Part shown: in pieces, positions 1-35,805 of the stretch
How the letters are laid out: every line of letters begins with the position of its first letter
How positions within the stretch are numbered: the first letter of the stretch is position 1
NCBI GenBank assembly: GCA_023249375.1
Contig: JAHFCT010000007.1
Coordinates: 63,177 to 98,981 of the forward strand
Length of the DNA: 35,805 bases
DNA from: Gemmatimonadota bacterium
GTDB lineage: Bacteria > Gemmatimonadota > Gemmatimonadetes > Gemmatimonadales > Gemmatimonadaceae
Direction: 5' to 3'
Position numbers and translations under genes: made by a program
Notes under the pieces: model-generated
Told to the model about the DNA's origin: nothing
Database searches by the model: none
What the model saw: the letters and a program-made list of their open reading frames with translations, nothing else

Positions 1-990
1 GCCACCGTCACCGCGACGGTGGATGGTGTGCGCTACACGCAGCTGGCGACCGCCGCATACGATCCCGAGAAGCTCGTCTCGCCGACGCCAACACCCGCCG
101 ATTTCCTCGAATTCTGGAATCGCACCCTCGAGGACGCACGAAAGATCCCGCTCGTGCCGGTGATGACGCGCCTGCCGGAACGATCAACGCGCGAAGTGGA
201 CGTTTACCACATTTCGTTCCAAAACTTCCGCGTGGGGAGCCACATCTACGGCATGCTCTCCGTGCCGACGACGCCCGGAAAGTACCCGGCGATGCTCGTC
301 GTGCCGGGCGCCGGCGTGCGGCCGTACTTCCCCGACGTGGCCACCGCGCGGCGCGGCGTGATTCATCTCACGATCGGCATTCACGGCATTCCGGTGGACC
401 GCGACTCGCTGCTCTACAACGAGCTGCGCGCCACGGCGCTGCTCGATTATCGCTTTGCCGGCATGGAAGACCGCGACGCGTACTACTACAAGCGCGTCTA
501 TGCCGCCGTCGTGCGCGCCGGTGATTTTCTGCTCGGCCTGCCGCAGTGGGACGGCACGAACTACGTGGTGCAGGGCGGAAGCCAGGGCGGCGGCCTCACG
601 CTCGTGGCGGCGGCGCTCGACCCGCGCGTGAAAGCGATCGCCGTGAGCTATCCGGCGATGGCCGACCAGTTCGGCTACTTCATCGGTCGCGCCGGCGGGT
701 GGCCGCACCATTTCCAGGACACTACCAGGGTGCGGGCGCTCCGGGAAAAGAAAGAAACCATTGCGTACTACGACGCCGTGAACTTCGCGCGCCTCGTGAA
801 GGTGCCCGGCATCTACGCGTGGGGCTTCAATGACACCACGGTGCCGCCCACGGCGTCGTATGCGACCTACAACGCGATAACCGCCCCCAAGCAGACCGTG
901 ATCGTCCCCGAGACAGGGCACTTTCGTGTAGCAGCGCAGACCGACCGCATCAACGCGTGGCTGCTCGAACAGCTCGGCGTGCGCCAATGA
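1..990 (+). CDS. Acetyl xylan esterase / CE7-type acetyl esterase, 5' end missing
   Basis: Alpha/beta hydrolase of the acetyl xylan esterase (AXE1, CE7; cephalosporin-C deacetylase-like) family, expected to remove acetyl groups from plant polysaccharides or oligosaccharides. The reading frame is open to base 1, so the GTG at 19 is internal and the gene starts outside the window. The visible first residues (ATVTATVDGV) look like the end of the small beta domain that often precedes this esterase. The nucleophile serine lies in GGSQGGG (Ser codon 580-582), the acid in GFNDTTVPP (Asp codon 832-834) and the base in ETGHF (His codon 919-921), so the triad appears intact. It is followed by two galacturonate-catabolism genes on the same strand, which suggests acetylated pectin as a substrate. 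That assignment is inference; the family is well supported. Confidence 0.85.
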   Translation, partial: ATVTATVDGVRYTQLATAAYDPEKLVSPTPTPADFLEFWNRTLEDARKIPLVPVMTRLPERSTREVDVYHISFQNFRVGSHIYGMLSVPTTPGKYPAMLVVPGAGVRPYFPDVATARRGVIHLTIGIHGIPVDRDSLLYNELRATALLDYRFAGMEDRDAYYYKRVYAAVVRAGDFLLGLPQWDGTNYVVQGGSQGGGLTLVAAALDPRVKAIAVSYPAMADQFGYFIGRAGGWPHHFQDTTRVRALREKKETIAYYDAVNFARLVKVPGIYAWGFNDTTVPPTASYATYNAITAPKQTVIVPETGHFRVAAQTDRINAWLLEQLGVRQ

Positions 991-1099
991 TGACCAGTTG
1001 GGCGTTAGCCGATTCAACTGTCGTGAACTCGGCATGCAACGCGCCGCCGTACAGTACGCCGTCTTCCGCCGCGCGTAGTTCGTGCGTACTTATCCTTCG

Positions 1100-1888
1100 A
1101 TGAATTCTTCAGACTATCTGACGTCGATGTTCGGTCTCGCCGGCAAAGTGGCCGTCGTGGTTGGGGGCACCGGCGAGTTGTGCGGCGCGATGGCCGAAGG
1201 GCTTGCGGCCGCTGGTGCCACCGTGGTGCTCGTCGGCCGCAGCGCCGAGAAGGGCGCGCAGCGCGTCGCGCACATCGCCGCGGCTGGCGGCACGGCGTGG
1301 TTCCACGCCGCGGAGGCGACGAGCAAGGCCGAGTTGGAGGGCGTGCGCGATGCCGTGCTCGCACGCGCCGGTCGCATTGACATCGTCGTCAACGGCGCCG
1401 GCGTCAACTCCGCGACGCCGTTTTTCGACATCACCGAAGACGAGTTCGACCGCATTGTCCGCGTCAACTTCAAGGGTGTGTTCCTCGGCTGCCAGGTATT
1501 CGGCAAATACCTCGTCGATCGCGGCGAAGGCGGCTCGATCATCAACCTCGGCTCTGCTTCGGGGATCGTTCCCCTGTCGCGCGTGTTCACGTACTCGGCG
1601 ACCAAAGGCGCCGTGCATAATCTCTCGCTCAATCTCGCGCGCGAATGGGCGCCGTACCGCGTGCGGGTCAACGTGTTGGTGCCCGGGTTCTTTCCGGCCG
1701 AGCAGAACCGCAAGGTGCTGACGCCCGATCGTGTCGCCAACATCATGGGGCACACGCCAATGAAGCGCTTCGGCGAGTCGCGGGAGCTCATCGGCGCCAC
1801 GCTCTTGCTGGCCAGTGACGCCGCCGGCTCGTTCATCACGGGCGAGGAGCTGGTGGTGGACGGCGGCTACCACGCAATGACCATTTAG
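1100..1888 (+). CDS. uxuB: SDR oxidoreductase, probable D-mannonate oxidoreductase (fructuronate reductase)
   Basis: Short-chain dehydrogenase of 262 residues. The nucleotide-binding turn is GGTGELCGA (about residues 22-30), the catalytic serine is near 152 (INLGSAS) and the YxxxK pair is Y165/K169. The C-terminal half ([19 protein letters not shown], and the ending DGGYHAMTI) resembles the SDR type used as fructuronate reductase / D-mannonate oxidoreductase rather than the long-chain E. coli UxuB. It would reduce D-fructuronate to D-mannonate with NAD(P)H in the cytoplasm. ATG 1100 is chosen because family members have a short segment before the FxLxGKVAVV strand; GTG 1082 and ATG 1127 are alternatives, and no start has a clear Shine-Dalgarno. 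The gene lies 62 bases before the tagaturonate epimerase, which would supply its substrate. The SDR fold is certain; the substrate is probable. Confidence 0.72.
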
Positions 1889-1950
1889 CCGGCGTTCGGT
1901 TCGCTCGATGTCATTCACCGCCCCCGGTGCAGTGCTTTCCTCTAGAATCA

Positions 1951-3792
1951 ATGTCCGCCATCAACGAGTTCCTTCTCGAGCACGACCTGCGCATCGCGCA
2001 GAATCCCTGCATCAGCCCTGACTTCTGTCTTGACTGGCCGGCGCTGCTGGCCGATATCCGCGCGAATCGCTGCCATACGTACGACAAGAGCACGTTTGAC
2101 ACGGCAGCCGGCGAGTGGACGCTGCTCGAGAACGCCGCCGGTGATTGCGCGTGGAAACTGGTGACGCGCGGCGCGCCGGGCGCGGCGCGCGCGACGCTGA
2201 ACGACGGCGCGCGGCTGACGGACGGCACCGTCGTCTACCCGGCGACGTGGGGCAACCTGCTCACGCTCAAGAACCTCGCGCAGGAGCACGACGCGGCATC
2301 GACGATCTTTCCGAGCACCGCGGGCCGTCTTGGCCAGAGCACGCTCGGCGTTGGCGCGCGCTTCACGACGCTGCACTGGCCGGCGGTCGAGTGGGCGATG
2401 GGCGCGCTCGAGCTGGGCGTGACCGCAAACCAGAACAGTATTCCACGCGAGCTCGTGTACGATGTGAACGCGATGCTCGACGAACGGCTCGACACCGTGC
2501 CGTTCCCGTTCATTGGCACCAGCGTCCCTGAGGGCCATCAGGGACAGAGCGTCGAGGGCATGAGCCACGGATGCGTGCTCTCAAAACTCAAGACCGGGTT
2601 TCATCGCCGGCGCATTGCGTGGAGCTTCAACGCCGACCACCAGCCGATCGGCGGTAAGTTCGACAGCCGCGAAGAGGCGCTAGTCAGCGGCTGCGTGCTG
2701 GCGAGCTACATCACGTTCGATCTTTCGCCCGAACTCGCGCTCAACCGGCCGGCGGCGCTGGCGGAGATTCCGACGAGCATCATTTCGCGCGCGCGCGCGC
2801 GGGTGGCCGCCGCGGGGCTGACGCTTGATGAGGGCGCGTTCAACGGTCTGCTCGCCACCGTCTGGACATCCCTGTTGAAGATGAAACAGCGCGACGAGAT
2901 GTACGCGGCGGTCCGCGAGGCGGTGTTCACGACCGACGTGGGCCGCCGCTATCTGCGCGAACTCTCGATCGACGAGTTGCCCGGGCTCACCACGCCCGAG
3001 ACAACGGCGGTGATGCTCGCGCTCTGCGAAGTGCTCGATATGCCGGTGAATTTCGTGGCGCCGGCGTTCGGATTCCAGAAGAACATGCCGTATCCCGACA
3101 ACGCCGCGCTGCGCGCGCTCATCGCGAAGCAGTGGGACGTGTGTGCGCGATTTGGCGCGAGCATCGGATTCCACTCCGGCTCCGGCAAGTCGGCGGAGAA
3201 CTACCGCGTGATGGGCGACGTGACCGGCAGCCGGCTCGAGATCAAGACCAGCGGCCGGTACACCTATGAAATGGGCATCGCGCTCTTTCGGTCCACGAAT
3301 GCGGCGGATCAGGCGTTGTGGCGCGACTGGTATCGTTTCACGCTCGAAATGGCGCTGGCTGGCTCGTTCAGCGCCGACGCCACGGAACAGAAGATGGCGC
3401 GGACGTTCGTGACGACGGCGCTGAGCGCCGCGTCACGCCCGGTGGATGTGTTTGCCTCGCCAGCCGCGTGCCGCGCCGCGCTCGAAGCGCTTCCTGCGTC
3501 GCCCGAGCACATGTTCTTCTTTGAATACAATTTTCTGTATGTGCTCGCCGCGGGCGGCCGCGCCGAGAAGGCGGCGCTGGGCGACCACTCACCGGCAGGA
3601 TACGCGCAGCGCGCGCGATTCTACGCCATTAGTGCTGAGGCGCGCCTCAACTATGCGCGCGGTGTCGCGGAATATCTGATCTTTCTCGCGGAAACCACGG
3701 GCCTGTGCACCGCCGAGCGATGCGCGGCGGCGAGCCAGCGGCTTGCGGACTTCAGACAGATGGACGAACTGATCGCCGACATCTCAGGGTAA
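1951..3792 (+). CDS. uxaE: Tagaturonate epimerase
   Basis: Large cytoplasmic protein of 613 residues that I assign to the UxaE family (tagaturonate/fructuronate epimerase, known from Thermotoga-type galacturonate pathways). Family-like segments are FNADHQPIGGKFD (around 2626-2664) and GFHSGSGKSAENYRV (around 3169-3213), both rich in His, Asp and Lys suited to metal and sugar binding. It would interconvert D-tagaturonate and D-fructuronate, so galacturonate entering through uronate isomerase can be reduced by the upstream SDR to D-mannonate. ATG 1951 is preferred over the upstream GTG 1927 because the intervening codons (QCFPLES) look non-conserved. It is longer than the roughly 480-residue Thermotoga protein as I remember it; the extra length appears to be at both ends. 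A perfect hairpin 48 bases downstream probably ends the transcript. Confidence 0.72.
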   Translation: MSAINEFLLEHDLRIAQNPCISPDFCLDWPALLADIRANRCHTYDKSTFDTAAGEWTLLENAAGDCAWKLVTRGAPGAARATLNDGARLTDGTVVYPATWGNLLTLKNLAQEHDAASTIFPSTAGRLGQSTLGVGARFTTLHWPAVEWAMGALELGVTANQNSIPRELVYDVNAMLDERLDTVPFPFIGTSVPEGHQGQSVEGMSHGCVLSKLKTGFHRRRIAWSFNADHQPIGGKFDSREEALVSGCVLASYITFDLSPELALNRPAALAEIPTSIISRARARVAAAGLTLDEGAFNGLLATVWTSLLKMKQRDEMYAAVREAVFTTDVGRRYLRELSIDELPGLTTPETTAVMLALCEVLDMPVNFVAPAFGFQKNMPYPDNAALRALIAKQWDVCARFGASIGFHSGSGKSAENYRVMGDVTGSRLEIKTSGRYTYEMGIALFRSTNAADQALWRDWYRFTLEMALAGSFSADATEQKMARTFVTTALSAASRPVDVFASPAACRAALEALPASPEHMFFFEYNFLYVLAAGGRAEKAALGDHSPAGYAQRARFYAISAEARLNYARGVAEYLIFLAETTGLCTAERCAAASQRLADFRQMDELIADISG

Positions 3793-3840
3793 GGGCGGCG
3801 TCGCAGGTCGGAGGTGTGCTCGCGAAGCATCACCAGTTAC

Positions 3841-3870
3841 AGAAGGGCCGGCACTCGTGCCGGCCCTTCT
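3841..3870. terminator. Perfect 14-bp inverted repeat between convergent genes, probable bidirectional terminator
   Basis: AGAAGGGCCGGCAC at 3841-3854 is exactly complementary to GTGCCGGCCCTTCT at 3857-3870, giving a very stable hairpin. It lies 48 bases after the uxaE stop and 60 bases beyond the stop of the convergent minus-strand gene. There is no T-run on either side, so if it terminates it does so by stem strength, or it protects RNA 3' ends. Confidence 0.6.
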
Positions 3871-3930
3871 CTCGCGATCCCAATCCGAATTCGAAATCCC
3901 GAATCGAAATCCGTGATCCCTGTCCTCGAT

Positions 3931-5139
3931 CTATTTCCTATGATAATTCACAATCGGCAGGAATTTCACTGACGCATTGCGCGCGATGTTGATGATGCCA
4001 ATCTGCATGCCGTCGAGTTCGCGCGCGTAGTTGATGAGGCCGATGGTCAGGCCCGTCTGCTGGCCGCGCATGGCGTTGATGCTGGAAACGGACACACCGT
4101 GCATGCTGCCGCCCTTCTCGAGGCGCGCCATAATGGGGGCGACCATCAGTCCCTGCATGCGGTTGGCGCCGATGAACGAGGCGAGCGCGAACTTGCGAAT
4201 CGTCGGCGCGCCGATGCCGAGCCCCGCGATCGCGATGCCGTCGATGCTGCTGCCCGCGCCAAGACCAAGACCGCCGATCATCAGGCCGCGCATCGTGCCG
4301 CCCGTGCCAAGGCCAACGCCGCCGACGCCAATGCCCTTGAAGTCGCCGCCGACACCGGCACCGACGCCACCGACGAGCAGGCCCTGTGCATTGCCGCCCG
4401 CGCCAACGCCAACGCCGCCCATCGCGATGCCCGTAAAATCACCGCCGACGCCGGCGCCGACACCGCCAAACAGCACACCGCGACTGTCACCACCCGCGCC
4501 CACGCCAATGCCGCCGACGGCAATGCCGTTCAACGTGCCGCCCGCGCCCGTCCCGACGCCGCCGAGCATGAGGCCATGCACGTTGCCGCCCGCGCCCACG
4601 CCGATAAAACCGGCAGCCGCGCCGCGGAGATTCCCGCCGACGCCCGCGCCGATTCCGCCGAGCAGGATGCCGTGCGCGTCGCCGCCCACACCGGCGCCGA
4701 CACCGCCGATCGCGATGCCCTCAAGTCGGCCGCCCGCGCCGATGCCGACACCACCAATGGCGATGCCCTTGAGTCGTCCGCCGGCGCCAATCCCCACGCC
4801 TGCGAGTCCAATGCCCGTGATATCCTTCTCAGCGCCGACGCCGAAGACGCCGGCAGCGATGCCGTGAATCGAGCCCGCGCCGGTGGCGGGAAGACCGAGC
4901 GCCAAACCCGTGACCGTGCCACCCATCTCGCCGTCATAGGGCGTCCAGATGGTAATGTTGGCGCCGTGCACATCGCCCAATGCGTGGTCGCGGTAGTTGA
5001 GGCGAATGCCGGAGACGTTCGGGTAGTCGCCAATCGAGATGCCGCGACGCACGGGCTTGCTGTTCACCTGATCCTGGCCGAAGGCGGGAACGGTGCAGGC
5101 GGCCGCGAACGTCAAAAGCAGGGCAGTCTGGAAACGCAT
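3931..5139 (-). CDS. Exported glycine-rich 16-residue repeat protein, probable beta-solenoid
   Basis: A 402-residue protein with a signal peptide (cleavage near AFG-QDQ, residue 21-22). An N-terminal region of about 70 residues (contains TIWTPYDGEMGG) is followed by fourteen uninterrupted 16-residue repeats at residues 93-316. The repeat consensus is roughly GIAxGGVGxGxGGxxx. The tail (GLTIGLINYARELDGMQIGI) resembles the Q/T-x-G-x-x-N repeats of the LA_2272-type surface-repeat proteins. Such short periodic hydrophobic/glycine patterns are typical of left-handed solenoids, and the protein is probably periplasmic or outer-membrane associated. ATG 5137-5139 has GAGGGG nine bases upstream on its own strand. 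It faces away from the neighbouring hydrolase gene. No enzymatic motif is visible, and function is unknown. The long plus-strand frames opposite it are artefacts of the repeat. Confidence 0.75.
   Translation of the reverse strand: MRFQTALLLTFAAACTVPAFGQDQVNSKPVRRGISIGDYPNVSGIRLNYRDHALGDVHGANITIWTPYDGEMGGTVTGLALGLPATGAGSIHGIAAGVFGVGAEKDITGIGLAGVGIGAGGRLKGIAIGGVGIGAGGRLEGIAIGGVGAGVGGDAHGILLGGIGAGVGGNLRGAAAGFIGVGAGGNVHGLMLGGVGTGAGGTLNGIAVGGIGVGAGGDSRGVLFGGVGAGVGGDFTGIAMGGVGVGAGGNAQGLLVGGVGAGVGGDFKGIGVGGVGLGTGGTMRGLMIGGLGLGAGSSIDGIAIAGLGIGAPTIRKFALASFIGANRMQGLMVAPIMARLEKGGSMHGVSVSSINAMRGQQTGLTIGLINYARELDGMQIGIINIARNASVKFLPIVNYHRK
4192..4863 (-). repeat. Fourteen tandem 48-bp coding repeats
   Basis: On the minus strand the codons from 4863 down to 4192 form fourteen exactly in-phase 48-base units, each encoding 16 residues. 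Two adjacent units (residues 109-124 and 125-140) end identically in GVGIGAGGRL plus K or E. Others keep only the glycine positions and the inward hydrophobics. The copies are diverged at DNA level, so expansion was not very recent. Confidence 0.85.
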
Positions 5140-5374
5140 GGGAACAATCCCCTCGAGGGGTGGAGATTCAAGGTGCTGCTGGCACTACGACGCGCACTTA
5201 CTCGCGGTTTCTGTTGGACGCGCGCCTGGGACGCGGCCCGTCCATGGCGCCGCGCGCGCAGCACGCAGACCCTCTAGTTAGGACAACAGAGACGATTGAA
5301 GGGTTTGAACCCGCGCCGGAGTTTCGGCCCGCTCGAGCGCGTCGTAGCTTCAGCCGCAGCCTAGGAGGTCACCG

Positions 5375-7249
5375 ATGACCCGTCTCTTCCCGCAGTTCAG
5401 CGCGCGTTTATCGCTGGCGCTGCTTGCGCTGACTGTTCAGTCCGCCGCCTCACAGAGTACGGCCGCTGCCGCCACGCAAGCTGTGGTCACCCCCGTCGCG
5501 CCCGAATACACTTACCGCCAAGTGATGATCCCGGTGCGTGACGGCGTGAAGCTCAACACGGTGATCTTCGCTCCCAAAGATCAGCGCGAGCCGCTGCCGT
5601 TCCTCTTCATTCGCACACCGTACGGCGCACCGGAATCTCGTTTCCCGGTCGCATCGGCGTACCCTGAACTTGCGGCGGAGCAGTACATCTTCGTGCTGCA
5701 GGATATTCGCGGGCGCTACAAGAGCGAAGGGCAGTTCGTCATGCAACGCCCGCCGCGAATTGTTGACGGCCCGGGGCCGCGCGTCGATGAGTCGACGGAC
5801 GCGTGGGACACCATCGACTGGCTGATCAAGAACGTCCCCAGCCACAACGGCAAGGTTGGGATGCTCGGCGTCTCGTATCCGGGATGGCTCACCGCGATGG
5901 CCATGCTCGATCCGCACCCGGCGCTCGCCGCGGTCAGTCCGCAGGCGTCGCCGGCCGACATGTGGATTGGCGACGACTTCCATCACAACGGCGCGTTCCG
6001 GCTGAGCTACGGCTTCGAATATGCGGCCATGATGGAAACGTCAAAGGAGAACGAGAACTTTGCCTTTGACCGCTACGACACGTACGACTGGTACCTGCGA
6101 CTCGGCTCGCTCGCCAACGTCAACACGCAGTACCTCAAGGGGAAGATTCCCACCTGGAACGACTTCGCGGCGCACCCGAACTACGACGGATTCTGGCAGC
6201 GGCAGGCAATGCAGAGCTACCTCACGCGCGTGACCGTGCCGACGCTCAACGTCGGCGGCTGGTGGGACCAGGAAGACTTCTACGGGCCAGTGCACATCTA
6301 CCGCACACTCGAGAAGAAGGACACGAAGTCCAATAACTTCCTCGTCGTCGGGCCGTGGAACCACGGCGGCTGGCGGCGGGACGGACGCACGCTGGGCAAG
6401 GTGGACTTTGGATCAGCGACCGGTGCCGAGTATCGGGCGAAGATCGAGGCGCCGTTCTTCGCGAAGTACCTGAAGGGCAAGGGCGACTACGTTCCCGCCG
6501 AGGCGACGGTCTTTGAGAGCGGCAGCAACACGTGGCGCACCTTTAGCGCGTGGCCGCCCAAGGAAGCGGTGACGAAGTCGCTGTACTTCCAGGCGGACGG
6601 CGCGCTGTCGTTTAGCGCACCGACATCGAGCGGCAACGACAGCTTCGTCTCGGATCCGGCGCATCCGGTGCCGTACCGCAACCGTCCCATTGAGCCGACG
6701 TATTTCCCGAAAGGCTCAGGGTGGCCCATCTGGCTCACCGAGGATCAGCGCTTCGTGAAGGACCGCCCCGATGTGCTGTCGTGGTCCACGGTGCCGCTCG
6801 CCGAAGATCTCGTGCTGGCCGGCGATGTTACGGCGCGGCTGCAGGTCTCGACCACGGGCAGCGACGCCGACTGGATTGTGAAGCTCATCGACGTCTACCC
6901 CGAGGACTACGCCAAGAACAGCAAACTCGGCGGTTACGAACTCATGGTGGCCAATGACGTCTTTCGTTCGCGGTTCCGCGAGTCACTCGAGAAGCCGAAG
7001 GCGATGGTCCCCAATCAGGTCACACCGATCACCATCGACCTGCACACGCAGAGCTACCGCTTCGAGAAGGGGCACCGCGTGATGGTGCAGGTGCAGAGCT
7101 CGTGGTTTCCGCTCATCGACCGCAATCCGCAGGTGTACGTGGCGAACATCTTTGAAGCGAAGGAGCGCGACTTCAAGGCGCAGACGCACCGCGTGTGGCG
7201 CTCGCCGGCGCAGGCGTCGCGGGTGGATGTGCAGGTGGTGGCGCCGTAG
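5375..7249 (+). CDS. Exported CocE/NonD-type (X-Pro dipeptidyl-peptidase family) hydrolase
   Basis: A 624-residue alpha/beta hydrolase with an N-terminal signal peptide (hydrophobic run LSLALLALTVQSAASQS). The peptidase S15 catalytic domain covers about residues 45-340. Its nucleophile is Ser167 in GVSYPG, the Asp is probably in GGWWDQED and the His in GPWNHGGW. It is followed by the jelly-roll X-Pro C-terminal domain (from about residue 390, with VTARLQVSTTGSDADW). Family members cleave acyl esters or amides (cocaine esterase, glutaryl-7-ACA acylase, alpha-amino-acid ester hydrolases). The start is secure: AGGAGGT at 5363-5369 sits five bases before the ATG. It is a single gene between the solenoid gene and the ROK repressor. 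In a pectin locus an ester-linked plant decoration is a possible substrate, but nothing in the sequence shows which. Confidence 0.82.
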   Translation: MTRLFPQFSARLSLALLALTVQSAASQSTAAAATQAVVTPVAPEYTYRQVMIPVRDGVKLNTVIFAPKDQREPLPFLFIRTPYGAPESRFPVASAYPELAAEQYIFVLQDIRGRYKSEGQFVMQRPPRIVDGPGPRVDESTDAWDTIDWLIKNVPSHNGKVGMLGVSYPGWLTAMAMLDPHPALAAVSPQASPADMWIGDDFHHNGAFRLSYGFEYAAMMETSKENENFAFDRYDTYDWYLRLGSLANVNTQYLKGKIPTWNDFAAHPNYDGFWQRQAMQSYLTRVTVPTLNVGGWWDQEDFYGPVHIYRTLEKKDTKSNNFLVVGPWNHGGWRRDGRTLGKVDFGSATGAEYRAKIEAPFFAKYLKGKGDYVPAEATVFESGSNTWRTFSAWPPKEAVTKSLYFQADGALSFSAPTSSGNDSFVSDPAHPVPYRNRPIEPTYFPKGSGWPIWLTEDQRFVKDRPDVLSWSTVPLAEDLVLAGDVTARLQVSTTGSDADWIVKLIDVYPEDYAKNSKLGGYELMVANDVFRSRFRESLEKPKAMVPNQVTPITIDLHTQSYRFEKGHRVMVQVQSSWFPLIDRNPQVYVANIFEAKERDFKAQTHRVWRSPAQASRVDVQVVAP

Positions 7250-7314
7250 CGGGGCGCGACCTGCCAGGACGCGGCTGCCGTTGCCGGAGCGGCGAAGCGA
7301 CCCGCGGTGCTGCT

Positions 7315-7339
7315 CGCCGCGGCTACGCTAGCCGCGGCG
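7315..7339. terminator. 11-bp GC hairpin between convergent genes
   Basis: CGCCGCGGCTA at 7315-7325 pairs perfectly with TAGCCGCGGCG at 7329-7339 around a three-base loop. It overlaps the stop codon of the minus-strand ROK gene (7323-7325) and lies 66 bases after the hydrolase stop. Position suggests a shared terminator; no T-run follows. Confidence 0.45.
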
Positions 7340-8543
7340 CGGCGAAGCGGCGCGCCGAGACGAGAGTGACGGCGCCGCGTAAACGCGGGTGGCCGCTCGC
7401 GGGGTCGGGGATGACCATCGTTGCCGCCGCCATCTCCGTGAGCGCACGGGTCGCGATGGCATCGCGAATCGCGGGTGCGATGAGATCCCACGCTCCCGTG
7501 ATTTCACCGCCGACGAAGATCTGCTTGGGGTTGAGCGCACTGACGATGCTGGCGATGCCGAGCCCGAGATAACGGCCCGTCTCCTTGAGCGCGGCGAGCG
7601 CGCGCGGATCGCGGGTGCGGGCGCGCGCGATGACGTCGTCGATGGTGAGTCCACTCTCATGCAGCAGCGCGCGGGTCTCGGTGGACGACACCTGATGTCC
7701 GAGGTACCGCGACAGCGTGGCGAGATTCGACGTATACGCCTCGAGACACCCCGTCGAGCCGCACAGACAGCGCGGTCCGTCGAAGCTCAACGGCACGTGG
7801 CCGAACTCGCCGGCCGTGTCGCCCTGTCCACGGATGACTTCGCCATTCACGACGATCGCCGCGCCCACACCGTCGCCGACCGTCACGTACACAAAATCAC
7901 CGGGGCTGCCCTCGCCGCGCTGCCCGAGCCAGAGCTGCGCGAGCGCGCAGGCAATCGGCGCGTTCTCGATATGCACCGGCAGTCCGGTGGCGCTCATCAG
8001 TGCGTCGCGGATGTTCACATCGCGCCAGCCCAGCTGTGGGGCGTTAAGCACTCGGCCCGTGGTATGATCGATCATGCCCGGCACCACGAGGCCGATGCCC
8101 TCGCAGTCCTTGCCCGCACGATGCTGTTTGAGGAGCCGCCGAATGCGCGGCGCCAGCTCCGCGACGAGTTCGGCGGGATCGGTCACCGTCTCAAAGGACT
8201 CGATGGTGATCGGCGATCCGCTGAAGTCGCTGAGCATGAGGAACGTCCGGCTGAAGCGGACGTCGATGGCAATCACCAGGCGGTCGTGCGTGCGGACGTA
8301 CAGCATCTTGGGCCGCCGGCCGCGCGGCGCGTCCACCGTGGCCCCGTCTCGCAGCTCGCCGGCGACCAACAGCTCGCTGACGAGCGAGGTCACCATGCCG
8401 CGGCCCACCCGCATGCGGCGCGCGAGGTCGGCGCGCGAAATCGGCTGGTGCTCCCGGACGAGATTGAGCAGGATCTTCCGGTTGATTTCCCGGGGCGTTG
8501 AGCGCGTGGCCCGGATGAAGCTGTTCGGGTTGATCTTCCTCAG
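7323..8543 (-). CDS. ROK-family transcriptional repressor
   Basis: ROK (repressor, ORF, kinase) regulator of about 406 residues. The N-terminal winged helix-turn-helix spans about residues 20-70 (PISRADLARRMRVGRGMVTSLVSELL). The ROK fold follows, with GEFGHVPL (about 245-252) and the zinc-binding CLCGSTGCLEAY (about 259-270). It probably senses a sugar or sugar acid and represses the divergent pectin operon. The start is uncertain. The homologous region begins at RKINPNSF, where a CTG at 8543 has GGGAG about seven bases upstream. The only conventional start upstream in frame is TTG 8684, which would add 47 poorly structured residues and run through the putative operator. I prefer the short form. 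The inverted repeat at 8655-8684 may be its binding site (inference). Confidence 0.85.
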   Translation of the reverse strand: MRKINPNSFIRATRSTPREINRKILLNLVREHQPISRADLARRMRVGRGMVTSLVSELLVAGELRDGATVDAPRGRRPKMLYVRTHDRLVIAIDVRFSRTFLMLSDFSGSPITIESFETVTDPAELVAELAPRIRRLLKQHRAGKDCEGIGLVVPGMIDHTTGRVLNAPQLGWRDVNIRDALMSATGLPVHIENAPIACALAQLWLGQRGEGSPGDFVYVTVGDGVGAAIVVNGEVIRGQGDTAGEFGHVPLSFDGPRCLCGSTGCLEAYTSNLATLSRYLGHQVSSTETRALLHESGLTIDDVIARARTRDPRALAALKETGRYLGLGIASIVSALNPKQIFVGGEITGAWDLIAPAIRDAIATRALTEMAAATMVIPDPASGHPRLRGAVTLVSARRFAAPRLA

Positions 8544-8654
8544 AGAAGCTCCCTGCGAGACGGAGTGCCGAGGGCGATGGTGTGCACACCAAGAGGGAAC
8601 GGCACGAATGCTACTCCGGCGTCCACGCTCACGAAACGCAGCGGGACTGGCATA

Positions 8655-8684
8655 TTGTTCGTTGTTGGAGCAAAATACGAACAA
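8655..8684. promoter_or_regulatory. Inverted repeat in the ROK / uronate isomerase divergent promoter region, candidate operator
   Basis: TTGTTCGT (8655-8662) and ACGAACAA (8677-8684) are perfect inverted 8-mers separated by an AT-richer 14-base spacer, in an otherwise GC-rich 201-base gap between the divergent genes. The 22-base centre-to-centre spacing puts both arms on one face of the helix. The layout suits a dimeric repressor, most likely the adjacent ROK protein acting on the operon and on itself. Confidence 0.5.
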
Positions 8685-8744
8685 ATCGACGCCCCTGCCA
8701 GATCAGCCTGGGGCCCTCCCTTCCGTGCTTTCGCCTCCACTCTC

Positions 8745-10229
8745 ATGAGCTCGACTGATCCCGTGCGTTCTCGCTCCGCGGCGTCCAGCGCAGGTCCGCC
8801 GGCGTTCGGCCCGCATCCCGATCGCTTCTTCGATCCCGATCCGTCGGTCCGCCGCGTGGCGCGCGACATCTACGCGCGCACCAAGGATCTGCCGCTCATC
8901 TGTCCACACGGCCACGTGGACCCCGCCATGCTGGCTGAGAACGCGCCGTTCCCCGAGCCGACCGCGCTGATCTTTACCCGCGATCACTACATCGTGCGCA
9001 TGCTCTACTCGCGCGGCGTGCGCATGGAGTCGGTGGGGATTCCCACGCGGGACGGCGCACCTACGGAGCAGGATCCGCGCAAAGTCTGGCAGCTCTTCGG
9101 CGATCACTACTACCTGCTGCGCGGCACGCCGACGGCCGCCTGGCTGGAGCAGGAGTTCGCCGACGTCTTCGGCGTGCGCGCGCCAATGAACGGCGCCAAC
9201 GCGATGGCGATCTACGACGAAATCGTGGAGAAGCTCGCGTCACCCGAGTTCTTGCCGCGCGCGCTGTTCGAGCGCTTTCGCATTGAAGTGCTGGCGACCA
9301 CCGACAAGGCGTCCGACCGGCTGCTGGCCCATCAGGCGATCCGCGCCTCGGGCTGGAGCGGCCGCGTCGTGCCGACGTTCCGGCCTGATGCCGTGTTCCG
9401 CGTGGCGACCCCCGGGTGGCACGATGAGATCGGCGCACTCGCGGCCGCGTCGGGGACGGCGATTACCGATTTCGCATCGCTGCTCGCCGCGCTCGCGCAG
9501 CAGCGGCGCTACTTCCGCTCGCTCGGTGCGACGGCGAGCGATCACGCGGTCGTCGAGCCGTACACCGAATGGCTCGAGCCCGCCGACACGCAGCGCCTGT
9601 TCGAGCGCGCCCAGCGCGGCGAGTGCACCGACGCCGACCAGCGGCGCTTCGAAGCGCACATGCTGATGGAAATGGCACGCATGTCGCTCGACGACGGCCT
9701 GGTCATGCAGCTGCACCCGGGTTCGCTCCGCGACCACAACGCGATCATTGCGGGACGGTTCGGCCCCGACACGGGGTGCGACATTCCCGTGCCGACGGAA
9801 TACACGCGCAACCTGCAGGCGCTGCTGAACCGGTTCGGCAACGATCCGCGGCTCACGCTCGTGCTCTTTACGCTCGATGAATCGACGTACGCCCGCGAGC
9901 TCGCGCCGCTGGCCGGCCACTATCCGGCGCTGCGGCTTGGCCCGCCGTGGTGGTTCCATGATTCCATCGAGGGAATGACGCGTTTCCGTCACGCGGTGAC
10001 CGAGACGGCGGGGTTCTACAACACGGCGGGATTCAACGACGACACGCGCGCGTTCTGCTCCATTCCCGCGCGCCACGACCTCGCGCGTCGCGTCGATGCC
10101 AACTTCCTCGCGGGTCTGGTCGCGCGCCACGTGATGGACATCACGGCCGCGCACGAGGTCGCCCACGCGCTGGCCTACGGGCTCGCGAAAGAGACCTACA
10201 AGTTCGGCGACACCGAGTCGCCGGCATGA
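8745..10229 (+). CDS. uxaC: Uronate isomerase (glucuronate/galacturonate isomerase)
   Basis: Cytoplasmic amidohydrolase-fold isomerase of 494 residues (E. coli UxaC is about 470) converting D-galacturonate to D-tagaturonate and D-glucuronate to D-fructuronate. The metal-binding HxH is in CPHGHVDP near the N-terminus. Other family signatures are QLHPGSLRDHN in the middle, PPWWFHDSIEGM, and FNDDTRAFCSIPARHD near the C-terminus. ATG 8745 is chosen because the frame upstream (to 8565) has no family similarity and crosses the putative operator; no strong Shine-Dalgarno is visible. It is the first gene of an eight-gene operon, and its stop overlaps the next start (ATGA). Its product is the substrate of the UxaE encoded at the left of the window. 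Confidence 0.93.
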   Translation: MSSTDPVRSRSAASSAGPPAFGPHPDRFFDPDPSVRRVARDIYARTKDLPLICPHGHVDPAMLAENAPFPEPTALIFTRDHYIVRMLYSRGVRMESVGIPTRDGAPTEQDPRKVWQLFGDHYYLLRGTPTAAWLEQEFADVFGVRAPMNGANAMAIYDEIVEKLASPEFLPRALFERFRIEVLATTDKASDRLLAHQAIRASGWSGRVVPTFRPDAVFRVATPGWHDEIGALAAASGTAITDFASLLAALAQQRRYFRSLGATASDHAVVEPYTEWLEPADTQRLFERAQRGECTDADQRRFEAHMLMEMARMSLDDGLVMQLHPGSLRDHNAIIAGRFGPDTGCDIPVPTEYTRNLQALLNRFGNDPRLTLVLFTLDESTYARELAPLAGHYPALRLGPPWWFHDSIEGMTRFRHAVTETAGFYNTAGFNDDTRAFCSIPARHDLARRVDANFLAGLVARHVMDITAAHEVAHALAYGLAKETYKFGDTESPA

Positions 10230-11551
10230 TGCCTGGCTCGCACGCGGTGTTCGTCCGCGGCAGTACGGCGCGGGCCGCGCTCGCCGGGCTGGCCGCGTTC
10301 GCCGCGTGCGGCGTTCTCGGCGCCGCACCGGCGAGCGCGCTAGCGCAATCCAAATCACCGGTGCCGGCGTCGTATCCCGGCGTGGCGCTCGAACGCGATA
10401 CGTCGCCGCGCCTCGGCGAGGCACGCGTCGACTCGCTTGCCCCGCAAGTGCGAGCATCGTGGACAGCGTATCTGCAGCGGTCGCACTCTCTGCTCGCCGT
10501 CGATCGCGCCGCAGTTGCCGCCGAGCTGAAATCGGCGGGCAAGGAGAAGTGGGTCGCCGCCACGTACATCCACGCTTTCCCGGTGGACTCGGCGTGGCGC
10601 GGCGCCTGGTTCAAGAACAGCGCGGCGCGCACGCTTGCGGACAACGTACTGAGCTGGCAGACGCCGGCCGGCGGCTGGTCGAAGCACGTGGACATGGCGG
10701 CGCGCGCCCGGCAGCCGGGCGAGAGCTACTTCTCGGAGAGCGCCGAGTGGCAGTGGATCGGCACCTTCGACAACGACGCAACCACGACGCAGCTGTTTCT
10801 GCTGGGTCACGTCTTCATGGCGCAGGCCGACGCGCGACACCGCCGCGCGTTCGACCGGGGCCTCGACTACGTGCTGGAGTCGCAGTATCCAAACGGGTGC
10901 TGGCCGCAGGTCTATCCGCTGCAAGGCGGCTACCACGACAACGCGACGTTCAACGACGACAACATGGCGGAGATCGGTGATCTGCTGCGCCGCGTCGCCC
11001 GCGGCGAGTACACGTTTGTCGCGGCGGCGAAGCGACGGCAGGCGGCGGTCGCGCTCACTCGGCTTGTTGCGTGCGTGCTTGCATCACAGGTTGTTGTCGA
11101 CGGCACGCTGACCGTCTGGGGCCAGCAGCACGACCCGCTGACCCTCAAGCCTACCTCCGCGCGCAGCTACGAACTGCCGTCGCTCACCGGCAAGGAGAGC
11201 GCGCACCTGGTGGACTTCCTGATGGACGAGCCCACGCCGAGTGCGCGCGTGGTGCGGTCGGTGCACGCGGCGGTGGCGTGGTTTCGGCAGAATGAAGTGC
11301 ACGGCTACTCGTACATCAACTACGTTCTTGCCACGGACAGCTCGGCCGGACCGCTCTGGGCACGCATGGCGGAGATCGGCACCAACCGCGCGATGTTCTT
11401 CAACCGTGATGGCGTGCGCCACTACGACTGGGACGCGCTGACCGACCGCCGCACGGGCTATGGCTGGTATACCGACGCCCCGATTGCAACGCTGGCGACC
11501 TACGAGCACTGGGCGCGGGTTCATCCGAATCGAGGGGAGGTGCGCCGTTGA
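10226..11551 (+). CDS. Pectate lyase, family PL10
   Basis: Exported pectate lyase of 441 residues that cleaves polygalacturonate by beta-elimination, leaving 4,5-unsaturated oligogalacturonates. A signal peptide ends near residue 40 (PASALAQ). PL10 signatures are visible in order: GGWSKHVDM (about 149-157), FDNDATTTQ (181-189), SQYPNGCWPQVYP (219-231), FNDDNMAEI (242-250) and the C-terminal NRDGVRHYD...DRRTGYGWY block that carries the catalytic and substrate-binding arginines of the family. The start overlaps the uxaC stop by four bases, so translation is probably coupled. Unsaturated products are the substrates of the GH105, KduI and KduD proteins encoded downstream. Confidence 0.9.
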   Translation: MMPGSHAVFVRGSTARAALAGLAAFAACGVLGAAPASALAQSKSPVPASYPGVALERDTSPRLGEARVDSLAPQVRASWTAYLQRSHSLLAVDRAAVAAELKSAGKEKWVAATYIHAFPVDSAWRGAWFKNSAARTLADNVLSWQTPAGGWSKHVDMAARARQPGESYFSESAEWQWIGTFDNDATTTQLFLLGHVFMAQADARHRRAFDRGLDYVLESQYPNGCWPQVYPLQGGYHDNATFNDDNMAEIGDLLRRVARGEYTFVAAAKRRQAAVALTRLVACVLASQVVVDGTLTVWGQQHDPLTLKPTSARSYELPSLTGKESAHLVDFLMDEPTPSARVVRSVHAAVAWFRQNEVHGYSYINYVLATDSSAGPLWARMAEIGTNRAMFFNRDGVRHYDWDALTDRRTGYGWYTDAPIATLATYEHWARVHPNRGEVRR

Positions 11552-12984
11552 GGAGTCCAACACGCCGTGATTTCCTGAACACGCTGGCAGTTGGCGCAGT
11601 GTGGACGGGCTATGCGCGCTCGGCGGGTGCTGCTGTGCGTGCCGACATGCTGCGATCACCGAATGCGCCGCGCGCGGATGGCTGGGATCAGGTACCGGAT
11701 ATCCTCAAGCGCATTCAAGCGCCCATTTTCCCCGATCGCGCCTTCGAGGCGGGCAAGTACGGGGCGGTCGCCGACGGCGTGAACGACTGCACCGACGCCC
11801 TGCAGCGCGCCATCGACGACTGTCACGCCGCCGGCGGCGGGCGTGTGAATCTTCCCGCGGGACGCATGGCCACCGGCCCGCTTCGGCTGCGCAGCAACGT
11901 CAATCTCGTGCTGAAGAAGGGCACCGTGCTCGCCTTCACCACGGATCCATCGCGCTTTCCCCTCGTCCTCACGCGCTTTGAGGGCGTGGAGGTGATGAAC
12001 TACTCGCCGCTGCTCTACGCGCACGGGGAGGAGAACATCGCCATCACCGGCGAAGGGACGCTCGATGGCGGCGCCAACTGCATGGACTGGTGGTCGTGGA
12101 AGGGCGCCACCGAGTGCTCGGTGGCCGACCGCCACGATCAGGCGAACGGGCGCAAGCGACTGTTCGAGATGGCAGAAGCCGGCGTGCCGGCAGCGAATCG
12201 TGTGGCCGGCCAGGGATGGTACCTGCGTCCGTCGTTTGTGCAGCCGTATGCCTGCCGCAACGTGCTCATCGAAGGCATCACCATCGTGAACTCGCCGTTC
12301 TGGCTGTTGCATCCGGTGCTCTGCACCAACGTGACCATTCGCAACGTCACGGCGGCGAGTCTTGGGCCGAACAATGACGGCTGTGATGTAGAGTCGTGCC
12401 GCGACGTGCTGCTCGAAGGGTGCACCTTTGAAACCGGCGACGACTGTGTGGTGATCAAGTCGGGGCGCAACGCCGATGGACGGCGGCTTCACGCGCCGAG
12501 TGAGAACATCATCGTGCGCAGGTGCACGATGCGCGACGGGCATGGCGGCGTCACGATTGGCAGCGAGATCTCCGGCGATGCGCGCCGTGTCTTCGTCGAA
12601 GACTGCGAGATGAGCAGCCCGCGGCTCGACCGCGGCATCCGGCTCAAGACGAACGCGATGCGCGGCGGTGTCATCGAGGACGTGTTCGTACGCAACGTGC
12701 GGGTGGGCGAAGTGGCGGAGGCCGTGCTGTCGATCGACTTCACGTACGAGGAAGGTGCGGCGGGGCAGTTCATGCCCACGGTGCGCGGCATCGAGCTGCG
12801 GGACGTCACGAGCCGGCAGAGCAAGTACGGGCTCTACCTCAGGGGCTTCGCATCGGCGCCGATCACCGATGTGCGGCTGACGCGGTGCACGTTCGACCAC
12901 GTGTCCAAGCCGGACGTCATAGAAAACGTGAAAGGACTCTCGATGAAAGGCGTTCGCGTGAACGGCAAGCGAGTGGGCGCGTGA
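11548..12984 (+). CDS. Polygalacturonase, family GH28, Tat-exported
   Basis: Glycoside hydrolase family 28 right-handed beta-helix of 478 residues hydrolysing alpha-1,4-galacturonosyl bonds. The N-terminus has a twin-arginine motif (TRRDFLNTL) followed by a hydrophobic stretch and an Ala-x-Ala region, indicating Tat export. Active-site motifs are complete: NNDG (275-278), GDD (297-299), GHG (331-333) and RLK (365-367). The start is TTG 11548, overlapping the PL10 stop, with AGGGGAGG ending seven bases upstream; no later start keeps the Tat signal. The insertion between strands (WWSWKGATE...YLRPSF) resembles exo-acting bacterial GH28 enzymes, but endo/exo mode cannot be decided from sequence alone. 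Confidence 0.9.
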   Translation: MRSPTRRDFLNTLAVGAVWTGYARSAGAAVRADMLRSPNAPRADGWDQVPDILKRIQAPIFPDRAFEAGKYGAVADGVNDCTDALQRAIDDCHAAGGGRVNLPAGRMATGPLRLRSNVNLVLKKGTVLAFTTDPSRFPLVLTRFEGVEVMNYSPLLYAHGEENIAITGEGTLDGGANCMDWWSWKGATECSVADRHDQANGRKRLFEMAEAGVPAANRVAGQGWYLRPSFVQPYACRNVLIEGITIVNSPFWLLHPVLCTNVTIRNVTAASLGPNNDGCDVESCRDVLLEGCTFETGDDCVVIKSGRNADGRRLHAPSENIIVRRCTMRDGHGGVTIGSEISGDARRVFVEDCEMSSPRLDRGIRLKTNAMRGGVIEDVFVRNVRVGEVAEAVLSIDFTYEEGAAGQFMPTVRGIELRDVTSRQSKYGLYLRGFASAPITDVRLTRCTFDHVSKPDVIENVKGLSMKGVRVNGKRVGA

Positions 12985-14216
12985 ACACGACCGCGCGAGC
13001 AATCGCATTCGCGCTGGTTGCCATCGCCACGGCCGCGCCGTGTGCCGCGCAGCGCGCGACACCGGCAGCGGCGCCGCCCGCCGCGATGGGGGCAATGAAC
13101 GGAACCAGCGGTGCCAGCGCACAGAGCGTGCCGACCACGCGCTGGTCCGTGCGCATGGCCGACGCGTCAATGAAGCGAAATCCGGTGGTGTTCGAGAAAT
13201 GGGACTACACCGCCGGCCTGATGCTGACGGCGATCGCGCGCGTGGGCGCGGTGACAGGCGCCCCGAGGTACGATGCGTATGTGCGCACGAACGTCGACAA
13301 GTTCGTGCAGGCCGACGGCCGCATTGCCACCTACAAGGTCGAGGAGTTCAATCTCGACCAGATCAACATGGGGCGCGCGCTGTTCGCCCAGTGGGACCGC
13401 ACGAAGGGCGAACGGTACCGCGCCGCACTGCGCACGCTGCGTGAGCAGCTGGCAAAACAGCCGCGCACCAGCGAGGGCGGCTTCTGGCACAAGAAGATCT
13501 ACCCAAACCAGATGTGGCTCGACGGCCTATACATGGCGGAACCGTTCTACGTGGAATACGCGCGTCGGTTCGGCCCCGCCAAGGACTTTGACGACATCAC
13601 GCGACAGTTCCTGCTCGTCGCTCGCCACACGCGCGACCCGCGCACGGGGCTCTTCTATCACGCGTGGGACGAAACACGAACGCAGCCGTGGGCCGATCCC
13701 ATCACGGGCAACTCGAAGAATTTCTGGGGACGCGCCATCGGGTGGTATCTGATGGCGGCGGTGGACGTGCTCGAGCAGCTGCCGGCGCAGCACGCCGACC
13801 GGGCCGCACTGCTGCGAACGGTCAGCGATCTCGCTGATGCCGTGGCGCGCGTGCAGGATCCGGTGACCGGTCTCTGGTGGCAGGTGCTCGACCAGCCCGG
13901 CCGCGCGAAGAATTATCTCGAAGCTTCGGCCTCCAGCATGTTTGTCTACGCCTTCGCCAAGGGCGCGAGGCTCGGCTACCTACCGCCTCGATACACGGCC
14001 ATCGCGTCGCGGGGATTCGACGGACTCGTGAAGAACCTGACGCACACCGACACCGACGGCCTGCTTTCACTGGATGGCATCTGCAAGGTGGCGGGACTCG
14101 GCGGCACGCCGCCGCGTGACGGCACGTACGAGTATTACGTCAACGAACCCGTGGTCTCGAACGACTACAAAGGCGTGGGGGCGTTCATTCTTGCCGCGCT
14201 GGAGCTCGGACGATGA
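12981..14216 (+). CDS. Unsaturated uronyl hydrolase, family GH105 (YteR/RhiN-like)
   Basis: GH105 (alpha/alpha)6-barrel enzyme of 411 residues that removes the unsaturated galacturonyl residue from the non-reducing end of pectin-lyase products. A signal peptide precedes a Pro/Ala-rich segment, so the enzyme is exported to the periplasm. Family motifs are NLDQINMGR (about 124-132), WLDGLYMAEPFY (179-190, containing the likely catalytic Asp181), NFWGRAIGWY near 251, and YEYYVNEPVVSNDYKGVG at the C-terminus. The start is GTG 12981, overlapping the GH28 stop (GTGA). The open frame upstream to 12522 is only the antiphase of GH28. Its product feeds KduI, two genes downstream. Confidence 0.9.
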   Translation: MNTTARAIAFALVAIATAAPCAAQRATPAAAPPAAMGAMNGTSGASAQSVPTTRWSVRMADASMKRNPVVFEKWDYTAGLMLTAIARVGAVTGAPRYDAYVRTNVDKFVQADGRIATYKVEEFNLDQINMGRALFAQWDRTKGERYRAALRTLREQLAKQPRTSEGGFWHKKIYPNQMWLDGLYMAEPFYVEYARRFGPAKDFDDITRQFLLVARHTRDPRTGLFYHAWDETRTQPWADPITGNSKNFWGRAIGWYLMAAVDVLEQLPAQHADRAALLRTVSDLADAVARVQDPVTGLWWQVLDQPGRAKNYLEASASSMFVYAFAKGARLGYLPPRYTAIASRGFDGLVKNLTHTDTDGLLSLDGICKVAGLGGTPPRDGTYEYYVNEPVVSNDYKGVGAFILAALELGR

Positions 14217-14974
14217 GACCTTCCTTCGCCCTCGCCAACCGGCGCGCCCTCGTCACCGGATCCGCGCGCGGCCTCGGACAGGCCATCGCCACCGCACTCG
14301 CTGAAGCAGGCGCTGATGTCGCGTGCGCCGATCGCACCGTCGCCGGCAGCAACGACACCGCGGCTGCGGTGCGAGCCGCCGGACGCACGGCGTGGCAAGT
14401 CGAAGCCGATCTCGCCGATCGCGACGCGGTGACCGCGATGGCGCGCTCGGCCACGGAGCAGGCGGGCCAGATCGACATTCTCGTGAACTGCGGCGGCACG
14501 ATCGCCCGCAAGGCGGCGGTCGATCACGCGCTCGACGATTGGGATCGCGTGTTGCGGGTGAATCTCGATGCGTCGTTCATTCTCGCCCAGTTGCTTGGGC
14601 GCGACATGGTGGCGCGCGGCTATGGCAAGATCATCAACATTGCGTCGCTGCTCTCGTTCAGCGGCGGCATCACCGTGCCGGGGTACACCGCGAGCAAGCA
14701 TGCCGTGGCCGGCATCACGCGCGCGCTCGCCAATGAGTGGGCGGGCAGCGGTGTGAACGTGAACGCCATTGCGCCGGGCTATTTTCGCACGGATAACACG
14801 AGGGCGCTGCAGGACGACCCTGTGCGTTCACGCGACATCACCGCGCGGATCCCCGCCGGCCGATGGGGCGAAGTCGGCGACATAACCGGTCCCGCCGTCT
14901 TCCTTGCGTCACCCGCCAGTGACTACATCCACGGCCACATCCTCGTCGTCGATGGCGGATGGATGGCCCGATGA
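14213..14974 (+). CDS. kduD: 2-keto-3-deoxy-D-gluconate 5-dehydrogenase
   Basis: Short-chain dehydrogenase of 253 residues that reduces 2,5-diketo-3-deoxygluconate to 2-keto-3-deoxygluconate (KDG). It has TGSARGLG (15-22), the catalytic triad Ser145/Tyr158/Lys162, and KduD-specific stretches (SLLSFSGGITVPGYTASK, NAIAPGYFRTDNT, RIPAGRWGE, ending in VDGGWMAR). These are clearer than for the other SDR in the window. The start overlaps the GH105 stop by four bases. It is immediately followed by kduI, whose product supplies its substrate; KDG would then go to the PfkB kinase at 29426. Confidence 0.92.
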   Translation: MRPSFALANRRALVTGSARGLGQAIATALAEAGADVACADRTVAGSNDTAAAVRAAGRTAWQVEADLADRDAVTAMARSATEQAGQIDILVNCGGTIARKAAVDHALDDWDRVLRVNLDASFILAQLLGRDMVARGYGKIINIASLLSFSGGITVPGYTASKHAVAGITRALANEWAGSGVNVNAIAPGYFRTDNTRALQDDPVRSRDITARIPAGRWGEVGDITGPAVFLASPASDYIHGHILVVDGGWMAR

Positions 14975-14993
14975 CTTTCTCCGTGGTTTACGC

Positions 14994-15821
14994 ATGACTT
15001 ACGACCTTCCTTCTCCCACCGAAGCCCGTCGTCTCGAACCGGCTGCGCTTCGCGAGGCATTCCTTCTGCCGGGGTTGTTCCGCAGCGGCGCGCTTACGCT
15101 GCACGTCACGACGCTCGACCGCGCCGTGCTCGGCGGGGTGGTGCCGACTACCGCGTCGATTCCACTCGGCGCGCCTGCGGAACTCGCCGCGGCCTACTTC
15201 ACCGAGCGCCGCGAACTCGGCGTGCTGAACATCGGCGCCGCGGGCACGGTGCGCGTGGATGGCACCGAGTACGCGCTTGGCGAGCGCGACATGCTGTACA
15301 TCGGACGCGGCAACAAGGACATCACGTTCTCCAGCGAAACGGCGAACAACCCCGCGCGCTTTTATCTGGTGAGTTATCCGGCGCACGCGGCGCATCCCGT
15401 GAAACTCGTGCGGCGCGCTGACGCAAACCTCACCATCCTCGGCGCCGCCGAATCCGCCAACCGGCGCGAGTTGCGCAAGTACATCCATCCCGGCGCGGTG
15501 CCGAGCGGGCAGCTCGTGATGGGCGTGACGGAGATGCAGACCGGAAGTGTGTGGAACACCATGCCGCCGCATACGCATACGCGGCGCAGCGAGGTGTACC
15601 TCTATTTCGACCTTCCCGCGGACGCGGCGGTCGTGCACCTGATGGGAGAACCGGACGCCACGCGGTCGCTCATCATCCGCAACGAGGAAGCAGTGCTGTC
15701 GCCCCCGTGGTCCATTCACGCCGGTTGCGGCACGCAGGCGTATGCCTTCTGCTGGGCGATGGGCGGGGAAAATCAGGATTTCGCGGACATGCAGGCCGCG
15801 CCGATTCCTTCTCTGCGATAG
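14994..15821 (+). CDS. kduI: 5-keto-4-deoxyuronate isomerase
   Basis: Cupin-fold isomerase of 275 residues (E. coli KduI is 278) converting 5-keto-4-deoxyuronate to 2,5-diketo-3-deoxygluconate. The expected zinc ligands are all present: H193 and H195 in PPHTHTRR, E200 in SEVYLYF and H242 in WSIHAG. The ending GENQDFADMQ is also family-typical. ATG 14994 gives the canonical N-terminus; frames upstream overlap kduD in another phase. It lies 19 bases after kduD and 8 bases before the DUF4861 gene. Confidence 0.94.
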   Translation: MTYDLPSPTEARRLEPAALREAFLLPGLFRSGALTLHVTTLDRAVLGGVVPTTASIPLGAPAELAAAYFTERRELGVLNIGAAGTVRVDGTEYALGERDMLYIGRGNKDITFSSETANNPARFYLVSYPAHAAHPVKLVRRADANLTILGAAESANRRELRKYIHPGAVPSGQLVMGVTEMQTGSVWNTMPPHTHTRRSEVYLYFDLPADAAVVHLMGEPDATRSLIIRNEEAVLSPPWSIHAGCGTQAYAFCWAMGGENQDFADMQAAPIPSLR

Positions 15822-15829
15822 GGGACGCC

Positions 15830-17068
15830 ATGCGAATGTTGCTGCGGACGATACTCGCGGGCGTCGCGTCGTGCGGCGCGCTTGCGCTCGTGCCGGCCGA
15901 TGCGCAGGCGCAGGCGAAGCCCGCCTTGCCAGCGCCGGCGAAGGCCGCACCGGCGCCGGCGTCAGTGCTCGTGCGCGTGGAGAACCCGCTCGCGTTCGCT
16001 CGGCGGGACGAGGTGATTGCGCTCTCGTGGGCGGCGCTCGTCAGCCGCATGCCGACGCTCTCGCCGAGCGCCGTGCGGGCAGTCGATACGGTGTCCGGCG
16101 TCGAGTACGCGGTGCAGGTTGTGAAGTCGGAACAGGATCCGAAGTTCGATTCGTTGCTGGTGCAGCTCGATCTCCAGCCGAGCGAGACACGCGTCATTCG
16201 CATCGAGGGGCAGGCGCCGCGCGTGCCGCCCAAACGGCGCGTATTTGCCGGCCACATCGACGAACGCGATGACCTCGCGTGGGAAAGTGACCGCGTGGCG
16301 TTCCGCACCTACGGCGTCGGGTTGGCCAAGGTCGAACCGCTCGTCAGCAGCGGCATGGACGTGTGGACCAAGCGCACGCGCGACCTCATCGTCGAGAAGT
16401 GGTACGCCAAAGGGCACGACGACTACCACAAGGACACGGGCGAAGGTGCCGACTTCTTTGATGTGGGCACGTCGCTGGGCGCCGGGGGCACCGCGGTGTG
16501 GCGCGACGGCCGGATGGACAAGTCGCGGAACTTCAGCGGATGGCGCGTGATGGCGAACGGTCCCATCCGCGCCGTCTTCGAGCTGCGCTACGAGCCGTGG
16601 ACGTCTGGCGCCGTCACCGTCACGGAAACCAAGCGCATCTCGCTCGACGCCGGCTCCAACGTCAATCGAAACGAGAGCGTCTTCACATTCACGGGCGTTG
16701 ATTCCATTGCCTACGTCACGGGCGTGGTGAAGCGCGCCGGCATTGTGGGCTCGACGAGCCGCGCCAACTCCTGGGCCTGGCTCAGCGGATGGGGGCCAGT
16801 CAGCCCGAAGGGCGGTGGCCACGGCGAGCTCGGCACGGCGGTGCTCCTGCCGCGCGAGCGGCTGCTCGACTGGAAGGAGACCGGCGATCACTACCTCGCC
16901 GTCGCGACGGCGAGGCCCGGCGTGCCGGTGGTGCATTACTTCGGTGCGGGCTGGACGGCGAGCGGCGACTTTGCCGACGTGCGCGCATGGTGGACGTATC
17001 TCGACGACGTGGCGCGCCGCCTGGCCGCTCCCGTTCGAACAATGCTTGTCCCTGCTTCCGGAGAGTGA
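15830..17068 (+). CDS. DUF4861-family exported protein
   Basis: A 412-residue protein with a signal peptide (cleavage near DAQAQ, residue 28) and an Ala/Pro-rich spacer. The mature domain resembles DUF4861, a family I know mainly from polysaccharide-utilisation loci and for which I know no settled activity. Visible features are a mixed-beta sequence with several conserved-looking charged aromatic segments: EKWYAKGHDDYHKDTGEGADFFDVG (in parts), SRNFSGWRVMANGPIRAVFELRY, HGELGTAVLLP, and HYFGAGWTASGDF at the C-terminus. The concentration of His, Asp and Trp suggests a carbohydrate-active enzyme or binding protein. GGGGAC lies six bases before ATG 15830. It sits between kduI and the GH28-CE8 fusion with one untranslated base after it, so it is almost certainly co-expressed in pectin breakdown. 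Confidence 0.7.
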   Translation: MRMLLRTILAGVASCGALALVPADAQAQAKPALPAPAKAAPAPASVLVRVENPLAFARRDEVIALSWAALVSRMPTLSPSAVRAVDTVSGVEYAVQVVKSEQDPKFDSLLVQLDLQPSETRVIRIEGQAPRVPPKRRVFAGHIDERDDLAWESDRVAFRTYGVGLAKVEPLVSSGMDVWTKRTRDLIVEKWYAKGHDDYHKDTGEGADFFDVGTSLGAGGTAVWRDGRMDKSRNFSGWRVMANGPIRAVFELRYEPWTSGAVTVTETKRISLDAGSNVNRNESVFTFTGVDSIAYVTGVVKRAGIVGSTSRANSWAWLSGWGPVSPKGGGHGELGTAVLLPRERLLDWKETGDHYLAVATARPGVPVVHYFGAGWTASGDFADVRAWWTYLDDVARRLAAPVRTMLVPASGE

Positions 17069-17069
17069 G

Positions 17070-19523
17070 ATGCGTGTCGGCGTACTGAGCGTCGCTGCTG
17101 CGGTCCTCGGTGCGTCGCTCGGCGGCGCCTCGGTCGCCGCGGCGCAGGACTCGAGAGCCGTGGTCGAGCCAACGCGGCCGGCCGTGTGCGCCACGATACC
17201 GGCGGAGTTGCTGATCGCAGATGACACCACGGTCGCCGCTGCCGACGAACGGCACAACGACGCCGAGCGCATTCAGCGCGCCATCGATCATTGTGCGGCG
17301 GGGAAGGCGGTGGTGCTGCGCGCGGATGGAGGCAAGCGCGCGTTTCTCACGGGACCGCTCGCGATGCGCCCCGGCGTCACGCTGGTGGTGGACTCCACCG
17401 TGACGCTCTTTGCGTCGCGTGATCCGCGGCTTTACGACCTAGAGCCCGGACTCTGCGGCACCGTGGACGAGAAGGGGCATCACTGCAAGCCGCTTATCTC
17501 TGGGCAGCGCGCGCCAAACGCGGGGTTGATGGGGCCGGGCACCATCGACGGACGCGGCTGGGCCACGGTGCTGGGCACGGCGCCCGCCGAGAGCTGGTGG
17601 GACCTGGCGCAGGACGCCAAGGTGCGCAGCCAGAACCAGAGTTGCCCGCGCCTTATTGTGATGAGCCGGTCGGACAACTTCACGCTCTACGACATTACGC
17701 TGCGGAACTCGCCGAACTTCCACGTCGTCTACGAACACGGCAACGGCTTCACGGCGTGGGGCGTCATCATCGACACGCCCAAGGGTGCGCGCAACACCGA
17801 CGGCATCGATCCGTCGTCGTCAACGAACGTGACGATCACGCGCAGTTTCATTCATACGGGCGACGACGACGTGGCGATCAAGGCCGGCGGTCCCGCCGTG
17901 GCGTCGCACATGACCATCTCGCACAACCACTTCTTCACCGGGCACGGGATGTCCATTGGCAGCGAGACCAATGGCGGCGCCCGGGCGATCCGTGTGTTTG
18001 ACCTGACCATCGACGGTGCCGACAACGGCTTGCGCATCAAGTCGAACGCCAGCCGCGGCGGGCTGGTGGAGGACGTCGAGTACCGCGACATCTGCGTGCG
18101 CGACACCAAAAACGTGATCGAGATGGATTCGCATTACAGCGCGTCGCCGCAGACCACTGGCTCCCTGATTCCGCAGTTCCGCGGCATCCGGCTGCGCGAC
18201 GTGCATATCCTCAGCGGCGGCCAGGTCATCCTCGACGGATACGATGCGGCCCGCCCGCTCGAGCTGTCTGCGGAGAACGTCGTCTTTGATGCTCCGGAGA
18301 AGTTCAAGCTGCGCGCAATGCACGCCACCGTGCAGCTCCTCGGTGCCGGGTGGAATCTTCCGCTCTCGGGCGAAAACGTGCGGGCCGTGCCCGCCCCGAC
18401 GCCTGCGGCATCAGCGCCGGTTGCATGCGCCAATCGTTTTGTGCCGCTGCCGCCGCGGGTGCGTCCGTCGCTCGCGCCGAGCTTTGCCGTCGTCGATTGG
18501 CGCCATCGCGGCGCCGATGGCGACTCGGTGCAAGGCGCGCCGACGTTTCGCTCGCTCGGCGCAGCGCTCACTGCGCAGTCCGTGAACGGCGGCGCGCGCA
18601 CGGTGATCCTCCTGCGCAACGGCCGCTATCGCGAAAAGCTCACCATCGACCGCCCGCGCGTCACCATCATCGGCGAAAACCGCGACAGTACCGTGCTCAC
18701 CTTCGACGCCATCGCCGATACGCCATCGCCGGGCGGCGGAACGTACGGCACGCGCGGCAGCTTCACGCTGCGCGTCGTCGCGCCCGACTTTCGGGCCGAG
18801 CGGCTGACCATCGAGAACGCCTTTGACTACATGGCGAATTTCGCCAAGGCGGCCGATGACCCCACCAAGGCGAGAAACGCGCAGGGTGTGGCGCTCATGC
18901 TCGACCAGGGCAGCGACCGTGCGGCCTTCGTTGACGTGAAGATCACGGGGCATCAGGACACGCTCTTTCCCAACGTCGGCCGGAGCTTCTTCGTGCACTG
19001 TGAGGTGACGGGAAGCGTGGATTTCATCTTCGGCGCAGGGCAGGCCGTCTTTGAAGACTGCGACATCGTGTCGCGCGACCGCGGCAGTGCGACGAACAAC
19101 GGCTACGTGACGGCGCCCAGCACCAAGCAGGCAGAGGCGTTCGGTTTTCTCTTTACGAAAAGCCGGCTGAAAAAGGAACGCGCGTCACTGCCGCCCAACT
19201 CCGTGGTCCTCGGGCGTCCGTGGCACCCGTTCGCGGCGGCCGACGTCAATGGCAGCGCGGTCTTCGTCGACTGCTGGATGGACGACCACATCGGCGCGCG
19301 TGGATGGGACCGGATGTCATCGGTAGACTCGACCGGACTTCGGATTTGGTATGAACCCGAGGGCGCGCGCTTTTTCGAGATCGGTTCCACCGGCCCGGGC
19401 GCGGTGCAGAGTCCCTCACGCCGCGTGCTCTCCGCTGCCGACGTTGCGCGCTTCAGCGTGGCCGCGGTTCTCGGCGGATGGAGCCCGTCGCGCGAATCGA
19501 CGAAGGTGCCAACGTCACGATAG
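17070..19523 (+). CDS. Bifunctional polygalacturonase-pectin methylesterase (GH28-CE8 fusion)
   Basis: An 817-residue exported two-domain pectinase. After a Sec signal peptide (to about residue 25) comes a GH28 beta-helix (about 40-440) with all active-site motifs: NTDGID (242-247), TGDDDVAIK (263-271), GHG (291-293) and RIK (322-324). A Pro/Ala linker (about 440-450) leads to a CE8 pectin methylesterase beta-helix (about 470-805). That domain has GHQDTLF with catalytic Asp630, SVDFIFG with nucleophile Asp651, and LGRPW with Arg716. CE8 removes methyl groups from homogalacturonan and exposes the galacturonate that GH28 hydrolyses, so the order of action is intramolecular. ATG 17070 follows the previous stop by one base, with GGAG about nine bases upstream. 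It is the last gene of the operon. Confidence 0.93.
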   Translation: MRVGVLSVAAAVLGASLGGASVAAAQDSRAVVEPTRPAVCATIPAELLIADDTTVAAADERHNDAERIQRAIDHCAAGKAVVLRADGGKRAFLTGPLAMRPGVTLVVDSTVTLFASRDPRLYDLEPGLCGTVDEKGHHCKPLISGQRAPNAGLMGPGTIDGRGWATVLGTAPAESWWDLAQDAKVRSQNQSCPRLIVMSRSDNFTLYDITLRNSPNFHVVYEHGNGFTAWGVIIDTPKGARNTDGIDPSSSTNVTITRSFIHTGDDDVAIKAGGPAVASHMTISHNHFFTGHGMSIGSETNGGARAIRVFDLTIDGADNGLRIKSNASRGGLVEDVEYRDICVRDTKNVIEMDSHYSASPQTTGSLIPQFRGIRLRDVHILSGGQVILDGYDAARPLELSAENVVFDAPEKFKLRAMHATVQLLGAGWNLPLSGENVRAVPAPTPAASAPVACANRFVPLPPRVRPSLAPSFAVVDWRHRGADGDSVQGAPTFRSLGAALTAQSVNGGARTVILLRNGRYREKLTIDRPRVTIIGENRDSTVLTFDAIADTPSPGGGTYGTRGSFTLRVVAPDFRAERLTIENAFDYMANFAKAADDPTKARNAQGVALMLDQGSDRAAFVDVKITGHQDTLFPNVGRSFFVHCEVTGSVDFIFGAGQAVFEDCDIVSRDRGSATNNGYVTAPSTKQAEAFGFLFTKSRLKKERASLPPNSVVLGRPWHPFAAADVNGSAVFVDCWMDDHIGARGWDRMSSVDSTGLRIWYEPEGARFFEIGSTGPGAVQSPSRRVLSAADVARFSVAAVLGGWSPSRESTKVPTSR

Positions 19524-19533
19524 CGCGCGGCCG

Positions 19534-19554
19534 CGGCGCGCTCACCACGCGCCG
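19534..19554. terminator. Small hairpin at a convergent gene junction
   Basis: CGGCGCG (19534-19540) pairs with CGCGCCG (19548-19554) across a seven-base loop that includes the stop codon of the minus-strand gene. Only 18 bases separate the two convergent genes, so this is the only candidate terminator. It is short and lies in very GC-rich sequence where such pairing is common. Confidence 0.3.
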
Positions 19555-20645
19555 CCGATTCCGAGTTCACGCGCCACGCCCTCGAGCTCGGCTGCCACGC
19601 GGTCATTCACCCGCACGCCCAACCGCGTGTTCTCCTCGGCCGCGGCGCGCTCCTTGTCGCCGTGCACGTAGATGCGGGGCTGTCCCTCGGACTTTGGCGC
19701 GTTCACCAGCAGCGCCTGCATCTCGTCCATCGCCGCCTTGAATTCGTCGACCGGCCGGAACGCATCGATGCGCCACGCGCCGAAGAAATGGCCGAGGTTC
19801 GCTGGCAAATGCGCGCCGTCCGCTGAGCGGGGATATGTGGTGGACGCGAACGCCGCACCTGACAGAAGCGCGGTGAAGACCTCCACGGCCACCGCCAAGC
19901 CATAGCCCTTATGCCCACCGGTGGTTTCGCCTTGTCCACCTAGCGGGAGCAAACCGCCGCCGACCCCGCGCCGCAGTTCGTCGAGCGCGCGATGCGAATC
20001 GGTGGCCGGTTTGCCCTCGGGATCAATCGCCCAGCCCGACGGAATGTCTCGGCCCAGCTGATCGGCAATCTCCACTTTGCCCAGTGCCACCGCACTGGTT
20101 GCCATGTCGAGTACGAACGCATCGCGGCGTCCCGCGGGCGCGGCGATGGAAATGGGATTTGTACCGAGCACGGCCTGTCGCGCAAAGGTCGGCGCGACCT
20201 TGGTTGAAGCGTTCGTCATCACGAGGCCAACGCAGTCGTGCGGTAGCGCCATCATTGCGTAGTAGCCCGCGATGCCGTGATGATTCGAGTTGCGCACCGA
20301 GACAAAGCCGGCGCCCAGCGCCTGCGCCTTGCGAATGGCGAGCTGCATCGCGCGGCTCGAGACCGGCGGACCCAGTCCGGCACCGGCGTCCAGCGTGGCC
20401 GTTACCGCCGACTCCGCGACGACGACTTCAGTGGGCCGGGCGTTGATGACGCCGACGCGCATCGCGTCAACGTAGCGGCGCAAATGCGCCACGCCGTGAC
20501 TGGCGACCCCCCGCAAGTCGGCGGCAACGAGGACGTCGGCCGTGATGCGCGCATCAGCGGCGGAGACGCCGAGTTGCTCAAAGACGCGTACGCAGAAGTC
20601 CTGTATGCCCGCTGCGGGAACCCGCCGAACCCCGTCTTCTGTCAC
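19542..20645 (-). CDS. Malate/L-lactate dehydrogenase-family oxidoreductase (Ldh_2)
   Basis: NAD(P)H-dependent 2-ketoacid reductase of the Ldh/YiaK/sulfolactate dehydrogenase family, 367 residues, not the Rossmann-type LDH. Family signatures are ADLRGVASHGVAHLRRY near the N-terminus, SVRNSNHHGIAGYYAM (catalytic His), GTNPISIAAPAG, DMATSAVALGKVE and GGHKGYGLAVAVEV. Members reduce malate, ureidoglycolate, sulfopyruvate, 2,3-diketogulonate and related 2-keto acids. The start is GTG 20645, with AAGGA about ten bases upstream; the frame continues upstream to 20993 without family similarity. It is convergent with the GH28-CE8 gene and divergent from susC. A role in reducing a pectin-derived keto acid is inferred from context only. 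Confidence 0.82.
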   Translation of the reverse strand: MTEDGVRRVPAAGIQDFCVRVFEQLGVSAADARITADVLVAADLRGVASHGVAHLRRYVDAMRVGVINARPTEVVVAESAVTATLDAGAGLGPPVSSRAMQLAIRKAQALGAGFVSVRNSNHHGIAGYYAMMALPHDCVGLVMTNASTKVAPTFARQAVLGTNPISIAAPAGRRDAFVLDMATSAVALGKVEIADQLGRDIPSGWAIDPEGKPATDSHRALDELRRGVGGGLLPLGGQGETTGGHKGYGLAVAVEVFTALLSGAAFASTTYPRSADGAHLPANLGHFFGAWRIDAFRPVDEFKAAMDEMQALLVNAPKSEGQPRIYVHGDKERAAAEENTRLGVRVNDRVAAELEGVARELGIGGAW

Positions 20646-21031
20646 TGGAAGCGTCCTTGAAAGCGGTGCGTGTCGCCGCGCCGCGCGTGTCGAATTGCCC
20701 AACGCGCTCCCCGATCGGAGCGGTAGCGGAACCCACGGAAACTTGCCACCGGCGGAACGTGCCGCTACCCGCGGCCCATCCCTGGGGCCGGGGTCTGGGA
20801 GGAGGCCTCTGGCGTTCTTGGCTCGCCCGACGCATACTCTTGGGGAAATAGTTCGGGCGCGGAACAAATAACCCCCTTTCGCGCAATTGGCGCTTGGATG
20901 GCGAGTCCATCCAGGCGGTTCGCAGGGCAGGGCGCGGGATGGTGCAGAGTGATCGGGCGAGACGGCTGCGTCCGTCTGTTGGCACGGGAACAAATCTTGG
21001 CCGGTTGGCGGCCCACGGAGGAAAGCGACGA
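20646..21031. promoter_or_regulatory. 386-bp intergenic region upstream of susC
   Basis: No gene is recognisable. It must hold the divergent promoters of the reductase gene and of susC. Visible structure: inverted 8-mers GGTAGCGG (20722-20729) and CCGCTACC (20762-20769); an 11-bp stem with one G-U pair at 20891-20901/20907-20917 with a five-base loop; and two copies of GAACAAAT (20862-20869 and 20988-20995), an octamer also found in the candidate operator at 8679-8686. GGAGGA at 21018-21023 is the susC ribosome-binding site. I could not pick a convincing -35/-10 pair. Confidence 0.5.
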
Positions 21032-24000
21032 ATGCGATGGATCCGCAGTTTCTTGACGCTGGTCGTGTGTGTGTGCATCGCCGGAGTCAGCGGCGCGCAG
21101 ACGCCGGCGGCACGCGTGACCGGCACCGTGACCGACCGGAATACGGGAACGCCTATTCCGCTCGTGCAGGTCTCGATTGTTGGCACACGCATCGGGGCCC
21201 AGTCGGACGAAGCGGGCAGATTCACCATTCTGGGCGTACCGGTCGGCGCGCAGCAGCTGCGCGCGATCCGACTGGGCTATGCGCCGGTCGTGATGCCGCT
21301 GCAAGTGGAAGCCGGCCAGGTGCTGACCGTCGATCCCAAGATGCAGGTGACGACGTCGCTGCTGCAGGAACTGGTCGTCGTCGGCTACGGCGCGCAGAAG
21401 CGCAGCGACCTGACGGGATCGGTGGCCAGCGTGAAACCGAGCACCGATCAGTTGCCGGTGTTGACGCTCGAGCAGACGCTGCAAGGGGCCGCGGCGGGCG
21501 TCTCGGTCACGCAGGCCTCGGCGGCACCGGGCGGCGGCATGTCGATCCGCGTGCGCGGCGGGTCGTCGGTGACCGGCAACAACGAACCGCTCTACGTCAT
21601 CGACGGAATGCCCATCAACAATGATGCGGACAACTCGTCGCCGAGTGACGGCGGCCGCGAAGTGACGACGCAGGTGCCGTCGAACCCGCTGGCCACGCTC
21701 AACCCGGCCGACGTCGAGTCGATCGAGATCCTGAAGGATGCGTCGGCGACGTCCATTTACGGCGCGCGCGGCGCCAATGGCGTCGTCCTGATCACGACCA
21801 AGAAGGGCAAGAGCGGCACGATGAAGTTCACGCTGGACAGCTACCAGGGGACGCAGGAAATCGTCCACCCGTACAAGCTGCTCAACGCGCAGGGCTTCGC
21901 GAGTTTCGCCAATGCCTGGTCGGCGGCGAACGGCACGGCCGTGGTCTTTGCCGACACCGCCTCGCTCGTGACCACCGACTGGCAGGACGCGATCATGCGC
22001 AAGGCGCCCGTGAACAACCTGCAGTTGGGCGTCAGCGGCGGCACGACCGGCAAGAATCCCACGCTCTACTCGCTGAGCGGCGGCGTCTTCCGGCAGGACG
22101 GCATCGTCCTCAACTCGACGTTCCGGCGCGTCGCACTGCGCGGCGCCGTTGACCAGCAGGTGGGACCGAAGGCGCGCATCACGAGTACGCTGAGTGTCAG
22201 TCGCGTTTCGAGCGCCTCCGTACCGACGGACGGATCGTTCAATGCCGGCGCCGGCGCCGTGGGTGCCGCGGTGCAGTACTACCCGACGCTCCCGATTCGG
22301 CGCGCGGACGGCACGTACACGCTGATTCAGCTCGACAGCAAGTCGCCGCTCGCCCCGGCCTCGGTGCCAAACCCGGTTTCGATGGCATCGGACGTGAAGG
22401 ACGACCTGTCGGATCAGCGCATGCTCGCCAACGTGTCCGGCGAGTACGAACTCTTCTCCGGCCTGAAGTTCCGCATCACCGGCGGCGCTGACCTCGCGAA
22501 CCGTGCACGGTACACGTACTACCCGCGGACGACGCTGATCGGCAGCCAGGTGAATGGACAGGCGATTCGTGGTTCAACGAACATCACCTCGTTCATCAAC
22601 GAGAACACGCTGAACTACTCGCGGACCTTCGGATCGGACCATCGGATTGACGCGGTGGCCGGATACTCGCGCCAGTCCAACGAGACGCTGCGCGATCTCG
22701 CGCGCAACTCGCAGTTTGTCAGCGACATCGATGGCTATCAGTCCATCGGCAGCGGCACGCAGACCGGCGGTCCGACGGTTTCGTCGGGACACACCAAATG
22801 GACGCTCGCCTCGTATATCGGCCGCGTGAACTACTCGTTCCGCGAACGCTATCTCGTCACGCTGTCGGAACGGCGCGACGGGTCGTCCCGCTTCGGCGCC
22901 GAACACCAGTGGGGATCGTTCCCGTCGGCGGCGTTTGCGTGGCGCGTCTCGGAAGAGCCGTGGATGCAGCGATTCCCGGCCATCGATCAGCTGAAGCTGC
23001 GCGCCTCGGTGGGCTCGGCCGGCAACCCGTCCATTCAGCCCTATCAGTCGCTGGCCCGGCTCACGCAGCAGCAGTACACGCTGGGTGGTACGGTCGTCCC
23101 GGGGTACTATCCCGCCTCGGTGCCGAATCCCAACCTGACATGGGAAACCACGAAGCAGTCGAACATCGGCACCGACATCGGCGTGTGGAACGGCCGTCTG
23201 TCCGTGACGGCTGATGTGTACAAGAAGACCACGAGCAACCTGCTGCTGGCCGTGAACCTGCCGTTGGAATCCGGGTTCTCGACGGCGCTGCAGAACGTGG
23301 GCTCGGTGTCGAACAACGGATTTGAGCTTTCCGCCACCATCGCGATGCTGACGGCGGGTGATCCGCGCGCGCACGGCGTGACGTGGTCGACCACGTTCTC
23401 GTACTCTCGCAACAAGAACAAGGTCCTGGATCTCGGCGGCGTGACGCAGATCTTCGCGTCCAGCGTCAACAGTGACCTCAAGCTCCTCGGCTCCCTGATC
23501 CGTGTGGGACAGCCGATGGGCGTGTTCTACGGATACAAGGTCGACGGCATCATTCGCGATTCCACGGCGCTGCTGGCCATGACGGTGAAGCCGCTGTCAG
23601 GCAGCACATGGCATCCCGGCGACTCGCGCCTCGCGGATGTGAACGGCGACGGCGCCATCACGACCGACGACCGTACGATCATTGGCGATCCGAATCCGAA
23701 GTACACGGGTGGGTGGCAGAACACCGTGGGGTATCGCGGCGTCCGGCTGACCACCTCGGTCGACTTCTCGCAGGGCGGCAAAATCCTGAACCTGAACCTC
23801 GTCCGCCTCGACGGCGGCAGCCCGGCCACCAACATCCTGGCCGATCGCTGGTACGATTCCTGGACGCCGACGAATCTCGATGCCAAGTACCCGCGCGTGA
23901 ATTTCACGCCGGGCTCCATCGGCTCCGAGATGACGAGTGACCTGCTCGAGGATGGCTCGTACGTCCGGCTGCGCGCGGTGACCCTCGACTACGCGCTTCC

Positions 24001-24199
24001 CAAGGACTTGTTCAGCCGCTCCGGGCTCACCGGCGTGCGCGTCTACGTGAGCGGCAGCAACCTGCTCACGCACACCAAGTACAGCGGCTTCAATCCGGAC
24101 GTCAGCAGCCTCGGCCTCGGCAACGTGAACCGCGGCATCGACGTCGGCGCGTACCCGCTCGCGAAGAGCGTCACCTTTGGCATCAACCTGACCTACTAA
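21032..24199 (+). CDS. susC: SusC/RagA-family TonB-dependent outer-membrane transporter
   Basis: Outer-membrane beta-barrel of 1055 residues importing oligosaccharides with its SusD lipoprotein partner. Order of parts: signal peptide (1-22), carboxypeptidase-like regulatory beta-sandwich (about 28-108), TonB-box-like ELVVVGYG (113-120), and a plug domain with the SusC signature DVESIEILKDASATSIYGARGANGV (in parts, 228-252). The barrel follows, ending in GINLTY with a terminal aromatic. ATG 21032 has GGAGGA eight bases upstream and gives a proper signal peptide; the frame upstream to 20894 lacks one. susD follows three bases after the stop. Its place between pectinase genes and the uronate carrier suggests oligogalacturonide uptake, which is inference. 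Confidence 0.93.
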   Translation: MRWIRSFLTLVVCVCIAGVSGAQTPAARVTGTVTDRNTGTPIPLVQVSIVGTRIGAQSDEAGRFTILGVPVGAQQLRAIRLGYAPVVMPLQVEAGQVLTVDPKMQVTTSLLQELVVVGYGAQKRSDLTGSVASVKPSTDQLPVLTLEQTLQGAAAGVSVTQASAAPGGGMSIRVRGGSSVTGNNEPLYVIDGMPINNDADNSSPSDGGREVTTQVPSNPLATLNPADVESIEILKDASATSIYGARGANGVVLITTKKGKSGTMKFTLDSYQGTQEIVHPYKLLNAQGFASFANAWSAANGTAVVFADTASLVTTDWQDAIMRKAPVNNLQLGVSGGTTGKNPTLYSLSGGVFRQDGIVLNSTFRRVALRGAVDQQVGPKARITSTLSVSRVSSASVPTDGSFNAGAGAVGAAVQYYPTLPIRRADGTYTLIQLDSKSPLAPASVPNPVSMASDVKDDLSDQRMLANVSGEYELFSGLKFRITGGADLANRARYTYYPRTTLIGSQVNGQAIRGSTNITSFINENTLNYSRTFGSDHRIDAVAGYSRQSNETLRDLARNSQFVSDIDGYQSIGSGTQTGGPTVSSGHTKWTLASYIGRVNYSFRERYLVTLSERRDGSSRFGAEHQWGSFPSAAFAWRVSEEPWMQRFPAIDQLKLRASVGSAGNPSIQPYQSLARLTQQQYTLGGTVVPGYYPASVPNPNLTWETTKQSNIGTDIGVWNGRLSVTADVYKKTTSNLLLAVNLPLESGFSTALQNVGSVSNNGFELSATIAMLTAGDPRAHGVTWSTTFSYSRNKNKVLDLGGVTQIFASSVNSDLKLLGSLIRVGQPMGVFYGYKVDGIIRDSTALLAMTVKPLSGSTWHPGDSRLADVNGDGAITTDDRTIIGDPNPKYTGGWQNTVGYRGVRLTTSVDFSQGGKILNLNLVRLDGGSPATNILADRWYDSWTPTNLDAKYPRVNFTPGSIGSEMTSDLLEDGSYVRLRAVTLDYALPKDLFSRSGLTGVRVYVSGSNLLTHTKYSGFNPDVSSLGLGNVNRGIDVGAYPLAKSVTFGINLTY

Positions 24200-24202
24200 C
24201 CC

Positions 24203-25780
24203 ATGAGGACGACGATGCGTGCTCGCCTTGCCGGCCTCGCGTTGATCGCGACAGGCCTTCTCCTTGTCGGCTGCAACGACAAGGCCTTTCTCACGGAGGT
24301 GCCGTACGACTTCGTGAGCCCAGTGAACTTCTACAAGACCGCCGGCGATGCGCAGGCGGCCATCAACGGCGTCTACGCCGACTTCATCAACAGCACCGGA
24401 GACAACTACTACGGCCGCAACTTCGTGATGCTCGTCGAGCATCCCACGGAGATGTGGACGTCCCGCCTGAGCGCCACCAACGAGCGCTCCCAGCCGGACG
24501 TGTACACCATTCCGGTGAACCACGCGTACGTGCAGTCGGTCTGGGCGTCGGCGTATGACGCCATCAACCGCGCCAACGCGGTTATCGCCCACGTGCCGGG
24601 CATCACCATGGACACCACGCTGCGCGCGCGCATCGTGGCCGAGGGCAAGTTCCTGCGTGCGCTGCACTACTTCAATCTCGTGCGCATGTTCGGCAACGTC
24701 CCGCTCAAGCTCACCGAGACGACGGGACTCGACAGCCTGTTCCTCACGCAGGCGACGCCGGCGCAGGTGTACGCGCAGATCGTGACCGACCTGCAGCAGG
24801 CCATTGCCGTGCTGCCGTCGTCCAAGACGTATGCCACGGCCGACCAGGGGCGCGCCTCGCGCGGTGCCGCCAAGACGCTGCTGGCCAAGGTGTACCTGCA
24901 GCGCGCCGGCACCGGCAATGGCACGCCGGCCGATTGGCAGGCGGCGCTCGATATGGCCAAGCAGGTGGTGGCCGATGGCGACTATGCCATGGTGGCCGAC
25001 TACAAGTCACTGTTCGATTTCTTTGGCGGCACGGTCGTCGAGAAGAACAGTGAGGTCATCTTCGACGTCCAGAACGTTCGCGCCAATGGTTTGGGCGGGC
25101 GCATCGGCTCGCACGTGGCCCCCAACGCCACGGCCCCGTACCTCGGCGCGTCGACCAACGGATCCTTCGAGGCGGAAAGCACGTTCTACGCCTCGTTCGC
25201 CGCCGCCGACAAGCGACGCGATGGCACGTTCGTCACGTCGTGGGTGAAGGCGGGCGTGACGGTGACGTGGGTCAATGGCGGCGCCGCCACGCAGGCCTAC
25301 GCGAGCGAGACGCCGTTCCCGCGCAAGTTCCTCGATATCCTGATGACGGGAACGGGGGCGGAGGAGCCCAACTACACGATCCTGCGCTATGCCGAAGTGC
25401 CGCTGATGATTGCCGAAGCCGCCAACGAAGTTGCGGGCGCACCGACGGCAGAAGCATACGCGAACATCAACCTCGTTCGCGCGCGCGCCGGCATTCCGAA
25501 CATGACGCCTGGTCTCAGCCAGTCGCTGTTCCGCGACTCGGTCTTTGTCGAACGGCGCTGGGAGCTGTCGCTCGAAGGACCCAACGGTTACTTCGACAGC
25601 CAGCGCAACTGGACGTGGTCAAAGGCCCGCATTGAGGCCAACATGCTCAAGGCGAAGAGCAGCAGCAGCAAGTTCCCGAAGTTCAACGGCGGTCCGATTG
25701 GGGACAAGTACAAGCTGATGCCCATTCCGCAGCGTGCCATCGATCTCAACCCGGGGCTCAAGCAGAATCCCGGCTGGTAA
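24203..25780 (+). CDS. susD: SusD/RagB-family outer-membrane lipoprotein
   Basis: Surface glycan-binding lid for the SusC transporter, 525 residues. A lipoprotein signal peptide ends in LLLVGC, with Cys24 as the lipidation site. The N-terminal SusD-like helices include FYKTAGDAQAAINGVY and WASAYDAINRANAVIAHV (TPR-like region). The RagB/SusD C-terminal domain has YTILRYAEVPLMIAEAANE and VFVERRWELSLEG followed by the basic/aromatic end KLMPIPQRAIDLNPGLKQNPGW. ATG 24203 is three bases after the susC stop; ATG 24215, which has AGGA at a better distance, is an equally plausible start and keeps the lipobox. No ECF sigma/anti-sigma or hybrid two-component regulator accompanies the pair here. Confidence 0.93.
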   Translation: MRTTMRARLAGLALIATGLLLVGCNDKAFLTEVPYDFVSPVNFYKTAGDAQAAINGVYADFINSTGDNYYGRNFVMLVEHPTEMWTSRLSATNERSQPDVYTIPVNHAYVQSVWASAYDAINRANAVIAHVPGITMDTTLRARIVAEGKFLRALHYFNLVRMFGNVPLKLTETTGLDSLFLTQATPAQVYAQIVTDLQQAIAVLPSSKTYATADQGRASRGAAKTLLAKVYLQRAGTGNGTPADWQAALDMAKQVVADGDYAMVADYKSLFDFFGGTVVEKNSEVIFDVQNVRANGLGGRIGSHVAPNATAPYLGASTNGSFEAESTFYASFAAADKRRDGTFVTSWVKAGVTVTWVNGGAATQAYASETPFPRKFLDILMTGTGAEEPNYTILRYAEVPLMIAEAANEVAGAPTAEAYANINLVRARAGIPNMTPGLSQSLFRDSVFVERRWELSLEGPNGYFDSQRNWTWSKARIEANMLKAKSSSSKFPKFNGGPIGDKYKLMPIPQRAIDLNPGLKQNPGW

Positions 25781-25885
25781 CTCCAGATGGGTGGGGGTGA
25801 GGCGGGCGGTGCGTCGCGAAGGTTGCGCGCATCGCCCGTTTCGCGTTCCGGCGCTCCGTCCCGACCGTCGAAGCGCAGGCGCCCC

Positions 25886-27289
25886 TTACAGCACGATCTT
25901 GCGGAACTTCGGCACGAGCAGATGCATGATCACCCACGCCGTGACGTAGGCCGACCCGCACACCACGAACAAAATCCCGTAGCCGACCTCGGCCTTTCCG
26001 AGCACCGTGAAGCGCTGGAGCAGTACTCCCGCGCCGCGTGCAATGAGAATGCCACCCACCGCGCCGGCCATGCCACCGATGCCCGTCACCGAAGCGACGG
26101 CCTTCTTGGGAAACATGTCCGAGACGGTCGTGAAGATATTGGCCGACCATGCCTGATGCGCGGCGGTGGCGATGCCGATGGTCCCGACGGCGAGCCACGT
26201 GTTGATGGCACCCAGTCGCGACGCCAGCAGCACCGAGAGTGGCGCGAGCGCGAAGATGAACATCGACAGTTTGCGCGCCTTGTTGGCGTCCATGCCGTCT
26301 TGGATGAAGCGCTTGGGGAGCCAACCGCCGAAGATGGAACCGACCGTGGAAATCGTGTAGACGATGGCCACGGCGAACGGCCAACTGATCACACCCGGAA
26401 TGTCCGCTACCGTGCCGGCGTAGCCGGGATTGGCCGTCAAGAACAGGGCCGTCTTGCGTGAGTTCTCACCGTCGAGGAACGACGGGAGCCAAAACAGATA
26501 GAACCACCAGATCGGGTCCGTCAGAAACTTGCCGACGAAGAACGCCCACGTCTGGCGGAACATCAGCAGGCGGAACCACGACACCTTCACCTTGCCGGCA
26601 TCCGCGCGCTCGGCGTCCTGTTCGTCGACGTCACTGTGAATGAGGTCGAACTCCTGCTGCGACAGCCGCCCGCTCTGCAGCTTGGCGGCGGGCACATCGT
26701 ACATCGTGTACCAGAACGCCAGCCAGGTGAGGCCAATGGCGCCGGTGAGAATGAATGCCCATTCCCAGCCCCACGCCTTCGCGATGAACGGCACCGTGAG
26801 CGGCGCCACGATGGCTCCGACATTCGCCCCCGAGTTGTACAGCCCGGTCGCGAACGCTCGTTCTCGCTTGGGGAACCACTCGGCGACCGTCTTGTTCGCT
26901 GCCGGGAAATTGCCGGATTCGCTGAGGCCGAGGGCAGCCCGCCAGAAGCCGAAGCTCCACGTGTGCTGGCCGAAGGCGTGGCCGATGGCGGCGAGGCTCC
27001 ACGAAATCAGCGACCAGGCGTAGCCCGACTTCGTTCCGACCTTGTCGATGAACTTGCCGGCGAAGAGCATGCCCACGGCATACGCGATTTGAAAGCAAAT
27101 GACGACCGTGGAGTAGTTCAGCTCTTGGATTGCCTTGTCCGGACCAAAGACGCCCGCCGCCGAGAGCACCGGCTTAAGCAGACCTAAAACGTTGCGATCC
27201 AAGTAGTTGATGGTGGTCGCCGCGAAAATCAGCGCGCAGATGGTCCACCGATGGCGGCCGACGCTCTTGTTAATAGATGTGAGGCTCAT
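25886..27289 (-). CDS. MFS transporter, probable hexuronate (galacturonate/glucuronate) symporter
   Basis: Major facilitator of 467 residues with about 12 transmembrane segments, of the anion:cation symporter subfamily (ExuT, DgoT, GarP). Early motif TINYLDRNVLGLLKP resembles the ExuT-type TINxxDR signature. LGLSESGNFPAANKTVAEWFPKRERA follows TM4, and a charged central loop (QEFDLIHSDVDEQD) separates the halves. It would carry monomeric uronates or related sugar acids across the inner membrane, complementing SusC/D at the outer membrane. ATG 27287-27289 lies 94 bases from the divergent gntR start. Its predicted promoter is overlapped by the palindrome at 27350-27366, so GntR control is likely. 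It converges with susD without a convincing terminator between them. Confidence 0.85.
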   Translation of the reverse strand: MSLTSINKSVGRHRWTICALIFAATTINYLDRNVLGLLKPVLSAAGVFGPDKAIQELNYSTVVICFQIAYAVGMLFAGKFIDKVGTKSGYAWSLISWSLAAIGHAFGQHTWSFGFWRAALGLSESGNFPAANKTVAEWFPKRERAFATGLYNSGANVGAIVAPLTVPFIAKAWGWEWAFILTGAIGLTWLAFWYTMYDVPAAKLQSGRLSQQEFDLIHSDVDEQDAERADAGKVKVSWFRLLMFRQTWAFFVGKFLTDPIWWFYLFWLPSFLDGENSRKTALFLTANPGYAGTVADIPGVISWPFAVAIVYTISTVGSIFGGWLPKRFIQDGMDANKARKLSMFIFALAPLSVLLASRLGAINTWLAVGTIGIATAAHQAWSANIFTTVSDMFPKKAVASVTGIGGMAGAVGGILIARGAGVLLQRFTVLGKAEVGYGILFVVCGSAYVTAWVIMHLLVPKFRKIVL

Positions 27290-27349
27290 GGATTCCGGTG
27301 TTGAAGCGAGCGCTTGACAGCACGGGCCAGTCCGTCTAGCCTTTCGAAC

Positions 27350-27366
27350 AAGTCATAATATGACTT
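27350..27366. promoter_or_regulatory. 17-bp palindrome, candidate GntR operator
   Basis: AAGTCATAATATGACTT reads as two perfect 8-base inverted arms around a central A. It is AT-rich in GC-rich surroundings, lies in the 94-base gap between the divergent MFS and gntR genes, 17 bases before the gntR ATG, and covers the -10 box of the predicted MFS promoter. FadR-type GntR dimers bind short palindromes of this size, so autoregulation plus repression of the transporter is the simplest reading. Confidence 0.65.
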
Positions 27367-27382
27367 TCTGACAAAATCTCAA
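27355..27382 (-). promoter_or_regulatory. Predicted sigma-70-type promoter for the MFS transporter
   Basis: On the minus strand TTGAGA (27382-27377) and TATTAT (27360-27355) are separated by 16 bases, each one mismatch from consensus. The -10 box lies inside the palindrome at 27350-27366. For the opposite direction, TTGACA at 27314-27319 is a possible -35 for gntR but has only a weak -10 (TAGCCT, 27337-27342). Confidence 0.5.
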
Positions 27383-27383
27383 G

Positions 27384-28118
27384 ATGATACGAACCAAACA
27401 CTCAAACTCGCGGTCCGAATCGCCAGTCCTTGGCAAGAAGTTGCCACAAGAACTCGCGGAGCGCATCCAGCAGAAGATCCAGGATGGCGCGATGCGTCCA
27501 GGCGATCGGCTTCCCTCGATTGCATCACTGGCCACGGACTATGGCGTCGGCGCGCCGACCGTACGCGAGGCGCTGAAGCGGCTGGAGATTGCCGGCGTCG
27601 TTCGCATTCGTCACGGTTCCGGTGTGTACGTGCGCCGGCACGAGGACGCGATGCTCGTCACGAGCCCCGTGCTGACGCAGCAGCTCTCGAAAAAGGTGCT
27701 GCTCGACCTCGTCGACGCACGCACCGCCATTGAAGTGACGGCCGCCGGACTCGCCGCGGTGAACGCGTCGAGCGCGCAGCTCGACGAAATGCAGCGGCTG
27801 CTGGCCGAGGCCGGCGCTCAGCTGTCCGATGATGACGTGCTCAACCAGGTCAACATGGCCTTCCACCGCGAAATCGCGGTCGCGTCGGGCAATGGCGTCT
27901 TTGCGCAGCTCCTCGAAGTGCTGACGAACGTCTTCGCGCGGGAGCAGCGCTTGATTCTCGACATCCAAGATTCGCGCCGCGAAGACCACGCACAGCATCT
28001 CGCCATCTACGAAGCCCTGCGCGCGCGCCAGCCTGACCGTGCGCGCGAGCAGATGACGGCGCATCTCGCCAAGGTGCGACGCGATCTGGAACAGTGGGAT
28101 TCGGTGACGGGAGTCTAG
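27384..28118 (+). CDS. GntR-family transcriptional regulator, FadR subfamily
   Basis: Repressor-type regulator of 244 residues. The winged helix-turn-helix is at about 20-86 (RPGDRLPSIASLATDYGVGAP, TVREALKRLEIAGVV, RHGSGVYV). The FCD ligand domain is at about 105-235, with likely metal/carboxylate ligands in NMAFHREIA (H161), EDHAQHLAIYEAL (H205) and MTAHL (H228 region). FCD regulators such as UxuR, ExuR and GntR sense sugar acids. It opens an operon, with the LarA-like gene starting seven bases after its stop, and diverges from the MFS carrier. The palindrome just upstream is its probable operator. Effector unknown: mannonate, gluconate, fructuronate or KDG are reasonable guesses. Confidence 0.88.
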   Translation: MIRTKHSNSRSESPVLGKKLPQELAERIQQKIQDGAMRPGDRLPSIASLATDYGVGAPTVREALKRLEIAGVVRIRHGSGVYVRRHEDAMLVTSPVLTQQLSKKVLLDLVDARTAIEVTAAGLAAVNASSAQLDEMQRLLAEAGAQLSDDDVLNQVNMAFHREIAVASGNGVFAQLLEVLTNVFAREQRLILDIQDSRREDHAQHLAIYEALRARQPDRAREQMTAHLAKVRRDLEQWDSVTGV

Positions 28119-28125
28119 AGCGCCT

Positions 28126-29397
28126 ATGACAGCCGCCGCCTCGCCAGGCCTGTTCGCCGCTTCGTCGCCAGGCCACCGCGTCGCGCCCGCCGAGGTGCAC
28201 GCGCTCGTCGCGCGGGGGCTCGCGGCGCTGCCGCTCGACGGAAAGCGCGTGCTCGTCATCATTCCCGATGGCACGCGCACGATGCCGATGCCGCTGATGT
28301 TCGACGCCCTCGAGGACGCCCTCGGCGCGCGCACGACGGCGCTCGACTTCCTCGTCGCACTCGGCACGCATGCGCCGATGACCGATGCGCAGCTTTCTGC
28401 GCTGGTTGGACGGCCGGTGGTCGATGGCGTCGCCGGCTCGCGCAAGGTGATGAATCACCGGTGGGACGACCCAGCGACGTTTGCGACGCTTGGCACCATC
28501 CCCGCCGCCGAGATCAACGCACTGACCGACGGGCTGATCGCGCAGGATGTCACGGTCGCACTGAACAAGTCCGTCTTCGACTACGATCAAATCCTCATCT
28601 GCGGGCCGGTTTTTCCGCACGAGGTTGTCGGGTTCTCTGGCGGCAACAAGTATCTGTTCCCGGGCATCGCCGGTCCCGAGATCATCAACTTCACGCACTG
28701 GCTCGGCGCGCTGCTCGGCAGCTTCCATGTGATTGGCACGGGCAAGACGCCGGTGCGGGCGGTCATCGACCGTGCCGCACAACTGCTCGACGTGCCGCTC
28801 GCGTGCCTGGCGCTCGTCGTGTCGCGCGCCGGCGTCGATGGACTCTTCATCGGGAGCGCGGAAGCGGCGTGGCGCGCCGCGTCGGAGCTGTCGGCGCGTC
28901 AGCACGTCATTTACGTGGACCGGCCGTACCAGCGCGTGCTCTGCGTGATGCCGACGATGTACGCCGACGTGTGGACGGCGGGGAAGGGGATGTACAAGCT
29001 GGAGCCCGCGGTGGCCGATGGCGGCGAGGTGGTGATCTACGCGCCGCACATCACCGAAGTGAGCTACACGCACGGGAAGCAGATTGACGAAGTGGGCTAC
29101 CACTGCCGCGACTACTTCCTCAAGCAGTGGGAGCGCTTTGGGCACTACCCGGGCGGCGTGCTCGCGCATTCGACGCACGTGAAGGGGCTTGGCACCTACG
29201 ACGCGGACACGGGCGTCGAATCGCCGCGCATTCGCGTGACGCTCGCCACGGCGATTTCCGAAGAGCGCTGCCGGCGCATCAACCTCGGCTATCTCGACCC
29301 CGCCACCGTGGACGTCGCGGCGTGGACAGGACGCGAGCACGAGGGCGTGCTCGTCGTGCCGCACGCCGGTGAGATGCTGTACCGGCTCAAGAAATGA
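28126..29397 (+). CDS. LarA-family nickel-pincer-nucleotide racemase/epimerase homologue
   Basis: A 423-residue protein of the lactate racemase (LarA, DUF2088) superfamily. The catalytic set of LarA is recognisable in order: DGTR (48-51), H82 in LGTHAPMT, H165 in FPHEVVGFSGG, K175 in SGGNKYLFPG and H191 in NFTHWLG. The spacing from H165 to K175 to H191 (10 and 16) matches that of His174, Lys184 and His200 in Lactobacillus LarA, where the Lys carries the nickel-pincer cofactor. The family includes racemases and epimerases of 2-hydroxy acids, among them a D-gluconate 2-epimerase. No cofactor genes (larB, larC, larE) are in the window. Neighbours (sugar-acid kinase, Gnd, GntR) suggest an aldonate C2-epimerase, for example mannonate/gluconate; this is inference. 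The family call is firm. Confidence 0.85.
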   Translation: MTAAASPGLFAASSPGHRVAPAEVHALVARGLAALPLDGKRVLVIIPDGTRTMPMPLMFDALEDALGARTTALDFLVALGTHAPMTDAQLSALVGRPVVDGVAGSRKVMNHRWDDPATFATLGTIPAAEINALTDGLIAQDVTVALNKSVFDYDQILICGPVFPHEVVGFSGGNKYLFPGIAGPEIINFTHWLGALLGSFHVIGTGKTPVRAVIDRAAQLLDVPLACLALVVSRAGVDGLFIGSAEAAWRAASELSARQHVIYVDRPYQRVLCVMPTMYADVWTAGKGMYKLEPAVADGGEVVIYAPHITEVSYTHGKQIDEVGYHCRDYFLKQWERFGHYPGGVLAHSTHVKGLGTYDADTGVESPRIRVTLATAISEERCRRINLGYLDPATVDVAAWTGREHEGVLVVPHAGEMLYRLKK

Positions 29398-29425
29398 ACA
29401 AGACACATCCATTGTGGAGCGTGGC

Positions 29426-30508
29426 ATGCAATACGGTTTGAACATTCGCCAAGACGCGGCGCTCGATATTCTCTCACTCGGTGCACTTGTGCACCGGCTG
29501 GATCCGGGCATCATCCCGTTCCGCAAGGCGACGGAGTGCCGCATCCATGTGAGTGGCGGCGAGTTCAACGTCGCGGCGAATCTCGCGGACTGCTTTGGTC
29601 AGCGCACCGGCATCGCCAGCGCGATGGTGGGCTACCCGATTGGCGACTTGATCGCCGAGCGAGTGCGGGCGATGGGCGTGCGGCCGTTCTACCGGCAGTT
29701 CGCGCACAACGGCGTGAATGGGCCGAACATGGCCACGGTGTACAGCGACCGCGGCCACGGCGTGCGTGCCCCCGAGGTGTTCTACAACCGGTCAAACGAA
29801 GCCGCGGCGCAGTTGAAGCCCGGCGACTTCGACTGGTCGTCCATTTTCGGCGCGGGCGTGAAGTGGTTCCATAGCGGCGGCATCTTTGCCGCGCTCTCGC
29901 CGACCACCGGCGAATTGATCATCGAAGCGATGAAGGCGGCCAAGGCCGCGGGCGCCATCACGTCGTTTGACCTGAACTTCCGCGCCAAGCTCTGGAACAT
30001 CTGGGGCGGCGAGGCGAAGGCGGCAGAAGTAATCGCCCGCATCGTGGAACACGTGGACGTGCTCGTGGGCAACGAGGAGGATCTGCAGAAGGGGTTGGGC
30101 ATTCCTGGTCCAGACGTCTCGTCGCACTCGGCGCTCGATACCGCGCCCTTCGTCGCGATGATCGGCGCGGTGGTGAAAAGGTTCGCGCGCGTGAAAGTCG
30201 TGGCCACCACGCTGCGCGAGGTGCATTCGACCAACCGGCACTCGTGGAGCGCCGTGGCGTGGATCGACGGAGAGGTGTACGCCGCACCAACGTGCGAACT
30301 GGATGTCTATGATCGCGTCGGCGGCGGTGACGGCTTTGCGGCCGGCCTCGTCTACGGACTGCTCAATGGCGAACCCCCGGCCGACGCGGTGCGGCTGGGC
30401 TGGGCGCACGGCGCGCTCGTCACGACATTCCCCGGCGACACGACGATGGCGACCGTCAATCAGGTGCGCGCGTTCGCCGCGGGCGGCTCGGCGCGCATTC
30501 AGCGATGA
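29426..30508 (+). CDS. kdgK: PfkB-family sugar-acid kinase, probable 2-keto-3-deoxygluconate kinase
   Basis: Ribokinase-fold kinase of 360 residues. The N-terminal substrate motif is SGGEFNVAANLADCFG; SFDLNFRAKLW in the middle is typical of KDG kinases; NEEDLQ follows; and the PfkB C-terminal signature DRVGGGDGFAAGLVYGLL holds the catalytic Asp. It would phosphorylate KDG from KduD to 2-keto-3-deoxy-6-phosphogluconate, but a related aldonate or ketoaldonate is possible. ATG 29426 has GGAG about seven bases upstream and starts a normal family N-terminus; the frame upstream overlaps larA's end. The KDPG aldolase needed next is not in the window. Confidence 0.8.
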   Translation: MQYGLNIRQDAALDILSLGALVHRLDPGIIPFRKATECRIHVSGGEFNVAANLADCFGQRTGIASAMVGYPIGDLIAERVRAMGVRPFYRQFAHNGVNGPNMATVYSDRGHGVRAPEVFYNRSNEAAAQLKPGDFDWSSIFGAGVKWFHSGGIFAALSPTTGELIIEAMKAAKAAGAITSFDLNFRAKLWNIWGGEAKAAEVIARIVEHVDVLVGNEEDLQKGLGIPGPDVSSHSALDTAPFVAMIGAVVKRFARVKVVATTLREVHSTNRHSWSAVAWIDGEVYAAPTCELDVYDRVGGGDGFAAGLVYGLLNGEPPADAVRLGWAHGALVTTFPGDTTMATVNQVRAFAAGGSARIQR

Positions 30509-30563
30509 ATCTCATCCCGCGATTACGCGCACTCAGCGATGACCTGCAACTCGTGCTGACGCC

Positions 30564-31715
30564 ATGAAAGTCGTCGTCGACCAGGACATCCCGTACCTGA
30601 AGGGAGTGCTCGAGCCGCACGCGGAGGTGCAGTACCTGCGCGGACGGGCCATTGGCGCCGCTGATGTCCGCGACGCGGACGCGCTGATTGTCCGCACGCG
30701 CACGCGTTGCGATGCGCCGCTGCTGCAGGGGAGCCGGGTGCGCTTGATCGCGTCGGCAACCATTGGCTTTGACCACATCGACACCGCGTTCTGCGCGGCG
30801 AACGGCATCACGTGGACGAATGCGCCGGGGTGCAACTCGTCGTCCGTGCGTCAGTACGTGGCGGCGGCGCTGCTGCACGTGGCCGAGCGACGCGAGCTCA
30901 CCTTGGCTGGCATGACCATCGGGATTGTCGGCGTCGGTAACGTCGGGTCAAAGGTGGCGGACCTCTGCCGAGCGCTCGGCATGACGGTGCTGCTGAACGA
31001 CCCGCCGCGCGAACGGCGCGAAGGGAAAGATGCGTTTGTCTCGCTCGCGGAAATCGTCAAGCGCGCCGACATCGTCACCTTCCACGTGCCGCTGCAGTCC
31101 GATGGCGTCGACAGGACGCTGCATCTCGTCAATCGCGACCTGCTTGCGGCGTTTCGCCCGCAGCAGATGCTGATCAACACGTCGCGGGGCGAAGTCATTG
31201 ATGGCGCGGCGCTCAAGGCGGCGTTGCTCGAAAAACGGCTGGCGGCGTGCGTGCTCGATGTGTGGGAACACGAACCCGGGCTCGACTTGGACGTGATGCG
31301 CCTCGTGAACATCGCCACGCCGCACATCGCCGGCTACTCCGCCGACGGCAAGGCGAACGGCACGGCAATGAGCGTGCAGGCGCTAAGCAGACACTTTGGT
31401 CTTGGACTCGACACCTGGTATCCCGCTGATGTGCCACCGCCCGTCAATGCGCTTGTTGCAGCGGGGACGACGGGCCTGACCACACAGCAGGTCATCGCCA
31501 GTGTCGTGCACACCACGTACGACATCGCCGCTGACGACGTGCGGCTTCGCAGTGACCCGTCATCGTTCGAACGACAGCGCACCGAACATCCGTTCCGTCG
31601 CGAATTCCATAACTACGCCATCGTGCCCAGCGCGCTGCCCGCCGAGGCTGCACGAATACTGCTGGCGTTGGGATTTCAGGCCGCCGGACCATCAGCCGCA
31701 CCGCACCCTCAGTGA
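30564..31715 (+). CDS. pdxB: PdxB-like 4-phosphoerythronate dehydrogenase / D-2-hydroxyacid dehydrogenase
   Basis: D-isomer-specific 2-hydroxyacid dehydrogenase of 383 residues with PdxB architecture. The split catalytic domain contains CNSSSVRQYVAAAL, the NAD-binding turn is GVGNVG, and the catalytic Arg, Glu and His are in NTSRGEVID, DVWEHEP and TPHIAGYS. A C-terminal segment of about 100 residues fits the PdxB dimerisation domain. PdxB oxidises 4-phospho-D-erythronate in pyridoxal-phosphate synthesis. Here it sits between a sugar-acid kinase and Gnd, and its stop overlaps the gnd start (GTGA), so it may act on a sugar acid or its phosphate instead. GGAC-like sequence only before ATG 30564; 55 bases separate it from kdgK. 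Confidence 0.8.
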   Translation: MKVVVDQDIPYLKGVLEPHAEVQYLRGRAIGAADVRDADALIVRTRTRCDAPLLQGSRVRLIASATIGFDHIDTAFCAANGITWTNAPGCNSSSVRQYVAAALLHVAERRELTLAGMTIGIVGVGNVGSKVADLCRALGMTVLLNDPPRERREGKDAFVSLAEIVKRADIVTFHVPLQSDGVDRTLHLVNRDLLAAFRPQQMLINTSRGEVIDGAALKAALLEKRLAACVLDVWEHEPGLDLDVMRLVNIATPHIAGYSADGKANGTAMSVQALSRHFGLGLDTWYPADVPPPVNALVAAGTTGLTTQQVIASVVHTTYDIAADDVRLRSDPSSFERQRTEHPFRREFHNYAIVPSALPAEAARILLALGFQAAGPSAAPHPQ

Positions 31716-33178
31716 ATACCATGCCCGCATCCGCAGACTTCGGACTCGTCGGCCTCGCCGTGATGGGCGAGAACCTTGTCCTCAATATTGAGAGCCGCGG
31801 CTACACCGTAGCCGTGTACAACCGGACCGTCGCCAAGGTCGATGAGTTCATGAACGGCCGAGCGCGCGGCAAGAAGTTTGTCGGCGCGCACTCCATTGCT
31901 GAGTTGGTCGCCTCGCTCAAGCGTCCGCGCAAGGTGATGTTGATGGTCAAGGCCGGCGCGCCGGTGGATGACTTCATCGAGCAGATCATCCCGCATTTGG
32001 AACCCGGCGACATCATCATCGACGGCGGCAACTCGCACTTCCCCGATTCCATTCGGCGAACGTACTATCTAGAGTCGAAGGGATTCCTGTTCATCGGAAC
32101 CGGCGTGTCGGGCGGGGAAGAAGGGGCGCTGAAGGGACCGTCCATCATGCCGGGCGGGTCGCCGGCGGCGTGGCCGCACGTGAAGCCGATCTTCCAGGCG
32201 ATTTCGGCGAAGGTCGATGACGGCACGCCGTGTTGCGACTGGGTGGGCAACGACGGTGCCGGCCACTTCGTCAAGATGGTGCATAACGGCATCGAGTACG
32301 GTGACATGCAACTCATCTGCGAGTGCTATCAGCTGATGAAGGAAGGGCTAGGCATGTCCAACGAGGAGATGCACCACGTGTTCGCGGCGTGGAACGAGGG
32401 TGAGCTGCGGTCGTATCTCATCGAGATCACGCGCGACATTCTCAGCCACCGGGAGAAGGGAAGGAAGCACACGGTGGACGTGATCCTCGACACCGCGGGC
32501 CAGAAGGGAACGGGCAAGTGGACCAGTGTCTCGGCGCTCGATCTCGGCGTACCGATGACGATGGTGTCGGAGGCGGTCTTCTCGCGCTGCCTGTCGGCGC
32601 TCAAGCACGAACGCGTCGCGGCGGCCAGGATCCTCAAAGGCCCGGCGAAAAGGAAAACGATTATCGGCAAGAAGCAGTTCGTGGAAGACATCCGGAAGGC
32701 GATGTACGCCTCGAAGATCGTGTCGTACGCACAGGGCTACATGCTGATGCGCGAAGCGGCCAGGGAATACCGCTGGGACATGAACTACGGCGGCATCGCG
32801 CTGCTTTGGCGTGGCGGCTGCATCATTCGCAGCGAGTTCCTTGGCAAGATCAAACTGGCGTACGACAAGAACCCGGCGCTCAGCAACCTGCTGCTCGATT
32901 CGTATTTCAAGAAAGTCATGAAGGACTGCCAGGAGTCGTGGCGAAAGGTCGTGGCCACGGCGGCACTGCTGGGCATTCCGGTGCCGTCGATGAGTTCGTC
33001 GCTCGCGTTCTACGACGGGTACCGGCACGCGTGGCTTCCGGCGAACCTGCTGCAGGCACAGCGCGACTACTTTGGCGCGCATCAGTATGAACGCGTCGAC
33101 CGCGCGCGCGGCGAGTTCTTCCACACCAACTGGACGGGACGAGGCGGTGACACCGCGTCGTCCACGTACCTGGCGTAG
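31712..33178 (+). CDS. gnd: 6-phosphogluconate dehydrogenase, decarboxylating
   Basis: Full-length Gnd of 488 residues converting 6-phosphogluconate to ribulose-5-phosphate and CO2 with NAD(P)+. Signatures present: GLAVMGENLVLNI (nucleotide fold), IIDGGNSHF, SGGEEGALKGPSIMPGG, the catalytic Lys in GHFVKMVHNGIEYGDMQ, ILDTAGQKGTGKWT and the C-terminal arm YFGAHQYERVD...FFHTNWTG. The start is GTG 31712, overlapping pdxB, or ATG 31721 three codons later. Its presence in a GntR-controlled operon with a kinase recalls gluconate operons (gntR-gntK-gntZ). A housekeeping copy may exist elsewhere; this one is probably dedicated to sugar-acid catabolism. Confidence 0.94.
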   Translation: MNTMPASADFGLVGLAVMGENLVLNIESRGYTVAVYNRTVAKVDEFMNGRARGKKFVGAHSIAELVASLKRPRKVMLMVKAGAPVDDFIEQIIPHLEPGDIIIDGGNSHFPDSIRRTYYLESKGFLFIGTGVSGGEEGALKGPSIMPGGSPAAWPHVKPIFQAISAKVDDGTPCCDWVGNDGAGHFVKMVHNGIEYGDMQLICECYQLMKEGLGMSNEEMHHVFAAWNEGELRSYLIEITRDILSHREKGRKHTVDVILDTAGQKGTGKWTSVSALDLGVPMTMVSEAVFSRCLSALKHERVAAARILKGPAKRKTIIGKKQFVEDIRKAMYASKIVSYAQGYMLMREAAREYRWDMNYGGIALLWRGGCIIRSEFLGKIKLAYDKNPALSNLLLDSYFKKVMKDCQESWRKVVATAALLGIPVPSMSSSLAFYDGYRHAWLPANLLQAQRDYFGAHQYERVDRARGEFFHTNWTGRGGDTASSTYLA

Positions 33179-33193
33179 CGGTCGCCGCGGCGT

Positions 33194-34255
33194 GTGACGC
33201 ATATCGTCCGCGCGGGCCTCGCCGCGTACGGGATGTCGGGGCGCGTCTTTCACGCGCCGCTCCTGGCGCGGCACCCGCTGTTCCAGCTTGCCGCCATCTG
33301 CGAGCGCGGCAGCGACACCGCGCGCTCGCGGTACCCCGATCTCCCGCGCGTGGCGAGCATTTCTGCGCTGCTGGCGCGCGACGACATCGAGCTCGTGGTC
33401 GTGAACACCCCGGACACCACGCAATACGAGCTGGCGCGCCTGGCGCTGGAGGCCGGCAAGCACGTGGTGGTGGAAAAGCCGTGCACCGGGCGCGTCGATT
33501 TGCTGCGAGCGCTGATGGCCCTTGCCGAGCAACAGAAGCGCGTACTCACCGTCTTTCAAAATCGCCGGTGGGATGGCGACTTTCTCACGGTGCAGCGGCT
33601 GGTCGCGGCGGAGACACTGGGGCGCCTCGTCGAGTACGAAGGGCGCTGGGATCGCTTTCGCCCCGAGGTGGTGCGCGAATCATGGAAAGACCAAGCCGCT
33701 GGTGGCTCCGGCGCGCTGAACAATCTCGGCAGTCACCTCGTCGATCAGGCGCTCGTGCTCTTCGGTTGGCCGCGAGCGATCACCGCCAGGCTCGGCGCGT
33801 TGCGCGACCGCGCGGAAGTCGAGGACTGGTTCAATGTGCAGCTTCATTATCCGAGGTTCGAGGCGGCGCTGAAGGTCAGCTATCTCGCGCAGCACGAGGG
33901 ACCGCGGTTTGTGCTGCATGGCACCCGCGGTTCATTCGTGAAATACGGACTCGATCCGCAGGAGGCGGCGCTTGCCGCCGGCGAATGGCCGGATGCTGCG
34001 GGTTGGGGCGAAGAACTGCGCGCCGCGTGGGGAACGCTGAGTCTGCAAGGACACGGTGGTGTGAACCGGCGGACCGTCAACACGCTTCCCGGACGCTATG
34101 CCGCGTTCTACGACGGCCTACATGCCGCCATCACATCGGGCGCGCCGGTGCCCGTGCCTCCTGCGCAAGTCGTTCGCGTCCTGCAGATTCTGGAGACCGC
34201 GCGCCGCAGCCACGCCGAAAACGCCACGATCGAACTGGAGCAGCCAGCGCCATGA
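33194..34255 (+). CDS. Gfo/Idh/MocA-family NAD(P)-dependent oxidoreductase
   Basis: A 353-residue sugar dehydrogenase with an N-terminal Rossmann domain (GLAAYGMSGRVFHAPLL, 8-24). It has the catalytic Lys95 in VVVEKPCTG, a conserved QNRRWDGDF, and the second catalytic His181 in NLGSHLVDQAL. The pattern is close to the YdgJ/YvaA (scyllo-inositol dehydrogenase-like) branch. Such enzymes oxidise ring hydroxyls of sugars, inositols or glycosides, often at C3. The start is GTG 33194, 15 bases after gnd. Its stop overlaps the start of the DUF1080 gene (ATGA), so the two are translationally coupled, which supports a joint 3-keto-sugar reaction sequence (inference). Confidence 0.87.
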   Translation: MTHIVRAGLAAYGMSGRVFHAPLLARHPLFQLAAICERGSDTARSRYPDLPRVASISALLARDDIELVVVNTPDTTQYELARLALEAGKHVVVEKPCTGRVDLLRALMALAEQQKRVLTVFQNRRWDGDFLTVQRLVAAETLGRLVEYEGRWDRFRPEVVRESWKDQAAGGSGALNNLGSHLVDQALVLFGWPRAITARLGALRDRAEVEDWFNVQLHYPRFEAALKVSYLAQHEGPRFVLHGTRGSFVKYGLDPQEAALAAGEWPDAAGWGEELRAAWGTLSLQGHGGVNRRTVNTLPGRYAAFYDGLHAAITSGAPVPVPPAQVVRVLQILETARRSHAENATIELEQPAP

Positions 34256-35034
34256 CATTGTTCGCACGCCGAGCCTTCAATGCACTTGCCGTCAGCGCGC
34301 TCGCGTGTGCGGCGCAAGGCACACTCGCCGCGCAGGCATCGAATAGGCCGTCGACGCCGGCGCCCAACACGCTCACCGCGCGAGAGAGGAAGGACGGCTG
34401 GACGCTGCTCTTCGACGGCAAGACCACCAAGGGCTGGCGCGGCGCCTATCTCGATTCCTTTCCGTCGCAGTCGTGGGAGGTGAAGGATGGCACACTCATC
34501 GTCCAAGGCATCGGCGGCGGCGAGGCGGCGAACGGCGGCGATATCGTCACGGTAAACGAGTACAGCAGTTTCGAACTGCTTGTCGACTTCAAGCTCACGC
34601 CCAAGGCCAACAGCGGTATCAAGTATTTCGTGATTGAAGAACTTCCCAAGACGCCGGGCTCGGCCAAGGGCCTCGAGTTCCAGTTGCTCGACGATGCGCT
34701 GCATCCCGACGCGAAGCTTGGCATCAACGGCAACCGCACGCTGGCGTCACTTTACGACCTGATTCCCGCGCCGGCCGACAAAGTCGTGAAACCCATCGGC
34801 GAGTGGAACACGGCGCGTATCGTCGTACGCGGACGACACGTGGAGCATTGGCTCAATGGCAAACAGGTGATGAGCTTCGAACGCGGCGACGCGGCGTTCC
34901 GCGCCCTGCGCGCGATGAGCAAGTTCAAGGACCTGCCGGCCTTTGGTGAATATCCCAAGGGCCGCATTCTGCTCCAGGAACACGGTGCTCAGGTCTTCTT
35001 CCGCAACATCAAACTCCGCGTCCTCACGCCCTGA
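34252..35034 (+). CDS. Exported DUF1080 protein (3-keto-disaccharide hydrolase/lyase family)
   Basis: A 260-residue protein with a signal peptide (cleavage near LAAQA, residue 28) and one DUF1080 concanavalin-like domain. The domain opens with WTLLFDGKTTKGWRG and contains YSSFELLVDFKLTPKANSGIKYF (in parts), GLEFQLLDD, ASLYDLIP and the ending FFRNIKLR. Pfam now names the family 3-keto-disaccharide hydrolase. Members in Bacteroides act as lyases or hydrolases on 3-keto-glycosides made by Gfo/Idh dehydrogenases. The ATG overlaps the upstream oxidoreductase stop; a TIM-barrel protein with an exported N-terminus follows 13 bases later. The dehydrogenase encoded just upstream lacks a visible signal, so the three would not obviously share one compartment. 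Confidence 0.87.
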   Translation: MTLFARRAFNALAVSALACAAQGTLAAQASNRPSTPAPNTLTARERKDGWTLLFDGKTTKGWRGAYLDSFPSQSWEVKDGTLIVQGIGGGEAANGGDIVTVNEYSSFELLVDFKLTPKANSGIKYFVIEELPKTPGSAKGLEFQLLDDALHPDAKLGINGNRTLASLYDLIPAPADKVVKPIGEWNTARIVVRGRHVEHWLNGKQVMSFERGDAAFRALRAMSKFKDLPAFGEYPKGRILLQEHGAQVFFRNIKLRVLTP

Positions 35035-35047
35035 ACCGGACCACGCC

Positions 35048-35805
35048 ATGAGCGCGCACTCGCGACGTACGTTCGTCAAACTCGCTGGTGCGGCCGTTGC
35101 CGCATCGGCCGTGCCGGGCGGTGCGGCAGTGGCTGCTGAAGTGCCCGGTGCCGCGGCACGGGCCGCGGGAGCACCTGCCGCCAAACCCGCCTTCACCCTC
35201 GGCGTCGCGTCCTACTCACTGCGCAACTTCACGCTGGACCAGGCGCTTGAGATGACCCGGCGCGTCGGCCTCACGCGCGTCAGCCTGAAGGACATGCATT
35301 TTCCTCTGACGAGTTCAGAGGAGCAGGCGCGGATGGTGATGGCCAAGGCGAAAGCTGCCGGCGTCACGGTCAGCGCCATCGGCGTCGTCTACATGACCAC
35401 CGAAGACGAGGTGCGGCAGGCGTTCACGCTCGCACGCTGGGCCGGCCTCCCGATGATCGTCGGTGCGCCCAACGAACCGCTGCTGCCGTTCGCCGAGCGC
35501 ATGGTGAAGGAGACGGGCATTTCGCTGGCCATTCACAATCACGGGCCCGATCGCCCGCTTTACTCGAGCCCCGAGGACGCGTACAAGCTGATTGCCAAGA
35601 TGGACAAGCGCATGGGGCTGTGCATCGACCTCGCGCACACGCAGCGGCTCGGCATCGATCCCGCCGACATCTTCGTGCGCCTCTACGACCGCATGCTCGA
35701 CGTGCACATCAAGGACACCTCGGCGGCCAGCAAGGCGGGAACGACCGTCGAGATTGGCCGCGGCGTCATCGACATCCCCAAGTTCCTGCGCGCCGCTGCG
35801 AAGAT
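35048..35805 (+). CDS. Tat-exported sugar phosphate isomerase/epimerase-like TIM barrel, 3' end missing
   Basis: Open reading frame from ATG 35048 to the window end (252 codons, no stop). The N-terminus carries a twin-arginine motif (HSRRTFVKLAGAAVAAS) and an Ala-rich region to about residue 45. The xylose-isomerase-like barrel begins at FTLGVASYSLRNF. Metal-site segments are SLAIHNHGPD (His where many relatives have Glu), GLCIDLAHTQRLG, LDVHIKDT and EIGRGVIDIPKF. This IHNHGP form is common in exported relatives found beside DUF1080 and Gfo/Idh genes. It is the probable third enzyme of a 3-keto-glycoside breakdown module. Substrate cannot be read from the sequence; the exported epimerase-type barrel call is firm. 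Confidence 0.85.
   Translation, partial: MSAHSRRTFVKLAGAAVAASAVPGGAAVAAEVPGAAARAAGAPAAKPAFTLGVASYSLRNFTLDQALEMTRRVGLTRVSLKDMHFPLTSSEEQARMVMAKAKAAGVTVSAIGVVYMTTEDEVRQAFTLARWAGLPMIVGAPNEPLLPFAERMVKETGISLAIHNHGPDRPLYSSPEDAYKLIAKMDKRMGLCIDLAHTQRLGIDPADIFVRLYDRMLDVHIKDTSAASKAGTTVEIGRGVIDIPKFLRAAAK

Follow-up and report, generated by a model that had tools for sequence, protein, structure and literature searches.

A GH28-CE8 fusion protein with predicted polygalacturonase and pectin methylesterase domains in a Gemmatimonadota pectin-use locus, and the probable repeated origin of such fusions in bacteria

Pectin methylesterase (PME) and polygalacturonase attack a common substrate one after the other, and the chemistry is established for the PehA and PemA families. 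Accessible descriptions of an enzyme of the fungus Penicillium oxalicum SX6 present it as a bifunctional pectinase, a single polypeptide with one catalytic domain for PME and another for polygalacturonase (PMC5327597; Tu et al. 2014, doi 10.1007/s00253-014-5533-x, cited in PMC6892212 and PMC6699109). For Butyrivibrio fibrisolvens, the available text of another source describes a secreted multidomain protein that joins PL9 and PME (PMC12109409). In this study, we report a Gemmatimonadota gene that joins a GH28 domain to a CE8 domain, together with its surroundings and its occurrence in other bacteria. The window referred to below is the whole stretch of DNA that was analysed, at its full length of 35,805 nucleotides.

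The host assembly comprises 3.81 Mb in 120 contigs and is 95.9% complete; the organism is presumably a soil bacterium. The fused gene (Table 1) is translated from an ATG into 817 aa with no internal stop, and this uninterrupted frame bears out the claim of the sequence-only reading that both enzymes lie in one polypeptide. A single base separates the ATG from the TGA that closes the DUF4861 gene upstream, and GGAG stands just before the ATG. By eye, a single hydrophobic signal-like stretch is present at the N-terminus, ending at AAAQ-D, in agreement with the single export signal that had been claimed. The signal peptidase II lipobox cysteine of Sus-type surface lipoproteins was looked for and was absent from the signal stretch, the first cysteine being residue 40. 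No CE8 other than that of the fusion was found in the genome, and the fusion accounts for one of its two GH28s, both of which are located within the window.

Table 1. Features of the fused gene and of the surrounding locus (positions are those of the window)
Feature	Position	Strand	Basis
GH28-CE8 gene, 817 aa	17070..19523	+	stop included; single frame also in related genomes
Likely Sec signal peptide, aa 1-26, no lipobox cysteine	17070..17147	+	by eye; AF2 pLDDT <50 at aa 1-21
GH28 endo-polygalacturonase-like domain, ~aa 27-441; NTD 242-244, GDD 264-266, GHG 291-293, RIK 322-324	17148..18392	+	Pfam, PDB sequence search, Foldseek
Native GH28 C-terminal tail with conserved C453, ~aa 450-461	18417..18452	+	motif ends unfused relatives
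True interdomain linker, ~aa 462-472, PRVRPSLAPSF, about 11 aa	18453..18485	+	tail comparison; pLDDT <50 at aa 466-468
CE8 pectin methylesterase domain, PemA type, ~aa 473-807; D630, D651, R716, W718	18486..19490	+	Pfam, PDB sequence search, Foldseek
PL10 pectate lyase	10226..11551	+	Pfam; TIGR02474
Second GH28, Tat-like signal, nearest exo-galacturonidase BT4155	11548..12984	+	Pfam, equivalog model, sequence start
GH88/GH105-type unsaturated uronyl hydrolase, true start inside frame	12522..14216	+	PF07470
KduD and KduI	14213..15821	+	profile matches
DUF4861 gene, directly upstream of the fusion, probably translationally coupled	15830..17068	+	PF16153, 267 bits
SusC/SusD outer-membrane uptake pair	20894..25780	+	profile matches

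Pfam analysis identified GH28 (PF00295) at aa 131-392 with 184 bits against a cut-off of 22.9, and a PDB sequence search matched aa 27-415 to PehA (1BHE) at E 1.2e-90. The AlphaFold (AF2) model matched the right-handed beta-helix fold of PehA (1BHE, TMt 0.95, rmsd 2.2 by Foldseek). Alignment showed that N242, D244, D265, D266, H292, R322 and K324 are all present, their active-site roles being ones that we take over from the PehA literature, and the scored residues were retained in 15/15 fused-protein rows (G1696 outside the count). By analogy, the fused GH28 is of PehA type and would be expected to be endo-acting on the polymer. The CE8 domain (PF01095) was identified at aa 488-798 with 123 bits against a cut-off of 27; aa 489-807 matched 3UW0 and PemA with E values of 2e-81 to 2e-76, and Foldseek on the same model gave TMt 0.94 for 3UW0 and 0.89-0.91 for PemA. 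Its residues Q605, Q629, D630, D651, R716 and W718, with roles presumed from the PemA literature, were all present in the alignment, and the scored ones were retained in 16/16 fused-protein rows (G1696 again outside the count). The claim that both domains carry all their active-site motifs is therefore upheld for every scored residue. The PemA equivalog model NF041896 gave 318.7 bits, below its curated cut-off of 700, and the domain is accordingly termed PemA-type and not PemA itself.

The model of the whole fusion had a mean pLDDT of 88.8 and a pTM of 0.62. This pTM leaves the mutual placement of the two predicted domains unfixed, and because of it the model was kept out of any argument about facing active sites. 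The best query-normalised TM among the listed rows was 0.44, so no listed solved chain spans both domains. Between the domains, the short Pro/Ala linker proposed earlier stands only in part: most of the region is the Cys-containing tail with which GH28s of this clade natively end (C453-x3-FVPLP in the fusion), and the true linker is therefore reduced to the free residues that remain. The end motif of the clade, C-x2/3-[FYW]-x-P/F-P, was found with a loose pattern in 26 of the 27 GH28 rows unfused to CE8 (L155 and L109 fit it only loosely); the 27th, L130, has CAARYADFP, recognised by eye. In 24/27 of these rows the protein ends about 9-33 residues past the motif Cys. Since the tail motif terminates unfused GH28s, every fusion appends its domain past the natural GH28 end. 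Rows L083 (G371) and L086 (G097) continue for at least 510 residues beyond the tail Cys, with a C-terminal GH43 on the same GH28 lineage in L083 (Pfam) and similar sequence by eye in L086, and L109 carries 456 residues past the tail, with Ig-like domains. The distance from Cys to CE8 in the Gemmatimonadota fusions is 16-26 aa, and the junctions of L033 and L034 are identical to those of L080 and L079. Neither C342 nor C453 varies across the GH28 rows compared, 9 of them fused and 4 single, and hence a C342-C453 disulfide probably pins the tail to the barrel.

Distinct fused loci numbered 10 of Gemmatimonadota type, 5 in Acidobacteriota, 1 in Rhizobium and 1 in another member of the Pseudomonadota. 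Among 60 genomes including the host's own, any match was found in 6 and the full fusion in the host and one other; the 10 same-genus relatives gave no match. Wider searches gave matches (E<=1e-30) in 22 of 395 Gemmatimonadota genomes, with both domains in one frame in 8 (the host included; one fusion runs off a contig end). Of 396 Acidobacteriota genomes, 39 had a match and 4 an uninterrupted fusion; a fifth genome, G535, has two genes split by a TGA. These frequencies agree with the earlier claim that the order GH28 then CE8 is uncommon. Matches occurred in 12 of 299 Pseudomonadota genomes, with at least one fusion (G1696) among the 5 loci opened, and in 38 of 247 Bacteroidota genomes, where no GH28-CE8 fusion was recognised among the matches listed (5 loci). 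A search with the Rhizobium protein matched 2 of 385 Caulobacter-class genomes, neither of them with a fusion. Among 72,556 plasmid records there were matches in 218; in 4 of these a single place covered 80% of the query, as a single piece in 3 from Rhizobium/Agrobacterium and as two genes in Saccharobesus. In the genome_contigs collection, scanning turned up 44 loci, of which 8 were single-frame fusions. Locus L032, titled Vicinamibacterales, is on a 6.7-kb contig that may be mis-binned, and it was not counted as a transfer.

The DUF4861 gene was directly upstream of the fusion in 8/8 distinct Gemmatimonadota-type loci having upstream sequence (L035 and L036 end before it and are outside this count). 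In the unfused locus of G293 the order is DUF4861, CE8, GH28, and in G025, G371 and G097 CE8 likewise precedes GH28. Plain loss of a stop codon between neighbours was ruled out for Gemmatimonadota, since the adjacent unfused pairs (4/4) have the reverse order, and the fusion therefore required a rearrangement beyond a lost stop. Stop-codon loss is a possible route in Acidobacteriota. Around position 2836 of L129 (G535), GH28 is followed by a TGA, two codons and then an in-frame ATG that opens a CE8 gene encoding a signal peptide of its own, which is possibly a pre-fusion layout. A Croceibacterium plasmid (L164, 1727-5090) was also observed to carry overlapping CE8, GH28 and CE8 genes, a layout that could give rise to either fusion order.

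Compared with the window protein, the Acidobacteriota fusions showed 55% identity in GH28 and 30-31% in CE8, and the Rhizobium fusion 46% and 27%; CE8 identities this low relative to those of GH28 hint at separate origins. The GH28 tree (65 rows) and the CE8 tree (86 rows) each needed 5 label changes. For the later trees, 47 of the 86 CE8 rows were combined with 5 new ones to give 52, and G1696 was added to 42 of the 65 GH28 rows to give 43; the 23 GH28 rows left out are distant paralogues. All trees were quick trees without bootstrap, with long CE8 branches in L075 and L170. Placement of the Gemmatimonadota and Acidobacteriota fusions in one clade was rejected (AU p 1.1e-7 for CE8, 3.9e-41 for GH28), as was joining G1696 to the Gemmatimonadota CE8s (p 0.0087), and the Gemmatimonadota fusions alone were compatible with one origin (p 0.32). 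The Rhizobium GH28 grouped with rhizobial and Rahnella GH28s (clade value 99). From these comparisons, the fusion appears to have arisen independently at least twice, in Gemmatimonadota and in Acidobacteriota, and probably four times if Rhizobium and G1696 are included; the figure of four goes beyond the CE8 data, because one clade of Acidobacteriota and Rhizobium CE8s was not rejected (p 0.6).

The CE8 clade of the fusions (clade value 97 in the later tree, with L091 and L094 placed by the matching clade of value 99 in the 86-row tree) was also found behind other in-frame partners, read from chosen CE8 frames, a subset of all CE8 frames. The upstream partner is PL10 in L088, L091 and L094, an alpha/beta-hydrolase in L096 and L097 and GDSL in L165 and L166 (all Pfam), and in Bacteroidota DUF4861 is fused upstream in L167 and L168 (Pfam) and in L169 (tblastn only). 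A different Acidobacteriota CE8 group has the reverse order, CE8-PL10 (L142, L146). Large frames upstream of a single CE8 in L024 and L095 were rejected as fusions, Pfam showing CE8 alone in what are GC-rich open frames. In L039 (2017-3504), CE8 is followed in frame by a TonB-receptor plug domain; the contig is of low coverage and this may be an assembly fault. The AF2 model of DUF4861 is weak (pLDDT 68, with aa 112-191 under 50), and its resemblance to a beta-supersandwich is a hint of fold only; the matches are to mutarotase-like sandwiches and to the GH38 C-terminal one, with VIA Z reaching 13.7 and a Foldseek E of 3e-5. By sequence, DUF4861 had no relative in the PDB, and its name was not found in the open-licence PMC literature. 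We propose tentatively, and with rather less than even confidence, that tethering demethylation to the next enzyme has been repeatedly selected. On this proposal, the Cys tail of GH28 would be a socket into which CE8s of separate lineages were taken up at least twice and probably on four occasions, with GH43 or Ig-like domains taken up elsewhere; a single PemA-type CE8 clade would be a portable C-terminal module with five N-terminal partners; and DUF4861 would be an undescribed pectin-acting enzyme or sugar-binding module, supersandwich-like, a suggestion made because of its company as neighbour of the fusion and partner of CE8. The pattern of domain shuffling is in this way a lead on the function of DUF4861.

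The presence of UxaC, PL10, a second GH28, GH105/88, KduD, KduI, DUF4861 and SusC/SusD around the fusion identifies the surroundings as a pectin-use locus. The separate Tat-exported GH28 that had been noted in the operon was recognised again, its gene starting with the Tat-like TRRDFL. It scored 340 bits against the BT4155 model, under the model cut-off of 800. A division of labour is likely, the fusion providing endo cleavage with demethylation and the second GH28 acting exo on oligomers, because the latter resembles the exo-galacturonidase BT4155 rather than a second PehA. Farther along the window, a PfkB sugar kinase (29369-30508) is 72-75% identical to Acidobacteriota kinases adjoining GH28-CE8 genes (L038, L126) and only 32% identical to its counterpart in the relative G023; by these identities, it is possible that part of the locus was transferred. 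A LarA-like protein (28126-29397), encoded next to a GntR regulator and the PfkB kinase, is nearest to a model for a nickel-dependent putative hexonate epimerase, under its cut-off.

We consider it probable, and hold this with good confidence, that the gene, part of a locus for homogalacturonan use, encodes an exported two-enzyme protein in which CE8 demethylates and the tethered GH28 cuts, the fusion having been made past the Cys tail of GH28. The C-terminal CE8 would strip methyl esters from galacturonan, and the tethered N-terminal GH28, which needs free carboxylates, would cut the newly exposed stretch. The resulting oligomers would pass to the second GH28, PL10, GH105, KduI/KduD and UxaC. 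In evolution, a new catalytic domain would have been joined just past the conserved Cys tail of GH28. We infer both activities, a kinetic benefit of tethering, a preference for methylated pectin and the location of the protein in the cell.

On whether tethering matters for catalysis there is a rival reading. Both domains may work and the fusion may serve only co-expression and co-export in a fixed ratio, without catalytic coupling, as would suit the separate neighbouring GH28 and CE8 genes kept in Acidobacteriota and Alphaproteobacteria, the fusion linkers that differ in length and composition, and the low pTM of the model. That CE8 has been fused repeatedly, to one pectin enzyme or another, suggests instead that joining is favoured; this is not decisive, and the co-expression reading is left at a little under an even chance. 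The site of action is evenly balanced. The Sec-like signal without a lipobox and the lack of a T2SSK match in the draft genome, together with SusC/SusD in the locus, make it a serious rival that the enzyme is periplasmic and acts on partly methylated oligogalacturonides imported via SusC/SusD rather than on polymer outside. Against this, one missing component in a draft genome leaves room for secretion routes, and a PehA-type GH28 is expected, from knowledge of the family, to be endo-acting on polymer.

Two further readings carry far less weight. That one domain is degenerate and serves as a binding module only draws on the equivalog scores under cut-off and on nothing else found; the scored catalytic residues are complete in both domains and the folds fit 1BHE and 3UW0/PemA, which makes it very unlikely. 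It is hardly credible that the fusion is an artefact of misassembly or of a frameshift between neighbouring genes: some relatives do have adjacent genes, but these pairs are in reversed order, and nine other distinct loci are fused (59-81% identity in GH28, 68-77% in CE8) with no signal peptide at the junction, so that recurrence in distinct loci refutes an artefact origin.

Compound terms for GH28-CE8, CE8-GH28 or pectinesterase-polygalacturonase were absent from the open-licence PMC literature, the body of print that the search covered. As to whether the architecture had already been characterised, a PME-polygalacturonase single chain is known from the fungal SX6, as far as its accessible descriptions go, but no literature on a bacterial GH28-CE8 was found there; the bacterial GH28-then-CE8 form is for these reasons regarded as new and the PME-polygalacturonase principle as known. 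Convergent bacterial assembly is the point added to that principle. Separately arisen fusions, with different CE8 lineages and linkers, are natural replicates on the question of whether tethering speeds the degradation of methylated pectin, and the fusions are candidates for one-enzyme pectin processing.

Like the SX6 enzyme, as described in the sources available, the window fusion has separate PME and polygalacturonase domains in one polypeptide. The title of the paper on the fungal enzyme names PME first; the bacterial fusions have GH28 first and PehA/PemA-type domains. The Erwinia enzymes PehA (1BHE) and PemA (1QJV/2NTB) each match one half of the fusion in sequence and fold, and their solved chains are single-domain, of 376 and 342 aa, in contrast to the two-domain fusion. 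The plasmid-encoded WP_209160125.1 of Rhizobium sp. AB2/73 also has GH28 then CE8 in one protein and is annotated 'pectinesterase family protein', that is, as pectinesterase only. The Butyrivibrio protein, in the available text, likewise couples PME to a pectin depolymerase in one chain, but its partner is a PL9 lyase and it has wall-binding domains and a length of about 2000-2200 aa (PMC12109409).

Follow-up and report, generated by a model that had tools for sequence, protein, structure and literature searches.

A GntE-like LarA homologue, most likely a D-mannonate/D-gluconate 2-epimerase, in a pectin utilisation locus of a Gemmatimonadota bacterium

Which reaction does a LarA homologue (LarAH) catalyse when it is encoded among sugar-acid genes, and from where would it obtain its nickel-pincer nucleotide (NPN) cofactor? 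These questions were raised by a gene in a 35,805-nucleotide stretch of a Gemmatimonadota genome (hereafter the window). The initial annotation had noted an NPN-type active site, a sugar-acid context and no cofactor genes, and had proposed a substrate uncharacterised in the superfamily. The genes of the window considered here were as follows.

1082..1888, + strand: SDR, D-mannonate oxidoreductase-like, fructuronate reductase candidate (best NCBIfam match NF006132, 238 bits, below the cut-off of 281)
1927..3792, + strand: UxaE-like protein, divergent, tagaturonate 3-epimerase family (PF16257, 29.7 bits, gathering threshold 27.1, partial match)
8565..10229, + strand: UxaC, glucuronate/galacturonate isomerase (NF002794, 511.6 bits, cut-off 387; PF02614)
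10226..14216, + strand: pectate lyase, GH28 and GH88 genes (PF09492, PF00295, PF07470)
14213..15821, + strand: KduD-like and KduI genes (TIGR01832, 331 bits, cut-off 338.85; NF002091, 374.8 bits, cut-off 250)
16743..19523, + strand: GH28 plus pectinesterase protein (PF00295, PF01095)
20894..25780, + strand: SusC-like TonB receptor and SusD-like lipoprotein (PF07715/PF13715; PF07980)
25886..27289, − strand: MFS transporter, galactonate-transporter-like, divergent from the operon (PF07690; TIGR00893 is the best NCBIfam match, below cut-off)
27384..28118, + strand: GntR/FCD regulator (PF07729, PF00392)
28126..29397, + strand: LarAH, predicted NPN-dependent D-mannonate/D-gluconate 2-epimerase, GntE-like (PF09861, 4NAR, E-V-A-H signature)
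29426..30508, + strand: PfkB sugar kinase, predicted gluconate or mannonate kinase (PF00294; nearest solved relative 2AFB, KDG kinase)
30564..31715, + strand: PdxB-type 2-hydroxyacid dehydrogenase, 4-phosphoerythronate dehydrogenase family (NF001309, 443.7 bits, cut-off 434)
31712..33178, + strand: Gnd, 6-phosphogluconate dehydrogenase (decarboxylating) (TIGR00873, 763.7 bits, cut-off 426.7)

The LarAH frame was intact (423 aa) and matched the Lar_N domain (E 1.7e-23, 83.4 bits, curated cut-off 23.3). It was the sole Lar_N protein of its own genome (120 contigs, 95.9% complete). The residues singled out by the initial annotation were all found as described, D48-G-T-R51, H82, H165, K175 ten residues on and H191 a further sixteen on. 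They aligned with D38, R41, H73, H154, K164 and H180 of Thermotoga maritima GntE2 and with their counterparts in LarA, and alignment with both proteins also put K287 at a catalytic position. R51, K175 and H191 are thereby the equivalents of the NPN-binding R75, K184 and H200 of the LarA superfamily, and D48, H82, H165 and K287 those of the catalytic D72, H108, H174 and K298. Of 83 relatives, 81 keep D48 and R51 (alignment gaps account for the remainder), 82 keep H82, and all keep H165, K175, H191 and K287, so that the full residue set of an NPN-type site is present and each position is kept in at least 81 relatives. In the predicted mechanism, the nickel-pincer nucleotide would be tethered to K175 with H191 on the nickel, H82 and H165 would form the acid-base pair, and C2 of an open-chain hexonate would be inverted.

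LarAH was then placed within the superfamily. Gluconate 2-epimerase (GntE) is recognized by E, V, A and H at LarA positions F175, F176, W358 and T359 (PMC11770544). This signature was complete in LarAH (E166, V167, A347, H348) and nearly invariant across its clade; A347 and H348 were assigned through alignment to A351 and H352 of GntE2, not directly to LarA. The AlphaFold2 model (mean pLDDT 94) has the LarA-type two-domain fold. Its top fold match (Z 50.9, rmsd 1.9 over 403 residues) was 4NAR, identified as T. maritima GntE2 (PMC7583248), which was also the best solved relative by sequence (219 bits); Z was about 32-36 for lactate racemase structures and about 27 for malate racemase. In a tree built on region 38-306 without GntE1, a 100/100 split set LarAH, its relatives, GntE2 and one LarAH18 apart from LarA, Mar2 and two further LarAHs. 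LarAH thus groups with hexonate epimerases, not with a lactate-specific or non-catalytic clade. Long branches separate its 84-member clade from GntE2 and LarAH18 and leave the branching order inside the hexonate clade open.

Scores on all NCBIfam LarAH models were under the curated cut-offs. The closest model was NF052594 (LarAH18 hexonate epimerase), with 181.8 bits for a cut-off of 500; GntE2 itself scored 179.2 bits, which places LarAH beside the LarAH18 family and not inside it. On the lactate racemase model NF033504 it scored 70.2 bits (cut-off 460), and its loop is EV, not FF. On residues, scores and tree, a lactate or malate racemase was rejected. Identity to the nearest characterised enzyme was about 34-36%. 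Identity to Acidobacteriota and Chloroflexota proteins (67-71%) was higher than to orthologues of its own order (53-55%), which suggests that the gene was acquired by horizontal transfer. Other LarA homologues of the order were found in four genomes (loci L088-L091 of G110, G146, G101 and G131); the two inspected, L090 and L091, have a glutamine aligned at the nickel-ligand histidine and an R-V loop.

The gene families mark the window as a locus for pectin utilisation, and the neighbours of LarAH are pectin and hexuronate genes, in agreement with the sugar-acid rather than lactate context first noted. The genes of the operon gntR-larAH-pfkB-pdxB-gnd are separated by 7, 28 and 55 bp in turn, and the last two overlap by 4 bp. 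The pfkB start at 29426 was chosen by homology (the mechanical ORF starts at 29369). Pectin would be converted to galacturonate by the lyases, GH28, GH88 and esterase, galacturonate to tagaturonate by UxaC, tagaturonate to fructuronate by the UxaE-like protein and fructuronate to mannonate by the SDR. The UxaE-like and SDR assignments are weak; the former protein also matches the PDB isomerase 9kcs (E 5.7e-7). Mannonate would then be epimerised to gluconate by LarAH, gluconate phosphorylated to 6-phosphogluconate by PfkB, and the latter converted to ribulose-5-phosphate and CO2 by Gnd. With LarAH as mannonate/gluconate 2-epimerase and PfkB as kinase, the encoded steps would lead from galacturonate to ribulose-5-phosphate without a break. 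UxuA, the one mannonate dehydratase searched for, was not found in the four kinase-carrying genomes (G000, the genome of the window, and G007, G098 and G138), so that mannonate dehydration by UxuA would be unavailable there. In genome G014, where Lar_N had no match, UxuA is encoded next to a PfkB of 35% identity.

From the signature, model and gene context we infer, with a probability of roughly 70%, that LarAH is an NPN-type GntE-like enzyme acting on this pectin route to the pentose-phosphate pathway, most likely as a 2-epimerase in the direction D-mannonate to D-gluconate. That LarAHs can epimerise D-gluconate and D-mannonate at C2 was established in 2020 (PMC7583248). The GntE signature and the fit to the pathway thus speak against an uncharacterised substrate, and LarAH is most likely an enzyme of an already described type. 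This widens the GntE-type nickel epimerases by a large clade from uncultured bacteria of soil and sediment, and puts one member into a complete gene set leading from pectin to the pentose-phosphate pathway, in which UxuA is lacking.

Neighbourhoods of the 83 relatives were compared; the counts are minimum values because many loci are incomplete. A mannonate-oxidoreductase-type SDR was present in at least 51, gnd in at least 29, pfkB in at least 19, UxaE in at least 16 and UxaC in at least 11. Locus L018, on which the UxaE, SDR and gnd identities were verified, has the order LacI, UxaE, SDR, LarAH, gnd, pfkB. Of 28 genomes compared within the order, four have a PfkB orthologue at 74% identity or more (74-78%), and these are precisely the four that encode an EV-type LarAH (Fisher p 5e-5, a value that ignores kinship and concerns a gene picked after the loci had been viewed). 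PfkB may be a gluconate (or mannonate) kinase; this role is read from context, as its nearest solved relative is a KDG kinase. A plain KDG kinase serving the KduI/KduD branch is possible, but the LarAH-linked PfkB tracks LarAH. A second PfkB, 45% identical, is encoded just upstream of the window (C10:61974-63074). The PdxB-family dehydrogenase, above its curated cut-off, lies between the kinase and the 6-phosphogluconate dehydrogenase. KguK/KguD-type use of 2-ketogluconate by PfkB and PdxB was rejected since the PdxB-like gene does not regularly accompany LarAH (it is in only three of the compared neighbourhoods). A PPi-dependent-phosphofructokinase-like gene was seen near LarAH in seven loci (L084:3633-4940 and six others), never alongside PfkB, and may fill its kinase slot.

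The congener G007 carries the same operon (L108:2840-8648), with regulator, PfkB, PdxB and Gnd 54%, 78.5%, 61% and 73% identical to those of the window. Its LarA homologue is a LarAH18 (646 bits on NF052594), only 32% identical to LarAH and located between pfkB and pdxB; LarAH precedes pfkB. This is a non-orthologous swap. Two different LarAHs serving one gene set supports, short of proof, that LarAH18 does the same reaction, and the swap between two congeners backs the putative hexonate-epimerase assignment of that family.

The order of the two steps could be reversed, although we consider this unlikely. PfkB would then phosphorylate D-mannonate and LarAH would epimerise 6-phosphomannonate to 6-phosphogluconate, as in extracts of Lactobacillus suebicus, where such activities exist with genes so far unassigned (PMC6978723); the pair would supply the missing mannonate kinase and 6-phosphomannonate 2-epimerase. 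The strict co-occurrence of PfkB with EV-type LarAHs in the sampled order is in line with this order of steps, as is the high KM of GntE enzymes for unphosphorylated mannonate (17 mM for the nearest characterised enzyme of LarAH; PMC7583248). R368 and H351 are also common to LarAH and the G007 LarAH18 and not to GntE2, but the match at these positions depends on aligning distant sequences, and GntE2, GntE1 and LarAH15 all act on unphosphorylated hexonate. If phosphorylation did come first, LarAH would be a nickel-pincer enzyme whose substrate is a phosphorylated sugar acid, and such enzymes would be widespread across hexuronate loci of several phyla, Acidobacteriota and Chloroflexota among them. 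Because PfkB is a constant partner, two purified proteins would suffice to test directly whether the epimerase or the kinase acts first.

It is less probable still, and in our judgement quite improbable, that LarAH acts on a truly different substrate, such as another aldonate or uronate-derived acid. The long branches that part the 84-member clade from GntE2 and LarAH18, and the differing positions H316, H351 and R368, would allow it. Against it, the specificity positions E/V/A/H match those of GntE, and the operon neighbours define a gap between mannonate and 6-phosphogluconate that is filled by this epimerisation.

The statement that cofactor genes are missing held for the window, in which no larB, larC or larE was found among the scanned genes, but is not supported as biology. 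The genome search proposed by the initial annotation returned larB (264 bits), so that the genome is not devoid of lar cofactor genes. This larB (C91:17698-18324, L006) stands alone, with no other lar gene nearby, between dus-like and GGDEF-like genes (families assigned by eye). LarC (models TIGR00299 and PF01969) and LarE (TIGR00268) were not found in the genome; four weak LarE matches (21-33 bits) were rejected as they sit in long unrelated frames. Among the congeners searched, LarC was present in 8 of 8 and LarE in 9 of 10. Synteny was examined with the congener G001, whose larC is at L105:6324-7445 and larE at L124:7614-8396. Contig C90 of the window's genome is collinear with L105:1-5360, stopping there at its last base, 35,523, and base 1 of C38 aligns at L124:6777. 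Each gene would start roughly 0.8-1.0 kb past a contig end, and the sequence beyond these ends had no collinear match in the genome. As both loci fall past contig ends and nearly all congeners have the genes, their absence is uninformative. It is most simply explained by assembly gaps, although it would be somewhat improbable for two unlinked genes both to be missed by chance; nothing in the assembly points to true loss, and the idea that the organism lacks the cofactor genes was rejected.

Thirteen genomes of more distant LarAH carriers were sampled; LarC and LarE were both present in 11 and both missing in two. A literature search for larA without larBCE returned the reverse case only, genomes with larBCE and without larA (PMC11796402). 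Seven congeners (G001-G006 and G008) resemble these genomes: they have LarC and LarE, and no Lar_N protein was found in them at E 0.001. That the species is truly without larC and larE, LarAH being an apoenzyme, an NPN scavenger or NPN-independent, is very improbable: G098, which has a LarAH orthologue, is also without both genes, and neither had a match at the completeness given above, but LarB is encoded, the collinear sequence ends just short of both loci, and LarAH keeps all NPN-binding residues. The cofactor would probably be made by the host's own LarB, LarE and LarC, the last two presumably encoded in unassembled sequence.

Compared with known systems, LarAH is closest to GntE2 (LarAH20, 4NAR), with which it shares fold, catalytic and NPN residues, the E..AH positions, the W283/K287 motif and a hexuronate/gluconate gene context. 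GntE2 differs by S for V after the E, N for H351 and E for R368. LarAH18 (NF052594, 'nickel-dependent putative hexonate epimerase') has the same E-V loop and A-H positions but is the distant protein described above. LarA (5HUQ) and Mar2 (6D6Z) have the superfamily fold and the NPN and catalytic residues in common with LarAH, with FF and YK in the loop instead of EV. The Thermotoga kinase of the gluconate context is presumably of a different family (FGGY), in contrast to PfkB here. We take the LarA-type gntE of Thermotoga to be TM0442. The Discussion of PMC6978723 names TM0042 (aldose 1-epimerase-like) as this gene, so that the search for an L. suebicus candidate may have started from an incorrect query gene. 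As cited in PMC6978723, Rodionova et al. (2012) proposed a galacturonate-mannonate-gluconate-ribulose-5-phosphate route for Thermotoga and noted homologues of gntE in Acidobacterium and Terriglobus. From that account, UxaC, UxaE, fructuronate reductase, GntE, a kinase and 6-phosphogluconate dehydrogenase are common to this route and the window, which differs from it by a kinase of the PfkB type and an added PdxB-like dehydrogenase.
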